Shown here one piece after another: positions 1 through 64,000 of a DNA stretch of 64,000 bases. The DNA lies in the NCBI GenBank assembly GCA_003599145.1, contig QZIT01000005.1, positions 384,330-448,329 on the forward strand. Direction: 5' to 3'. Position 1 is the stretch's first letter. Each line of letters begins with the position of its first letter. The position numbers and the translations under genes were made by a program. The stretch comes from Candidatus Woesearchaeota archaeon. GTDB lineage: Archaea; Nanobdellota; Nanobdellia; Woesearchaeales; UBA9642. The notes beneath the pieces are model-generated. The model saw only the letters and a program-made list of their open reading frames with translations. It was not told the DNA's origin and did no database searches.

Positions 1-2
1 AA

Positions 3-275
3 ACCACTTCGTTAAGCACGTTAGAAGCCATGAGCTGCGGTTTGCCTGTTATTGCAACGAAAGTGGGGTTTATCAATGACTATATAGTAAATCAGTATAA
101 CGGGTTTTTGATAGACAAAAAAAATCCATACCAGCTGGCAAAAATTATTGAAGCTCTTGCAAGAAACCCAGAAGCAAGGAAAAAAATAGGCGACAGAGCA
201 AGGCAAACCGTTGCTGACAAATTCAATTGGGACACCACTGCAAACGAGATAGAAAAAGTTCTGGAAAAGCTTTAA
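3..275 (+). CDS. Glycosyltransferase family 4 (group 1), C-terminal fragment; 5' end outside window
   Basis: Frame is open from the window edge (TTSLSTLEAMSCGLPVIATKVGF...NGFLIDKKNPYQLAKII); typical GT4 donor-binding C-terminal motif E-A-M-x-x-G-x-P-V-I-A. Confidence 0.85.
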   Translation, partial: TTSLSTLEAMSCGLPVIATKVGFINDYIVNQYNGFLIDKKNPYQLAKIIEALARNPEARKKIGDRARQTVADKFNWDTTANEIEKVLEKL

Positions 276-676
276 GGAGCGTAAGCAGCGTAATGCAAGT
301 CTGCTCCAGGGTTTTCAGTATTGGTTTGCACTCTATTCGTTATTTCATCCTTTACATGGCGGTGATTTTTTTCATGGTAGAGCACTCTTTCTTGAGTGTC
401 TTTAGGCAGCTTATCATTGATGAAAATAGCATTGCTGTACAGGTTAATCATGCCCAGTACGAATTCTCCTAAAAGATAATCTGAAACAAACGCAATCTTG
501 GGATCATTGCTTACTAATTCGTAGAAGTCTCGCTGCTGCTTCATATGATAATAGAAGCCTGTTTTATCATCTGTGCAGTCTAGCTCAAACGACTCTTCAT
601 CCACCCTTGATTCTAAGTCATCTTTTTTGTGAACTAAGCTATAATCAAGCCTTCGAGTTAAGGGTTCGTAATCCAT
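272..676 (-). CDS. Hypothetical protein with an HExxH-like motif (VLYHEKNHRH), possible minimal zincin
   Basis: 134-aa ORF; HEKNH motif; ends against the GT4 gene in convergent orientation. Confidence 0.55.
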   Translation of the reverse strand: MDYEPLTRRLDYSLVHKKDDLESRVDEESFELDCTDDKTGFYYHMKQQRDFYELVSNDPKIAFVSDYLLGEFVLGMINLYSNAIFINDKLPKDTQERVLYHEKNHRHVKDEITNRVQTNTENPGADLHYAAYAP

Positions 677-796
677 GAATGAAGGAAAATGGCGTTATTT
701 ATATGAGTTATTGTAAAAGACAGCAGAAAAAGAAGAATCACACAAAAAGACAGTTTCAACGAAAGGTTTAAAAAGGAAAAGGCTTACAGGCTGAAC

Positions 797-3700
797 GTGG
801 GAAGTACGATTATCAAAAGGCTTGAGATAAAGGGCTTTAAGAGCTTTGCCAACAAAACAGAATTAGTGTACGGCAATAGCTTTAACTGCGTTTTAGGCCC
901 TAATGGCTCTGGAAAATCAAACATTCTCGATGCTTTATGCTTTGTCCTGGGAAAAAGCTCTGTAAAAGAAATGAGGGCAGAAAAGGCTTCCAGCTTGATT
1001 TACAACGGAGGCAAAAGAAAAAACCCTGCAAAAGAAGCTGAAGTGAGCATTTACTTTGACAACACCTCTAAAATTTTTCCCTTAGAAACTTCTGAAGTGA
1101 AAGTATCAAGGATTATCAGAAGCAAGGAAAAAGACAAAGAATTGCAGACTCATGGCATTTATAAAATCAACGACAAAACCAGAACCAGGCAACAAGTGTT
1201 AGAACTCTTAAGCGCGGCAAGAGTCAATCCAGACGGCTATAACATCATTCTTCAGGGAGACATTGTCCAATTAGTAGAAATGCCTCCTGTTCAGAGACGA
1301 GGCTTGATTGAAGAAATATCAGGCATCAGCATTTACGAGGACAAAAAGCAAAAAGCATTGCGAGAGTTGGAAAAAGTAGAGCAAAAGCTCAGCGAATCAG
1401 ACATTATCATGACTGAAAGGAAGACCTACCTTCAGGAATTAAAAAAAGACAGGGATCAAGCAGTAAAATTCAAAGAATTAGACGATAAAATAAAAAGAAA
1501 CAAGGCAACCATGCTTGACTACAAGGTAAAGGGAAAGCAGCTGCAAAAAGAGCGCTATGAAAAGGAAATTGCTGAATATGCCGCAAAAATAGAGGGCATC
1601 CAGAAAAAAATAAACGAATTAAAGTCAAAAATAAGCGAAGGAAAAAACGAGATAGAAAAAATCAACAGGGAAATAGAGCAAAAAGGAGAGAAAGAGCAGA
1701 TTGCCATCCATAAGCAAGTAGAGGAATTAAGAGTGAGCATAGGCATTGACAGACAAAGAATTGTCGACTTGAAAAAAGAATTCGAAAAAATCAACGAAAG
1801 AAAATCTCAGTTGCAGGGAACGCTGAATGAGTTAAAGAATAAAATAACTGCTATTGAAAAGAACAAAAAAGAGACGGAGAAAAGCATCCAGCTCAAGCAA
1901 AAGGATGCCGAAACCATCGAACAGAGAATCATTGCATTCAAGAAAAAGAACAAATTGGACGGCAAGGAAGACTTGGACAGCACCATTGAATCCATAGACA
2001 AGCAGGCAGATGCCCTGCAGGAGCACATCACTAAATTAAGAGAAGAACAGCAGAACTTATTGAGGGAAAAGGACAAGATTGAAATTCAATTGGAAAACAT
2101 CGATCAAAAAATAGGCAAGGTTTCTGGAGCAGAAAAAGAAAACAAAAGCAAGTTTGAAGAATTAAGAACAAAAAAAGATGACTTCAAAAAAGCATCCATG
2201 CTCTTGAACAGCCTAACAGCAGAAGATGCTTCTCTTGCAGCACAAGTGGAACAGGCAAGAAAAAATTTCCATGCAAAAAGCGAACAGCTTGCAGAGCAGA
2301 CTGCAAGAAATCAGGGCATTAAAGAGGGCATCAGCGGAGGATTTGCAATTCAGAGAATCCTCGAACAGAAAAAAAATATTCCGGGCATTCATGGTTTGGT
2401 ATCAGAATTAGGAAAAGTAAAAGGAGAATTCAGCTTAGCACTGGAAGTTGCTGCAGGACAGAAGATAAAATCAATCGTTGTTGAAAATGACAAGGTTGCA
2501 GCAGAGTGCATTGCGTTTTTGAAAGAGAAAAAATTAGGCGTTGCAACCTTCCTTCCCTTAAACAAATTAAGAAACCCGCTTATCAAAAGCGAAGTGAGGA
2601 ATTTGAAAGGAAAAGGCATTAAAGGTCTTGCGCTCGATTTAGTTTCCTACGACAAACAGTATGAGAAAGTGTTTTCCTATGTTTTTGAAAATACCCTGGT
2701 TGTTGATGATGTTGATGTTGCCAGACGATTGGGCGTTGGCAATTACAGAATGGCAACACTGACAGGTGATTTGGTTGAGATGAGCGGAGCCATGCATGGA
2801 GGTTATAGAACACGGTCTCAGGGCATGGGATTTCAGGAAAAAGAAAGCTCTGAAAGAGTTGAACGGCTTGAAAAAGACGTGGATGAGCTAAAAATACTCA
2901 TCGGAACCTTGGAAAAAAGGCGCTCTGAAAATTATGACAGAATCAACAAATTGCGAGAGGAAAAAGCGAATAGCGAGGCAGAAATTATCAAGCTTGAAAA
3001 GCTTTTGCATTTGGACAGCGAGGATATCGGCATCAACAAGAAGCAGAAAGAAGCGCTGCAAAAAGAAATGAAGGAGATCGATATCACCTTAAATAAAGTT
3101 ATTGCCGATGTTTCTGGAAAAAACAGCGAGCTTGCAAATCTGAAAATGAAAAGGCAGGACTTGAGAAATAAAATAAATGAATTGAAAAACCCTACGCTCA
3201 TTGCAGAATTAAATGCCTTTGAAGAGAAAAAAAGAGAATTGCGAGAGGAAATCATTGTGCTATCAGGAGAGCTGAAAAACAGCGACAGTGAAATAACTAA
3301 CATTCTTGCTCCTGAACAGCAGAATATAGATAAAATTTTGAAGCAGCAGCAAAAAGAGTACGATGCCTTTGCAAAAGAAAAAGATGAATTGCAAAAATTG
3401 CTCACCAAAAAAGAAGCTGATTTAAAAGAAAATGAAGAGCAGGAAAAAAAGTTTTATGGAAAGTTCAAAGAATTGTTTAATAAAAGAACAAAAGTCAATG
3501 ATGAGCTTGTTAAATTGGAAAGCAATGTCATCAGCCAGGAGGAATCAATACGAAGCATAGAGCAGAAATCAAACATTGTCAGTTTGGAAAATGCAAAAGT
3601 CAAGGCAGAGCTTGCAGGCTTGTTAGAGGAATTTAAAATCTATGAAGGCGTTGAGCTGTTCAAGAACAAAAGCCAGGAGGATATTCAGAAGGAAATCTGG

Positions 3701-4315
3701 CAGTTTGAAAAAATGGTGCAGGACATTGGAGCAGTCAATATGAGAGCGCTGGAAATTTATGAGCGCGTTGAAAAAGAGTACAATGAATTGATTGAGAAAA
3801 AAGCAGTGCTGGGAAAAGAACGGGAAGATGTTTTAAGCATGATTACAGAAATAGACGGAAAGAAAAAAGAACTGTTCATGGTAACGTTTGATGAGGTCAA
3901 TAAAAATTTCAAAACTATTTTCAGTGCATTGTCAACGAAAGGAGACGTTTCGATTCAGTTAGAAGATGAAAAAGATCCTTTTGCTGCAGGATTGCTGATT
4001 AAAGTAAAAATTGTAGGCAAAAAGTTTTTAGACATCAGGAGTTTATCAGGAGGAGAAAAAACGCTTACCGCATTGGCATTTATTTTTGCCGTGCAGGAGC
4101 ATGACCCTGCTCCTTTTTACATCATGGATGAAGTCGACGCTGCACTGGATAAAAGAAACTCTGAGAAACTAGCAAAATTAATCCAGAGTTACTCAAAGAA
4201 AGCGCAGTATATCATCATTTCCCACAACGACTACATGATTACCGAAGCAGGAAATCTGTATGGAGTCAGCATTGACCAGGACGGCATCAGCAAGGTAACG
4301 ACGCTGAAGTTGTAG
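797..4315 (+). CDS. smc: Chromosome segregation protein SMC
   Basis: 1172 aa; GPNGSGKSNILDALCFVLG Walker A, long coiled coils, hinge, LSGGEKTLTALAFIFA signature, FYIMDEVDAALD Walker B. Confidence 0.97.
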   Translation: MGSTIIKRLEIKGFKSFANKTELVYGNSFNCVLGPNGSGKSNILDALCFVLGKSSVKEMRAEKASSLIYNGGKRKNPAKEAEVSIYFDNTSKIFPLETSEVKVSRIIRSKEKDKELQTHGIYKINDKTRTRQQVLELLSAARVNPDGYNIILQGDIVQLVEMPPVQRRGLIEEISGISIYEDKKQKALRELEKVEQKLSESDIIMTERKTYLQELKKDRDQAVKFKELDDKIKRNKATMLDYKVKGKQLQKERYEKEIAEYAAKIEGIQKKINELKSKISEGKNEIEKINREIEQKGEKEQIAIHKQVEELRVSIGIDRQRIVDLKKEFEKINERKSQLQGTLNELKNKITAIEKNKKETEKSIQLKQKDAETIEQRIIAFKKKNKLDGKEDLDSTIESIDKQADALQEHITKLREEQQNLLREKDKIEIQLENIDQKIGKVSGAEKENKSKFEELRTKKDDFKKASMLLNSLTAEDASLAAQVEQARKNFHAKSEQLAEQTARNQGIKEGISGGFAIQRILEQKKNIPGIHGLVSELGKVKGEFSLALEVAAGQKIKSIVVENDKVAAECIAFLKEKKLGVATFLPLNKLRNPLIKSEVRNLKGKGIKGLALDLVSYDKQYEKVFSYVFENTLVVDDVDVARRLGVGNYRMATLTGDLVEMSGAMHGGYRTRSQGMGFQEKESSERVERLEKDVDELKILIGTLEKRRSENYDRINKLREEKANSEAEIIKLEKLLHLDSEDIGINKKQKEALQKEMKEIDITLNKVIADVSGKNSELANLKMKRQDLRNKINELKNPTLIAELNAFEEKKRELREEIIVLSGELKNSDSEITNILAPEQQNIDKILKQQQKEYDAFAKEKDELQKLLTKKEADLKENEEQEKKFYGKFKELFNKRTKVNDELVKLESNVISQEESIRSIEQKSNIVSLENAKVKAELAGLLEEFKIYEGVELFKNKSQEDIQKEIWQFEKMVQDIGAVNMRALEIYERVEKEYNELIEKKAVLGKEREDVLSMITEIDGKKKELFMVTFDEVNKNFKTIFSALSTKGDVSIQLEDEKDPFAAGLLIKVKIVGKKFLDIRSLSGGEKTLTALAFIFAVQEHDPAPFYIMDEVDAALDKRNSEKLAKLIQSYSKKAQYIIISHNDYMITEAGNLYGVSIDQDGISKVTTLKL

Positions 4316-4852
4316 TCACGTAAGAAGGTATTTCCATCCAGGCTGCCATTTTTTTGTTTTTCTCCAGTCTTCTACAAATGCCTGCTTCCAAGTTTTTTTC
4401 TTCAATAAAACGTCTAAAGCAAGTTGAGGAGCTTTGTGTGCAACGATTGCTATGTTTTTCCCGTCATAGTTTTTTTTCAAAAATAAAAGAAAATCCCCCA
4501 TTCGTTTTTTCACGTCTTCGTAGCTTTCTCCCTCTGGAAATTTTTTGGTTATGCATTTTTCCTGCAACGGCTCAACAATCTTTGAAGGCTTGGCGTTATA
4601 CGTTCCATAATTGCACTCTCTCAAGCGTTTGTCTTGCACTATAGGAATTCCTTTAAAGGTCAGATTTGCAGAATCAACTGCTCTCTTTAAATCAGAACAA
4701 AACACAGCATCAAATGTTTCTTTTATTTGCTTTTTTAATTCAACCGATTGTTTTTTCCCTAATGCGGAAAGCTCTGCATCGTGCCATCCCGAAGAAATTT
4801 CATTTTCATTATCAACCGTTGTTCCGTGGACGAAATAGGTTATGCGTATCAT
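4316..4852 (-). CDS. Histidine phosphatase superfamily (phosphoglycerate mutase-like) protein
   Basis: FVHGTT N-terminal motif, CSDLKRAVDSA, and IVAHKAPQ second histidine motif. Confidence 0.8.
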   Translation of the reverse strand: MIRITYFVHGTTVDNENEISSGWHDAELSALGKKQSVELKKQIKETFDAVFCSDLKRAVDSANLTFKGIPIVQDKRLRECNYGTYNAKPSKIVEPLQEKCITKKFPEGESYEDVKKRMGDFLLFLKKNYDGKNIAIVAHKAPQLALDVLLKKKTWKQAFVEDWRKTKKWQPGWKYLLT

Positions 4853-4861
4853 GAAAAGGAA

Positions 4862-4951
4862 TGCACCGGCCGGGATTTTCTGCGAAAATCTCTTTCGAAC
4901 CCGGATAGTCGGCTTGGAAGGCCGAAGTCATAACCGTTAGACCACCGGTGC
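4862..4951 (-). tRNA. tRNA-Gly(TCC) with an 18-nt insertion/intron in the T-loop (about position 59/60)
   Basis: Minus strand GCACCGG-TG-GTCTAACGGTTATGAC-T-TCGGC-CTTCCAA-GCCGA-CTAT-CCGGG-[25-nt loop]-CCCGG-CCGGTGC-A. All stems pair apart from a T13/T22 mismatch. The T-loop is 25 nt (TTCGAAAGAGATTTTCGCAGAAAAT) instead of 7. Confidence 0.9.
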
Positions 4952-5027
4952 ACACTGCAAAGGAAAAGAGGCGTGTTTTTAAAGGTTTTGAATAACCTTT
5001 ATAAAAACCCCTGTGTTTCTTAGTCCT

Positions 5028-6377
5028 ATGGTATTGGAAAAGCTAGGGGATTCCCTGAAAAATACCCTGGAAAAAATTACCAAGGCAATCTTTATAGATG
5101 AAAAACTGGTTAATGAACTGGTTAAAGACATCCAAAGGGCATTATTGCAGGCTGATGTTAACGTCAAATTAGTTTTTGAGCTTACTAAGAAAATAAAGGA
5201 CAGGGCATTAAAAGAGGACATTCCTAAAAATCTTTCTAAAAAAGAGTATCTTGTTAAAGTGGTCTATGAAGAATTAGTGCATTTTTTAGGAGGGGAAGGA
5301 AGCAAGATAAAAATAGAAAAAAAACCTTTCAAAATCATGCTTGTCGGTTTATTTGGTAATGGAAAAACAACGACTGCAGGAAAGCTGGCTCATTATTACA
5401 AGAAGCGAGGATTAAAAGTTGCAGTGATTCAAACAGATACTTGGAGGCCTGCTGCGTATGACCAATTGCAACAGTTAGCAGCAAAAGTCAATGCAGATTT
5501 TTTTGGAAACAAAAAGGAAAAAAATCCTGTTAAAATCTATAAAGAATTTGAAAAAGAGCTTGCAAAATATGACATTGTTATTGTCGATACTGCAGGAAGA
5601 GATGCATTAAGCGAGGATTTAATAGAAGAATTGAATGGCATTAACAAAACCGTTGATGCAGACGAAACATTATTGGTCTTAAGCGCAGATATAGGCCAGA
5701 GCGCTGAAAAGCAGGCAATGGCATTTCATGACACCTGCAATGTTACCGGTGTGATTATTACAAAATTAGACGGCACTGCAAAAGGCGGCGGTGCATTAAT
5801 AGCGTGCAGTGTTACCAAATCTCCTGTTAAGTTTATCGGACTAGGAGAAAAGATTGATGCTCTTGAAGAATTTAAACCAGAAGGCTTTGTAGGCAGATTA
5901 TTGGGCATGGGTGATTTAGAAGCTTTGCTTGAAAAAGCCAGAGAAGCTATTGATACTGATAAGGCAGAAGACTTGGGAAAAAGATTCTTGAAAGGAGAAT
6001 TCAACTTAATTGACCTCTATGAGCAGATGGCTGCGATGAAAAAAATGGGTCCTTTGAATAAATTAATGGAGATGATTCCTGGTTTTAGCGGGATGAAATT
6101 ACCAAAGGAAATGCTTGAAGTTCAGCAGGGAAAACTGGAAAAATGGAAGTTTGCCATGCAGAGCATGACCAAAGAAGAGCTTGAAAATCCTGAAGATATC
6201 GACGGTTCTCGAGTTGAAAGAATAGCGCAAGGCTCTGGCGTTTCTGTCAGCGATGTCAGAAGCCTTTTAAAGCAGTACAAGATGTCCAAGAAATTAATGA
6301 AGCAGATGAAAGGCGGAGAAAAGGGCATGGAAAAGATGATGAAGAAATTCCAAGGCGGACAGGGAGTTAAATTCTAG
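5028..6377 (+). CDS. srp54: Signal recognition particle 54 kDa protein
   Basis: MVLEKLGDSLKNTLEKI N domain, GLFGNGKTTTAGKLA, DTAGRDAL, TKLDGTAKGGGAL, and an M domain with Met-rich helices. ORF track starts at 5013 but ATG 5028 is more likely. Confidence 0.96.
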   Translation: MVLEKLGDSLKNTLEKITKAIFIDEKLVNELVKDIQRALLQADVNVKLVFELTKKIKDRALKEDIPKNLSKKEYLVKVVYEELVHFLGGEGSKIKIEKKPFKIMLVGLFGNGKTTTAGKLAHYYKKRGLKVAVIQTDTWRPAAYDQLQQLAAKVNADFFGNKKEKNPVKIYKEFEKELAKYDIVIVDTAGRDALSEDLIEELNGINKTVDADETLLVLSADIGQSAEKQAMAFHDTCNVTGVIITKLDGTAKGGGALIACSVTKSPVKFIGLGEKIDALEEFKPEGFVGRLLGMGDLEALLEKAREAIDTDKAEDLGKRFLKGEFNLIDLYEQMAAMKKMGPLNKLMEMIPGFSGMKLPKEMLEVQQGKLEKWKFAMQSMTKEELENPEDIDGSRVERIAQGSGVSVSDVRSLLKQYKMSKKLMKQMKGGEKGMEKMMKKFQGGQGVKF

Positions 6378-6489
6378 ATTTTTTAGTAAAGCAATCCTGG
6401 CAATAAGGCAAATCCTTGTCAAAGAAAACAGTATTGATATCTTGCAATTCTCTATGTTTGCATTGTTTGCCTTGGCAGATTATCGTCAT
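6367..6489 (-). CDS. Small 40-aa Cys-rich (CX4C...CX2C) zinc-knuckle-like protein
   Basis: Hand-translated minus ORF MTIICQGKQCKHRELQDINTVFFDKDLPYCQDCFTKKSRI*. Below the track's length cutoff; preceded by a structured leader and a TATA box. Confidence 0.55.
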   Translation of the reverse strand: MTIICQGKQCKHRELQDINTVFFDKDLPYCQDCFTKKSRI

Positions 6490-6504
6490 GGTTAGAGAAA
6501 GTAA

Positions 6505-6595
6505 AACGTGAAGAGAAAAGGGTGGGTGATTTCATGGCAGAGTCAAGCTCTGACACAGAGGTGTTTTCATGAAAAGAATATTCTCCCTTCACGTT
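6505..6595 (-). ncRNA. Candidate structured RNA or 5' leader upstream of the 40-aa Cys-rich ORF
   Basis: Minus strand AACGTGAAGGGAGAA...TTTTCTCTTCACGTT forms a 15-bp stem with two G-U pairs. The plus-strand copy would have A.C mismatches there. Inner TTTCATG/CATGAAA and CAGAG-CTTGA-CTCTG helices. TATA-like TATTTATA lies about 25 nt upstream. Confidence 0.45.
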
Positions 6596-6737
6596 ACTTC
6601 TATATAGTAGTATAAATACGCTAGTATTTAAATGTTTCGTTTTTTAGTACTTAACAGTAACGATAAAGATTATTTTCTATATGGAAAACAATTAAGAACG
6701 ACTAAACCTTTTTAAATTAGGAACCAGTTCTCAGCTT

Positions 6738-7073
6738 ATGGAATATAACTATATATTAGGGTCTTTTTACGCAGGCGGAGATTTTGAATCTGTTGGCTGC
6801 GGTGGAGATATCAGGGTCATTGTTATTTACGAAACAGGCACTCCTAAACCAAGCATTGTTGACAAACTCGCGGGTGTTAAGCAGGGAAGCTTTCAAACAG
6901 CAAGAAACACGAGGCAGATCAAGACTATTTTAGCAGAAGAGTTTAGGGTGAATGGAGAGTGGAACACTCACGCCGTGCAAGGAAGAATACCTGCAGGTGT
7001 TGACATTAGCCGTGCCTTAAATTCAAAGTATCTTGATGATTATGTATTTGTACCTGAAGCTTCTCCTTGGTAA
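6738..7073 (+). CDS. Hypothetical protein, 111 aa
   Basis: Complete ORF with ATG and upstream A/T-rich promoter; no family recognised. Confidence 0.6.
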   Translation: MEYNYILGSFYAGGDFESVGCGGDIRVIVIYETGTPKPSIVDKLAGVKQGSFQTARNTRQIKTILAEEFRVNGEWNTHAVQGRIPAGVDISRALNSKYLDDYVFVPEASPW

Positions 7074-7074
7074 T

Positions 7075-8085
7075 CTATCTTCTAAACTCAGAAAAATGAA
7101 TAGCCACATTGGCTGCGCCATACAAAGAACAATCATAATTAGTGATGACATAGACAGGAATTTCTTTCAGTAATTTTTGATGCACAGGATTGTCTAAAAA
7201 TGTTTTCATAAACACACTCGATTTAAACAAATTTAAATTTTTTGCAGCAATGCCCCCTCCTATATAGACACCACCATAGGCAAGAATATTGAGCGCTGCA
7301 CTCTGGCATGCTCTTGCCAGAAAAATAGTGAACAATTCCATGGTTCTTCTGCAGACAGGATCTTTGCTTTGCGATATCATAATGGGATCATCGGCAATAT
7401 TTGAAGGTGTTTTTGTTCTTAAAAATTGAAAAATGTTTGCTATACCCGGTCCAGATAAAACTTTCTCATAGTCAACTTGTTTTATCTTGTGCTTTTCTTT
7501 GATGAATTCCAGCAATTGCTTTTCCTCATCATTCTGCGCTCCAAAAAGTTCATGGCCTCCTTCAGAGGGCAAGACCTCAAAGTGCCCTGTTTGCTTATTC
7601 AAAACGAGCCATGCTTTTCCCAAACCGCTTCCCGGTCCTATAATTGCCATGCTTCCTTTTTGCTTTTGTTTTGCCAAAGTCAGCAAGTCTTTTTTATCTA
7701 AAACTTCAATAGAATACCCTATAATTTCGAAATCGTTCATCAAACTCACATGCTTTAATGGCGTGTTCTTTTTTATGCTGCTGACAGAAATAGTCAGTTT
7801 ACCATTGCTCAATTTTGCAGAAGTCCTGTTGTTTTCCAATGGACCTGCAATGCCCAAGCAAACCGTGTCTGTTGTTATACCATAATGCGTTTGCGTATAC
7901 TGAAGCACTTCGTTGAGAAAATCCTCTATTTTTTTTATTTCCTTAGTGGGATAACGAAATTTGAATATTAAAACAGGCTTTTGCTGTACCCCAAAAAATC
8001 CTATCGTAGTATGCGTTGCGCTTACATCTACTCCTAAAACAAACGTTTTGTGCTTTGCATGGGAATTATGATTGGTAATGTCCAT
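7075..8085 (-). CDS. glk: Glucokinase (ROK/Glk-type, hexokinase fold)
   Basis: VLGVDVSATHTTIGFF phosphate-1 motif, GIAGPLENN, LMNDFE, GPGSGLGKAW, PSEGGHELFGA, YIGGGIAAKNL. Start moved to ATG 8085 because of a TATA box about 25-30 bp upstream. Confidence 0.85.
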   Translation of the reverse strand: MDITNHNSHAKHKTFVLGVDVSATHTTIGFFGVQQKPVLIFKFRYPTKEIKKIEDFLNEVLQYTQTHYGITTDTVCLGIAGPLENNRTSAKLSNGKLTISVSSIKKNTPLKHVSLMNDFEIIGYSIEVLDKKDLLTLAKQKQKGSMAIIGPGSGLGKAWLVLNKQTGHFEVLPSEGGHELFGAQNDEEKQLLEFIKEKHKIKQVDYEKVLSGPGIANIFQFLRTKTPSNIADDPIMISQSKDPVCRRTMELFTIFLARACQSAALNILAYGGVYIGGGIAAKNLNLFKSSVFMKTFLDNPVHQKLLKEIPVYVITNYDCSLYGAANVAIHFSEFRR

Positions 8086-8162
8086 GCTGTTTTTTAATGA
8101 CCGTTCTTTAAATAGTTTGTTTTTTAACAATATTTATAAAAAAAATAAAATTTCTTAGCTTT

Positions 8163-8747
8163 ATGAAAATACTTGCCTTTGGAGATACGCATGATGACAA
8201 AAAAGCCTTTGCAAGAGCAAAGGAAAAGGCAAAACAGGTTGATATAGCTGTGTGCATAGGCGATTTAAGCGTCTTTCAAAGAGACATTGACTATTTTCTC
8301 AAAGAATTGAATAGTTTTCCTGTACATGTTTTATTAGTACATGGAAATCACGAAGACCTAGACAGTTTAAAAAAACAATGTGAAAAGTATGACAACATTT
8401 TTCTCATTCATGACGGTTTTTACAAAAAAGATGATGTTATGTTTTTAGGTTATGGCGGAGGTGGATTTTCAACAACAGACGCTTATTTTGAAGAGCGTGC
8501 GAAAGTCTATAAACAATTAACCAAAGGCAGGACTGTTTTTGTTTTGCATCAGCCTCCTTATGGAAAAGTTGACACGCTGTATGATGGTAGCCATGTTGGC
8601 AATAAAAGCTTTACAAGGTTTATTGAAGAAGTGCAGCCTGTTTTAGTTATTTGCGGGCATATTCATGAGACGTTTAAGGAAAAAGGTTCTATCGGAGAAT
8701 CGCTTGTGGTTAATCCAGGACCAGATGGATTGGTTCTAGAGATTTAG
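8163..8747 (+). CDS. Calcineurin-like metallophosphoesterase (YfcE/MJ0936-like)
   Basis: GDTHDD, GDLSVF, GNHED, GHIHETF motifs. Confidence 0.9.
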   Translation: MKILAFGDTHDDKKAFARAKEKAKQVDIAVCIGDLSVFQRDIDYFLKELNSFPVHVLLVHGNHEDLDSLKKQCEKYDNIFLIHDGFYKKDDVMFLGYGGGGFSTTDAYFEERAKVYKQLTKGRTVFVLHQPPYGKVDTLYDGSHVGNKSFTRFIEEVQPVLVICGHIHETFKEKGSIGESLVVNPGPDGLVLEI

Positions 8748-9723
8748 GCTTGTTCATTCTATGCAAGTAATGCTGAATAAGTATTTTAGTGTCTTTTTTG
8801 GTAACTTCATCAATATCTAGAGAATCTATCCAGCCATCCCAATCAATATCAGGCATCTTTGTTAGAGAACTTAAAAACTCCCTTCCTGCGCTTTTCGCCT
8901 TTGCTTCAAATAAATGAGCTCGTTCGCTGTTGAACAATTTAGTTGCTGAAAACTTGGTTACTGCATTTGCTCCTGCTCTTAAGATAATTTCAACATCTTC
9001 AGCTCTTCTTGGTGTAATGCCTGCCATGATTTCGAGTTTAGGAAAGGCTATTCTTGTTCTGGCAATCCATTCAGCGTAATACTCGCTTTTGGGTCCAGTG
9101 GTGTGTTCATATTCTGTTCCCCTTACAGGTTTTAATGCGTAAAACGTTATTCTGTTGATGTTGTGTTTTTCTATGAATTTTTGCAAAAGCTCAAAATCTG
9201 CAATGGTCTCTCCCAAGCCAACAATAAAGGTTATGCTCTTTTCAAAGCCGTCTGCATAGGAAAACATGTGTTCATAAGGCGCTATTGGCTTGCTTGGGCA
9301 GACTTTTTTATGCAGTTCAGGATTGATAGTTTCTATGGAAGCAACAATGCCTTTCACATAGGGCTTTAGTTCTTCCAGCTGTTTTTTTGATAATACTCCT
9401 AAGTTCAACCAAATCTTTTCTCCCATGATTTCACTGATAACCTTGCAGATTTTTTTGGTTTCCTCAAAAGGCAGTATGCCATAACCGCCAGTGATGAACT
9501 CCAATCTCCAGTTAAATGCCTTGCAGAAAAGTGCTTCTATTAAAATCGAGGGAAAGCTTCTTCTTGCTGTTTCAGGCGTTACATTTTCCTTGATGGTTGA
9601 TCTATAGCAAAAAGTGCAATCACCTATAGTGCAATACCAGCTTAAAAAGATGCATTTGCCAAACCAAGCATGATTGGAAAAGTTTTCTTTATACACTGCC
9701 GAAGCCTTTTCTAAGAGTTCCAT
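8710..9723 (-). CDS. Radical SAM protein with CX4CX2C cluster motif
   Basis: WYCTIGDCTFCYRST cluster motif, FITGGYGI, VGLGETIADFELL, and a BioB-like tail AGITPRRAEDVEIILRAGANAVT. Confidence 0.8.
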   Translation of the reverse strand: MELLEKASAVYKENFSNHAWFGKCIFLSWYCTIGDCTFCYRSTIKENVTPETARRSFPSILIEALFCKAFNWRLEFITGGYGILPFEETKKICKVISEIMGEKIWLNLGVLSKKQLEELKPYVKGIVASIETINPELHKKVCPSKPIAPYEHMFSYADGFEKSITFIVGLGETIADFELLQKFIEKHNINRITFYALKPVRGTEYEHTTGPKSEYYAEWIARTRIAFPKLEIMAGITPRRAEDVEIILRAGANAVTKFSATKLFNSERAHLFEAKAKSAGREFLSSLTKMPDIDWDGWIDSLDIDEVTKKDTKILIQHYLHRMNKPKSLEPIHLVLD

Positions 9724-9754
9724 GGTCTAAGGAAAAACAGATGCATTATAAAGT

Positions 9755-10153
9755 TTATGGGAAAAGCCTTAGATACGTTTCAAAAGCCTCTAGCAAAATA
9801 GGTCCTTTATAGCCTGTATTTACATGCAACTTATCTTTGACAGTAGATTGGATAACCCATTCATATGCTTGTTCTTGAGTGTCTTTTACACTCGCGCATC
9901 GTTCTGCATATCCAGAAAAAAAAGCATAATGAGGCAATGTTGTAGTTGAATCTCTTCTAAAGTAGATCCATGGAAAAATTCTTGCAAGGGAAATTCTTGT
10001 TTTTTCATGAATGCATCTGTTCATAGCATCCTCTAAAGATTCTTCCCTGTGCTTTCTTGTCTGGGGGAAATGCCAAGAACCATCAAGTAAAGAATGCGCC
10101 ATTAAAAACCTATGATTATGTTCAATAATGCCAGATATGATTAGGTCAGCCAT
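9755..10153 (-). CDS. Nudix-fold protein with degenerate Nudix box
   Basis: LLDGSWHFPQTRKHREESLEDAMNRCIHEKT resembles a Nudix box but lacks the REXXEE core. Confidence 0.6.
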   Translation of the reverse strand: MADLIISGIIEHNHRFLMAHSLLDGSWHFPQTRKHREESLEDAMNRCIHEKTRISLARIFPWIYFRRDSTTTLPHYAFFSGYAERCASVKDTQEQAYEWVIQSTVKDKLHVNTGYKGPILLEAFETYLRLFP

Positions 10154-10228
10154 TGCTTTGGGATTTCAAGGTAGTATAAAAAGGTATTTTTCCAAACCTT
10201 TTTATATTCTTTCAACAATTAGTTTCGC

Positions 10229-10717
10229 ATGATAGAAAAAGTCATGGCAAAGCTTGAGAAAAGCGCTGTTTTCAAGAAGTTTAAGCAGGATAAGGACTTC
10301 TATTTAACTCATATCTTCACCATGATTGAAGAAAAAAAAGAGCAAATATGGCAGATTGGCTTTTACAACAAAAAAAAGGACAAGATGATTGTCTTTGAAG
10401 TTGATGGCAAAATCACTCAGGGCAAGGAAGAAGAGGTTTTCAAAAAGGAAAAGTTCGTAAAAAAGCTTGAATTAAAGGAAATTATCCCTTACGAAAAGGC
10501 CTTGGAAATAGCAGATGACCTTCAAAAGACAGAGTATCCAGCAGAAATGGTCAACAGAAGAATAGTCATTTTGCAGAATTTAGATGAAACAGTCTGGAAC
10601 ATTACCCTGATAAGCATGCAGTTCAATATCGTAAACATCAAGATAAAGGCCTCTGATGGCACTATTCTGAAACATCATAGAGAATCCTTACTACGGTTTG
10701 GAAAGGAAACACTATAG
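10229..10717 (+). CDS. Conserved-looking hypothetical protein, 162 aa (PepSY-like?)
   Basis: Complete ORF; alpha/beta sequence ending in WNITLISMQFNIVNIKIKASDG. Confidence 0.55.
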   Translation: MIEKVMAKLEKSAVFKKFKQDKDFYLTHIFTMIEEKKEQIWQIGFYNKKKDKMIVFEVDGKITQGKEEEVFKKEKFVKKLELKEIIPYEKALEIADDLQKTEYPAEMVNRRIVILQNLDETVWNITLISMQFNIVNIKIKASDGTILKHHRESLLRFGKETL

Positions 10718-10864
10718 AAAAAAATACAGTGGGGAATATACTTTCTAAAATCGTTCTTTTGAAGTATCATATAGTAATGGCATGATTATCTTATATAGTT
10801 TCAAGGTCACGAGTATTTATATATAAGTTATCTCACAATAAAGTAGCTTAATGGGGATTACACA

Positions 10865-10942
10865 ATGGCAAAAATCAGCTACGAAGCAAAAGTCAACAGT
10901 CATCAACTGACTGAGTATTTTTCTGAAGAAGACGAAGAGTAA
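10865..10942 (+). CDS. Possible 25-aa micro-protein (MAKISYEAKVNSHQLTEYFSEEDEE)
   Basis: ATG preceded by a GGGG-rich SD-like stretch and a TATA box (ATTTATATATAAG) about 50 bp upstream; acidic tail. Confidence 0.35.
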   Translation: MAKISYEAKVNSHQLTEYFSEEDEE

Positions 10943-11055
10943 AGGTTGCTAAAATCTTGTCTTATCGCTTCTGCTATTTTTTCAATCGATTGGGTTCCCT
11001 CAATAACCATTTTAGAATGGTAAATTATTTATATGCTTTGTGCTTCTCTGTTTTC

Positions 11056-12084
11056 ATGATTATTGGGGTTACTGGCTTTTACGGTTCTGGAAAAGATACG
11101 GTTATCAGTTATTTGCAGCAGCAGGGATTTTTCCAGATTTCTCTATCAGACGTCATCAGAGATGAGCTTAAGGAAAGAAACATGCCCATATCAAGAGAAA
11201 ATGAAATGCGAACAGGAAATGAATTGAGGGAAAAATACGGAAGCGCTATTCTTGCGTATAGAGCTTTAAAAAAAATGGACTGGGATAAGAACTGGGCAGT
11301 CAACAGCATCAGAAATCCTGTAGAAGTTGAAGTTTTAAAAGAAAAAAAAGATTTTATTCTTATTTTTGTTGATGCACCTATAAAAGAAAGGTTCAAAAGA
11401 GTAAAAGAAAGGCAAAGAACTGGTGATTTAAGAACCTTTGAAGACTTTAAAAAAGCAGAGGAAAAAGAACTGCATGGAACAGGAAGCAGTCAGCAATTGC
11501 TTGCAGTAAAGGCAATGGCAGAAATCGTTATCAGAAATGATACAACCTTAGAAGCTTTGCAAAAAAAAGTTGACAAGTTTCTATTGGACATTAAAAAATG
11601 GCCTCGCTTTAAAAGACCAACGTGGGATGAATACTTTATAGAAATAACGCATGCTGTAGCGCAAAGAGCTACCTGTGACAGGGGAAAAAGTGGCTCAGTC
11701 ATTGTAAAGGATAAACGGCTTTTGACAACAGGCTATGTTGGCAGTGCAGTAGGCATGCCTCACTGTGACGAAGTAGGCCATTTGATGCATACGGTAACCT
11801 ATGACGATGGTTCTGTCCATAAACATTGCGTAAGAACAACGCACGCAGAGCAGAATGCTATTTTGCAGGCAGCAAAGTACGGCATTTCTATCAACGGAGC
11901 TACGGTATACTGCAAAATGACTCCCTGTGCAGTCTGTGCAAAAATGATTATTAATGCAGGCATTTCAAGAGTTGTTTGTGAACGAGTTTATCATGGAGGA
12001 AAAGAATCTGAAAACCTTTTCCAAAAAGCAGGCATAAAGCTTGAGTACATAAAGAAAGAGCTTCAGCAATATGCTAACCAATAG
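11056..12084 (+). CDS. P-loop nucleotide kinase-like domain fused to dCMP/cytidine deaminase
   Basis: GVTGFYGSGKDTVISYL Walker A N-terminal domain; C-terminal HAEQNAI...PCAVCAKM zinc deaminase motif. ORF opens at 10957, but ATG 11056 sits about 25 bp after TATA ATTTATATG. Confidence 0.88.
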   Translation: MIIGVTGFYGSGKDTVISYLQQQGFFQISLSDVIRDELKERNMPISRENEMRTGNELREKYGSAILAYRALKKMDWDKNWAVNSIRNPVEVEVLKEKKDFILIFVDAPIKERFKRVKERQRTGDLRTFEDFKKAEEKELHGTGSSQQLLAVKAMAEIVIRNDTTLEALQKKVDKFLLDIKKWPRFKRPTWDEYFIEITHAVAQRATCDRGKSGSVIVKDKRLLTTGYVGSAVGMPHCDEVGHLMHTVTYDDGSVHKHCVRTTHAEQNAILQAAKYGISINGATVYCKMTPCAVCAKMIINAGISRVVCERVYHGGKESENLFQKAGIKLEYIKKELQQYANQ

Positions 12085-12289
12085 TAACTAATTTTTCTTT
12101 GCTTGAACATCCTGATTTTATTTTTACCTGCTGTTTAAAATGCCTTGAAAGCAATTTTACCAGTGCAATATTTGCCTTGTTGTCTTCTGCTTTTTCCTTT
12201 AACTGCACATGAATAATTCTTTTTTGCTCATCAAAAAAAGTAATTCCAGACGTTCTTGAATTTGGCTTTACCTGAACCGTAAAAATCAT
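12074..12289 (-). CDS. DUF167 (YggU-like) family protein
   Basis: VQVKPNSRTSGI ... LKEKAEDNKANIALVKLLS. Confidence 0.85.
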   Translation of the reverse strand: MIFTVQVKPNSRTSGITFFDEQKRIIHVQLKEKAEDNKANIALVKLLSRHFKQQVKIKSGCSSKEKLVTIG

Positions 12290-12290
12290 C

Positions 12291-12509
12291 TTATCCTTTG
12301 ATTAATTGAGGTCTTCCTACAATAGCATAAATAATCAATCCTATGAAACCAAGCAAAATGACTATCAAAATCCACAGTAATTTGTAATCACTGTCATTTT
12401 TGCACTTGGCAAGCTCTACAACTGCAAGAATCATGAAAACCAGAACAGTTAAAGAGAAAAGAATAATAAATCCAATAAAAACCATGAAAAATAATCCTAA
12501 GGCAATCAT
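12291..12509 (-). CDS. Small membrane protein with PLDc_N-like (phospholipase D-nuclease N-terminal) domain
   Basis: Two hydrophobic helices and LLWILIVILLGFIGLIIYAIVGRPQ. Start ATG overlaps the TFS stop (ATGA). Confidence 0.7.
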   Translation of the reverse strand: MIALGLFFMVFIGFIILFSLTVLVFMILAVVELAKCKNDSDYKLLWILIVILLGFIGLIIYAIVGRPQLIKG

Positions 12510-12823
12510 GAGTAATCCCTCCACGTATGCTTGCACTTTTCACATTTGAGAAATTTCGTTTCAGGCTCATCACCTGCTCTAGTCTGTATCATCCAATAAT
12601 ATGCTTTGCCATGCTTGCATTTAGGGCAGGTTGCTTCTGTTAAAGGCAGTGATTTTTCTTCCTGGTCATCCACAATGCCCATCTTTCCTTCTGTTTTTTG
12701 CATGGACTCTTTTAATTCAACTGCTTCAACGTCCTTTTTCACATACCCGCAGCTGCATTTCCAGAGGGTCTTTTTTCCATCTGGTTTAGGTTTCAGTATG
12801 GAACCGCATTTGGGACAAAACAT
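12506..12823 (-). CDS. tfs: Transcription factor S (TFIIS/RpoM-like)
   Basis: N-terminal FCPKCGSIL zinc ribbon; C-terminal CPKCKHGKAYYWMIQTRAGDEPETKFLKCEKCKHTWR with the catalytic-type QTRAGDEPET loop. Confidence 0.95.
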   Translation of the reverse strand: MFCPKCGSILKPKPDGKKTLWKCSCGYVKKDVEAVELKESMQKTEGKMGIVDDQEEKSLPLTEATCPKCKHGKAYYWMIQTRAGDEPETKFLKCEKCKHTWRDYS

Positions 12824-12893
12824 ACTGTCAAAGTAGTCTCGCCATTTAAAAAGTTTTGCAAATATATATAAAAGGCAGAATATCTAGCTGAAT

Positions 12894-14072
12894 ATGCAGA
12901 ATCCCTTTGAACGCAACATAACTTTGCACTACATCATCGCCAGCTTAATGTGGATGCGTTTTTTTGTTCCTGTGCTTGCCTTATTCTATATTGCCTCTCA
13001 GGTTCCTTTAGAAGAGTTTACCATCATCATGGGAGTTTTTTCATTGGCCATTCTTCTTTTTGAAATTCCTACAGGAATTATTGCAGATTTGATAGGAAAA
13101 AAGAACACGCTGCTGCTTTCAAGACTTTGCTATATTGCAGAAATCTACCTCATAGCGTTTCATAACGGATTTTGGATTTTTTTAATAGCCAAAATCATCA
13201 GCGGCATTGGTGTAAGTTTGGGTTCAGGAACATCAAGCGCGCTGTTGTTTGACAGCTTAAAAAAGCTGGGAAGAGAAAAAGACCATAAAAGAATCTCAGG
13301 AACATTGCATGCCATTACCAATGTATCCATGGCGTTTGTTTTTATTATAGGAGCCTATCTTTTTTCTCTCAACCCAAAATTACCTGCAATTGTTTCCTTG
13401 CCATTAATCAGTTTGGGTTTTTTGCTTACTTTTTTCTTTAAAGAGCCTTATCCTCCTTCAAAAACAGCCAACCTAAAAAATTTCATGGCACATTTTAAGG
13501 AAAGCATAAGCATGTTTTGGAAAAATAGGCATCTTCAATATTTAGGATTGTTTTCCTTGATCATAGCAGGAGTCATCGGCATGGCTCTTTCCCTATCATC
13601 TGTTTATTATAAGGAAATACTTATTCCTATATCGTTAATAGGCGTTATTGCATTTATAGGATCTATGCTCTCTGCATTGTCAGCCAAAAATGCCCATAAA
13701 TTAGAGCAGTATTGGAAGCAGAAAAAATCTCTGTATATCATTCAAATTTGCGTATTGGTAGCAACCCTGCTGATGGGATTAACCATAGGCTATATTGGAG
13801 TCTTATTCATTTTCATGCTCCAGCTTACTGAGGGATTTTACACAGTCATTATCAATGATTATGTCAATACGCATGCGCCGACATCCCACAGGGCAACCAT
13901 GCTTTCCATCAACAACATGTTTGATAACATAGGAATTTTCATCCTGCTTCCCTTGCTAGGATTCAGCATCAAAGCATATTCATTGGGAACAGCATTTATC
14001 TTTCTAGGAATTCTTGTTCTCGTCTATCTTATCACGATCAACATCGCCTTTAGAAAAGTTATAGCTTCATAA
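12894..14072 (+). CDS. MFS transporter
   Basis: 12-TM-like hydrophobic profile; FEIPTGIIADLIGKKNTLLLSRL motif. Confidence 0.88.
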   Translation: MQNPFERNITLHYIIASLMWMRFFVPVLALFYIASQVPLEEFTIIMGVFSLAILLFEIPTGIIADLIGKKNTLLLSRLCYIAEIYLIAFHNGFWIFLIAKIISGIGVSLGSGTSSALLFDSLKKLGREKDHKRISGTLHAITNVSMAFVFIIGAYLFSLNPKLPAIVSLPLISLGFLLTFFFKEPYPPSKTANLKNFMAHFKESISMFWKNRHLQYLGLFSLIIAGVIGMALSLSSVYYKEILIPISLIGVIAFIGSMLSALSAKNAHKLEQYWKQKKSLYIIQICVLVATLLMGLTIGYIGVLFIFMLQLTEGFYTVIINDYVNTHAPTSHRATMLSINNMFDNIGIFILLPLLGFSIKAYSLGTAFIFLGILVLVYLITINIAFRKVIAS

Positions 14073-14744
14073 AATGCCTATCCAATCGAGAAAATTGACA
14101 AACCCTATTTTAATCCATCCAAGATAAGGGATTCTTATCACTGCTTTTCCAAGCAAATCATCGTAAGAAATATTTTTTTCATTTAACTGCAGATCATAAG
14201 GAGGGGTTATCTGTCTTTGATTGTTGTCTCCTTTTGTTTCAAAACTCGCTTCATGCAAAGCGACAACCCTGTGAATAATAGGGTATGGTTTTTGAGACCT
14301 GAAAACAACAACATCTCCTATCTTCATTTTTTCCTTTTCTGTTCCGAAAAGAATCATGATATCTCCTTTATGAAAGCCGTTTGGAAACGGATACTGTTCA
14401 AAGTCTTCTCTGGTAATGCCCTTCTCAACATAAAAAGGCTTATTGACAGACCACCACGTGTCAAGATTGCCATCATGCTCCATGCTGTTGCTGACAACCG
14501 CAACAATAGGATACTGAGTTCCAAAAATCAATCCTACGCCTGGATAAAAAATAAACTTGATAATAAGAATAGCCAGAACAATGTTTACTGCCCAGCTTAA
14601 GAGAGAATTATCATGCCAGATAAAATGCCAGATTTTTCCTAAAAGTGTTTTGGGTTTTTTCTTTTCCTTCACACTAGCAGAGATAAATTGAGCATTATAA
14701 AGGTTTCGCAACAACATATATAAACCATCATTATTTACTGCCAT
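14067..14744 (-). CDS. Signal peptidase I, archaeal/eukaryotic type (S26B)
   Basis: VAVVSNSMEHDGNLDTWW (catalytic SM), KGDIMILFG, GDVVVFRSQKPYPIIHRVVA, KGDNN. True start uncertain (14744 or shorter). Confidence 0.88.
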   Translation of the reverse strand: MAVNNDGLYMLLRNLYNAQFISASVKEKKKPKTLLGKIWHFIWHDNSLLSWAVNIVLAILIIKFIFYPGVGLIFGTQYPIVAVVSNSMEHDGNLDTWWSVNKPFYVEKGITREDFEQYPFPNGFHKGDIMILFGTEKEKMKIGDVVVFRSQKPYPIIHRVVALHEASFETKGDNNQRQITPPYDLQLNEKNISYDDLLGKAVIRIPYLGWIKIGFVNFLDWIGIL

Positions 14745-14745
14745 C

Positions 14746-15540
14746 ATGAACCTAAAATTATGCGAATGCAAAAAAGTTTTCCTGAGAAACAAGTGGACTC
14801 CCTTTAACAGCATAGATGAAGTTTTCAAAAAATTTGACATAACCGAGTGGGAAGAATTTCCTTTAAACCCCGGTATTAAAAGAAAAATGCAGGTAAAAAA
14901 AGGCGATGCTATGGTATTTATAGGCATTGAAGTTACGTACTGCGATAGATGCAGATTAAAAAAAAGCCAGTATTATGAGGGAATTTTGCAGATAAAGCAT
15001 GCAACTCCTGAAGTGGTGAACTTTGCAGATAATGAAATAGGCAAGGCAGGAGCAAAAGGAAAGTACATAACCAAAAGAGTTGTTAAGGATGATCGCGCAG
15101 ATTATTATTTGACTGACCAGACGTATATGAAAAGTTTAGCCCATAAAATCCAAAAAGAATTTGGGGGGGCTATTCAAAAGAATGCCCAGCTGTTTTCGCA
15201 TAGCAAGCAGGAGAGCAAAGACCTGTTCAGGGTGAATCTTTTGCTCGAGCTTCCCCTTTTCAAAAAGCAGGACGTCATTGTCATCAATGAAAAACCCTAC
15301 ATCGTCATCAGCTTAAAGGAAAAAATAAACGTGATGGATTTTGCAGGCAAAAAAACCAGCGTGCCCTATAAAGACTATGAAACACTTGAAAAGGTCGAAG
15401 CAAGAATAAGCAAAATTTATCCAGACATAGAAATCATCGACCCTGTAAGCTTTCAAAGTGTTCCTGTAGAGAATAAAAAAACAGTGCACATCAACGAAAA
15501 AGTCATGGTTGTTCAGTATCGCGGATGGTGGATTGTTTAA
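14746..15540 (+). CDS. NMD3-like ribosome-associated protein
   Basis: CECKKVFL, EVTYCDRCRLKKSQYYEGILQIK; leaderless start about 25 bp after TATA ATATATAAACC. Confidence 0.8.
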   Translation: MNLKLCECKKVFLRNKWTPFNSIDEVFKKFDITEWEEFPLNPGIKRKMQVKKGDAMVFIGIEVTYCDRCRLKKSQYYEGILQIKHATPEVVNFADNEIGKAGAKGKYITKRVVKDDRADYYLTDQTYMKSLAHKIQKEFGGAIQKNAQLFSHSKQESKDLFRVNLLLELPLFKKQDVIVINEKPYIVISLKEKINVMDFAGKKTSVPYKDYETLEKVEARISKIYPDIEIIDPVSFQSVPVENKKTVHINEKVMVVQYRGWWIV

Positions 15541-16576
15541 GTCTTTTTTCCTGATATTCTCGAACAATGTTGCTCAATAGTTTTTTTGCCTGCAACTGCT
15601 CCTGCACTTTTTTCATGTCGACGATGGCAAAACCATCAATCTCTTTTATGACCACAAGTTCTGCAGGAACAGAAACCAAATCGTGATGAACCTTTTCTTG
15701 AGCAATGATTATTTTTGAGCGCAGCATTTCTTTAAATTTTTCATTGAGCACATCAGGATGTTCAACCAAAAAAAGCTCGTCTTGTTCATGCAATTTTTTC
15801 AGTTCCTGCTCTCCAAGATTTTTCAGTTTTTTTACAATTCTGTGATTGGTGTTGCTGAAAAAAGATTTTAATGTTTCATAGTCGTGCGTCAATTGTTCTA
15901 TCTGCTTATTTTTTTGCTGAATTTCCTTTTGCAAAAACCAATAGCGAGTATCAGGAGCACTGCTTTGCTTTTCCAGAAATTTTCTTATTTTTCTCAATTG
16001 TTCTTTTAAGTGCTGGTTCTGCTCTTTCAATGCAGCAAGCTCGTTGGGAATTTCTTTTTTTTCGAAATAGTGTTTCTGTCTTTTTTTCTTTGGCGCAACA
16101 ACAATTTTTTCTTCAAACGATTTTATCGCTTGGTCAAAGCTAACATCATGTAAAACCATGAGCCTCTTTATGCGTTCTGCAAATTCCATTTTATTTCTTT
16201 TTTTGCATTCGGAGTCTATTTTTTCAAACACGTTTCTATACGCTGCAAACGCAGTCATTGCAGCAGCTAGGGCATCTCGTTCATGGTCATTATGCAGTTT
16301 TTGCGTTCTCGTCATGATCAATTTTTGCTGCTTCAACAAATCCTCCTTCTGAAAAAAAACTTTTGCTCCAAATTTAGTTGCCACTTGCTGGACAAAGAAA
16401 GGCGTTGTTTTTTTATCTGATGCAATAATCAAAGGAGTTCCGTAATCAAGCAATTCCCTGATAAGTTTTCCCAGATCATACTGTTTTGATGACCGCAATG
16501 CATGAATGTTTCCTTGAACATCCAAAACTGCATAGGCAACCGTTGTTCCAGGGTCCACTCCTACTATCAAATTCAC
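15503..16576 (-). CDS. DUF460-like RNase H-fold protein
   Basis: IVGVDPGTTVAYAVLDVQG...IIASDKKTTPFFVQQVATKFGA...NDHERDALAAAMTAFAAY, followed by a coiled coil. Confidence 0.85.
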   Translation of the reverse strand: MNLIVGVDPGTTVAYAVLDVQGNIHALRSSKQYDLGKLIRELLDYGTPLIIASDKKTTPFFVQQVATKFGAKVFFQKEDLLKQQKLIMTRTQKLHNDHERDALAAAMTAFAAYRNVFEKIDSECKKRNKMEFAERIKRLMVLHDVSFDQAIKSFEEKIVVAPKKKRQKHYFEKKEIPNELAALKEQNQHLKEQLRKIRKFLEKQSSAPDTRYWFLQKEIQQKNKQIEQLTHDYETLKSFFSNTNHRIVKKLKNLGEQELKKLHEQDELFLVEHPDVLNEKFKEMLRSKIIIAQEKVHHDLVSVPAELVVIKEIDGFAIVDMKKVQEQLQAKKLLSNIVREYQEKRLKQSTIRDTEQP

Positions 16577-18051
16577 TCATAATCACCCAAATTTGCATCA
16601 GCTTCTTTCATCCCAACCTGTTTTTTAACATCTTCCGCAATTGATTTCCCCAATAATCTTGTAAGCACGGCAAGATCTGCTTTTTTTATATCTTCTAAAG
16701 AAGTAATGTTGTTCCTGTATAAAACTCTTGCTCTTACTCTTCCTATATTTTTCAGCCTTAACAATACAAGCAATTCTTCCTTTACGCCATATTTCAGTCG
16801 TATTCTTAATTTTGCAAGGTCTGTTCTCACCTGGTGAAACTTCATCATCCTTACCAGCTCTTGTGCACTGTAGACAAGCCAGTCTGCTCTTTCTAATTTT
16901 GCAAAAATCTCGCCGGGCCTTACATTGTATTTTTCAAGCAAATAATCTTCATCCTTTTCATTCAGCCATTCTTCTAAAAACAAGGCAGTCTTAAATGCAT
17001 TTAAAAAAGTGTCATAGTTTTCATCATAAGGCGAGGGTTCTTCATGCAGAAATGTTTTTTTGTTTATTTTTTCCTGAATAGTTTCAAACTCCGACATTTT
17101 CATATGCAACAAAGGACGCATTTCCAAGCAGTTTGTCAGCATGTCCAGATAGGCAAAGGCATCTGTCTCTGATGAGATTTTTCTTAAGCATTCCATCATA
17201 AAGAATGCAGTGTATGGATCTAAATACAGCTCAGAAACTCTTTTTCCAATAGGAGTTGCCTGAAGCTCATTGCTGATTCTGATAAATTCCCATTCTTCAA
17301 GCAACACTAAAATTTTCTCTATAATCTTCTGCAGGCTTTTGATATCTCCGTACTGAAAGCCATAAAATGTTTTTTGAAAAAAATTCAGCAAATCTTCTTT
17401 TGTTGTGCAGAATTCTGTTGCTATCAAACTTAAAACGTATGTTCTTAAAATAGGTTCGACAGCAAGCTTGGAATAGATTTCTTCTGGCTTGCCTTCAAGA
17501 TAGTGCTTTTTTATTCTTTTTCTTTCACTTTCTGTCTGGGCAAGGGTTACTGCCTCTCCATACGTGTCGTTAAAGTCAGGCCTTCCTGACCTTCCAATAT
17601 ACTGCATGTATTCAAGGACAGGAATATCAACTAAGCCAGCGTGGCTGTATCTTTTTAAGTCTCTTACTATTGTTCTAAAAGATGGCAGATTAATACCCAT
17701 GGCCAGTGTAGGAGTTGCGCAGATTATTTTTATGGTTCCTTCTTTAAAAGCGCTTTCAATCAAATCTCGCTGTTTTGCAGGCAATCCCGCATGATGAAAA
17801 GCAATTCCTTTTTTTACGCAATTGCTTAATCGTACGCACTGCTTTGTTGGTTTTGAAAGAGCGTTTAAAATTTGCTCTGATAATGCGTCTAAATTCACGT
17901 TTTTTATTTTTCCTGCTATTTTTTCTGCCTGTGCTTCTGCAGAACGTTTTGCGCTGACAAAAATTAACGCTTGCTTGCTTAATGCAATCGTGTCGAGAGC
18001 GATATTAATAACAGGATCGTTTGTTATTTCTGAAATTTTAAGTTTTTTCAT
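16573..18051 (-). CDS. Hel308-like Ski2-family helicase lacking the N-terminal RecA1 (Walker A/DEAH) domain
   Basis: Begins at the RecA2 boundary: ALIFVSAKRSAEAQAEKIA, GIAFHHAGLPAKQRDLIE, IICATPTLAMGINLPSFRTIV, YMQYIGRSGRPDFNDTYGEAV; then winged helix/ratchet and HhH LKNIGRVRARVLYRNNI. No GKT/DEAH seen. Confidence 0.85.
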   Translation of the reverse strand: MKKLKISEITNDPVINIALDTIALSKQALIFVSAKRSAEAQAEKIAGKIKNVNLDALSEQILNALSKPTKQCVRLSNCVKKGIAFHHAGLPAKQRDLIESAFKEGTIKIICATPTLAMGINLPSFRTIVRDLKRYSHAGLVDIPVLEYMQYIGRSGRPDFNDTYGEAVTLAQTESERKRIKKHYLEGKPEEIYSKLAVEPILRTYVLSLIATEFCTTKEDLLNFFQKTFYGFQYGDIKSLQKIIEKILVLLEEWEFIRISNELQATPIGKRVSELYLDPYTAFFMMECLRKISSETDAFAYLDMLTNCLEMRPLLHMKMSEFETIQEKINKKTFLHEEPSPYDENYDTFLNAFKTALFLEEWLNEKDEDYLLEKYNVRPGEIFAKLERADWLVYSAQELVRMMKFHQVRTDLAKLRIRLKYGVKEELLVLLRLKNIGRVRARVLYRNNITSLEDIKKADLAVLTRLLGKSIAEDVKKQVGMKEADANLGDYE

Positions 18052-18758
18052 TGTATGTTGAATGCAGAGAGCACACCTTCTTTGTCAGACATAACTGCGC
18101 TTGTTACGGGGATTTTTGAGTTGAGTTTTTTTTGGATGAGCCATAAATCAGACGGTATTGTTTTTTCTTTGTCTATTTTTTTTAAAGGAAACCACTGCAA
18201 AGTTCCATGCGCTGATGCCTTGAACGTCGATTGGTTTACTGTCGCTTTCATGAAAAAAAGAATGAAGCTGTGTTTTATAAGATTGTCTTCAACGCGCTCA
18301 TGCAAAATGCTGTTGATGGATATTGCCTTGGGCAGTAAACCTGTTTTTTCCCTTACTAATCGCATGGCCGTTTCTGCAAAGCTTTCTTCCAAAAGCATTT
18401 TCCCCCCTATCAATCCCCAGTAATGTTGATAGGGTCTTTTATTTCTTTTGAGCAGCAGTATCTTATTCTTATTGGCAATGGCAACCAAAACAACAGGCAG
18501 AGGGCTTAATTGCTTTCCTGTTATATGAGACAATAAAGGTAAATAACGCTCTGCCTGCTTGGTTAAAAGGTAATGCAGTCCTTTTTTTTCAATCAGGTTT
18601 TCTTTTTGCATCTGCTGAAGATGGTAGGAAACCATGTTAGAGCGTATGCGCAGGGCTTTCTCTATGTCGCTGAACTTCAATTTTTCTTTCTCAATGAAAA
18701 GCTCAAAAATCTTCTCTCTTTCTTTTTTTATCAAGCTTGTATACCTCATAATCCCCAC
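18048..18758 (-). CDS. wHTH + Nudix domain protein
   Basis: N-terminal HTH (FSDIEKALRIRSNMVSYHLQQMQKENLIEKKG) and Nudix GGKMLLEESFAETAMRLVREKTGL; stop overlaps helicase start. Confidence 0.8.
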   Translation of the reverse strand: MGIMRYTSLIKKEREKIFELFIEKEKLKFSDIEKALRIRSNMVSYHLQQMQKENLIEKKGLHYLLTKQAERYLPLLSHITGKQLSPLPVVLVAIANKNKILLLKRNKRPYQHYWGLIGGKMLLEESFAETAMRLVREKTGLLPKAISINSILHERVEDNLIKHSFILFFMKATVNQSTFKASAHGTLQWFPLKKIDKEKTIPSDLWLIQKKLNSKIPVTSAVMSDKEGVLSAFNIQ

Positions 18759-18803
18759 TTCGTCAAATGAATTCGAGGAATTATTTAAATATTCTTGATA
18801 TTT

Positions 18804-19292
18804 TTAATGGTCATGGAAGAATTAAGGCAAAAAGTGCATTATGTTGCCGTCACCGGAATCATTAAGAAGCAGGGAAAATATCTTATCTGCAAACGAAGTG
18901 CAAAAGAAAAAGCCTTTCCCAATAAATGGTGCGTTCCCGGGGGAAAAATAGAACTGCGTGATTTTATAGATACTCCGAAAGACACTGCAGATCACTGGTT
19001 GAATATTTTTGAAAAAGTACTTGCCCGAGAAGTTTTAGAAGAAACAGGATTGCAGGTAAAAAACACAGGCTATGTTTCCAGCTTGGTTTTTCTAAGGCCA
19101 AACGGTTTTTCAACGATTATTGTAAGCTTGTATGCAGATTATGCTTCTGGAAATATACAATTAAATAACGATGAATTGGTTGATTATGCTTGGGTTTCTT
19201 TAGAAGAAGCTAAAAATTATGATTTAATCGAGAATATTTATGAGCAGATAGAAAAAGTTAACAGTAAGCTACATGCAATGCGTGATCGATAG
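18804..19292 (+). CDS. Nudix hydrolase
   Basis: GGKIELRDF...VLAREVLEETGLQVK Nudix box (with an insertion). Confidence 0.88.
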   Translation, partial: LMVMEELRQKVHYVAVTGIIKKQGKYLICKRSAKEKAFPNKWCVPGGKIELRDFIDTPKDTADHWLNIFEKVLAREVLEETGLQVKNTGYVSSLVFLRPNGFSTIIVSLYADYASGNIQLNNDELVDYAWVSLEEAKNYDLIENIYEQIEKVNSKLHAMRDR

Positions 19293-20445
19293 CTTGTTTA
19301 TCTTTCATATCCACAGCATGCAACGCTGTTTCTAATGTTTTCAAAGGCTGTCTCAATGCAACGCCTAATTCTACGATCAATGCAGGGTCAATAACTGCAC
19401 AATGTTCTGCAACTTTAAAAAACGCCTGATAAAAAGCGCTTGTTGGCAGGTACACTTCAGGATAATGATTTTTTGCATACGCCAGAACGCCTTGGAAAGT
19501 CGGAGAGTTTGGAACTTTCAATCTTTCTAAAAAAGCAAAATTAAATTTTACATCTTCATACTCTAATGCAACTTCATCTCTAAACAGTCTTCTGGTAAGG
19601 TCTACTCCATTTTCTGAAGGAGACAGCCATGAACTGTTCAGATGTTTTTTCACAGGTAAAATTAAACCAGCATCGCCATGAACTCCTTGCACATAGCGTT
19701 GAATGGTAAAAAAATCTTCATCTGTTTTAGGGCTGTATTGATTAACAACAAACGTCCCATAATCTTTTTCAACATGCAATGCCTGAAGAATTTCAGTATA
19801 AGATTCGGTAAGTTCATCTAATGTTGCTCTTGCGCTTGCCTTTGCATCATCGTTCTGTATTAAAACATTGGCAACAACAGGCCCTAAAGTATCATAAAAA
19901 TCTTTAATGAGCGCTGCTTGAGAAGGATATAATTTTTTTAAGAGCGTTTCAAAAGATTTTGCAGTGATGACCTGATCAGAAACCCAAATGGGTTTGTTAT
20001 CTCGAATGCCCCATCTGCCATTTTCTCTTGCGTTTCTTGCGTTGTATAATGCTGGATCTAAAGAAGAAGCTGTTATGATGTAACAAAAACCTTTGCTTCC
20101 CGCATCATAATATTCTGCGCCATCAGAACCATCATCATTACGGTAAGTGTGCACATAACGGTCTCCTATGATTTCTCTTGAACGTCTTGTTTGCCTTTCA
20201 ACTTTCTGAGGTCTTCTATTGTTTTTATGTTCATGTGTCCACGTATTTCCTCTACTATCAACAAACATGCCGTCAATTTCAACAATAACCACTCCATTTT
20301 TGCCTATCAAAATAGGGCCAGAATAATGGCTTACGCCGTGTTTTCTCGCCAATCTTCTTCCTATTGTTTCAGCATCTGCATCGTGCCTTTTTTTACCTGC
20401 ATCTTCTCCTGGACCAAAATCTTCATCAGAGTCGAAAAATCCCAT
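19258..20445 (-). CDS. Hypothetical protein with possible PD-(D/E)XK-like N-terminal motif
   Basis: NGVVIVEIDGMFVDSRGNTWTHEHKN resembles the E-x-D-G...D...(E)-x-K core of restriction-like nucleases; rest unrecognised. Confidence 0.6.
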   Translation of the reverse strand: MGFFDSDEDFGPGEDAGKKRHDADAETIGRRLARKHGVSHYSGPILIGKNGVVIVEIDGMFVDSRGNTWTHEHKNNRRPQKVERQTRRSREIIGDRYVHTYRNDDGSDGAEYYDAGSKGFCYIITASSLDPALYNARNARENGRWGIRDNKPIWVSDQVITAKSFETLLKKLYPSQAALIKDFYDTLGPVVANVLIQNDDAKASARATLDELTESYTEILQALHVEKDYGTFVVNQYSPKTDEDFFTIQRYVQGVHGDAGLILPVKKHLNSSWLSPSENGVDLTRRLFRDEVALEYEDVKFNFAFLERLKVPNSPTFQGVLAYAKNHYPEVYLPTSAFYQAFFKVAEHCAVIDPALIVELGVALRQPLKTLETALHAVDMKDKQAIDHALHVAYC

Positions 20446-20549
20446 AATTTTGGTATAAACAGCTCCTTTATAAATATTTCCTTTTTTTAACTATCTATAA
20501 GTGGTAACAAAATAGAAACATTTTTAAATAACACACTGTTAGATAAAGT

Positions 20550-21287
20550 ATGGACGACCAATGGACTGAAATTCCTGAAGATTGGGAATTGCCAGAACAA
20601 AAACAAGAAGAGCCAGAGATTTACTTTTCAGATAGCCTGATAGCACTCTATACTGCTTTTCAGAATCAAGTTCACAAACCAAAATCTGTTTTATATCCTT
20701 CTTGTGGTTTTGATGCAAGCCCTGCAAAAGTGTTTGACAAAGTGACTTTTGTTGATGCTGAAAAAGGAAATGAAGGGTGCATTGAAAAACTCAAAGAGGC
20801 AGGATTAACTGCCTATAAACAAGACATTAAAGTATATCAGCCATCAGAGCTTCATGATTTAGTTATTTTACTGAATCCTGCAATTCCTCATGAATGGGCT
20901 ACAAGGCATATGCAAACAGGCTATGTTATAGCGAATGAGTACCATCATACGGCAACGGAGTTATTTCACGACCCTCAGTTTAGATTATGGGGAACACTTG
21001 ATTTCATAGTTAATGATTTTGAAAATAAAAGGTATGAAGTTAAAGTTTCTCAAAATCTTGAAGGATTATTTGAAGAAGTACAGACAATAGAAGACTTAAA
21101 AGCGTTAAACCCTGACTATGCCGAATTTCTCATAGACAGTGTTGAAAGCTTTGCTTCAGATGATGCTACATTAAAAACATTTGATGAAAAATGGGCAGCA
21201 TTTAGAACGGCATTGCATCAGCATAAGCCCTACAGACGAAAAGCTGAACTGTATATTTTTAAGAAAAATGTGCCCGAGGAGATTTGA
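20550..21287 (+). CDS. Rossmann-fold/methyltransferase-like hypothetical protein
   Basis: SVLYPSCGFDASPAKVFDKVTFVDAEKGN...DLVILLNPAIPHEW resembles a SAM-binding core. The end overlaps the 3' end of tRNA-Ile. Confidence 0.6.
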   Translation: MDDQWTEIPEDWELPEQKQEEPEIYFSDSLIALYTAFQNQVHKPKSVLYPSCGFDASPAKVFDKVTFVDAEKGNEGCIEKLKEAGLTAYKQDIKVYQPSELHDLVILLNPAIPHEWATRHMQTGYVIANEYHHTATELFHDPQFRLWGTLDFIVNDFENKRYEVKVSQNLEGLFEEVQTIEDLKALNPDYAEFLIDSVESFASDDATLKTFDEKWAAFRTALHQHKPYRRKAELYIFKKNVPEEI

Positions 21288-21387
21288 ACTCCCGACCTCA
21301 CGATTACCTACAAGACATGTCTTGGAGGTTCCAAGACGCCAGTCTTGATATCAGTCGTGCGCTCTAGCCAGGCTGAGCCACGGGCAC
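21269..21387 (-). tRNA. tRNA-Ile(GAT) with 44-nt intron at canonical 37/38
   Basis: GTGCCCG...CGGGCAC acceptor; anticodon stem CACGA/TCGTG around CTGATA[intron]A; T arm GGGAG-TTCAAAT-CTCCT. Confidence 0.92.
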
Positions 21388-21390
21388 GTA

Positions 21391-21462
21391 CGCCCCCGGC
21401 CAGATTCGAACTGGCGGCCTCATGGTTAACAGCCATGCGCTCTACCGCTAAGCTACAGGGGC
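21391..21462 (-). tRNA. tRNA-Asn(GTT)
   Basis: GCCCCTG/CGGGGGC acceptor, CATGG-CTGTTAA-CCATG anticodon arm, GCCAG-TTCGAAT-CTGGC T arm, G73. Confidence 0.95.
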
Positions 21463-21587
21463 GTAATCAAAGAACTAAGACAGCATTTATAAAGATTTTT
21501 AAAAGAATCCTTGTTTGAGCGTTATTGTTATCTTCTTTATTTTCATCTTTTTTTTCTTGCAAATCTTTTCATCTTATAAAAAAGCAA

Positions 21588-21705
21588 AATATATAAACGC
21601 AAATACTTACATTGTAAGTAAACAACGCAACATTTATAAATACTTACAATGTAAGGACGCTATCAGAAAATTTATATAGGAATAACTTACAATGTAAGTA
21701 TCCTA
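21588..21705 (+). promoter_or_regulatory. Three TATA + palindrome units (TACTTACA-W-TGTAAGTA) upstream of the HTH/giant-protein operon
   Basis: Palindromes at 21604-21620, 21641-21657 and 21684-21700, each just downstream of a TATA-like box (tatataaa, tttataaa, tttatata). Confidence 0.85.
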
Positions 21706-21707
21706 TT

Positions 21708-21920
21708 TTGTTCAGGAAAGGGTGTGTTTTGGATATAAAAAAGAGTTTGGATATTCCATCGTCCATTTTTCAAGATAGAGCTCTGAAAGTTTTAGAAATT
21801 TTGGTTGAATATCTCAAGGAAGAGAGAGCATTATCCTATCACGAAATTGCTGTTTTGTTAAATAGGGATGACAGAACCATCTGGACAGTCTATCAAAGGG
21901 CAAAGAAAAAGCGAAAATGA
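21708..21920 (+). CDS. Small HTH protein (sigma-70 region 4-like), candidate local regulator
   Basis: LSYHEIAVLLNRDDRTIWTVYQRAKKKRK helix-turn-helix; start is TTG (21708 or 21729); stop overlaps the giant ORF start (ATGA). Confidence 0.75.
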   Translation: MFRKGCVLDIKKSLDIPSSIFQDRALKVLEILVEYLKEERALSYHEIAVLLNRDDRTIWTVYQRAKKKRK

Positions 21921-24900
21921 TTGCACAGCTAGAAAGGGAAAGAGAACAGTTCATTCGCAATAGAGAATACTATGTCCAAAGGCTGAAAAAAGGGCTGATT
22001 ACTGCAGATGATTACAAACATCTTATCCAGATGATGACTTCTGGAAAAACAGATGCAGAGTATCTTACTGACCTTAATCAGAAAATTGCCAGAGAAAGAA
22101 AGCAGGAAAAAAGCTTTTTCCATCATCACAAAACAGCAATGGTTTTGATTGCGTTAGTTGTTTTCTTAGGATTATTTGCAGTGCTGTTTAAAGGAAATAT
22201 TACAGGATTAGTAACCTATGGAGAAGAGCAGAACACCACTATCAACAGTAATTTCAGTACAGGAACCTATGTCTTTGATTTGCAAAACATCACAGGATTA
22301 AGCATAACAGGAAAAGTCTATGGAGAAACTGCGAAAATTTACGCGATAAAAGAGGGAAAGAAATATTTGATTTATCAAAAGGAAAAAGACAGCAATCTTA
22401 TTACAGGAAATGTTGTTGAAGAAATTATTGCGAGAGACTTAGAAAACAATACGCTGGAAAATATAACAGCGCAACCCATAGATGATCAGGAAAACATAAC
22501 GCAAGAAGCAAACGTGACGATAAACGAAACAGCGCTTAATGAAACAATTCCTGATGGAGAAATAAATCAAACTATTCCTGAGAATATATCTGAGAATATG
22601 ACAGATAATGAAACCATCAATAACACGATAGGCATAACGGTCAACGAAACCATAAACATAACAATTGATGAACCCATAAACACAACACTCAATGCAACGT
22701 TCAATGAAACAATCAACGAGACTGTTCCTTTAAATCAGACAACGATTGAAAATATAACCATCAACGAATCAGTAAATGAATCGATAGACATAAACCTGAC
22801 GGAAAATGAAACTGTCGATATAATAAATGATACAACCAACATAACCGTGAATATCAACGTAACGACAAACATAACAATAAACACAACAGCCAATACAACA
22901 GCAAATATAACCGCCAATCAAACCATCAATAACACGTTCAATGCAACAGCAAACGCAACAATAAATATAACGGTTAATCAAACAGAAAATATAACGCTCA
23001 ATGCGAGTGAAAATGAAACCAATATCGCCTATCAAATAACACCATTCACGCATGCCTGTGTCGAAACCTGCAGCTTGCCATTGAATACCATCATTTTAGA
23101 AATAGAAACAGACGGCTTTATTGAGATAGAGCAACTGCATTACACTCAGGAAAACATAACAGAAGATGCAAATATAACTGCGTTTAAGGAAAAGTTTGAC
23201 AAAGCAATAGTCATCAAGGATATAAAATTAAAAAAACAGATTCTTGGCTTGGGAGAACAAGGCTATGACATTTCCATAGAGAGTTTAGACAATCAAACAA
23301 CGGCAACGCTAGAGCCTGAAAATATAGACTCTGTACAACATATAAAAATAATCAGCAAAAATGAAAAAACATTAAGCGATATTTTTGCAGTTACACCGAC
23401 AAATGGAAAAGCAACTATTCAATTAGCAAAAATTGGATTGGCAAAAGGAATATTGCAATGTGAACTCTTTAATTTTGAAGCAGATACGTGCAATAACTGG
23501 ATAGCAACAGAGATTGCTTTCAATGATTATGGAAACTATGCAGAATTTACCGTCAATGCATTAGGTGTTTATGCAATTGAAATAGAGTCAGGAAAAGTTG
23601 AGTTGAATGTCCTGCAAGAAATTGCAAAGAAAGGCAGTGCAAGAATTATTGTTGTTCCTGAGAAACCTGCAGTGAATGATGTTCAGAAAGTTTTAGAAGC
23701 AGAAAAAACAGCAGATATTGTGCAGACAGGAACTATACAAAATAATAACATTATCGACTTAGAAAATGATCCTGCTGTTGCACGAGTTGTTTTAGACCAG
23801 CAAGTAAATGTATTGCTGCATGAAGCAATTCCTTTGATCAACGGCAATGTAAGTACATATGGATTTACGGTTAATGGTTCAGGAATAAACATTTGCATTG
23901 TTGATACAGGCATTGACAGTTCTCTTATTCCTGTAACTGCAGAGTACAATTTCCTTACCAATGACAGCAATGCAGAAGATGACAATGGACATGGAACGCA
24001 AATAGCAAACGTCATGTATGCAATTGCTCCTGCAAGCGCATTGTACAGTGCAAAAGTCATTGACAGCTCTGGACAAGGCTATGAAAGTAATGTGTTAAGA
24101 GGATTGCAGTGGTGCATGGATAATGGTGTTGATATCATCAGTTTAAGCATTGGCGCTGGAAGCTATGACGGATTCTGCGATAGCAATATTGTTGCAGAAA
24201 AAGTCAATGACGCTGTTGCGCAGGGCATTGTTGTTATCGCAGCGACAGGCAATGATTACGGCAGTAATCTCAAAGCTCCGTCCTGCGCCATCAATGCAAC
24301 AAGGGTAAGCGCAACAGATAAATCTGATGTTATTGCAGACTTTGCAAATGTAAATTTGATAACTGATATTTTTGCTCCGGGAAAAGATATAACGACAAAA
24401 ACAATTGGAAATAACGATATTACCGTTTCAGGAACCAGCATCAGCGTTCCCTTCGTTACAGCTGGAACTGCATTATTATTAGAACAGGAAACGCTTGCTC
24501 CTTCTGATGTAAAATACAGATTGCGAAGCACAGGAAAACCAATAGCATATACACAGGATAATATTATAATTAACATTTCAAGAATAGATATCTACAATTT
24601 ATTGACGAATAATGTAACCAATATTCCTTATGATTACTTCAACACTTCACAAAGCAATCAGACAGAGCAGAATCAAACGTACACCATAAGCACGGTTCCT
24701 ACGCACAGCACACCTCTTATAGAACCTTTGGAACCAGGGGACAATCAAAGCTTTGTCTGCTATAATCAATCAACGTCAGATGCAGAGGGAGATGCAGTAA
24801 CCAACATTTACAATTGGAGAATTAATAATACGCCTATTATGCTTTTGAACTTGCCGTTTGATACTAATGTTTCCGGCCATGGCAGCTCTGTGAAAGATTA

Positions 24901-27900
24901 CTCAGGATACGGAAATAATGGAACGCTTAATGGAACGACCATTTACACTATGGGAAAAATAGGGGGAGGATATCATTTTAATAAGTCGCGATCAAACTAT
25001 ATCAATGTAACGAAAGCCTCTTTGTTGCTGGTTGAAAACTTCACCATGACGTTTTGGTATTATATAGATGAAACGGTATCAATAACCCACACCCCTTATT
25101 TTGTAAATAAAGGAACAGGCACACTGGGAATAAGAATTGGAAGTGTAAACGGCCTTCCAGGAATGCGCACAGAACTCGATGCAGAAGACCTCGAGGGCTC
25201 GATATCATCAACAGTAAACAATATGTGGTATATGTACGCACTAGCCTGCAATGCAACAAGCTGTTCTACATATATCAATGGAACATTTGACGTGCAAAGC
25301 GCAGGAAAGCCGACCAATTTACAGACCTATGATTTAACCATAGGAGTCGGCGCAACATCAGCAGTTAATAGATTAAACGGAACAATGGACGAATTCAAAA
25401 TCTTCAACAGAACATTAACAGCAGACCAGATACTGCAGATTTACAATGATGAACTCAACAACAGGACTAATAGAACTATTGTCATGAATGAAACATTCCC
25501 TTCAGACAACTGGACCTGTGAAATAACGCCTAATGATAAGTCAGGTGATGGCATTACAAGAAATGTCTCTACCGTAATACAAGTAAACACAACACCAACG
25601 CACACAACACCAACGCTTTCAACAAGCGTTCCAACGTTTAGTGCAAACTTTACCTGCTATAATCAGTCAACAACAGCCTATGATGGAAAAACTGCAAGCA
25701 ACGTCTACAACTGGCTGGTTGATAATGTCTCTATAACGGTATTGAATTTGCCGCTGGATCACAACATAAGCTCAACAGCCTCTGGCGCACTGAAGGATTA
25801 TTCTGGTTACAACAACAATGGAACACTGGCAGGCACAGCCCCTGTCTGGGCAAGCAATGGAAAGGTTGGAGGGGGATATAATTTCAGTGGCGATAGAATA
25901 ACCGTAACCGACCATACAAGTTTAGACACCACAACAGCGTTCACTGTTGAAGTATGGGCATTTCCATCAACCGTGAGTAGTCCGCATGATATTATAGGAA
26001 AATATGCGTGGAGCGATGGACAAGGATTGTTTCAAGTAAGACAATTCAATGCAGAGTTACGTGCATATCTTATTGAAGGCACGACGATTCAAATCGTAAA
26101 CGCGACAAGCTTCTTCACTATCAATACTTGGCATCACATTGTCGTTGTTTATAATAGTTCAAATATCACCATATATAAAAATGGAGTATGGGCTGCAAAT
26201 TACGATCCAACACTTTCTTTTCTACCAACCAACACAAACGTAGTCATAGGCGCAGCAGCAGATACAGGAACTGCAAACTATTTCTCTGGCGTCATTGACC
26301 ATGTAAAAATCTACAACAGAAGTCTTTCCGGAAATCAAATAGCGCAGTTATATGCAGAAACTTCTGCAGGAAAAACAGACAACAGCACTATTACTGATTT
26401 GGAAACCGTTGATTCAGGAACGCATGAATGGGTTTGCGAAGTTACGCCTTTAGATTACCAAAGAGCAGGAATGACTAAAAACGTTACTGCAACGACTTCT
26501 CCAGATACCACTGCACCAACCTGCAGCATTTCGGTGATAGACGAAACCAGTAATTTTGCATTTGTTTCAGGAAACCGTGTCTATTACACAAACAAGAGCA
26601 GTGGCAGCTTTACGGTAACCGTGAGCGCTTCAGACGCGCAAAGTTCTATTGATACCGTAACCTTCCCTTCAACCGTTGATAACGGAGGAGGGGATAGAGA
26701 TGCAGCTTACAGCTGGCAGTATAACTGGACAACGGCAGACAATGCAAATTATACCAATGCAAATATCACGGTTAATGACAGCAATGGAAATGTGGGAAGC
26801 TGTTTGTTCAATGTAACGTTTGATTACGTCGCGCCTTCAGGAGGCTCTATCAATTACAGCAATAGCGTTATTAATTTTAAATCGCACCTCATTAATGTCA
26901 GTGTAGGACTGGACGATTTATCTGGCATTTCAGAAGGAAACGCAACTGCGTGGATTTACAGGCAAAATGCAAGCTACAGCCAGTCGACATTTACCTGTGG
27001 AAGCTACGGAGCGTTTGAAAGAATAAGCGATAACACAACGACAAAATCCCAAGTGAACGACTCAACACTAACCTATTTTTATTGCTATAAATACATCTAT
27101 ACCGTTACTGATAACGTCAATAACAGCGTGAACTATACATCATCTAACGTCGTTGTTGTTGACCCTTGCAGCAGGACAACAGGCGACTGGTTTGTCAACG
27201 AAACGTTAGTCTGTGAAAACAGGACAGGCAGCAATAAAATAAGCATTCCAAGCAATACACTGACTGTTGGAATCAACGGAACATTATCATTTATGAACGT
27301 CCATTTTGAAATCAATCACACCATTATCAAAGGAAACTTTACCTACAAACACTCTAAGAACGACGTGAGCAGCACTGCTTCACAGATGTGGGCATATGGA
27401 GATACTAATATAACAGGAAAATTGGTTCTTGAAAACGTGAGCATGTACAATAACGACTTCAACCAGAATTACGGCATTACCGTCAATGGAACCATGATCA
27501 TCAATAGCTCCTCGAACGTAACAACCTATGACGGAGACTCAACGCAATTTATTTTCCAAGTCTACAATGGAAGCACGTTTATCGCAAAAGACAGTGCATT
27601 GTCCTATATGGGAAAAAGTCCTGCAGGATTGTGGATTAATGCATCAAGCCAATTAATCAACAACACCATCAATGAGGAGCTCACAACAGGATCAAACTAT
27701 GTACAGATATATTCGAAACATAACATCATCGAAAATAACACGTTTTACGGCTCAAACAATGCACAGCTCCTCCTTCAGTTGAATTTTGTATCAAACACAA
27801 CGCTCAAAAACAACACACTCCAGTCAAAAATAGGATCAGATATGGTTTCGCTGACAAATTCTGAAAACAACACCATAACGGGAAATTTATTTTGGAATAA

Positions 27901-30900
27901 GCATTTCAATTCATTCAATAACGAAGAGCTTGCACTCTCGATTGCATCATCCAGTTCAGGAAACAACATAACGAACAACAAATTCTATGGAGGAGGCCTG
28001 GGAATTGCCGTTCAAGGAACCAATATGCGAATAGTGAACAATACTTTTGTGAACGTATCAAGCGACAGCGATACAGCAGAATATGGCTATGGAGCAGTAT
28101 ACGGCAACAGCGGTTCCTTGGTTTTGGAGAATAACACCGTCAATAGCAGCTATAGAGGATTTTTGATTATGCTGAACAATACCAAAGTGATAAGCAACAA
28201 TTTTTTTAACATCAGCAATGTCGCCATATTTGTAAGCAGCGTTAATAATACCAATATCACCAACAATTTATTGGAAAACAACAGCAACGGTATATTCGTC
28301 TACAATGCATCATTCACGTTTGTTGAAAACAACACCTTAAAGAATAACACCATAGCAGGCATCAATGTCAGCGACACAACCGCAGTAAACATCATCCAAA
28401 AGAACATCATTACCAAGACAACGCATGCAATCCACTTGAAGCAGGCAAATCACACCAATATCACCAACAACACCCTAGAAAACAACACACAAGGCATCGT
28501 TATTCTAGGATATACGAATTTCACCAGCATTCTTTATAACACCATTCTCAATAACACCAAGGCAGGCATCAATATTTCAGTCAACGCAACCAATAACACG
28601 ATTCAGTATAACAATATTCACAACAACAGCGATGCCAATGTTGTCTATGCGTTTGCAAACACACAGTCTTTAAATGTTTCTGCACTGTATCAGTGGTGGG
28701 GAACAACCAATGAAACAATCATCGAACAGTATTTGCTTCATTCTGTTGACAGTTCTAGCTATGGAACGATTTCTTACTGCCCCTATTTGATATCTGCCTA
28801 TCCTGATGGCGCTATTGCTGAAGCAGAAACGTCCCAATGCATGTGCACTGCAGCATTCAGTTATCGAGGAGGAAACGTGTACTTCAACGCAACTGCTTTT
28901 GAAGCTCAATCGCAGATTAATGCATCCTGCTGCGGCAATCAGTATGCGGAAAATATTTTTTCAAGAGTTTGTATAAGTGGCTGCACTTCATCATCTTCAG
29001 ATATTGCATGTTGTGATGCATTAAACAATGAGATAACTCCTTACACTTCTCAAGGAACAGTTTTAATCTATCATTTCAGCGAGGGAACAGGAACAACAAC
29101 TGCAGACAATTCTGGCTATAATAATACAGGAACCATAACCAAAGGATTATGGAACGAAGGAAAGTTTGGCAGTGGATTAAATGTAAGCAACAATAGTTAT
29201 GTAACGCGTGCAGATGCTGGAAGTTACGGATTGAATATTACGAATTCCATAACCTTAGAAGCATGGGTAAAACTAGACAAATTGCCAACAGCAGCATCTT
29301 ACTTTGCAGTCATTGATAAGAAATCAGGAACTGCAGGATATAGTTTAGATATTACTAACGAGACGTACAATTACAGCGCAAGAATTTATCTGCTCAATAC
29401 AGGAACCAGCATCAAGGTCAACAGCACTACAAACGTAACAACAGGAACATGGTATTATCTTGCGGGAGTCTTTAACGGAACAGTTACAAGGCTCTATGTC
29501 AACGGAGTTCTGGAAAGCGAAATGAACCAGACAGCAACGATAGGAACAACAACGAACAGTTTAAGAATAGCAGCAGATGCAACGCCTGCAAATTATTTTA
29601 ATGGAACTGTTGATGAAGTAAGAATCAGCAATTATGCAAAGTCTGAACGGGAAATTAGCGATGAATACAGAAGAAGAAATCAATTATTGGTTTGTCATTT
29701 CAATAATGGAACAGGCACCACAATTAATCTTCCTGCAAACACAACGTATAATGGAGATGGAACCTATACGACAACCTATCAGCCAGGTCCTGATGACGGA
29801 AAAGACAACTATCTTTGGGCTGCATTTACTGACACAAATTATGGCACAAGTTCATCTTTGCTAGTCTATAAAAATTTTGATTCGAACGCATTAGTGGAAT
29901 TTAACATAACAGACATCATGAACATCAATAGCTCTATATCAGTTGTTAACGCAACATTCTTCGTTTATAAATTTGATAGTAATAGCGGAAGCAGAAATTC
30001 AAAAGTATGGCGTATTGCAAAAAACTGGAGTGAAGCAACGAGCAGCTGGACTAATGCCAGCGCAGGAGATCCTTGGTCTACTGCAGGAGGAGACATGGGA
30101 AGTGCCGAATACGACAGCATATCAAGCACTGCTCCTGTATGGGATCCGTTTAATGTTACCAATCTAACAAAGGAGTGGATTAATGGAACCTATGCAAACT
30201 ATGGATTTTTGATAAAGGGAGGGGGTTTGACTACTGATGATCAAACGTTCTATAGTTCAGACTATCCCACTGATGCAACACTCAGACCTAAACTTACCAT
30301 AACCTATACTTTAAATAATGCCAACATTTCTTGTGAAGATGGAGAGATGCCTACTGTTTCAGTTTTCTTGAATCAGTCTGGAAAAATTAAGGAAGGCGTT
30401 TTGTTTAATATATCTTCCATGCATCGACTTAAATTCAACACCACCAACAACTACAACAACACCGTAGGAACAGTCATGTTCTGGATAAAGCCATCATGGA
30501 ATGGCTATGACAACGGCCAATATTACTTGTTCGTGGCTGACAACAGCACCAGCAATTACGGAAACAGGAGAGAATTATTCAAGGCAAGCAATAACAGTTT
30601 AATTCTCAGAGTCTATAACGCAACAGGAAATGATACTAATGTGACCTATGATGTTTCAGGATGGGCTGCAAATACTTGGTATTTTGTTGCTGCGTCATGG
30701 AATCAAAGCAACATGAGTTTATATATTAATGAAACGATGGTTGCAAGTACCAATACTGCAGAAGTTCCAACCGGAACAGGAACCTATTTCTATATAGGGA
30801 ACAGAGAGAACCTGTCACAGCCTGCAAATGCCACTTTCGATGAACTTGCAATCTATCAAGATGTCTTTAGCAGTTCGGAAATGTCAGACTTCTACAGCAA

Positions 30901-33900
30901 AGCAACGAATAACGTATATGACGCTGTTTGCTATAATGGCCTTACCTGCATTGCAGGCAATACGAGCTTAATCTCTACAGCATCAGGCATAGCAAATAGA
31001 GATGACAGTCAAGTGTACTGCGAAGCAGGAAACAGCTATTCCTGCACTAATTATTCCTGGCTGAGCAATCTTGCCAGTCCAATTTGCTGTGGTGACGATA
31101 CAAGCGAAAACACCATAACAAGAACGTGTGATGGAACATCCTATTGCACAACAGATACAACAGATAGGGCGTGCTGCACATCAACAGACCAGTGTGTTTA
31201 CAACGGAGTTTGCCATGCAACCAACACACACAATTATACAGGAGCAAATACGAGCTATTGCGTTAACGGCCAATGGACTGCGCCACTGCCACCTATTATT
31301 ATAAACGCAACAGACAACACTTCAAACGGAGTTATAGGCCCTGGGCACACAGTTAACTTCAGCATATTCTGGAGCCCTCAAACCAACAACGCAAATGCAT
31401 CGATATTGATTTTAAGAAATATGTCTACAGATCAATGCAACTATGTTAACAGAAGCGCATGCATGTGTAGCCAGAATGTAACCGTAGGCGATCCAACAAT
31501 CTATCAGAATGGAAGCTGTACCTATAGCGTACAGCCAAGCGACGGCTCAAGCATCACTTGGTATCCAAGAATCTGCAACAGCAACAACCAGTGCACATCT
31601 ATTTTCATCAGTGATTATTGGTTTAATGATACTGTGAATAATAAAGCATACAGAGGAAACACGACCAATGAAACTCCTCCTAATGCATCGTTCAGCGGGT
31701 TAGAGTTTAATGAAACTGCCTATACAAATATAAACTTAAGCGATAACGTTCGTGCGTCAGTAAGCTTATCAGTCAATGAAGGAGTCATGGGCTACAATGT
31801 CATGGACTTCAGGTTTAAAATCAACGAAAACGTAAGCGACATAGGCTCTATTCAAATACACTTTGAAGGATATTCAACGGAAGGCACAGGAGGTCTTCCT
31901 CCTGGAGCAGCACCAGAAAATAGCGATGATATGAGCATCGTTTTACACAACATAACAGCAAATAATCTTACCAGCAACTTACAAACAGCTTGTTCTCAGG
32001 CAACAGGCTGCAGAAACATAGACTACCAGATGGATTATAATATAACGAGTGACTTTGACGATTTCGTGAACAGCACTAATCACTTGCGGTTTTTAGCCTA
32101 TGAATATGATGATAATTATAAACCGCCTGCGCAAACTTGTCCTTATCTGTACGTTTGGAATGGAACCGATTATCAGTTTATTTTAGATGTTGGATTTGGC
32201 ATGTTGGGAAGAGGACTTTCTGTATCTGAAACAACAAACTTTAGCGCACCGCTTCCTTATAACAGAGACTATGTTTTGATACAAGGCGCTGCCCTAGTGA
32301 ATGAAAATAACAGCTATCACTTAAAAATCAGCGAGGAATTGAATGAAATAACCTACCTGGATAGCGTTGCTGTGTATGCAATAGACCATGCAAAAGATAT
32401 TGCAGTCTATCCTGATTTCAGAACAACAGGCATTGTTTACACCGTCAATAAGACCTTGCAAGAGCCTTTAGCCTGTCAAGATGCATTAGGCATTGACTGC
32501 AGAGAAAAAATAAAATCTCTTGACGCTGCAGCATGGAATCAGACAGAAGATAATCGTTTCATCATGTTTGAACTGCCGGCAATGGACAGCGCAAAAGAGC
32601 AAAAGCTCGTGATAAGAAACAGCTATCACAGAGAAAGAGAAGATGCAGAAATAGCGTATCCATATCCTCCTGTATTAGAATTCTTGAAGAATAATGAATG
32701 GACAGCATTTGGTAACATCGATAACATCGAAGAATCCTATAATCTTCAAATTCCAAAGATGAAAACAACAGTCATTAACATTACAGGCATCAACAGCTCT
32801 GTAGTGAGAATACGGTATCCTGAAGGAGACGTATTAGGAACTGTTGATTTTATAGGTGTAGATAACACGAATCAGCAAAACATAGTCAAAACAAAATTGA
32901 CCATGAAGCGCGCAGAGTTGAAAATCAATGAGTACAGTGCAGCACACCCAGGAATTACAGGAAACTTAACGAGGCTGGGTGATGTTTTCAATCTTATCCA
33001 CAAAGCAGACGATACTTTTGTCATCATGAACAGAGGAGATTATGTCGATTTCACCTTTGATGCTCTTGAAGAGAATCAAGATACAGAAAGAGACTTCATT
33101 CTTGCAGGAGTGTCTTATTACAAACAGGACCAAAATCCTTATGGCAAAAACATTCTCCCTTTGCCTTTTGCAAACATGTCAAGTTATCCGTATAATCAAT
33201 CACTTGAACAGCATCCTAACATGAGCTTTTACCGTGAATACAACAGCAGGCCTGAAACAAGGCACAACAGTTTGTATGCAGACAGGGTAAACATCACGGT
33301 TATTTCAAGAATGGGCATCTTATCCTTAGACACAACACCTCCTGCCTGCAACATCAAAACAATACAATTTTCACGAAATTACAGTTTTTACAATATAACA
33401 GCCGGAACGTACAGCATATATTATAACAATAAAAGCTCAGGGCATTTTAATGTTTCTATAAATTCCAGCGATAATATAGGCATGAGCGCAATAACGTTAT
33501 TCCCTAACACAACAACGTGGGGAGGATATAATTATAACACCACATATACCACAGGAATAAACTGGACGTATAATTTCAGCACGGCGAACAACACTAATCA
33601 CACTGCTGCACTCGTCTATGTTTTTGACAGCGTCAACAACCAAGCAAACTGTTCCTTCAACGTATATGTCGATTACTTGCCGCCATCAGGAGGCTCTATC
33701 AATATTACAACGGCAAAGAATCAAACCATTTACACCCAGCCTGTTGGATTAAGTTTAAGTGCAGGAACAGATGATTTATCAGGCATCAACCCAAGTTATG
33801 CGGTGAAAAAAATATACAGAAGAAACGGAACGTATAGCAACCCGACAACCTGCACAGACAGCTGGTCTGCTTGGTCTGTTATCAATGAAACCACAGAGAC

Positions 33901-36727
33901 AATCACGAGCTATAATGACAATAATCTCAGTCCTGAAAGCTGTTATAATTACCAATTTGAAGTGAGCGATAACGTTTACAACACCATTAATTACACCAAC
34001 CCTGATTGGGCATATTATGCAGGATGTCCTTCTTCAATAGCTGACTGGACCATCAGCGCTGGACAAACGCAAATCTGCGAAAATATGACGATGGTGGTAA
34101 GCAATAGTTTAATATTGGAAAATATCGGAATGCTCATATTAAGAAATGTAACGCTTTACGTCAACAACACAGACAACAGAGGCATACTGCACATCGAAAA
34201 TGAATCAGTCATTTGGATAAGAACAAACTTCAGTATTGGGGGAAATCCAGAAGACCCAGAATTGCCATCATACGAAGACGGCTGGCTTTATGTAAACAAA
34301 AGCACCTTAAGAATGAACGGAACATTTGATGGCGAAAGCAACATCGTCATCAGGGCAGCAACAGGTTATGGTGAAGTTAAAATCACCAATAGCAACATCA
34401 CTAACGGCGATAATCCTGCAGCAAACTACGGATTCTATACACTGTCCTTAAGCTTACTGGGCAGCTTTAAAATGGAAAACAGCACCGTAAGCCATGCAGG
34501 ATGGAGCAATACCTATAGGCAAAGAGGCTTAGAATTTAGCACCTATAGCGCTGGCGCTCCTATCGTTATCAACGGAAACAACTTCACTAACAATTATATA
34601 GCAATAGCCATCTTTAACGATTTATATGGCGCGTTTATTGAAAACAACACATTTACAAACAACACTGCAGGCGTTTTTCTTGGAACATCAGCTTCAAAAG
34701 GAGTCAATCTCAAGAACAACTTATTTCTGAATACCAACGGAAGTGTTTTAGGAGCTATTTATATCAATAGATTGAATCACAACTTAACCAACATCACCAT
34801 CAAAAACACGGGCAATTATTCCATAATATTTTCAAATAATGCAGAAAACGTCACTTTAAGAAATGTGCTATTGCAAAATAACACGTATGGATTATACCTT
34901 AATGGAAGCAGGCTTATCCGCATAAGCAACTCAACCATCAATGAATCGCTCTATGCAGATATCGCGTTTAACGGAGTGGAAAGAAGCAATCTCACTGCAG
35001 AAAACACCACGTTCAGAAAAGACAATGTTTCCTTTAGCAGTTGCACGGATTTGCAAGATGAATGCTTCCTCGATGTCTATTGGTATGCCAATGTAAAAGT
35101 CAATACGACGTTTGATGCAGGGCTAACAGGAGCAAATGTTTCCATAGCAAACCTACAAGGAACAACTAATTTCAACCAGCCAACAGACAGTAATGGCTAT
35201 ACCAACACATCTATTATTAGGGAATACTGGAATAATGGAACATGGATTTTAAATGCAACCCCCCACGTCTTTAATGCAAGCTATCCTCCTTATCCAAATC
35301 AATCAAAAAGTGTAATAGTAAATCAGTCGCTTGTTTATAATTTCACCATGCAAAGCTTGCCATCGTACAGCGCAGTAGTCATTACACCAACGCCTGTTGT
35401 TGTTCAGCAAGTGATGAGCTGTTATGCAAACTTTATCGATTTAGAACAAACACTGATAAATGTTTCATTCATCTGGTTTAGAAATGGAACGCAAAACAAC
35501 AGCTGGAATGCAACAGTTGAAGGTTCCAATGCGACAAACATTTACACTACGCTTAACATAACAGGAACGAATTTATCTCTTGGCGATAACTGGACCTGCA
35601 GCGCAAGAGCTCACGATGGATTCAATTACACTGATTGGTATAACAGCACAACGATAACTGTGCAAAACGGAGTTCCAAGCATTGTCAATGTTGCAATTAC
35701 TCCAACAACGCCTAATCACGCAGACAACTTGAACTGTTCAGTAAACGTCTCAGATACAGATTTATTGGTAAACGTCAGCTATATCTGGTATTTCAACGGA
35801 ACACAAACGAATAATTACAATACTACGGTAGAGGCAAATCCTGCAAACCTTATTTACACTAACTTCACTGTTCCTGCATCTGCAGTCAATCTCAGCGATA
35901 ACTGGACCTGCAGCGCAAGAGCGTGTGATGCAACAGGATGCAGCAATTGGACAAATAGCTCTACGGTTACTATTATCAATAACCCTCCAAATAGCGTAAC
36001 GCTTTTCAAACCAACAAATGGAAATACTACTATTCATGAAAGAAACACGACGTTTGAATGGGTTAATACAACAGATACAGAAGGAGATTCCTTGACCTAT
36101 CAAATCAACGTAACCACTGCTGACAGTGTTGACTGCACAGGAACAAGCTTCAACGTAACAGGAATTTCTGCAAACACCACAGTTTCTCCTCAAGAGCTGT
36201 GCGTCAGAACAGAAATGGGCTCTGTCAATTATTACAATTGGTCAGTAAGAGCTTGTGATCAATGGAACTGCAGTGCATGGGCAAATGTCTGGAATTTCAG
36301 CATTGAACCTTGGGTTGTTATAACGTTCATTAACGACAGCATCAATTTCGGAACCCTTACGATTGACCAGACAGAAGACACCGAAGATGGAAGTCCAACG
36401 CCATTCATACTGCGAAATGATGGTAATGTAAAATCAGACTTGGTTAATGTTAGTGCAAACCAAAGCTTATGGACAACAGAAGCATTGGGAACAAACTATA
36501 CGCAAATTAAGGCAGCAAACAGAACAGAGCCTGGAAGCATCAATGGCACAGGCTCGTTGATTAACTGGACTAATCTGACAGCAGCCAATCAATCCATTAT
36601 CTATCAGTTGAATTATAACGACAGCAGGGATACTGCAGATATTGATGTTAAAGTCACTGTTCCAACATTTGAACCTGCTGGAAATAAAATAACCTCGCTG
36701 ATATTTTACTGGGAGCAAACATGGTAA
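21917..36727 (+). CDS. Giant (4936 aa) N-terminally membrane-anchored surface protein: S8 subtilase + LamG + beta-helix + Ig-like domains
   Basis: Single uninterrupted ORF; TM helix TAMVLIALVVFLGLFAVLF near residue 75; VDTGID / NGHGTQIA / SGTSISVP subtilase triad; many N-x-S/T sequons. Confidence 0.95.
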   Translation: MIAQLEREREQFIRNREYYVQRLKKGLITADDYKHLIQMMTSGKTDAEYLTDLNQKIARERKQEKSFFHHHKTAMVLIALVVFLGLFAVLFKGNITGLVTYGEEQNTTINSNFSTGTYVFDLQNITGLSITGKVYGETAKIYAIKEGKKYLIYQKEKDSNLITGNVVEEIIARDLENNTLENITAQPIDDQENITQEANVTINETALNETIPDGEINQTIPENISENMTDNETINNTIGITVNETINITIDEPINTTLNATFNETINETVPLNQTTIENITINESVNESIDINLTENETVDIINDTTNITVNINVTTNITINTTANTTANITANQTINNTFNATANATINITVNQTENITLNASENETNIAYQITPFTHACVETCSLPLNTIILEIETDGFIEIEQLHYTQENITEDANITAFKEKFDKAIVIKDIKLKKQILGLGEQGYDISIESLDNQTTATLEPENIDSVQHIKIISKNEKTLSDIFAVTPTNGKATIQLAKIGLAKGILQCELFNFEADTCNNWIATEIAFNDYGNYAEFTVNALGVYAIEIESGKVELNVLQEIAKKGSARIIVVPEKPAVNDVQKVLEAEKTADIVQTGTIQNNNIIDLENDPAVARVVLDQQVNVLLHEAIPLINGNVSTYGFTVNGSGINICIVDTGIDSSLIPVTAEYNFLTNDSNAEDDNGHGTQIANVMYAIAPASALYSAKVIDSSGQGYESNVLRGLQWCMDNGVDIISLSIGAGSYDGFCDSNIVAEKVNDAVAQGIVVIAATGNDYGSNLKAPSCAINATRVSATDKSDVIADFANVNLITDIFAPGKDITTKTIGNNDITVSGTSISVPFVTAGTALLLEQETLAPSDVKYRLRSTGKPIAYTQDNIIINISRIDIYNLLTNNVTNIPYDYFNTSQSNQTEQNQTYTISTVPTHSTPLIEPLEPGDNQSFVCYNQSTSDAEGDAVTNIYNWRINNTPIMLLNLPFDTNVSGHGSSVKDYSGYGNNGTLNGTTIYTMGKIGGGYHFNKSRSNYINVTKASLLLVENFTMTFWYYIDETVSITHTPYFVNKGTGTLGIRIGSVNGLPGMRTELDAEDLEGSISSTVNNMWYMYALACNATSCSTYINGTFDVQSAGKPTNLQTYDLTIGVGATSAVNRLNGTMDEFKIFNRTLTADQILQIYNDELNNRTNRTIVMNETFPSDNWTCEITPNDKSGDGITRNVSTVIQVNTTPTHTTPTLSTSVPTFSANFTCYNQSTTAYDGKTASNVYNWLVDNVSITVLNLPLDHNISSTASGALKDYSGYNNNGTLAGTAPVWASNGKVGGGYNFSGDRITVTDHTSLDTTTAFTVEVWAFPSTVSSPHDIIGKYAWSDGQGLFQVRQFNAELRAYLIEGTTIQIVNATSFFTINTWHHIVVVYNSSNITIYKNGVWAANYDPTLSFLPTNTNVVIGAAADTGTANYFSGVIDHVKIYNRSLSGNQIAQLYAETSAGKTDNSTITDLETVDSGTHEWVCEVTPLDYQRAGMTKNVTATTSPDTTAPTCSISVIDETSNFAFVSGNRVYYTNKSSGSFTVTVSASDAQSSIDTVTFPSTVDNGGGDRDAAYSWQYNWTTADNANYTNANITVNDSNGNVGSCLFNVTFDYVAPSGGSINYSNSVINFKSHLINVSVGLDDLSGISEGNATAWIYRQNASYSQSTFTCGSYGAFERISDNTTTKSQVNDSTLTYFYCYKYIYTVTDNVNNSVNYTSSNVVVVDPCSRTTGDWFVNETLVCENRTGSNKISIPSNTLTVGINGTLSFMNVHFEINHTIIKGNFTYKHSKNDVSSTASQMWAYGDTNITGKLVLENVSMYNNDFNQNYGITVNGTMIINSSSNVTTYDGDSTQFIFQVYNGSTFIAKDSALSYMGKSPAGLWINASSQLINNTINEELTTGSNYVQIYSKHNIIENNTFYGSNNAQLLLQLNFVSNTTLKNNTLQSKIGSDMVSLTNSENNTITGNLFWNKHFNSFNNEELALSIASSSSGNNITNNKFYGGGLGIAVQGTNMRIVNNTFVNVSSDSDTAEYGYGAVYGNSGSLVLENNTVNSSYRGFLIMLNNTKVISNNFFNISNVAIFVSSVNNTNITNNLLENNSNGIFVYNASFTFVENNTLKNNTIAGINVSDTTAVNIIQKNIITKTTHAIHLKQANHTNITNNTLENNTQGIVILGYTNFTSILYNTILNNTKAGINISVNATNNTIQYNNIHNNSDANVVYAFANTQSLNVSALYQWWGTTNETIIEQYLLHSVDSSSYGTISYCPYLISAYPDGAIAEAETSQCMCTAAFSYRGGNVYFNATAFEAQSQINASCCGNQYAENIFSRVCISGCTSSSSDIACCDALNNEITPYTSQGTVLIYHFSEGTGTTTADNSGYNNTGTITKGLWNEGKFGSGLNVSNNSYVTRADAGSYGLNITNSITLEAWVKLDKLPTAASYFAVIDKKSGTAGYSLDITNETYNYSARIYLLNTGTSIKVNSTTNVTTGTWYYLAGVFNGTVTRLYVNGVLESEMNQTATIGTTTNSLRIAADATPANYFNGTVDEVRISNYAKSEREISDEYRRRNQLLVCHFNNGTGTTINLPANTTYNGDGTYTTTYQPGPDDGKDNYLWAAFTDTNYGTSSSLLVYKNFDSNALVEFNITDIMNINSSISVVNATFFVYKFDSNSGSRNSKVWRIAKNWSEATSSWTNASAGDPWSTAGGDMGSAEYDSISSTAPVWDPFNVTNLTKEWINGTYANYGFLIKGGGLTTDDQTFYSSDYPTDATLRPKLTITYTLNNANISCEDGEMPTVSVFLNQSGKIKEGVLFNISSMHRLKFNTTNNYNNTVGTVMFWIKPSWNGYDNGQYYLFVADNSTSNYGNRRELFKASNNSLILRVYNATGNDTNVTYDVSGWAANTWYFVAASWNQSNMSLYINETMVASTNTAEVPTGTGTYFYIGNRENLSQPANATFDELAIYQDVFSSSEMSDFYSKATNNVYDAVCYNGLTCIAGNTSLISTASGIANRDDSQVYCEAGNSYSCTNYSWLSNLASPICCGDDTSENTITRTCDGTSYCTTDTTDRACCTSTDQCVYNGVCHATNTHNYTGANTSYCVNGQWTAPLPPIIINATDNTSNGVIGPGHTVNFSIFWSPQTNNANASILILRNMSTDQCNYVNRSACMCSQNVTVGDPTIYQNGSCTYSVQPSDGSSITWYPRICNSNNQCTSIFISDYWFNDTVNNKAYRGNTTNETPPNASFSGLEFNETAYTNINLSDNVRASVSLSVNEGVMGYNVMDFRFKINENVSDIGSIQIHFEGYSTEGTGGLPPGAAPENSDDMSIVLHNITANNLTSNLQTACSQATGCRNIDYQMDYNITSDFDDFVNSTNHLRFLAYEYDDNYKPPAQTCPYLYVWNGTDYQFILDVGFGMLGRGLSVSETTNFSAPLPYNRDYVLIQGAALVNENNSYHLKISEELNEITYLDSVAVYAIDHAKDIAVYPDFRTTGIVYTVNKTLQEPLACQDALGIDCREKIKSLDAAAWNQTEDNRFIMFELPAMDSAKEQKLVIRNSYHREREDAEIAYPYPPVLEFLKNNEWTAFGNIDNIEESYNLQIPKMKTTVINITGINSSVVRIRYPEGDVLGTVDFIGVDNTNQQNIVKTKLTMKRAELKINEYSAAHPGITGNLTRLGDVFNLIHKADDTFVIMNRGDYVDFTFDALEENQDTERDFILAGVSYYKQDQNPYGKNILPLPFANMSSYPYNQSLEQHPNMSFYREYNSRPETRHNSLYADRVNITVISRMGILSLDTTPPACNIKTIQFSRNYSFYNITAGTYSIYYNNKSSGHFNVSINSSDNIGMSAITLFPNTTTWGGYNYNTTYTTGINWTYNFSTANNTNHTAALVYVFDSVNNQANCSFNVYVDYLPPSGGSINITTAKNQTIYTQPVGLSLSAGTDDLSGINPSYAVKKIYRRNGTYSNPTTCTDSWSAWSVINETTETITSYNDNNLSPESCYNYQFEVSDNVYNTINYTNPDWAYYAGCPSSIADWTISAGQTQICENMTMVVSNSLILENIGMLILRNVTLYVNNTDNRGILHIENESVIWIRTNFSIGGNPEDPELPSYEDGWLYVNKSTLRMNGTFDGESNIVIRAATGYGEVKITNSNITNGDNPAANYGFYTLSLSLLGSFKMENSTVSHAGWSNTYRQRGLEFSTYSAGAPIVINGNNFTNNYIAIAIFNDLYGAFIENNTFTNNTAGVFLGTSASKGVNLKNNLFLNTNGSVLGAIYINRLNHNLTNITIKNTGNYSIIFSNNAENVTLRNVLLQNNTYGLYLNGSRLIRISNSTINESLYADIAFNGVERSNLTAENTTFRKDNVSFSSCTDLQDECFLDVYWYANVKVNTTFDAGLTGANVSIANLQGTTNFNQPTDSNGYTNTSIIREYWNNGTWILNATPHVFNASYPPYPNQSKSVIVNQSLVYNFTMQSLPSYSAVVITPTPVVVQQVMSCYANFIDLEQTLINVSFIWFRNGTQNNSWNATVEGSNATNIYTTLNITGTNLSLGDNWTCSARAHDGFNYTDWYNSTTITVQNGVPSIVNVAITPTTPNHADNLNCSVNVSDTDLLVNVSYIWYFNGTQTNNYNTTVEANPANLIYTNFTVPASAVNLSDNWTCSARACDATGCSNWTNSSTVTIINNPPNSVTLFKPTNGNTTIHERNTTFEWVNTTDTEGDSLTYQINVTTADSVDCTGTSFNVTGISANTTVSPQELCVRTEMGSVNYYNWSVRACDQWNCSAWANVWNFSIEPWVVITFINDSINFGTLTIDQTEDTEDGSPTPFILRNDGNVKSDLVNVSANQSLWTTEALGTNYTQIKAANRTEPGSINGTGSLINWTNLTAANQSIIYQLNYNDSRDTADIDVKVTVPTFEPAGNKITSLIFYWEQTW
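22498..23030 (+). repeat. Low-complexity N-[IT]-T / NET-rich linker inside the giant protein
   Basis: NETINITIDEPINTTLNATFNETINETV...NVTTNITINTTANTTANITANQTINNTFNATANATINITVNQT. Confidence 0.9.
23860..24500 (+). other. Subtilisin-like (S8) peptidase domain inside the giant protein
   Basis: ICIVDTGID (Asp), DDNGHGTQIANV (His), AATGNDYG (oxyanion Asn), VSGTSISVPFV (Ser). Confidence 0.93.
24835..25455 (+). other. LamG/concanavalin-like domain 1 of the giant protein
   Basis: LNLPFDTN...DYSGYGNNGTLNG...FTMTFWYYID...GTMDEFKIFNRTLTADQILQIY. Confidence 0.88.
25740..26360 (+). other. LamG/concanavalin-like domain 2 of the giant protein
   Basis: LNLPLDHN...DYSGYNNNGTLAG...FTVEVWAFPS...GVIDHVKIYNRSLSGNQIAQLY. 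Confidence 0.88.
27280..28640 (+). other. Right-handed beta-helix (NosD/PbH1-like) region 1 of the giant protein
   Basis: Repeating NNT.TNN.L.NN.NGI-type coils (NNTNITNNLLENNSNGIFVYNASFTFVENNTLKNNTIAGINV). Confidence 0.85.
29058..29670 (+). other. LamG/concanavalin-like domain 3 of the giant protein
   Basis: LIYHFSEGTGTTTADNSGYNNTGTIT...ITLEAWVKLDK...GTVDEVRISNYAKSEREI. Confidence 0.88.
29710..30310 (+). other. DNRLRE-like domain of the giant protein
   Basis: GPDDGKDNYLWAAFTDTNYGTSSSLLVYKNFD...VNATFFVYKF...FNVTNLTKEWINGTYANYGFLIKG...RPKLTITY. Confidence 0.7.
30380..30900 (+). other. LamG/concanavalin-like domain 4 of the giant protein
   Basis: GTVMFWIKPSWNG...NTWYFVAASWNQSNMSLYINETMV...ATFDELAIYQDVFSSSEMSDFY. 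Confidence 0.8.
34080..35030 (+). other. Right-handed beta-helix region 2 of the giant protein
   Basis: NSTVSHAG...INGNNFTNNYIAIAIFNDLYGAFIENNTFTNNTAGVFL...LRNVLLQNNTYGLYLNGS. Confidence 0.8.
36310..36727 (+). other. C-terminal all-beta domain of the giant protein, similar to the downstream small secreted proteins
   Basis: INFGTLTIDQTED...FILRNDGNVKSDLVNVSANQSLW...ADIDVKVTVPTFEPAGNKITSLIFYWEQTW*. Confidence 0.6.
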
Positions 36728-37992
36728 TGAAGAAAAAATGGATGATGGCTATTTTCATAGTGGTAGCTATGGCTGTGATGATAGACCAAGTTGCTGCCTT
36801 AGGTGTTGCTCCAAGCAGAGACTTAATTGATTTCTCTCCTGGACAAAAGACACTTACTGCCAGGATAATCAATAACGACCATAAAGATATGCGCATTGCC
36901 CTGTATCCAAAAGGGGATTTAGAGCAATATGTACAGATTGACAATCCTATTATTACGGTAAAGGCAGATGAATCAGAAAAATCATTCACCTATACTATTA
37001 ATTTGCCCGATAAACTAGAACCAGGAACGCAAAAAGTGGGAATTATTTTAGTTGAACTTCCTGAAACGTTTGTTGAAAGCGATGATAACTTATTAGTAAG
37101 CGATGAAAATGCCATTTTATTTGCAAACAAGAAAAAAGACGCCCTTATCAGCGCAACCACTGCAGTCATTTATCAATTAGGTGTAAGAGTTCCTTATCCT
37201 GATACCTATATTGAAAGCGGCCTGTATGTAACAGAAGGCAAGATAGGAGATCTATTTACTTTCACTATTCCTTTGGTTAATAGAGGTGAAAAAGCAACAA
37301 GTGTGTATGCAGATATTGTGATAAAAGGCCCAACGAATGAAGAAATTGCCAGATTCAAAACAGAAACCATAACTCTTGAAGGATTAAAAGAAGGAAAATT
37401 GCAGTACAGCTGGAAGGCAGATGTAAACCAAGGTTCTTACATTGCAGAAGCAGTGGTGCATTACAATGGAAAAGTCATTGAATTAAACAAAAAATTCGGA
37501 GTGGGAAATCTTTTCATAGAAATCCAAGACTTAAAAGTGGACAGCTTTAAATTAGGTGGCATAGCTAAATTTGATGTGTATCTGAAAAACCAGTGGAATG
37601 AACCTATCAAAGACGTTTATGGCGAATTAAAAGTGCTTGATAAAGATGGCAATAGCATTAATAGCTTTAAAACCTTGAGTACAGATATTCCAAGCTATGG
37701 AGATGCAACGATTAACGGCTATTGGGATACCACAGGAGTAGATGTAGGCAGCTATGATGTCAGAGTTATCTTAAATTACGCAGGCAAAACATCTGAAAAG
37801 CTTTTCCAGACAGTTGTTGGCATAGATAAAATACAAGTAGGCAGTACAACAGGAAAAGTTACTGGAGATAAAGGAGGAGGAAGCAACATATCCTTGCTGA
37901 TTATTTTAATTGCTGTTTTGATTGCTATCAATATAGGCTGGTTTGTATTCTTCAGAAAAAGAATGAAAAAGCCTCCTGTAAGCACTGGTTAA
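36727..37992 (+). CDS. Secreted/membrane protein with Ig-like (COG1470/DUF916-like) domains and C-terminal TM anchor
   Basis: N-terminal signal, GVAPSRDLIDFSPGQKTLTARIINND..., C-terminal SLLIILIAVLIAINIGWFVFFRKRMKK. Start ambiguous (36721 ATG or the next in-frame ATG at 36727). Confidence 0.85.
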   Translation: MKKKWMMAIFIVVAMAVMIDQVAALGVAPSRDLIDFSPGQKTLTARIINNDHKDMRIALYPKGDLEQYVQIDNPIITVKADESEKSFTYTINLPDKLEPGTQKVGIILVELPETFVESDDNLLVSDENAILFANKKKDALISATTAVIYQLGVRVPYPDTYIESGLYVTEGKIGDLFTFTIPLVNRGEKATSVYADIVIKGPTNEEIARFKTETITLEGLKEGKLQYSWKADVNQGSYIAEAVVHYNGKVIELNKKFGVGNLFIEIQDLKVDSFKLGGIAKFDVYLKNQWNEPIKDVYGELKVLDKDGNSINSFKTLSTDIPSYGDATINGYWDTTGVDVGSYDVRVILNYAGKTSEKLFQTVVGIDKIQVGSTTGKVTGDKGGGSNISLLIILIAVLIAINIGWFVFFRKRMKKPPVSTG

Positions 37993-38040
37993 TGAAAAAA
38001 GAGAAAACTTTATATAGGACTATGTTCAGTATTTTGTACT

Positions 38041-38301
38041 ATGGGTGCAGAGGAGACTATAGACAGAAAGGTCGAAAAGCCAGATCTTTCTCAGAAAACT
38101 ATTGTAGTATTAGTTGTGCTTACCATATTAATCTCTATCTTAGGAACCTTAAGCGTCATGTATGAATATGGCAGCATCAAGGTAACTACCCAAACAGAAC
38201 CAAAAACAAGCCAAGCGAGCGTCAAATTAAATATCATCAGCCCTGAAGAGTTACAGCCAAAAACTTCAACAGGGCAAGTCATATTGGAAATAAAAAAATA
38301 A
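38041..38301 (+). CDS. Small single-TM protein sharing the N-terminal TM signature of the two downstream paralogs
   Basis: VVLVVLTILISILGTLSVMYEYGSIK ... STGQVILEIKK; TATA about 40 bp upstream. Confidence 0.75.
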   Translation: MGAEETIDRKVEKPDLSQKTIVVLVVLTILISILGTLSVMYEYGSIKVTTQTEPKTSQASVKLNIISPEELQPKTSTGQVILEIKK

Positions 38302-38311
38302 AGGTGATTAC

Positions 38312-38965
38312 ATGGATATCTCAAACAAAACTCTTGCATTATTTTTGGTAGCGGCAATCATTGTTTCCATAGCAGGAACATTTATCAGCCTGCAGAAAAT
38401 AGGAAAATTTGAGCAAGCAAGCATCACAGGCTATGCTACAAACTATACAGGAAACGTTACGCTTGAAATTTCTAAAAACGCATCGTTGATTTTCACGATA
38501 AGCAGCATAAACTGGGGAACAGGCAGTGTTGCAGGAGGTTCTTATTGTGAATTATGGACAAACGGTTCTGGATTTAACTCAGCAGGATGCATAGGCTTCA
38601 GCACCATTCCCAGCACATCGTCATTAGTTATTGAAAACGATGGACAAGTACACTTAAACGTTACCATGAACTCCTCGGTAAATGAAACAGGATTCTTCGG
38701 TTCCTACATTGCTGCACATAAACTGCAATGGCAGGTTTTAGAAAATGAAACCAACAGTTGCTTCGGAGGAACAGTAAGCCCATCAGCTTTTACCAATGTT
38801 TCTGTAGCGTCAATGGCATCAGCGGCGATTGTTTGCGATTACCTCAACTTTACTGATAGCAAAGACTCCCTTTTAGTTAATGTCTTTGTGAACTTTACTG
38901 ATTTGACGTCTCAAGGTCAGAAAAATGCGACCTTTATAGCATTGGGAACGCAAATAGGAACGTAA
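38312..38965 (+). CDS. Secreted all-beta protein, TasA/camelysin-like candidate subunit (paralog 1)
   Basis: N-terminal TM ALFLVAAIIVSIAGTFISLQKIG, then ITGYATNYTGNVTLEI, INWGTGSV, IENDGQVHLNVTMNSS, GQKNATFIALGTQ; SD-like GGTGA before ATG. Confidence 0.75.
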   Translation: MDISNKTLALFLVAAIIVSIAGTFISLQKIGKFEQASITGYATNYTGNVTLEISKNASLIFTISSINWGTGSVAGGSYCELWTNGSGFNSAGCIGFSTIPSTSSLVIENDGQVHLNVTMNSSVNETGFFGSYIAAHKLQWQVLENETNSCFGGTVSPSAFTNVSVASMASAAIVCDYLNFTDSKDSLLVNVFVNFTDLTSQGQKNATFIALGTQIGT

Positions 38966-38967
38966 AC

Positions 38968-39612
38968 ATGGAAAACAAAACGCTTCTTTTTTTATTAGTT
39001 CTAACTATTGCTATTTCTCTCTTGGGAACAGCAGTGACGCTGAGTAAAGTAGGAAAAATACAACTGCAGCCATTGCAAAAAACAACAGGACTTGCCCAAA
39101 GCGATATAGGAAATGTAACTTTAAATATCCAAAAAAATGCGTCGTTGATTTTTGTCATAAACTCGGTAAACTGGAGTTCTGGAAGTGTAGATACGCTAAC
39201 AGGCTACTGCGAACTGTGGACAAATCTTTCTGGATTCAACTCTGCAGGATGCATAGGTTTTTCAACGGTAACAGAAAACCAGACATTAGTCATCGAAAAC
39301 GATGGACAAGTACACTTAAACGTTACGCTTAACTCTTCAGTCAATGCAACAGGATTTATGGGAGAAACAGGTGCCATGTTCCAATGGAAAATAAACGAAA
39401 ATGAAACCAACAGTTGCTTCGGAGGAACAGTAAGCCCAACAACATTCACCAACGTATCAGTAGCACCTGCAGCAAACATCTGTGATATGCTCAACTTTAC
39501 AGATACAAAAGACACGCTCAGGGTTGATTTGTTTGTTAACTTCACGATTAATGCTCCTCAGGGTCAAAAGAACGCAACCTTCACCGCATTAGGAACGCAA
39601 ACAGGCACATGA
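38968..39612 (+). CDS. Secreted all-beta protein, TasA/camelysin-like candidate subunit (paralog 2)
   Basis: Same architecture as 38312-38965, with tracts of exact nucleotide identity. Confidence 0.75.
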   Translation: MENKTLLFLLVLTIAISLLGTAVTLSKVGKIQLQPLQKTTGLAQSDIGNVTLNIQKNASLIFVINSVNWSSGSVDTLTGYCELWTNLSGFNSAGCIGFSTVTENQTLVIENDGQVHLNVTLNSSVNATGFMGETGAMFQWKINENETNSCFGGTVSPTTFTNVSVAPAANICDMLNFTDTKDTLRVDLFVNFTINAPQGQKNATFTALGTQTGT

Positions 39613-39615
39613 ACA

Positions 39616-40809
39616 ATGAAATATGCGCTATTTTTTTGTTTATTCTTTAGTTTAAGCAGTTTTGCGAGTGCAGTTTCCATTGCGGGAGGAAACCAGCAAG
39701 TAACCGTCAATGACGGCACAGTAAGAAGCTTTGATTACCTTATAGGCGGAGCAGATAATATAGAAAGCTACGCCAATGGAAATCTTCCTAACTTAAGCAA
39801 GTATGTTACGCTCATAGACGAAAATCAATATGGCCCTGCAAGGCCTATACAAGTCCAGCTTGATTTTTCAGAAGGCTTTAACGAAATACCTGCAGGAAGG
39901 TATACTGTTTTTGTAGGCGCAAAGGAATATCGCTCATCAACAGGAATGATAGGAGGCATTGCGGCAATACAGACAAAAATAGACATTTTAGTGCTCTATC
40001 CTGGAAAATACCTCGAATGGTCTATTGATGCCCAAAGCACTAACGTAAATGAAACTGCCAACGTTTCTTTAATTATTCACAATCTTGGAAGAGAAACCAT
40101 CAATGAAGTTTCTGGAATAATTAGAGTTTATAATCCTGATGGCATGCTGATGTCTACCGCTGCAACAGACAAAAAAAGCCTTTTGCCTGATGAATTACAC
40201 ACTATATCTGCGGGAGTTTCAACACAAGGATATGCCCCAGGCATGTACCAAGTCAACGCAACAGCGCATTATGATGAAGCACAAGATTCAAAAACAGCAG
40301 ACTTAAGAATAGGACAATTAAGAGTGTATGTTGTTGACTACACAAAAACGTTCGCTATTGATACCATCAACAAAATGGACATCATGATAGAAAGTGACTG
40401 GAGCGGAACGATTAAGGATGTCTATGCCGTCGTGAAAACTCCCAATAAGGATGTTAAAACCGCAAACATCGACCTTCCAAAATTCCAAAGAGGAACATTA
40501 GAAGCCTATTGGGATACTAAAGGATTGGGAAAAGCAGACGTCAATGCAACTATCCAACTGTTCTACAACGGCCAGCACAGCGAAGAACAAGTGATATTGT
40601 ACATCAATGAAACAGGAGAAGGCGACGTTCCTCCAAAAAAAGAAGTTAAGCTAGAACTTACCACGACAGCCATCGTTTACATTATCATCATCGTCCTTCT
40701 TATTGGCAATTTAACGTATTTTATCATAAGATACCTGAAAAGGCAGAAAAAGCCCGAGAACAATGAAGAGAAAAAACCATATGAAGAAAAGAATGAAGTT
40801 CAAAAGTAG
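39616..40809 (+). CDS. Secreted Ig-like protein with C-terminal TM, paralog of 36727-37992
   Basis: Shares the LEAYWDTKGL / INGYWDTTGV block and the Ig-like layout with the upstream protein; C-terminal TTAIVYIIIIVLLIGNLTYFIIRYLKRQKK. Confidence 0.8.
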   Translation: MKYALFFCLFFSLSSFASAVSIAGGNQQVTVNDGTVRSFDYLIGGADNIESYANGNLPNLSKYVTLIDENQYGPARPIQVQLDFSEGFNEIPAGRYTVFVGAKEYRSSTGMIGGIAAIQTKIDILVLYPGKYLEWSIDAQSTNVNETANVSLIIHNLGRETINEVSGIIRVYNPDGMLMSTAATDKKSLLPDELHTISAGVSTQGYAPGMYQVNATAHYDEAQDSKTADLRIGQLRVYVVDYTKTFAIDTINKMDIMIESDWSGTIKDVYAVVKTPNKDVKTANIDLPKFQRGTLEAYWDTKGLGKADVNATIQLFYNGQHSEEQVILYINETGEGDVPPKKEVKLELTTTAIVYIIIIVLLIGNLTYFIIRYLKRQKKPENNEEKKPYEEKNEVQK

Positions 40810-41221
40810 CTTTATCAGCATACTCATCTTAGTCGTACTCCTTACCGTCATTCTCACCATAGGCATTTACCAGTACATAGTCATAGATTACAAAGAAGTA
40901 AAAACAGGAATCATAGTCAATGCTGACTTAAGGGCAGGATTTGGCATCATGAAAGGCAATGACTTTCTCTACTTTGGTTCTATGTACAGAGGGGGAATGG
41001 TTGAACAAAAGGTTGATCTGAAAAGTGATTACCGAGCCTGGGTAAAAATAAAAATAGAAGGAAACATCAGTGATTTTGTAAGCGTCTCTGAAAACAATTT
41101 CATTCTTGAACCCTATCAGCAGAAAGAAATAACCTTTACTGCAAGCATTCCTGAAACTGCAATCCCTGGAAATTATACGGGAGACATACGATTTTATTTT
41201 CTAAAGCCAATCTTTTCCTGA
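40763..41221 (+). CDS. Single-TM protein with one Ig-like ectodomain
   Basis: TM FISILILVVLLTVILTIGIYQYIVI; LEPYQQKEITFTASIPETAIPGNYTGDIRFYF; overlaps the upstream CDS by 47 nt. Confidence 0.8.
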   Translation: MKRKNHMKKRMKFKSSFISILILVVLLTVILTIGIYQYIVIDYKEVKTGIIVNADLRAGFGIMKGNDFLYFGSMYRGGMVEQKVDLKSDYRAWVKIKIEGNISDFVSVSENNFILEPYQQKEITFTASIPETAIPGNYTGDIRFYFLKPIFS

Positions 41222-41260
41222 AGGCAATACATTTATAAACCAGAAAAACTATAAAAAAAT

Positions 41261-43201
41261 ATGAAAAGTAACAGGGTGCTTTCCTTTTTTATCATTCTTT
41301 TTTTACTCTTTACGCTTCTTCAACAGCTGTACCTCTTTCAAAAGGCAGGAGAGCTGACCCCCAGAGAAGTATTGCCTATTTCAGGAAAAGCAGGAACTGC
41401 CGTAGTCAACCTTTGCATCAACAATCCTCCTTTTTTCAACAATACCTGCCCAGCAAATGCAACCCAAAATCAAGCGTATTTCTGCAAACTGAATGGAACA
41501 GATGCAAACAACAACTCCTTGATTTTTTCTTCAGAAAACATCACCAGTCTTATGCTTTTCAATATCACGCCCAATGGAACCATATCGTTCACTCCAAATA
41601 ACAGCTTTGTAGGAAATCATTCCATGAATATTTCCCTGAACGACCAGTTAAGCTGCAGCAACAGCATTTACGCAAGCGTTTTCAACATAACCGTTACCGA
41701 TGTTAACGACCCTCCTTATTTGGAAACAAATATTCCTGACCAAGAATGGGATTACGGCATAACGCTGTTTGCATTTTTCCTTGATGATTACTTTAACGAC
41801 CCTGATGGAGATGCACTGATGTATACGGTTATTGGAAATTCCGCCATCAACGTAAGCATCGATTCAATAACAAGCCAGGTGGCATTAACCGCTGCAGAGT
41901 GCACAGAAGAGTATGTTATCTTTACCGCTATTGAACGATACACCAACGAAACGTACACTGCAAACAGCAATTTTGTGCTGTTAAAGGCAAATTGCCCGAC
42001 AGAAGGCAGTGATGGCGGTGATGAAGGAGGAGGAGGTGCAGGTGGAGGAGGAGGAATTGAAAGAACCTGCGAACCAGATTGGCAGTGCACAGGCTGGAGC
42101 GAATGCTATCCTAATGGCACAAGGTCAAGAACCTGCACTGATTGGAATGGTTGCGACGCAAACAACTATAAAAACACATTCATAGAGCCATGCGATTACC
42201 CAGAAGAGGTATGCAAGGAACAATGGGATTGCGGAGAATGGAGTGCTTGTTTTAATCTCAGTGCATCAGGAGAAGGCATACAAACAATAACCTGTACAGA
42301 CATCAACAGTTGCGGAACATTTTTGCTGCAGCCCAACCTAACCAGAAACTGCTCTGTACAGCAGCCATTGCCCAGCACATGTAATAACGGCATAAAAGAT
42401 GAAAACGAAATAGGCATTGACTGTGGAGGTGTTTGTCCTGCATGCGAAACAGATTTGGGAAACAATTATGCGTGGATAACCTATGCCCTGATCGTACTGA
42501 TTCTCCTCATAGCAATCATACTTATGCTCTATAAGTATTATAAAAAGGAAATCAGAGAATTTTTTATACGGCTAGGATGGTATTTGACCAAAAAGCATCC
42601 TAAGGCTGTTTTGCTGCGCGAAGAGGCAAAAAACAGATTGCTTCAGGATATTGCAGAGATGGAAAAAAATATTCCAAAAAGAGACGTGCAAAAAAGTGCA
42701 TTTTATCTCGCAGGCATAGCAAGGTATTATTTTAAAGAGGCATTGCAATTACCCTATGAATTTAAGCCAGAAGAGTTTTCTGAAAAGCTTAAAAAAACCA
42801 AAATAGACGAGCTGTTGAAGAGAATATTCAATGAATATCACAGCCTTACCTATCAGGTTGAATTTGGAAAGTATAAAGTGTTGCCGTATGAACTGCTTGT
42901 TCTCTTGGATGAGCTTCGCCTGTTGATTTTCCAGACGAGCAACACCACAAAGGCAGATGGAGAGCAGCAAATTAAAAATAGGAAGACTGTTTCCCTGCAA
43001 AAAATAGATGGGGTTTTTACCGGAATATCCAACGCCATGCTTGCCGTGCAGTTTTCAGAAATTGCGTTTGCAAAAAAAACCTATGTGCAGTTAATAAACC
43101 CTTTCGAGTCATTAAAGCTGAGCGAGCAGGAAAGGGCATACAGACACATCACCCGCTTGAACGACGAGATAAGGTATGTCTCAGGGTTTACACCGTCATA
43201 A
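41261..43201 (+). CDS. Membrane protein: cadherin-like + TSP1-like ectodomain, Gly linker, TM, cytosolic helical tail
   Basis: CEPDWQCTGWSECYPNGTRSRTCTD and CKEQWDCGEWSACF TSP1-like repeats; GGDEGGGGAGGGGG linker; TM YALIVLILLIAIILMLY. Confidence 0.88.
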   Translation: MKSNRVLSFFIILFLLFTLLQQLYLFQKAGELTPREVLPISGKAGTAVVNLCINNPPFFNNTCPANATQNQAYFCKLNGTDANNNSLIFSSENITSLMLFNITPNGTISFTPNNSFVGNHSMNISLNDQLSCSNSIYASVFNITVTDVNDPPYLETNIPDQEWDYGITLFAFFLDDYFNDPDGDALMYTVIGNSAINVSIDSITSQVALTAAECTEEYVIFTAIERYTNETYTANSNFVLLKANCPTEGSDGGDEGGGGAGGGGGIERTCEPDWQCTGWSECYPNGTRSRTCTDWNGCDANNYKNTFIEPCDYPEEVCKEQWDCGEWSACFNLSASGEGIQTITCTDINSCGTFLLQPNLTRNCSVQQPLPSTCNNGIKDENEIGIDCGGVCPACETDLGNNYAWITYALIVLILLIAIILMLYKYYKKEIREFFIRLGWYLTKKHPKAVLLREEAKNRLLQDIAEMEKNIPKRDVQKSAFYLAGIARYYFKEALQLPYEFKPEEFSEKLKKTKIDELLKRIFNEYHSLTYQVEFGKYKVLPYELLVLLDELRLLIFQTSNTTKADGEQQIKNRKTVSLQKIDGVFTGISNAMLAVQFSEIAFAKKTYVQLINPFESLKLSEQERAYRHITRLNDEIRYVSGFTPS

Positions 43202-43259
43202 GCATTTTCTCCGCTTTTCCAGAACAGCCGTCAGATGAAATAGCAACATTTATAAATCA

Positions 43260-43302
43260 TAAGTTACGTAAATAACATCACTAAGTAAAGTTAGCTAAGT
43301 TA
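43260..43302 (+). promoter_or_regulatory. Candidate RHH operator: three TAAGTWA repeats plus TTACGTAA/TTAGCTAA palindromes
   Basis: TAAGTTA 43260, TAAGTAA 43282, TAAGTTA 43296, downstream of a TATA (TTTATAAAT). Confidence 0.55.
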
Positions 43303-43317
43303 TTACTCCGGATTGCC

Positions 43318-43452
43318 ATGGTCAACATTAATATCGCCATTCCTGAAGATTTGCATAAAAAGCTCAAGCTTGCTTCTGTTATGAAAAATACCACGCTCAA
43401 AGAGCTCATCATCCAAATTCTCGAAGAAAAAACCAGAAACAAAGGTGCCTAA
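43318..43452 (+). CDS. Ribbon-helix-helix (Arc/MetJ-like) DNA-binding protein 1
   Basis: MVNINIAIPEDLHKKLKLASVMKNTTLKELIIQILEEKTRNKGA* (hand-translated; below the track cutoff). Confidence 0.85.
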   Translation: MVNINIAIPEDLHKKLKLASVMKNTTLKELIIQILEEKTRNKGA

Positions 43453-43574
43453 TGGTCAATATCAATATCGCTATTCCTGATGAACTGCACAAAAAAATAA
43501 AGCTTGAAGCAGTGAAAAAAGAAACAACGCTCAAAGAGCTCATCATCAAATATCTCGAGGAAAAAGCAAGATGA
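43452..43574 (+). CDS. Ribbon-helix-helix (Arc/MetJ-like) DNA-binding protein 2
   Basis: MVNINIAIPDELHKKIKLEAVKKETTLKELIIKYLEEKAR*; TAATG overlap with RHH1 and ATGA overlap with the next gene. Confidence 0.85.
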   Translation: MVNINIAIPDELHKKIKLEAVKKETTLKELIIKYLEEKAR

Positions 43575-46500
43575 AAGCAAAACTTGGTTTGTATGCAGTA
43601 CTCACCATTGTTCTTGTAGTGTTCGGTCTGTCTATAAGCTTTCAGACGAATGTCAGCATACAAAACACAACCACAAGCAACTACATAGTGTGCACGTGGA
43701 ACGCAACTGCAGATGCCACGCAAATCAACGTTACCTGGTATAATAACACGGCACAATATAAAAATGAAAGTCTTGCTGGAACAGCAACAAATTCATTGAT
43801 AGACCCCCTGATTCATAAAAAAGGAGAAACGTGGAACTGCACGGTAACATTATGGAATGGCAGTGTTGCCGTTACGCAGTCTGCGCAAACAGTCATCAAA
43901 AATGCAGGGCCAGATGATTTATCGATCATCAATGCAACAGGAAGCGACATAGGAAACCAAACTAATGTTTCTGAGGACACTGCATACACGTTTACCGTGA
44001 ATACAACAGACGATGACGGCGACGGCATCAGCTACGGAATTTTAGCATCAACCTTGCCATCAGGAGCATCTATAGATGATGTTACGGGAATCTTTAGCTG
44101 GACGCCAACGCAAGCGCAGAACGGAAGCAACAACGTAACCTTTCAGGCGACAGACGATGACGGCACCGACCCCATCACCAGGAACAAGAAAGTGAACTTT
44201 TTTGTAGTTGAAGTGAACGACAATCCTTATTTTAATCCTGCGCTGCAAAGCCAGAATGCAACAGAAGGAACCAATTTCACCTACAGCATCACTGCTGCCG
44301 ATGAAGAGAGCAACTACCCTATCAGCTTTGCGCTAACGGTAAATCCTGCAAACAGCTACATCATCATCGCAAATACCAGCAACACGACTGCACAAATAAC
44401 CTTCAACAGAACAGGCAACGCCCCTGTCTTCAGCGATGTAGGAGCATGGACTGTAACCGTAAATATCACCGACACGCAGAACGGAAGCAACAGCTCATCA
44501 TTTACGCTAACGGTGTCCACGATTAACCACGCACCGAATTTAACATTTATCGACAATCAAACAGGAACGCAAGGACAGCCATTCTATTTTTACATAAACG
44601 CAACAGACCAGGATAATAACACGCTCAATTTTTCCATCAATGTTTCATACTATAACATAACGCTTATCGAAACCAACGGAAGCAACGCAAGTGCCATTAT
44701 TAACGTTACAAACCTTACCAACGACCATGTCGTGAACAGGTATGTAAACATCACCGTTACTGACGGCTCTTTGACGGACTCTCAGGAAGTCTTTTTGAAC
44801 ATCACCAATACCAACGACGCTCCGATTATTTATAACATCAGCCAGTATGCAACCAACACCCTGCCATCAATCAACAGCAACATGAAAAATCTGACAGCCT
44901 ACACAGGCATTGCCTTTAGTTATCGGGTCAATGGAACTGACCCTGACATGCTAACCTATGCAGGAGATAACATCACCTTCTCAAGCAACAATTCAAATTT
45001 TGACATCAACACAACATCAGGAATCATCAATTTCACCAAGAATGAAAGTTCTGTTGGAACATATGCAATCCTCATAACCGTTACTGATCTCGCGGGCTTG
45101 AATTACAGCGAACTGGTGAATCTGACCATCATCAACAACACGGTTCCTTACTTTAACCACACCATCTCCAATATAACTTGCTATGAAGATGCCGTCTGTT
45201 ACTACGATTTTAACGGCACAGATAATGACCCTAACGATTCAGTAAGCTATGAGGATAATAGCTCGTTGTTTTCCATTCATGCTGTTTCCGGCATAGTCAA
45301 CTTCACGCCTTTGCAAGCTGTTGTTCAGGAAAGTCCCTATGATATTTTGATAACGCTGAATGATACTCGCGGAGCATCAAATAGCAGCATCTGGTATTTG
45401 CAAATCAACAACACCAATGATGTTCCTGTTCTTGATAGTTTCACCTTGCCGTTGATGGTTGTTAATCACTCAGTATACCTGCAAATCAACGCAACAGATG
45501 AAGATGAAGATCTTCCTTTAGCATTGCAGTATGACAGTTTAGCGTTTTCTTCTTACAATGTAACCCCCACAGTGGTCTTTAATATTTCGCCAACTGGCTT
45601 GATTAACTTTACCCCTAACACAAGCCATGTTGGCAACCACTCCTATAATATTACAGTTGCTGACACGCAAGGAGCATATGCAAGCGTAGTCGTCAATTTT
45701 ACCGTCTACAACCAAACGATTGCTCCCAACATCACAGACATCTATCCTTATGGAGCTCCCCTTAGTGCAATAACGGTTTTTGCATGGTCAAATACATCGA
45801 ATTTCCCAAACATGAACACGCTCATCAATGCATCGGAAAATATGAACATCACCTTTAACCATTCGACAACCGATGATACTGCTGCTGCAAATCTGACGTA
45901 CCAGTGGTATTATGATGATATCCAGATAACCAACAGCTCACTGCTTTTGGAAAGCAACCACACCTTGCAATACTATTTCAATTATGCTTCATCAGGCAAT
46001 AGAAGAATCAAACTTACGGTTTTCGATGATAGGTATGAAAATAGCAGCTTCACCTGGAATGTTACGGTAAACAACACCAACAGAGCTCCTGTTTTATACA
46101 ATTACTTAACCAATTTAAGTGTGGACCAGACATCTACCTTTAATAATTACTTCAGCTTTTATGACTCCCAAACCAAATTTTTAGACCCTGATGACGACGT
46201 CAATGGCAACGGCATACTGGACAGCAATGAAACATCCAGCTTGACGATAACGGTGTATCCCTCCTGCACCAAGGCAACGCTTGCTGTTTCAGGAAACCAT
46301 TTAACGGTAACGCCTGAAGAAGTTGGCATGTGCCTTATTTATGCCAATGCAACAGACGGAGAATTTGTCACCACCAGCGCCTTGACTATGATCAACATCA
46401 CCAATGTTCCTGAACAGGAAACTCAAACAACAAGTAGCAGTGGTGGGGGAGGAAGTTCAACGCAAACCGTAACCGTTCCTATTCCTGAAGAAGTTGAAAT

Positions 46501-47197
46501 CCCAAAGCCACTGGAAATTGTAGCTGCAAGCGTCATCACCTTTTATGAAAACAACACCATCATTATTCCCATAACCTTGGTGAACAACTGGAAAGACGCC
46601 TTGACAGGCATCAACCTAACAGCCCATTTCAATGCATCAAACATCACCTATACGTTTGCGAAAGGCTACTTTGACACGATTGCCCTAAACGGCACTGAAA
46701 AAACAACGTTGGAAGTAAGCAATTACCGCCTCGGAGAAAATTTTGAAATACGCATTGAAGGCAATGTCACCACTCCAAAATTCAGCGACAGCGCAACCAT
46801 CTACATCAACTCTTTAGAGCAGAGCAGCCAAGGACAGGAAATCAAAACAAAAGTAACGTTTGCAAGGGATTTACTTGACAACAATCCGGAGTGCCAAGAG
46901 CTCAATGAAATTTTAGAGCAGTCTCTTATTGCGATTGAGCAAGCGCAATACAACAGAGCAACAACGCTTATTGACGGAGTCATTCAGGGATGCAAGTATC
47001 TCATCGAAGAAAAAAAGCAGAAAGAAACACAACAGCCTAAAGACTGGAAATCGTATTTATCATTCTACACATGGCCCAGCTACATTGCTATGTTCATAGG
47101 AGCGTTTTTCATTGGATTGATTGTTATCTCTATTTTTTCAAGAAGCAGGAAGAAAAAAGCAAAAGAGCAGGCAGAAGAAAAGAAGATACAGTATTAA
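43571..47197 (+). CDS. Large cadherin/Ig-like surface protein (1208 aa) with N-terminal signal/TM and C-terminal TM
   Basis: Repeated putative-Ig/cadherin motifs (ISYGILASTLPSGASIDDVTGIFSWTPTQAQNGSNNVTFQATDDDG), GGGGSS linker, C-terminal YIAMFIGAFFIGLIVISIFSRSRKKK. Confidence 0.9.
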   Translation: MKAKLGLYAVLTIVLVVFGLSISFQTNVSIQNTTTSNYIVCTWNATADATQINVTWYNNTAQYKNESLAGTATNSLIDPLIHKKGETWNCTVTLWNGSVAVTQSAQTVIKNAGPDDLSIINATGSDIGNQTNVSEDTAYTFTVNTTDDDGDGISYGILASTLPSGASIDDVTGIFSWTPTQAQNGSNNVTFQATDDDGTDPITRNKKVNFFVVEVNDNPYFNPALQSQNATEGTNFTYSITAADEESNYPISFALTVNPANSYIIIANTSNTTAQITFNRTGNAPVFSDVGAWTVTVNITDTQNGSNSSSFTLTVSTINHAPNLTFIDNQTGTQGQPFYFYINATDQDNNTLNFSINVSYYNITLIETNGSNASAIINVTNLTNDHVVNRYVNITVTDGSLTDSQEVFLNITNTNDAPIIYNISQYATNTLPSINSNMKNLTAYTGIAFSYRVNGTDPDMLTYAGDNITFSSNNSNFDINTTSGIINFTKNESSVGTYAILITVTDLAGLNYSELVNLTIINNTVPYFNHTISNITCYEDAVCYYDFNGTDNDPNDSVSYEDNSSLFSIHAVSGIVNFTPLQAVVQESPYDILITLNDTRGASNSSIWYLQINNTNDVPVLDSFTLPLMVVNHSVYLQINATDEDEDLPLALQYDSLAFSSYNVTPTVVFNISPTGLINFTPNTSHVGNHSYNITVADTQGAYASVVVNFTVYNQTIAPNITDIYPYGAPLSAITVFAWSNTSNFPNMNTLINASENMNITFNHSTTDDTAAANLTYQWYYDDIQITNSSLLLESNHTLQYYFNYASSGNRRIKLTVFDDRYENSSFTWNVTVNNTNRAPVLYNYLTNLSVDQTSTFNNYFSFYDSQTKFLDPDDDVNGNGILDSNETSSLTITVYPSCTKATLAVSGNHLTVTPEEVGMCLIYANATDGEFVTTSALTMINITNVPEQETQTTSSSGGGGSSTQTVTVPIPEEVEIPKPLEIVAASVITFYENNTIIIPITLVNNWKDALTGINLTAHFNASNITYTFAKGYFDTIALNGTEKTTLEVSNYRLGENFEIRIEGNVTTPKFSDSATIYINSLEQSSQGQEIKTKVTFARDLLDNNPECQELNEILEQSLIAIEQAQYNRATTLIDGVIQGCKYLIEEKKQKETQQPKDWKSYLSFYTWPSYIAMFIGAFFIGLIVISIFSRSRKKKAKEQAEEKKIQY

Positions 47198-47215
47198 AGG
47201 CCATAGTACTCAACG

Positions 47216-48058
47216 TCAGATGACTCTCAGCCTGTTGTAAATGTCGCTTACAAAAGGATAATACTGGTGTTTTTTCTGGTCAGGAAGCCTGTTGTAAATG
47301 CTCATCAGCTGCTTATACAAGTTTCTTGCATGATAGGTATTGTGCGCTGCAATTTCCTGCCCTATTAAAGAGATAAGCATTTGAGGATCTTCTAATTCTT
47401 TAAATTCGGGAATAGGCTCCTCTTTTTTGGGAAAAAAAGTTTCCATGTTTTTTCTGGAAGGAGCGATTTGCTGTTGCACACGCTGTTGTTCTGGCAATTG
47501 CCGCGATTGCTTTTCTTTCTCTTGATTGAATGTTCTCTGCTCCTGCATAAACATCGTCTGCAACGGCTGATTGTCTATAGGCTCTTGCGATACCTGCTGC
47601 ACCGAGTTTAGTGCAATCCTTTTTCTGCGAACAGGCCTTTCCTTAACAATTATTTTTTTCAAAAAAGTCCCTATTTTCTCTGTAACGCTTTGATTTTTCT
47701 GCTGCTCCTCAAATAAAATAAGATTATTGATGATGTTCTTGAATTCTACAATCATGTTTCTTAATTGCTCCTGCGTTGGCTGTTGGGCGGTATTGAACTG
47801 AAAAAAAGAAAGCCTTGCAAGAAAGCCAACAATTTGTTTTTTCAGGGATTCATCGATAAACTGCTTATTAAGCTCCTTTGAAAGCTCTTCGTGCGTAAAT
47901 TCATAGTTCAAATGCAGGTATTCTGCAAAAAAATCCTTCACTAACTGATAGACATCATAATCCTTGATAAACGCCTTGGCAAGGGCATAATCTATTTTTT
48001 GATGATGCGTGTGCTTGAGCACTCTTTTTCTTTCAAAATCACTCATCTCTTTTTTCAT
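47216..48058 (-). CDS. Cytosolic helical protein homologous to the cytosolic tail of the TSP1-like membrane protein
   Basis: YQLVKDFFAEYLHLNYEFTHEELSKELNKQFIDESLKKQIVGFLARLSFFQF aligns with FYLAGIARYYFKEALQLPYEFKPEEFSEKLKKTKIDELLKRIFNEYHSLTYQ; Gln-rich linker. Confidence 0.75.
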   Translation of the reverse strand: MKKEMSDFERKRVLKHTHHQKIDYALAKAFIKDYDVYQLVKDFFAEYLHLNYEFTHEELSKELNKQFIDESLKKQIVGFLARLSFFQFNTAQQPTQEQLRNMIVEFKNIINNLILFEEQQKNQSVTEKIGTFLKKIIVKERPVRRKRIALNSVQQVSQEPIDNQPLQTMFMQEQRTFNQEKEKQSRQLPEQQRVQQQIAPSRKNMETFFPKKEEPIPEFKELEDPQMLISLIGQEIAAHNTYHARNLYKQLMSIYNRLPDQKKHQYYPFVSDIYNRLRVI

Positions 48059-48184
48059 TGCTCTAGTACAGGAAGCGCTGTTTTTAAATATTTCCTTTGC
48101 CCTTCTCAAAATGGTTTAAGGCAGATTATTACTCTTGCTGAGTACTCTAAAAAAGTATATAAACCAAAGGGGTATAAACAGAGC

Positions 48185-49237
48185 ATGAGGATGGATATTG
48201 AGATTACTGACAAGGATTACCTCAAGGCAAAGGATGTTGAGTACAAAACAGCCCACAGTGATGAATTTAAAAGAACACTGGTAAAATACAAATTTCTTTT
48301 CGATAAAGTCAGGGCAGAAATGGGCAAGGTTGTTGTTGGGCAAGATGAAATTGTCAACAGCCTTATTGAAGCCCTGTTATGCAATGGACACGTCTTAGTT
48401 GAGGGAATTCCAGGCATTGCAAAAACACTGATTATCAGAACGCTTTCTGAAATCGCAGGCTGCCAATTTAGCAGAATTCAGTTTACGCCAGACTTATTGC
48501 CAACAGATATTATAGGAATAACCACGTATGAAGAAGGACGAGGCTTTTACACGGTAAAAGGACCAATTTTTGCAAATTTTGTTTTAGCAGATGAAATCAA
48601 CAGGGCCCCTCCAAAAGTACAATCTGCTTTATTGGAAAGCATGCAGGAAAGACAGGTAACCATAGGAAAAGAATCCTTTAAGCTTCCATCTCCATTTTTT
48701 GTCATGGCAACCCAAAACCCTATTGAAAGTTTGGGAACGTATAAATTGCCAGAAGCACAGATTGACAGATTTTTGTTTAAATTGATGATGACCTATCCTA
48801 AGGTAGAGGATGAAGTTTTAATTTTGCATAAAAACATGACCTTAAGAAGATTTGATGAGTTTAATTTAAAACCCATCATGGGACCTGAAATTATTTTGCA
48901 GGCGCAAAACGACATCAAAAAAGTCTATATGGACCCAAAAATAGAAAACTATCTCATAAGAATAGTTGATTCGACAAGAAACCCTAAAAATTACAACGTT
49001 GAATTGGGAAAATATATAGAATACGGAGCAAGCCCAAGAAGCTCCATTGCCATGTACATAGCCTCCAAAGCTCATGCATTGCTGAAAGGAAAAACGTATG
49101 TAAGCCCTATGGATGTCAAGGAAGTTGCAAAAGATGTTCTGAGACACAGAATCATTCTCAATTATGAAGGACAGGCAGAAGAAATCCAGCAAGAACATAT
49201 TGTTGAGGAAATTCTGAATAAAGTTCCTATTGTATAA
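48185..49237 (+). CDS. MoxR-family AAA+ ATPase
   Basis: VVVGQDEIVNSLIEALLCNGHVLVEGIPGIAKTLIIRTLSE, LADEINRAPPKVQSALLESMQERQVTI, MATQNPIESLGTYKLPEAQIDRF. The track ORF includes an implausible 5' extension. Confidence 0.95.
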   Translation: MRMDIEITDKDYLKAKDVEYKTAHSDEFKRTLVKYKFLFDKVRAEMGKVVVGQDEIVNSLIEALLCNGHVLVEGIPGIAKTLIIRTLSEIAGCQFSRIQFTPDLLPTDIIGITTYEEGRGFYTVKGPIFANFVLADEINRAPPKVQSALLESMQERQVTIGKESFKLPSPFFVMATQNPIESLGTYKLPEAQIDRFLFKLMMTYPKVEDEVLILHKNMTLRRFDEFNLKPIMGPEIILQAQNDIKKVYMDPKIENYLIRIVDSTRNPKNYNVELGKYIEYGASPRSSIAMYIASKAHALLKGKTYVSPMDVKEVAKDVLRHRIILNYEGQAEEIQQEHIVEEILNKVPIV

Positions 49238-49247
49238 ACATTTCAGC

Positions 49248-49745
49248 ATGAAGCGAACAAAAGAAGCTTTTGCATGGATTATTGCAATTCTCAAAAATCA
49301 TAAAGTCCCTTATAGAATTTCAGGAGGATTTGCCGCAAGAGTCTATGGTTCAAAAAGACCTTTAGTTGATATAGATATTGAAATCCCCGATCGATGCTTT
49401 ACAGACATTCTCAAGGATATTAAACCGTACATACGCACTGGTCCTAAGAGATTTAAGGACAAGGAAATGGATACCTTTGGAGTCATCATGGAATATAAAG
49501 GCCAAAGAGTAGAGCTATCAGGAACAGATACAGAGAAACTCTTTGATGCTCTCGCAAAAAAATGGATAAAAAGCACCATAGACATTTCAAAAGTTACCAA
49601 AAAGAAAGTGTATGGACAAGTTGTCAGCGTCATAAGAAAAGAAGATTTGCTTGCGTACAAAAGAAAATTAGGAAGAGACGTTGACGTGCTCGACATAAAG
49701 GCGATTGCAAAAAAATGCATTGTTGCATCTACGGGACTTTTATAG
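49248..49745 (+). CDS. Nucleotidyltransferase-fold protein
   Basis: YRISGGFAARVYGSKRPLVDIDIEIPD (GG...S...DxDxE-like core). Confidence 0.7.
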   Translation: MKRTKEAFAWIIAILKNHKVPYRISGGFAARVYGSKRPLVDIDIEIPDRCFTDILKDIKPYIRTGPKRFKDKEMDTFGVIMEYKGQRVELSGTDTEKLFDALAKKWIKSTIDISKVTKKKVYGQVVSVIRKEDLLAYKRKLGRDVDVLDIKAIAKKCIVASTGLL

Positions 49746-49813
49746 AGAGATTATGGGAAAAATCTCATAAAATAAGGATAATTTTTAAATAGAAGTCCCA
49801 TAGCTTATTTATT

Positions 49814-51040
49814 ATGGCAACACCCAAAATAAAGATTTTTGTCTCTGCACCATTCACGGGCAAATCATGGGAACAAGTAACTAAAGAAAGAAAAGATTTA
49901 CACAATTTAGCTCGATCTTTTGGTATGGAGATTGTTGAACAATTCATAGGATATCAGGGTAAAGACGATTTTGAAAATAAAGATTATAATCCTTCGTTTA
50001 TATTAGCAAAAGATAAGAATTTTATTAAAGAATCTGACGCATTTGTTATTGACCTTACGGAATTATCATTGGGTGCAAGTTGTGAACTGACAATCGCAAA
50101 AGAATTATTTGACAAAAAAGTATATGCAATTATACCTGATAAAAAAAGGAAGAAGCACCCGTGGGTTCGATTTTATTGTGATTTTATTCTTGATAGTTTC
50201 GAGGAAGCATTTCAAAAGATAAAAAATGACTTCTCTGGAAAATCACTTAAGCATGTGATAGATAAGAGGCAATATGACCCTATCGCAACAGAATATCGGT
50301 TAATTGAAGAGACGCACTCACAAAAGTATGTTTATGATCCAGCAATTATAGACATAATAAAAAAATATGCGAAAGACAAGTCAGTAATTGTTTTACATGG
50401 AGGAAGTGGCTATCGGGCTAGGCTTGCTAGAAAAGCTGGTGCTTCAAAAGTTACCTGTATAGATATTTCTTATAAACAAACCCAAATTGGAAAATTAGAA
50501 GAAGAAAAAGACGCTCTCGGCATTGATTTTTTAGTTTTAGACCCTTATTCTAAAGATTTTTTATCTTCTTTACCGAAGGATCTTATAGGTAGTGCAGATG
50601 TTGTTCTAGGAGCATTTCTCCTAGATCATGCAATGACTTTAAATGAGCTTAAGACAATATCAAATAATATCAAAGAGCTTCTCTCTAAAGACGGAATATT
50701 CTTTGGCATCTCGGATCATCCAGAGGTTAAAACTCCAACAGATCCAAAATATGGAGTGGTAGTAAATTTTGAAAAAGGCTCTCATAAGACTGAAGATGGA
50801 GTTTCAAGAAGAATTTCTATTTATCAAAAAATAAATGGAAACTATTTGGAAGTATTGCATTTCCATAATTTTAGATGGAAACAAAAAACAGTCTATAATG
50901 CACTTTCACAGACTGGTTTCACATCCATTAAGTTTGATGTTGCCAAGGTTTCTAAAGAGGGAATTAGAAAATTAGGTAAAGATTTCTGGAATTCATATAA
51001 CAAAAATCCTTCTGTATTAATAATACTAGCAAAAAAATAA
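49814..51040 (+). CDS. Nucleoside 2-deoxyribosyltransferase/DUF4406-like domain fused to SAM-dependent methyltransferase
   Basis: N-terminal KIFVSAPFTG...SDAFVIDLTELSLGASCELTIAKEL; C-terminal VIVLHGGSGYRARLARKAGASKVTCIDISYKQT...DVVLGAFLLDHAMT. Confidence 0.75.
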   Translation: MATPKIKIFVSAPFTGKSWEQVTKERKDLHNLARSFGMEIVEQFIGYQGKDDFENKDYNPSFILAKDKNFIKESDAFVIDLTELSLGASCELTIAKELFDKKVYAIIPDKKRKKHPWVRFYCDFILDSFEEAFQKIKNDFSGKSLKHVIDKRQYDPIATEYRLIEETHSQKYVYDPAIIDIIKKYAKDKSVIVLHGGSGYRARLARKAGASKVTCIDISYKQTQIGKLEEEKDALGIDFLVLDPYSKDFLSSLPKDLIGSADVVLGAFLLDHAMTLNELKTISNNIKELLSKDGIFFGISDHPEVKTPTDPKYGVVVNFEKGSHKTEDGVSRRISIYQKINGNYLEVLHFHNFRWKQKTVYNALSQTGFTSIKFDVAKVSKEGIRKLGKDFWNSYNKNPSVLIILAKK

Positions 51041-51085
51041 ACATTTATAAACACCAATCCATCAAAAAACAAAAAGAGGTGTTGC

Positions 51086-52060
51086 ATGTTTGACGTTATC
51101 TCTGTGGGCAGTGCTACCGTAGATGTGTTTGCCCAGACAGAATCTGAACTGATAAAAATAAAAACCAACCATACGGAAGAAATTTTTATTTCTTATCCTT
51201 CTGGAACAAAAATTTTAGTGAAAGAGCTTGATTTTTTTGTTGGAGGAGGAGGAACAAACACGGCAGTGAGTTTTTCGAGATTAGGATTAAAAACAGGCTA
51301 CATCGGCAAAGTGGGCAAAGATGCTAATGCAGATATTGTTTTAAACCTGCTCAAAAAGGAAAAGGTTTCTTTTTTAGGAGGCAAAGGAAAAGCCACAGGG
51401 TACTCTATCATTCTTGATTCCATAGAAAGCGACAGGACTATTTTAACCTACAAAGGGGCAAATAATGATCTTACGTTCAAGGAAATAAAAAACAAAAAAG
51501 CAAAGTGGTATTACTTCTCAAGCATGATGGAAGCATCGTGGAAAACATCAGAGCAATTAGTAAGCTATGCAAAAAAAAACAATATCAAAGTTGCTTTTAA
51601 TCCCAGCAGCTATCAGGCAAAATCAGGCATAGATGCCCTGCAGATGTTTTTGGAAAACACCACGGTTTTAGTGTTAAACAAAGAAGAGGCAAAATACATC
51701 GTAGGGCCTTTAGTCATGGATAATCTGCTAAAAAAATTAAAGGAAACAGGCCCTGAAATTGTCGTCATTACCGATGCAAAAAACGGCGTTTACTGCTATG
51801 ACGGCGTCTGGTTTTATCATTTAAATGCGGCAAAACATATTCCTGTAAAAGAAACAACAGGGGCAGGAGATGCCTTTGCAAGCACGTTTGTTGCAGGATT
51901 AGCCATGAACAAACCTATACAGACGTGTTTAAAAATGGGCATGATTAATGCAGAATCAGTCATTCAGTATTATGGAGCAAAGAATATTTTGCTGAGCAGA
52001 AAAGCGCTGTTTGCAAAGCTTGCCAAAGACAACAGAACTGTTTTTAAGCATAAGATTTAA
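51086..52060 (+). CDS. PfkB-family carbohydrate/nucleoside kinase
   Basis: VGSATVDVFA, GGGGTNTAVSFSRLGLKTGYIGKVGKDANAD, ETTGAGDAFASTFVAGL. Confidence 0.92.
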   Translation: MFDVISVGSATVDVFAQTESELIKIKTNHTEEIFISYPSGTKILVKELDFFVGGGGTNTAVSFSRLGLKTGYIGKVGKDANADIVLNLLKKEKVSFLGGKGKATGYSIILDSIESDRTILTYKGANNDLTFKEIKNKKAKWYYFSSMMEASWKTSEQLVSYAKKNNIKVAFNPSSYQAKSGIDALQMFLENTTVLVLNKEEAKYIVGPLVMDNLLKKLKETGPEIVVITDAKNGVYCYDGVWFYHLNAAKHIPVKETTGAGDAFASTFVAGLAMNKPIQTCLKMGMINAESVIQYYGAKNILLSRKALFAKLAKDNRTVFKHKI

Positions 52061-52371
52061 TCATACCCGGGTTTCTCAATATCAATAAATTCTTCTTTTT
52101 TATGAATCTCCTGAAGAATATCATGCTCTAATTTCACAATGAGCTTTTCTGCCTTGTTCAAATCTTCATCCATGCTTTCTATAAGCACATACATGTCTTT
52201 TTCAAGTTTTTCGTTGTGCTCGATTTTTCCCTGGAGCAGATAACTTTCAATCAGATAAATAACACCTTCAATTCTTTCTATTTTTGATAATTGATGGCTA
52301 AAGGACTGCTTAATTTCCTTAATCTTCTCCATTGCCTTAATCAGATAATCCGGCTTCTCTATTTTTCTCAT
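52057..52371 (-). CDS. Hypothetical coiled-coil protein, 104 aa
   Basis: Complete ORF with heptad-like helices. Confidence 0.55.
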   Translation of the reverse strand: MRKIEKPDYLIKAMEKIKEIKQSFSHQLSKIERIEGVIYLIESYLLQGKIEHNEKLEKDMYVLIESMDEDLNKAEKLIVKLEHDILQEIHKKEEFIDIEKPGYD

Positions 52372-52416
52372 GGTAGTTTCCTGTAAAGAGTATTTAAATA
52401 GTTTTTTGTTTCAACA

Positions 52417-53982
52417 TTATTCCAGAGCAACGCCGTCAAAATGCAGCGCATTTTTTTTAACCGTATTTTTTTTATCATCGAACAGCGGAATAACAATAGG
52501 GATGGCAAACCTTGCAAAATTGCTCGTGATAATCGCTTCTCCTTTATCCAAGCTTGCAATGGTTCTGCTATCTGAACTTAAATCTTGTGATGCAGATTCA
52601 ATAATGGCGTCTCGTTCTGTTTTCATTTCTATGCCTAAAATCACTTTGGTGTTCATGTTCGCAAGTATCTCTTTGGGTATGAGCGAGGGCAATTGAGTTA
52701 TTGCTGTTAGTCCAACATTAAATTTTCTTCCTTCTCGCGCAATGGTTTCAAAAACATTTTTTCTGTTTTCCAATATCTGTTTTCCCAAAACTCTTGGGGC
52801 TTCCTCTAAAACAATGGACACAACAGGTTTGACTGCTCCTTGAGATTTATAGTGTCTGTAATGGTTTAAAATATCTGTTGCAATCATGCTTCCTATCAAT
52901 AATTCAGTATTCCCAGAAAAACTGCTCGTGTCTATAATTACCAATTTTCCCTCTTCTAAAAAACGCACAATATCTGCAATAGTTGTTTGCCCTGCCTGAT
53001 GGTCAAAGATGCCATTGCAAAAGATAGTATTCTGGTCAGCATCAATATCCAGCACCAGTTTTAATTTTCTCCTGACAACAGCGAGCGAAACTTCCTGAAA
53101 TTCCTGATTGTCTTCAACGTCTTTCGTAAACAGGTTGAGTATCCAGTCTTTGCCGTACTTCCTATAATACGTGTGCAGTATCTGATATTGGGCTTGAGTA
53201 AAGTCCATGAAATCCAAGTGTTCTGGCTTCAAGAGCGCAATATTGATTTTCAATGTTCTTTCTCCTGAGGGCACATGCTTCACACCGTAAAAAACCAAGT
53301 TTTGTTTTTGCGGATGATCTTTTAATCCAAAGTTATTTTTTCCATAATACTCATCGTGCGGATCTAAGACTAATAACGCAGTATTGACCGTATTCATGCA
53401 ATCCCACAAGATATTTTTCATAAAAACAGATTTTCCTTTTCCTGTTGTACCGCAGATAAGCATGTGATGGCTTAAAACATCTTTGGCATCTAAAGAAATA
53501 GGAACATCAACTTTTTTGCTTCCACTTCTTAAGTATCCAAAAAATAAAGGGATTTTTGGTTTTGCAAGGAAGTCCATGTCTTGTTTTTCTATTGCCCTTA
53601 CAGAAGAAAAAAACGCAGGGAGTATTTTGGATGATTTTCCCTTATTGTTCTGAATGGCTATCAAGTTTTTTGCCAGTGCAAGATTATAATTTCTAAACGA
53701 AGGATCGACAAATTCAAAATCAGTCTGCTCTTCCATATTCATGCCTGATATTAATTCTAAATTCTGCTGGCTTATCTGGCTGCCGTACAACAAGTCATAC
53801 ACTTGAAGTATTATTTTTCCCTCTTTTGCATCAGAAACTAATAATTCTCCAAGTTCAAGATTCGCCTGCTGTTTCTCCCTGATAAGAATTTCATTGAACT
53901 TTCCGCTGATAACCTGTCCTTTCACACTTAGAGAAGATTTTTTGAGTATATAAAAGTATTGGCATTTTATTATAGGCATCAT
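52417..53982 (-). CDS. HerA/DUF87-like ATPase
   Basis: [22 protein letters not shown] Walker [15 protein letters not shown] Walker [21 protein letters not shown]. Confidence 0.88.
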
Positions 53983-55217
53983 TCATAGCGTAATGCATCT
54001 ACAGGTTTAAGCTTTGACGCCCTGTAGGCAGGTATTGCTCCCGCAAGCATCCCTAAGAGAACAGAGATGAGTATGGCTTCTATAACCAGACTCAGGGGAA
54101 CAACCGTAGTTATGCCTCCTCTTCCTAAACCCGCAATGCCTCCTAAAAATTGCGGCAATAGTGTCGAGATTCCTATGCCCAGCAAGATTCCCATGACTCC
54201 TCCAGCAAAACCTACAAGGGCAGAATTGAGCATGAAGATTGCCATGATATCTCTATTTTTTGCTCCTATTGCCTTCATGATGCCAATTTCTTTTGTTTTT
54301 TCAAGAACAGACGTAAACATGGTGTTGGCAATGCCAACAGCTCCAACAAGCAGAGAAACTGCAGCTATGGCACCAAGAAAAATAGTGAATGTTTGAGTTA
54401 CACTTTGGATTTGCTCTTGAATTGCCTGAGCAGAGGTTATTGAAAAGTCTTGGGTTTTTCCCAATAGCTGTCTAGAAATCATTAATCTTTGCGTTGTTTC
54501 ATTAACAACAGCATCTACTTGACTTGCATCTGCTACCTTAAAAGAGATAGAATCGTAATAATCAGTACTTTTATTTAAAATATCTCTCGCTTGGTCTATA
54601 GGCATATAAATAATGTTGTCTCCGTTTCCAGAAGACTCTAATATTCCAACGATTTTAAACGGTTTTCCTTCTATGGTAATATCCCTATTGACAACAAGAG
54701 ACTGTTTGAACGTGCTCGCTGCAACTCTGCTGCCAATAACAATCATATTAGTATCCCCGCTATTTAAGTATCTTCCAGAAGAAAGCCCTGTTGTTATCAT
54801 ATTGCTCCATGCAAGTGGATCAACACCTTGAATAGAAAGAGACGCTGTTTCAGCCAGATAACTCGTGTCTGCTCTTCCGCTCACTATGCCGTTGACAAAG
54901 AGAATGTTGTTTACTGATTTTATTGTTTGAATATCCTTATTGGTAAGATTTTTTTGACTTGTAGTTGCACTTCCTTCTCCATCTCCAAACCCTCTAAAAT
55001 TACCTGTAGCTCTTTGAAAGCCTGGAGATATAGTAACAATATCTGCTCCCAAACCTCCAAGTCGTTCATTAACACTCACCTGCGCTCCCTCTCCTATAGA
55101 AACTATCGCAACAATTGCTGCAACTCCTATAACGATCCCTATAATAGTAAGCCAGCTTCTTAATTTGCTGTGCAACAAGATATTTACGGCAAGTTTAAGT
55201 GATTTTTGTATTTTCAT
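53979..55217 (-). CDS. ABC transporter permease, MacB/FtsX type
   Basis: [26 protein letters not shown]...[41 protein letters not shown]...[20 protein letters not shown]. Confidence 0.94.
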
Positions 55218-56506
55218 TTTTTAGCTTTTGCATTTCTGATTCTTCTCGTGTAAAGAAAGCAAGCTATCACCATAATCACCAATAGCAATATCCAAAAAAA
55301 GGTGCTTCCTATGAAGCTAGCTTTCGCCGTATTTCTATTAAACGCGGTTCCTGTAGTTGCTCTAAGCTGTATAGGAATGCTTTTCTCAACACTCACTCTT
55401 TGTCCAGTTGTATCTGTATAAGCGATAACCACTCTTAAAGTATTTGCGTTCTGAGTACCATTGGTTTGATTTCTAAATTGGGAAAAATTTCTTTGACCTC
55501 CTTGATTTTCTGCTCCAGAAAAATTACCTGCTGCTTGACTGGCTATCTGAAATGACACAAGGGTATAATCTCCTTTATCCAAGTTTCCAATTATCGCAGA
55601 ATTGCTTCCGGTTACTCTAAAACTAGGTTGGTCAGGAATACTTACCGTAACAGACAACGCAGGATTATTTCCTACATTCGCAATCGACAAGGACGTTTGA
55701 CCTGCCGTGCTTTCTGAGAATGCAAGATCAAAATTTGTTTGACCACCCACAAAAACTCCTGCCTTGCTGTCAATGACTGAACGGTTTGCGTTGTTAGCAG
55801 ATTGGTACTCTAGATTTAAATTTAAAGTATAGAGCCCTGGTTCTGCATTTACGTCAGCAACAACTGTGTACTGCAGCTGAACTGACTTGCCTACATCTAA
55901 ATATTTAATATATCTCGTATCATCTGAATAAACAGGCAAAACTGCTCCTGTAGATTCATCCCACGAAAAAACCAAATTTTGCAGAGGAGAATTGCCAACG
56001 TTGGTAATGGTAAAATTCACATCTGTTTCTTTTCCAGGCTCTAATTTCGCCTTGTCTACATAAATAATCTGCGCATAATCTTGATTAGTAATTTCTACAG
56101 AGTAGGTTCGCGTTATCTGAGAACCGCTCGCATCAGTAATTTGCAATTTTATAGGATAAGATGAACGAATTGCGTCTTTGTCAATTTTTACGGTCAATTG
56201 AAAATACGCGTAATTGTCACTGCCTTGCTGAGGGTTTAAAGAAAGTACAATTGATTTGTTCTGGCTTACAACAGTAAAAGGATAATCTTCTAGGAATTGT
56301 ATGTGAACATTATTTGCTGCCGTAGCTTCTGTATTTTCTATCTGAAATCTTAAAATAACCGTATCTCCAGCTCTTGCAGGCGCGGGGTCTTGATTTAAAA
56401 GCGTAACTGCCAATGTGCTTGAATCTGCTAAAGCAAAATTGGCCATGCCTACAAAGATTAAAAATATACTCATTAACCATATCCATTTCATGTTTTCACG
56501 CTCCAT
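55214..56506 (-). CDS. Secreted COG1361/CARDB-like protein with C-terminal TM
   Basis: Signal peptide IWLMSIFLIFVGMANFALA; repeated NVGN...L.F-type beta domains; C-terminal FFWILLLVIMVIACFLYTRR. Confidence 0.85.
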   Translation of the reverse strand: MERENMKWIWLMSIFLIFVGMANFALADSSTLAVTLLNQDPAPARAGDTVILRFQIENTEATAANNVHIQFLEDYPFTVVSQNKSIVLSLNPQQGSDNYAYFQLTVKIDKDAIRSSYPIKLQITDASGSQITRTYSVEITNQDYAQIIYVDKAKLEPGKETDVNFTITNVGNSPLQNLVFSWDESTGAVLPVYSDDTRYIKYLDVGKSVQLQYTVVADVNAEPGLYTLNLNLEYQSANNANRSVIDSKAGVFVGGQTNFDLAFSESTAGQTSLSIANVGNNPALSVTVSIPDQPSFRVTGSNSAIIGNLDKGDYTLVSFQIASQAAGNFSGAENQGGQRNFSQFRNQTNGTQNANTLRVVIAYTDTTGQRVSVEKSIPIQLRATTGTAFNRNTAKASFIGSTFFWILLLVIMVIACFLYTRRIRNAKAKK

Positions 56507-57174
56507 AGTTTACCATCTTTTAAGTGTATTTGCCTTTGAGAGCGACGTGCAAGATTCAAGTCATGCGTTACCATAATAAGGGTTTTCCCTTCTTGTTTCC
56601 AAAGTTTTTCAAGCAACGATAGAACTTCTGAACCTGAGCCAGAATCAAGATTGCCTGTTGGCTCATCAGCAAGAATAACGTCAGGATTAGTTGATAATGC
56701 TCTAGCAATGGCAACTCTTTGCTGCTGCCCCCCTGATAACTGTGAAGGCCTGTGATGCATTCTATCATCTAAACCAACTACGTTAAGCAATGCCATTGCT
56801 TTTTCTTTTGCCTCGCCTCCATCCATATTTTGAAATTCTAACGGAAGCATGACATTTTCAAGAGCAGTCAAATTAGGAATAAGATTGAATTGCTGGAAAA
56901 TAAAGCCTATTTTTTTCCCACGTATTTGCGCCAATTCCGATTCGCGCATAGAAGAAATATCTTTATTATCCAAAAAAACAGAACCTTTGGTTGGCAAGTC
57001 CAAGCATCCTACAAGGTGCATCAAGGTGCTTTTTCCAGAGCCACTTGAGCCGACTATCGCTACAAATTCTCCTTCATCGATACTCATAGAAACATCTTTA
57101 AGCGCGGCGACTTCTACATCGCCCATCAAATAGATTTTCCAAACGTTTTCTAGCTTTATGAGTGATTTTTTCAT
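56488..57174 (-). CDS. ABC transporter ATP-binding protein, LolD/MacB type
   Basis: GSSGSGKSTLMHLVGCLD, LSGGQQQRVAIARAL, VILADEPTGNLD. Confidence 0.95.
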   Translation of the reverse strand: MKKSLIKLENVWKIYLMGDVEVAALKDVSMSIDEGEFVAIVGSSGSGKSTLMHLVGCLDLPTKGSVFLDNKDISSMRESELAQIRGKKIGFIFQQFNLIPNLTALENVMLPLEFQNMDGGEAKEKAMALLNVVGLDDRMHHRPSQLSGGQQQRVAIARALSTNPDVILADEPTGNLDSGSGSEVLSLLEKLWKQEGKTLIMVTHDLNLARRSQRQIHLKDGKLWSVKT

Positions 57175-57626
57175 CGGGGAGCAAACCTTTTTCCTTCAAT
57201 GCGTCTTTCCCCATCAATAGAATGGTTAATTCCATCGTAAAATTCCGTTTTTGAATAAACTAAAATAGCTCCAGAATACACATCAACAATATAGAGATGC
57301 CGCACAGAGCTGTTGTAAAGAGAAACTTCCAAGATTTCAATTAGCGCACCATTCACAGGAATGCTTCTGATTTCATTTGACGTTTTGACTGATAGATTGA
57401 TTGTAGGCTCGTTCTTAGCCTGCAAATCCTGCACAGCAATATTTTTAGCGAAGCTCACTTGGTCAGCAGTAGGAACATGGAACTCTGGCTTGAATCGGTG
57501 TGCTTTGAAAAGTCCTAGGGCAATAACGACTACAAAGAGAACGATAAATACCATTGCAACAATTTTCCAAATATTTATTCTGTTTAGTTTATTTTTCAGT
57601 TTAGCCACGCGATTCACCTCAAACAT
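57171..57626 (-). CDS. Membrane-anchored PepSY-like protein
   Basis: TM IVAMVFIVLFVVVIALGLF followed by a small alpha/beta ectodomain (HLYIVDVYSGAILVYSKTEFYDG). Confidence 0.65.
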   Translation of the reverse strand: MFEVNRVAKLKNKLNRINIWKIVAMVFIVLFVVVIALGLFKAHRFKPEFHVPTADQVSFAKNIAVQDLQAKNEPTINLSVKTSNEIRSIPVNGALIEILEVSLYNSSVRHLYIVDVYSGAILVYSKTEFYDGINHSIDGERRIEGKRFAPR

Positions 57627-57679
57627 AAAGTATAAAGATGAAACAACATATCTATCTTTGGTGAAATAGTTTCAATTTA

Positions 57680-58213
57680 ATGAAACCAGTAAAGAAAAAG
57701 TATAAAAAGCAAGAGAAAATACTCTTTGCTATGAGACAATTTAAAATACTGATTGCAGTAGCATTGCTCATTGCCACATTGGTTATTTTAGTGATGATGC
57801 TTTTCAACCCCCAACCTCTACAGATTATTCTAGAAACAGGTCAGGCAGTAATTACTCAGAACCCAAATTATTTTACGACAGGCACCGTTATCATACTGGT
57901 ACTGTGTACATTCGTCATGGGGGCATCCATCACCTTTCTATTTTACAATACAGAAAAAAATCCTAAACAGCCAGGCAGTATTTCTTCAAAAACACCTGAA
58001 CATTATACGACCTTGCTTCCTTTATTGAGGGCAGATGAAAGAAAAGCAGTGCATATTATTATCGATAAAAAAGGAGAGATTCTGCAAAATGAACTTGTTT
58101 TAAAGCTCGGATTTTCAAAAGTAAAAACGACAAGGATCCTTGCAAGCCTTGAACGAAAAGGAATTATTGATAAACAGAGGCATGGATTAACCAACAGCAT
58201 ACGATTAAAATAG
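57680..58213 (+). CDS. Two-TM membrane-tethered winged-helix regulator
   Basis: Two TMs, then ERKAVHIIIDKKGEILQNELVLKLGFSKVKTTRILASLERKGIIDKQRHGLTNSIRLK. Confidence 0.85.
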   Translation: MKPVKKKYKKQEKILFAMRQFKILIAVALLIATLVILVMMLFNPQPLQIILETGQAVITQNPNYFTTGTVIILVLCTFVMGASITFLFYNTEKNPKQPGSISSKTPEHYTTLLPLLRADERKAVHIIIDKKGEILQNELVLKLGFSKVKTTRILASLERKGIIDKQRHGLTNSIRLK

Positions 58214-58227
58214 CAAGTATTCTGTAC

Positions 58228-59661
58228 TTAAACCAGATTGCTTTTCTCAGAAACAAGAACAATAACAAAATACAGCGGTGCAACAACAATGGTTAATGCA
58301 ATGCCCAAAACTGCATAAAATATCTGAAATCCCATGAAATGCAGTAACAGTGCGCCTGCAGGTATTAAAATCAAAAACGGAATGAACAATGCTAAACTCA
58401 ATGATGAAAAGTATTGCGTTCGCTCTTCTGTTGAAAGCAGTTTTAATGCCAGCAGTCCTTGGGCAACGCCTATAATAGCACTGCCTATGGTTGCCAGTGC
58501 AATACCTGCTCCGATAGTAAGCAAACTAGGGCTAAAGGCAATGATGAAATTCAGCAATGCAATAAGCAGTGTTCCGAAAACAAGCATAGGAGCTTCTCCA
58601 ACATGCTTGCTGATAAGCCTTGTTATAGAAGGACCTAAAAAGGCAACAAGAATTGCTATTAAGAAAATAACAATCACATTCATAAACCCTCCAAAGCCTA
58701 TATGGGAAAAGTTTTGGTAAATGTAAATCCCGTAAAATGCTGTTCCCAGCGTTTGGACAACCCCTGTAATAATCGTTGCTGTAAGCATCAGCCTAACGAC
58801 CTTATTTTTCCTAAATACCACTAACTGATTCCTCATGGTTGCATAATGTTCCTGCAGGAATTTTCCAAAAGGATATGTTTTTCTATTGGGAATGTCTGAT
58901 AAAAAGGACATGACATATCCTGATAAAATAAACATGACAGCAGCGACTTCAAATGCCAGCAGGTAACCAAAAAGAGGAAATGCCGAACCAAAAAGCGTTA
59001 TGGTAAATGCTCCTGTAACAGGAAATAAATCCATAATAAAGCCTGCCATGAGCAAGGAAGCGCAGGTTATGATAATGCCTGAATAAGAAATCTTTCTTAA
59101 AAAAGCGCCCCGTTTTTCTTTATGGAGCATTTCCGAAAAGAATTTGTGATACAAATCGCCGTGGCTTACCACTCCTATGGTTCCAAGCAGAAATGCAGTA
59201 ATAAATAAGGGAACAGAACCTATAGTCGTTGCCAAAGCAATAAATAAAAAGCTCAATCCGAACAGCAATCCTGATTTGCTGATGAACCCCTTGCTTAAGT
59301 CTGCAAGCTTCGCATATTCTTTTAAGAATGAAGAAAGCAATGAAGATAAAACTGCTTTAATGCCGTTAACCAACCCAATAACAAAAAGAGAAGCGCCTGT
59401 CAAACTAAAAAGGATATTGACAATCTGCTGGCTTGCAAACCCATAGCCTATCCTGTCAAAAACTTCCTTAACTCCGAAAATCCTATTGTATCTTTTTTGC
59501 AATGCATTTCTTTCATAATTGACATTTTTGGTTACTGCATAGATTGCCTTATCAACATCTTCTTCTAGAAATCCCTTTTCTAAAAGGTTTTTTCGTACCA
59601 CATCCAGAGAATTATGATAGCCTAATTCCTGCCGGATATAGTCTGCAAGAGAGCTCACCAT
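58228..59661 (-). CDS. MFS transporter
   Basis: Multi-TM hydrophobic profile with central cytosolic loop. Confidence 0.85.
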   Translation of the reverse strand: MVSSLADYIRQELGYHNSLDVVRKNLLEKGFLEEDVDKAIYAVTKNVNYERNALQKRYNRIFGVKEVFDRIGYGFASQQIVNILFSLTGASLFVIGLVNGIKAVLSSLLSSFLKEYAKLADLSKGFISKSGLLFGLSFLFIALATTIGSVPLFITAFLLGTIGVVSHGDLYHKFFSEMLHKEKRGAFLRKISYSGIIITCASLLMAGFIMDLFPVTGAFTITLFGSAFPLFGYLLAFEVAAVMFILSGYVMSFLSDIPNRKTYPFGKFLQEHYATMRNQLVVFRKNKVVRLMLTATIITGVVQTLGTAFYGIYIYQNFSHIGFGGFMNVIVIFLIAILVAFLGPSITRLISKHVGEAPMLVFGTLLIALLNFIIAFSPSLLTIGAGIALATIGSAIIGVAQGLLALKLLSTEERTQYFSSLSLALFIPFLILIPAGALLLHFMGFQIFYAVLGIALTIVVAPLYFVIVLVSEKSNLV

Positions 59662-59737
59662 GCTGTTTTTAGGAAGGTTTTCTTTTTAAATGTTTGCAAA
59701 CAATAAACTTTAAAAAGCAGACAGCTTCAGTAGCTTC

Positions 59738-60715
59738 ATGAAAAGGGGTTTGGTGGTTTTTCTTGCGTTACTTCTTTTTCCTTTAGTTTCTGCAGTAGAC
59801 TTTAATGATTTTGGAGTGCTTCCCCCTTCTGTTCCAGCATCTTCTTTGGATACGTATGCCATTCGGCTGTTCCTTAAAGACACTGCAAATAAAAACGTCA
59901 GCAATGTTCACATCATCATCCAGATAGAAGCTGCAGATAAAAAAACAGAAAGTTTGCGCTATGTCAGCAATGATGTCATCACGCTTGAGCTTGAGCCTGG
60001 AAATTACACTATCATCTTGAAGGCTGATTCTCTTACAACCAATGGCGGCGATTATTATTATAGGGGAACACTTGAAGTATTTGCAGATATGAACCAAACC
60101 ATCAACTTTCTTCCCGTAGGAAGTATCAGGGGTTCGGTAAGCAAGAAAAATTTAATTGAGGGCGCAGACGTAAAATTCATCTGCAGCAAAAGCTATGGAG
60201 ATCTTGAAGAAATAAAAACAGATAAATTCGGAAGCTTTGTCAATGATTATTTGCCTACAGGAAACTGCAAAATCCTTGCAAGAGACGGAGAAGACATAGG
60301 GAATGTTGACGTTGTTGTTGAACAAGGAATGGTAAAAAATGTAGAGGTTACGTTAAATGAAAAAGGCTCAGCATCATCTGAACTTTTTCTTTTTATAACT
60401 ATAGGCATAGTTATTTTTATCTTGCTCTTTTTTTGGATTACCAAAAAGCCAAAAGAGGAGAAAATAAATAAAAGAGCAAACGACCTTATGCAAACGTTGA
60501 ACGAAACAGAGCAAAAAATAGTTTCATTTTTAATGGAGCATAAAGAAGCGTATCAAAATAAAATAGTCTATGGAGTCAATATTCCAAAAACAACGTTAAC
60601 GAGAGTGCTGATGAGTTTAGAAAGAAAAAAAATCATTCAGGTTGAGAAAGTAGGCAAAACCAAGAAAGTTAGACTCACTGAATGGTTTTTAAATAAGGAA
60701 AAAAAGCCAAATTGA
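59738..60715 (+). CDS. Secreted-domain/TM/cytosolic winged-helix one-component regulator
   Basis: Signal peptide, carboxypeptidase-regulatory-like beta domain (IRGSVSKKNLIEGADVKFICSKSYGDLEEIKTDKFGSFV), TM, wHTH (TEQKIVSFLMEHKEAYQNKIVYGVNIPKTTLTRVLMSLERKKIIQVEKVGKTKKVRLT). Confidence 0.85.
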   Translation: MKRGLVVFLALLLFPLVSAVDFNDFGVLPPSVPASSLDTYAIRLFLKDTANKNVSNVHIIIQIEAADKKTESLRYVSNDVITLELEPGNYTIILKADSLTTNGGDYYYRGTLEVFADMNQTINFLPVGSIRGSVSKKNLIEGADVKFICSKSYGDLEEIKTDKFGSFVNDYLPTGNCKILARDGEDIGNVDVVVEQGMVKNVEVTLNEKGSASSELFLFITIGIVIFILLFFWITKKPKEEKINKRANDLMQTLNETEQKIVSFLMEHKEAYQNKIVYGVNIPKTTLTRVLMSLERKKIIQVEKVGKTKKVRLTEWFLNKEKKPN

Positions 60716-60896
60716 GCTTTTTTCTAAATTTGGACCTATTTTAAGAATATTTTATTGTTTTGAAGGCTATTGGTCTGGTTATAGCTTTTTCGTTCCGCCA
60801 AAGAATTATATAAAAGATTGCCTTTACTGTAGCTATGATAATGCAAAGCATACATAATGAAGTAAAAAAAATAATCATCCTATTGGAGGTGAAAAC

Positions 60897-63800
60897 ATGG
60901 CAAAAAACATACTCTTAATGAGTATATTTGTACTTTTCGCATTGCTTTTGGCAATCATCAACGTAAGCGCACAGGAAATTCAGTTAAGTCCTGGAATAGC
61001 AGTCTATAATTATTATGGCAATACTGTTCAAATATCTGAATTAACAACTGATTATGCAAAGATCATGGTCACTGTTTCAGGACATCCTACAGAAACCAAA
61101 ACAGTATATAAAGATGGCGAAGCCTATTTTGAATACGGCCTTAAGGTAGAAGTAAAAAATATTGTTTTCGTGGGAGTTGCTGGATTGGAGCAACAGTACG
61201 CTGTTTTAGAATTAACACTTATGCCTGACTTTATTGTTACCGATATTCAAACAAACCCTTCTTCTCCAAAAGATGGAGAAATCGGACAGATTAATGTTTT
61301 GGTTAAGAATCAGGGAACAGTGGGAACTTCAATATTCTTTGTTGATATTTATTCTGATAATACCTTAAGAGGTCATTTAGCATCTGCTGTGAACAGTGCT
61401 CCCGGAGAAACCTATATGATTACCTTGAACAATTTTCAGTTCACCTCAGGAAGTCACACTATTAAAGTTGCTGCTAACCCAGAAGGATCAAGCAACCAAG
61501 GATCTGAAATTGAAGAGTCAAATAACAATAACAACGAAAAATCATTGAAATACACCATAGCTACAGCAAAGCCAGATTTAACCGTAACGCAAGCAGTGAT
61601 GAGTCATGCGGTTGCAACAGACGGTCAAGCAGGCTATTTTAACGCCTTATTCAAAAATAACCAGCAGACTGCATCAGGAAGCTTTTACGCAGATTATTAT
61701 ATAGACAATGTATTTTACAAGAGAACCCTGGTAACATCTTTGTCAAACTACGGAAGCATATGGGATAATGTGCCTTACACGTTTAAAGAAGGCGGCCATA
61801 CGCTCAAAGTCGTTGCAGATCCGATTAACGCAGTAGCAGAAACAGACGAAACCAATAATGTGTATATCTATAATTTTAACGTCAACAGCGGAAAAAACAT
61901 CGACCTTACGGTTGACAGCATATCGATGTCTCCAAGCAATCCAAAAGTAGGAGATATCGTTACCGTAACGATTGTTTACAAAAATCTTGGAAGCAACGAT
62001 GCAGGATACCCTGGAACAAGCTATAGCTTACCGGGAATAAGAGTGGCAGATACTCAATTTATAGGCGATACTTATTTCACCCCAGGAGATACCTATACGG
62101 TAATCAACAAAATAAGAATGGATTATCCAGGTAACTACGAGATTAACGCAGATATTGACAATACCAACATCTTTGCAGAAACAAATGAAAACAACAACAA
62201 ACTGAAAAAAACATTTTCCATACAGGGACCCTCTCAATCTGCTGATTTAACGGTTGAAAGCATCACCCTTAACCCTAGCACTCCAAAAGTAGGAGAGCCT
62301 GCAACCATGACTATAGTCTATAGAAATAATGGAAACATTGATGCAGCCTATCCTGGAGCAGGATGGTCAATGTTGCCTTCTTATTGGACAGATACGCAAA
62401 TGCAATACATTGGTGATACCTATTTAACACCAGGAGATTCCTACACAGTCATTGCAAAGGTTATTTTCAGCAAGCCAGGAGAATACAAAGTCAATGCAGA
62501 CATTGACAACACCAATCTTTTTGCAGAGAGCAATGAAAACAACAACAAACTTACCAAATCATTTAGTGTCATTGACAATGCAAATAAAAAGCCAGATTTT
62601 ATTGTTGAAAGCATCGTCATGAGTCCCAACAATCCAAATAACGGAGATACTGTAAATGTTGCCTACACCTTTAAGAATATTGGAACAGTTTCTGCACAAG
62701 CAGGCACCACTATAAGCTTCAAAGACTCAAACAATAATGAAATCCCTCAGGTCAGTGCACAAGTTACTGGGGATAGTTACTTAGACCCTCAGGAAGCCTT
62801 TATCATAACGATAACCGTGAAACCATCAACAGGAACATACACAGCATCAGCAGAAATCGATAACAATTATGTCGTTGATGAATACAACGAAGATAACAAT
62901 AAAATGCAGAACACATTTTATGTTGGAGGAACAGAAGGTTCAAAACCAGATTTTGGCATTGCAGCTATCGCGTATAGTCCGCAAAATCCAAAAGTAGGCG
63001 ACATTGTAACCGTCACCTACAGCTTAATCAACAATGGACCTACTGCAGGCAATATCAATTATCATTTGTATCTGAACAGCCCTGATAAAACACTTGAAGA
63101 ACTTAACAGAGAAGAAAGCGGCGATAATTACCTGCAATCAGGAGAAAAATTGTCAGTGAAAATAAAATACAATCTTGACAAGGCAGGATATCACACAGCA
63201 AACGCACTTATTGATGAAAGCAACAGTGTTGATGAGGGAAACGAGCACAACAATTACTACGCAACAAGCTTCTCTGTAAGCCCTGAAGGCTCATCAAATA
63301 TGCTTGTCTATCTGGATCAAAAATTCAAATTACAGGAAGACCAGACTGCAAATGTTATTGATTATAACAATATGGAGATTAAAGCATTAAGTGTTGAAGA
63401 CGATGAGGCAACCTTGCAAATCTCTGGAACAGAAAAGCAAAAAGGGAAAATCATCCTGCACAGGGATGTGTTGAAATGCGACGATGACAGCTACGACAAA
63501 TCTGCGCCAGATGACGGAAAACAAGTATTTGAGGTTGGAGAAGGAACTGATTATTGGAATTTCAACTGCCAGAACAGAAAGCAAGAGCAATGTTATGATG
63601 ATGGCAGCTTTGACACGTATTATAAAGAATGGTGCGAATATCCAACGTCAACAGGATTTTCAACAAAGATAGAGTTGGATGAAGGAGAAACAGAAACCGT
63701 TAACGGAGTGAAAATAACGCTTGTTGGCCTTCAAGATGACACGGCAATTCTGCTTGTTTCAAAAAAATATGTCGAGTATGGCGGAGTCAATATAGGCATA

Positions 63801-64000
63801 GAGCCAAGAGTCAATACTATAGATGAAGACGAAAAAGCAGAATATATCCTGACGGTAAAAGATACTCATCCGCAGGTTGCAGCAGTGTGCACTCCTGATG
63901 GCAGCAGCTGCACTTCTCCAAAGTACACGTACAATATTGCAATCTTCGGATTGCCCTTTGAAACGAATCTGCCATCAACAGTTACGTTGAATGCAGGTGA
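60897..64000 (+). CDS. CARDB-repeat surface protein, 3' end beyond window
   Basis: Perfect SD GGAGGTGA, ATG at 60897, signal peptide MAKNILLMSIFVLFALLLAIINVSAQ, at least five CARDB-like repeats (ADLTVESITLNPSTPKVGEPATMTIVYRNNGN...ESNENNNKL). Absent from the ORF track because no stop occurs in the window. Confidence 0.9.
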   Translation, partial: MAKNILLMSIFVLFALLLAIINVSAQEIQLSPGIAVYNYYGNTVQISELTTDYAKIMVTVSGHPTETKTVYKDGEAYFEYGLKVEVKNIVFVGVAGLEQQYAVLELTLMPDFIVTDIQTNPSSPKDGEIGQINVLVKNQGTVGTSIFFVDIYSDNTLRGHLASAVNSAPGETYMITLNNFQFTSGSHTIKVAANPEGSSNQGSEIEESNNNNNEKSLKYTIATAKPDLTVTQAVMSHAVATDGQAGYFNALFKNNQQTASGSFYADYYIDNVFYKRTLVTSLSNYGSIWDNVPYTFKEGGHTLKVVADPINAVAETDETNNVYIYNFNVNSGKNIDLTVDSISMSPSNPKVGDIVTVTIVYKNLGSNDAGYPGTSYSLPGIRVADTQFIGDTYFTPGDTYTVINKIRMDYPGNYEINADIDNTNIFAETNENNNKLKKTFSIQGPSQSADLTVESITLNPSTPKVGEPATMTIVYRNNGNIDAAYPGAGWSMLPSYWTDTQMQYIGDTYLTPGDSYTVIAKVIFSKPGEYKVNADIDNTNLFAESNENNNKLTKSFSVIDNANKKPDFIVESIVMSPNNPNNGDTVNVAYTFKNIGTVSAQAGTTISFKDSNNNEIPQVSAQVTGDSYLDPQEAFIITITVKPSTGTYTASAEIDNNYVVDEYNEDNNKMQNTFYVGGTEGSKPDFGIAAIAYSPQNPKVGDIVTVTYSLINNGPTAGNINYHLYLNSPDKTLEELNREESGDNYLQSGEKLSVKIKYNLDKAGYHTANALIDESNSVDEGNEHNNYYATSFSVSPEGSSNMLVYLDQKFKLQEDQTANVIDYNNMEIKALSVEDDEATLQISGTEKQKGKIILHRDVLKCDDDSYDKSAPDDGKQVFEVGEGTDYWNFNCQNRKQEQCYDDGSFDTYYKEWCEYPTSTGFSTKIELDEGETETVNGVKITLVGLQDDTAILLVSKKYVEYGGVNIGIEPRVNTIDEDEKAEYILTVKDTHPQVAAVCTPDGSSCTSPKYTYNIAIFGLPFETNLPSTVTLNAG

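Follow-up and report, generated by a model that had tools for sequence, protein, structure and literature searches.

The C-terminal domain of a giant surface protein and two small proteins encoded downstream of it in a Candidatus Woesearchaeota archaeon are, as judged from their sequences, homologous beyond reasonable doubt. The locus may encode a donor-strand-type surface assembly, made up of a donor anchored in the membrane, the small proteins as subunits and the giant, an end piece which only accepts a strand; we would put the chances of this reading a little below even. The genomes of Woesearchaeota and related archaea are small, and these organisms are thought to attach to other cells or to depend on them; how they hold on is, to our knowledge, little understood. 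The parts described here form a defined and testable set for a putative surface machine which current libraries leave unannotated (neither the sandwich family nor the 86-aa protein has a Pfam or NCBIfam model), and they tie this machine to the very large proteins of these archaea.

Homology of the giant's C-terminal domain and the small proteins

The window, i.e., the whole stretch analysed, comprises 64,000 nucleotides; all features given below lie on its + strand. The open reading frame of the giant (21917..36727) was translated into 4936 aa, with a cytoplasmic N-terminus followed by a membrane helix at about residues 74–91. Pfam and NCBIfam searches placed a subtilisin-like domain at about residues 653–907; the other modules were LamG domains, a disaggregatase-related repeat, beta-helix repeats, Ig/FN3-like domains and the C-terminal pilin-like domain. 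The last FN3/Ig-like domain (35978..36307) was delimited by alignment and by an AlphaFold2 model of a two-domain construct (pLDDT 92.5). The C-terminal domain (36284..36724; residues ~4790–4936, ~147 residues) was assigned by its homology to the small proteins and has eight strands in the model; residues 4790–4936 served as query in the searches, and the sandwich proper begins at about residue 4802 (36320).

Small protein 1 (38312..38965, 217 aa) consists of a membrane helix (residues 4–31) and a beta-sandwich (residues 59–214), according to the family alignment and an AlphaFold2 model with a pLDDT of 88, in which no strand was assigned to residues 32–58. This segment contains the candidate donor strand GNVTLEIS (38450–38473). 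Small protein 2 (38968..39612, 214 aa) is a paralogue with 63% identity, its candidate donor strand being GNVTLNIQ (39109–39132). An earlier note on this DNA had called both proteins secreted and their genes just downstream of the giant. They do lie downstream, but about 1.6 kb separates the giant's stop codon from the first small gene, with two genes in between (36721–37992 and 38041–38301); secretion is not established, since the proteins begin with a hydrophobic helix of about 28 residues whose cleavage is unproven.

The same note had pointed out a resemblance between the giant's end and the small proteins; the stretches which it quoted are present in the order stated, and the resemblance was borne out. 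A search of the own genome with the single sequence of the giant domain found small protein 2 (E 1.2e-4), and the giant-domain profile matched small proteins 2 and 1 with E-values of 5e-14 and 9.8e-9, respectively. Alignment of the two families with hhalign gave a probability of 99.5% (E 3e-22, 139 columns), while the controls, i.e., eight column-shuffled alignments, one reversed alignment and two other beta-sandwich families, did not exceed 3.6%. In Smith-Waterman comparisons of the giant domain with each small protein, the real score was above those of all 1000 shuffles in both cases. Two confident AlphaFold2 models agreed with this, as eight predicted strands match in series. The counterpart of the small protein's unpaired N-terminal segment is ANVWNFSI, which both the alignment and the two-domain model identify as the final strand of the giant's last FN3/Ig-like domain; the C-terminal domain itself has no free donor strand in the model.

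Convergence or low-complexity similarity among beta-rich, Asn/Thr-rich surface proteins could be thought of as an explanation, as the giant and the small proteins are all N/T-rich beta proteins; but composition-preserving shuffles, column shuffles, reversal and beta-sandwich families of the same locus all failed to reproduce the similarity, which is strong contrary evidence, and small proteins of about 200 aa which score with the giant-domain profile bridge both groups. This explanation is hardly credible. The family is common in the archaeal order of the window, with giant-domain matches in 127 of 288 genomes.

Family membership and fold

Membership in the TasA/camelysin family, to which the earlier note had likened the domains, was not upheld. 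The PF12389 profile, which detected the positive control B. subtilis, had no match in the own genome or in any member of the small-protein or giant-domain families, and NCBIfam matches of the two small proteins or of 33 family members included no SipW-type signal peptide model. In the small-protein model, a confidently predicted sandwich is preceded by an N-terminal segment left unpaired, and TasA was absent among the 50 Foldseek matches listed. Its fold was nearest, weakly, to donor-strand pilus subunits (best PDB E-value 1.7e-3, TM-score about 0.4, with no match at E ≤ 1e-3); the best matches were largely pilus or fibre subunits, i.e., TLP-1a/b, FimF/FimG, cannulae and F-ENA. A PDB sequence search with the small-protein family alignment yielded no pilin, and just one of 33 family members touched the class III signal of type IV pilins and archaellins (TIGR02537, E 0.095).

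The WxL profile (PF13731), with a positive Lactococcus control, gave no match at E ≤ 5 at the giant-domain and small-protein loci of 145 genomes, and inspection of the giant domain and the two small proteins showed no W-x-L motif (WxL domains have two Trp-x-Leu motifs).

Gene neighbourhood and putative partners

The first of the intervening genes (36721..37992) starts inside the last codons of the giant and encodes an Ig-like protein of 423 aa with a signal peptide and a C-terminal membrane helix. A second Ig-like/membrane protein (39616..40809, 397 aa) was joined to the same superfamily by merging of iterated profiles. A gene of this superfamily abuts the giant domain at 26 of 30 loci, and the paralogous type follows the small-protein gene at 21 of 30. 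Judged by this order of genes, each domain may have the adjoining Ig/membrane protein as its immediate partner. Among the WxLIP matches (PF06030 and PF11797) listed for the superfamily, none scored above the curated cut-offs. Of 25 members, 16 had sub-threshold WxLIP_HBD matches (best E 2.5e-6), whose listed scores fell below the Pfam cut-off of 28.9 bits, and WxLIP_PGBD matched two members. The product of 40763..41221 (152 aa; N-terminal membrane helix and Ig-like domain; homologues at other loci) also matched WxLIP_PGBD weakly (E 0.0015, below the cut-off). No PapD-family match to the Ig/membrane proteins was found among the first 25 Pfam families listed. The protein of 36721..37992 is a candidate for a WxLIP-like partner of the giant domain, and that of 39616..40809 for a partner of the small proteins.

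In Lactobacillales and Bacillales, the WxL cluster comprises a small domain-only protein, a large protein ending in this domain and an Ig-like protein with a C-terminal membrane helix, and strand completion between WxL and WxLIP partners has been predicted (PMC10599100). The archaeal locus has the same layout. A surface complex of this kind would need no filament: giant and small proteins would share a docking domain, and each sandwich would dock on its own Ig/membrane partner, which would anchor it at the membrane and lend it a strand. The shared layout, the adjoining Ig/membrane genes with their WxLIP_HBD matches and the membrane helix retained by the small proteins speak for such a complex, which we consider a serious possibility, nearly as likely as a donor-strand assembly. 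Against it stand the sub-threshold level of the WxLIP matches listed and the negative results with PF13731 and W-x-L motifs. It also leaves the tandem small proteins and a conserved strand-only protein unexplained.

This latter protein (38041..38301, 86 aa) was recognized by hhalign and profile matches and by synteny. It corresponds to the N-terminus of the small proteins alone: its membrane helix is followed by a linker and two short strand motifs (ASVKLNI, 38215–38235; GQVILEI, 38272–38292), and the sandwich is missing. Its family aligned with the N-terminal helix, linker and strand of the small proteins with a probability of 96.8 (E 2.4e-10; membrane-helix and reversed controls <1%), and its profile matched the N-termini of both small proteins (E 2e-8 and 1.4e-7). 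Of 100 matches to this family, 86 lay immediately before a small-protein gene, the median gap being 35 bp; a match was missing in 22 of the 127 genomes with a giant-domain match. Its strands resembled the one in the partner small protein only modestly (mean z about 1), the values within the own genome barely exceeding those for other genomes. Short alternating hydrophobic motifs of this type are generic. The protein is a candidate for a membrane-anchored strand donor.

Of 42 cases in which giant domain and small protein were on one contig, 34 had the small gene on the giant's strand, 0–6 kb downstream of it. Across 288 genomes, co-occurrence of the parts was observed in 105, with 60 expected, a figure which is uncorrected for phylogeny, for incompleteness of MAGs and for matches of the giant-domain profile to small proteins. 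The domain terminates very many different long open frames (up to 9788 aa). This would fit a sorting or envelope-binding module of a generic kind, placed at the C-terminus to fix proteins to glycans or to the surface layer of the archaeon; the small proteins would then be other users of it and would not bind the giant. The tight, directional linkage with small, 86-aa and Ig/membrane genes makes this explanation unlikely.

Proposed donor-strand assembly

In the donor-strand assembly, the small proteins would be pilin-like subunits, in which a linker and a free N-terminal strand lie between the membrane helix and an open beta-sandwich; the free strand of one would complete the sandwich of the next. 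Since the 86-aa protein keeps only a membrane helix and two strands, it could give a strand and not receive one; held in the membrane, it would be the base or starter, in the way of TapA for TasA. In the giant domain, the position of the N-terminal strand is filled by the last FN3 strand, and it should therefore accept and not donate; the giant would be an end piece by which protease, lectin-like and beta-helix domains are displayed on the structure. The giant and the small proteins would each have a chaperone or membrane partner in the Ig/membrane protein encoded beside them. That the giant docks into a polymer of small proteins, as the earlier note had suggested, is a plausible inference; the operon and the co-occurrence of the parts speak for it, as does the fact that the giant domain lacks a free donor strand of its own. 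Against a filament, an uncleaved helix of the small proteins would make great length impossible. The giant's own N-terminal membrane helix fits a distal tip poorly unless it is cut.

If correct, donor-strand assembly would here be split among strand-only, strand-plus-acceptor and acceptor-only proteins. Whether this constitutes a new class of donor-strand appendage on archaeal surfaces, common among relatives at class level, with a tiny membrane base bearing two donor strands, a pilin-like shaft, giant acceptor-only protease/adhesin ends and paired membrane Ig chaperones, is a more tentative proposition, which we regard as somewhat doubtful.

The assembly is read as working like TasA/TapA, with a gene layout matching the WxL cluster, yet by the tests above it would be a member of neither. 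TasA/TapA fibres of Bacillus and camelysins likewise have beta-sandwich subunits with an N-terminal strand as candidate donor, and TapA, the precedent for an accessory protein of TasA (PMC9674648, PMC10151520), resembles, like the 86-aa protein, only the subunit's N-terminus. Unlike the TasA/TapA system, the archaeal set lacks PF12389 and SipW-type signal matches; its accessory, a membrane protein, carries two strand motifs and lacks an Ig domain, and the giant end piece and paired Ig/membrane genes have no TasA counterpart. Differences from WxL systems, besides the profile and motif results, are the archaeal host, the extra strand-only gene and the membrane helix of the small proteins.

Archaeal threads (Saci_0406/0405) and AbpA bundling pili are also built from donor-strand-linked beta-sandwich subunits outside the type IV class, a linkage which is presumed here; the PDB sequence search detected no relation to them. 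In the thread, a proposed cap takes part in just one side of the strand exchange (PMC9715654); it lacks an acceptor site but keeps its sandwich, whereas the strand-only protein has no sandwich altogether. Chaperone-usher pilins (FimF, FimG, FimH) differ by the absence of a sequence match, the single membrane of the archaeon and the membrane anchoring of its Ig proteins; they share a weak fold resemblance and, putatively, an Ig-like chaperone, and their tip adhesin, which accepts a strand and does not donate one, may be likened to the giant.

Similarity between the giant and the small proteins

The giant, a surface protein of 4936 aa (21917-36727), was suggested in the earlier note to resemble at its C-terminal end the two small proteins encoded downstream (38312-38965 and 38968-39612). 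This was borne out by profile searches and by hhalign comparisons far above their controls, and the motifs quoted were all found, in the order stated. With the giant domain (36284-36724) as a single-sequence query, a search of the same genome retrieved the second small protein (E 1.2e-4); a profile from 30 giant domains retrieved the second small protein with E 5e-14 and the first with E 9.8e-9. Alignment of the giant-domain family with the small-protein family by hhalign yielded 99.5% over 139 columns, and the controls, i.e., column shuffles, reversal and two unrelated beta-sandwich families of the same locus, reached 3.6% at most. The sequence likeness is beyond chance, and interpretation as a domain common to giant and small proteins is supported. 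Proteins of ~200 aa which scored with the giant-domain profile were situated close together on one contig (genome and contig G224:C93, G152:C29, G298:C11, G393:C12); by their sequences they are a bridge between giant domain and small proteins.

Membership in TasA/camelysin was not supported; the search with the TasA profile gave no match, and TasA identity was dropped. WxL identity was dropped as well, the WxL profile search being without a match. As far as the sequence tests run can tell, the domain falls outside TasA/camelysin, WxL and the type IV pilins. No convincing match to Pfam was obtained for either family, none to NCBIfam for the small-protein family, and no relevant one in PDB sequence searches with both family profiles and with P0005, the second small protein.

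The AlphaFold2 model of a small protein (mean pLDDT 88) showed an N-terminal helix, followed by eight strands; residues 32-58, where the motif GNVTLEIS (47-54) is located, were without strand assignment. In the model of the last two domains of the giant (pLDDT 92.5), the eight strands of the last domain matched those of the small protein in order, and WNFSIEP, the equivalent of GNVTLEIS, formed the final strand of the preceding FN3-like domain. Foldseek placed pilus or fibre subunits near the top for the small protein (TLP-1b, E 1.7e-3; TLP-1a; FimF/FimG; Pyrodictium cannulae) and F-ENA further down, with low TM-scores for all these matches. For the two-domain model of the giant mostly tandem FN3 proteins were retrieved, because the construct contains two sandwiches, and thus little is said about the last domain.

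Four cysteines (residues 79, 93, 150 and 175 of P0004, the first small protein) were invariant across 33 small proteins (alignment A3), which points to two extracellular disulphide bonds; these cysteines are absent from the giant domain of the window.

The 86-aa protein and the Ig/TM proteins

Two genes between those for the giant and the small proteins had not been covered by the earlier note. One (38041-38301) encodes a protein of 86 aa that has a charged N-terminus, a membrane helix and, as short motifs, ASVKLNI and GQVILEI. At most of the loci inspected, a homologue of this protein was encoded immediately before a small-protein gene. Among the 100 matches listed, 86 had a small-protein gene within 400 bp further on, in the same orientation and at a median gap of 35 bp. 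The family profile aligned with helix, linker and first strand of the small proteins (96.8%; membrane-helix and reversed controls, < 1%); independently of this, it matched the two small proteins of the window's genome at their N-terminal ends. The strand motifs agreed only slightly better with the small protein from their own genome than with those from others, an excess too weak to be taken as proof.

The other gene (36721-37992) and 39616-40809 encode members of a single superfamily (Ig/TM), Ig-like proteins that seem to have a signal peptide and carry a membrane helix at the C-terminus. Such a gene begins within 400 bp downstream of the giant domain in 26 of 30 cases, in most of them overlapping it or no more than 45 bp away, and 21 of 30 small genes are followed by one at the same distance of up to 400 bp. 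The model WxLIP_HBD was touched by 16 of 25 members (best E 2.5e-6), under the cut-off where scores were shown.

Possible mode of assembly

At the sequence level, a division of parts is shown, with two halves of one putative interaction split among three kinds of proteins: the 86-aa protein would provide strands but no sandwich, the small proteins both strand and sandwich, and the giant domain a sandwich but no free strand. Such a division would be expected of a donor-strand assembly that has both a starting piece and an end piece, which is the favoured explanation; the exchange of strands, the formation of a polymer and its polarity are what we infer. One-sided partners have precedent in TapA/TasA (PMC9674648, PMC10151520) and Saci_0405/0406 (PMC9715654), and the mode of working proposed for this locus is like that of TasA/TapA or WxL/WxLIP. 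The gene layout of the locus also agrees with a WxL cluster, where, by prediction, the domain is completed with a strand from the Ig/TM protein (PMC10599100); therefore a non-polymeric complex of the WxL kind is the main rival to donor-strand assembly. Docking of the giant into a polymer of small proteins via its C-terminal domain, as proposed earlier, is plausible, now with a defined set of parts. The membrane helix at the giant's N-terminus speaks against a simple role at the distal tip, unless it is cut. The giant also contains a subtilisin-like protease domain (residues 653-907), which could cut the giant itself or a partner during assembly. No earlier description of this combination of parts was found; a limited literature search, beyond which further papers are possible, yielded none tying these families to DPANN archaea.

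Distribution and other observations

The window's genome comprises 1.3 Mb. A scan of the named genome collection detected three named relatives with the domain, all Woesearchaeota MAGs; the giant-domain profile matched in 127 of 288 genomes of the order, and also in other orders of the class. In 34 of the 42 cases with a giant domain and a small gene on one contig, the small gene followed the giant domain at a distance of 0-6 kb, in the same orientation. The N-terminus of 86-aa/small type co-occurred with a giant-domain match in 105 genomes, versus 60 expected, by a statistic which ignores relatedness and includes some giant-profile matches that are small proteins. Open frames of 9,180-9,788 residues with the same C-terminal domain were noticed in three genomes (G138, G165, G182).

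Just outside the membrane helix, a motif [TSI]G-x-[V/A/L/I] was present in 32 of 33 small proteins (71 of 354 other windows) and 10 of 13 Ig/TM proteins (24 of 319 other windows), and in several giant N-termini too. Sites are residues ~92-99 of the giant (ITGLVTY), residues 38-43 of P0004 and, ahead of the C-terminal helix, TTGKVTG in P0002, the Ig/TM protein of 36721-37992; further loci are L092, L093, L101, L102 and L104. Possibly, the motif is a common signal for processing or anchoring. Downstream of the surface-protein cluster, a gene for a MoxR-type AAA ATPase (47999-49237) was found. The minus strand (53979-57174) has an apparent operon for an ABC ATPase, an NPCBM/CARDB-type protein and an FtsX/MacB-type permease.
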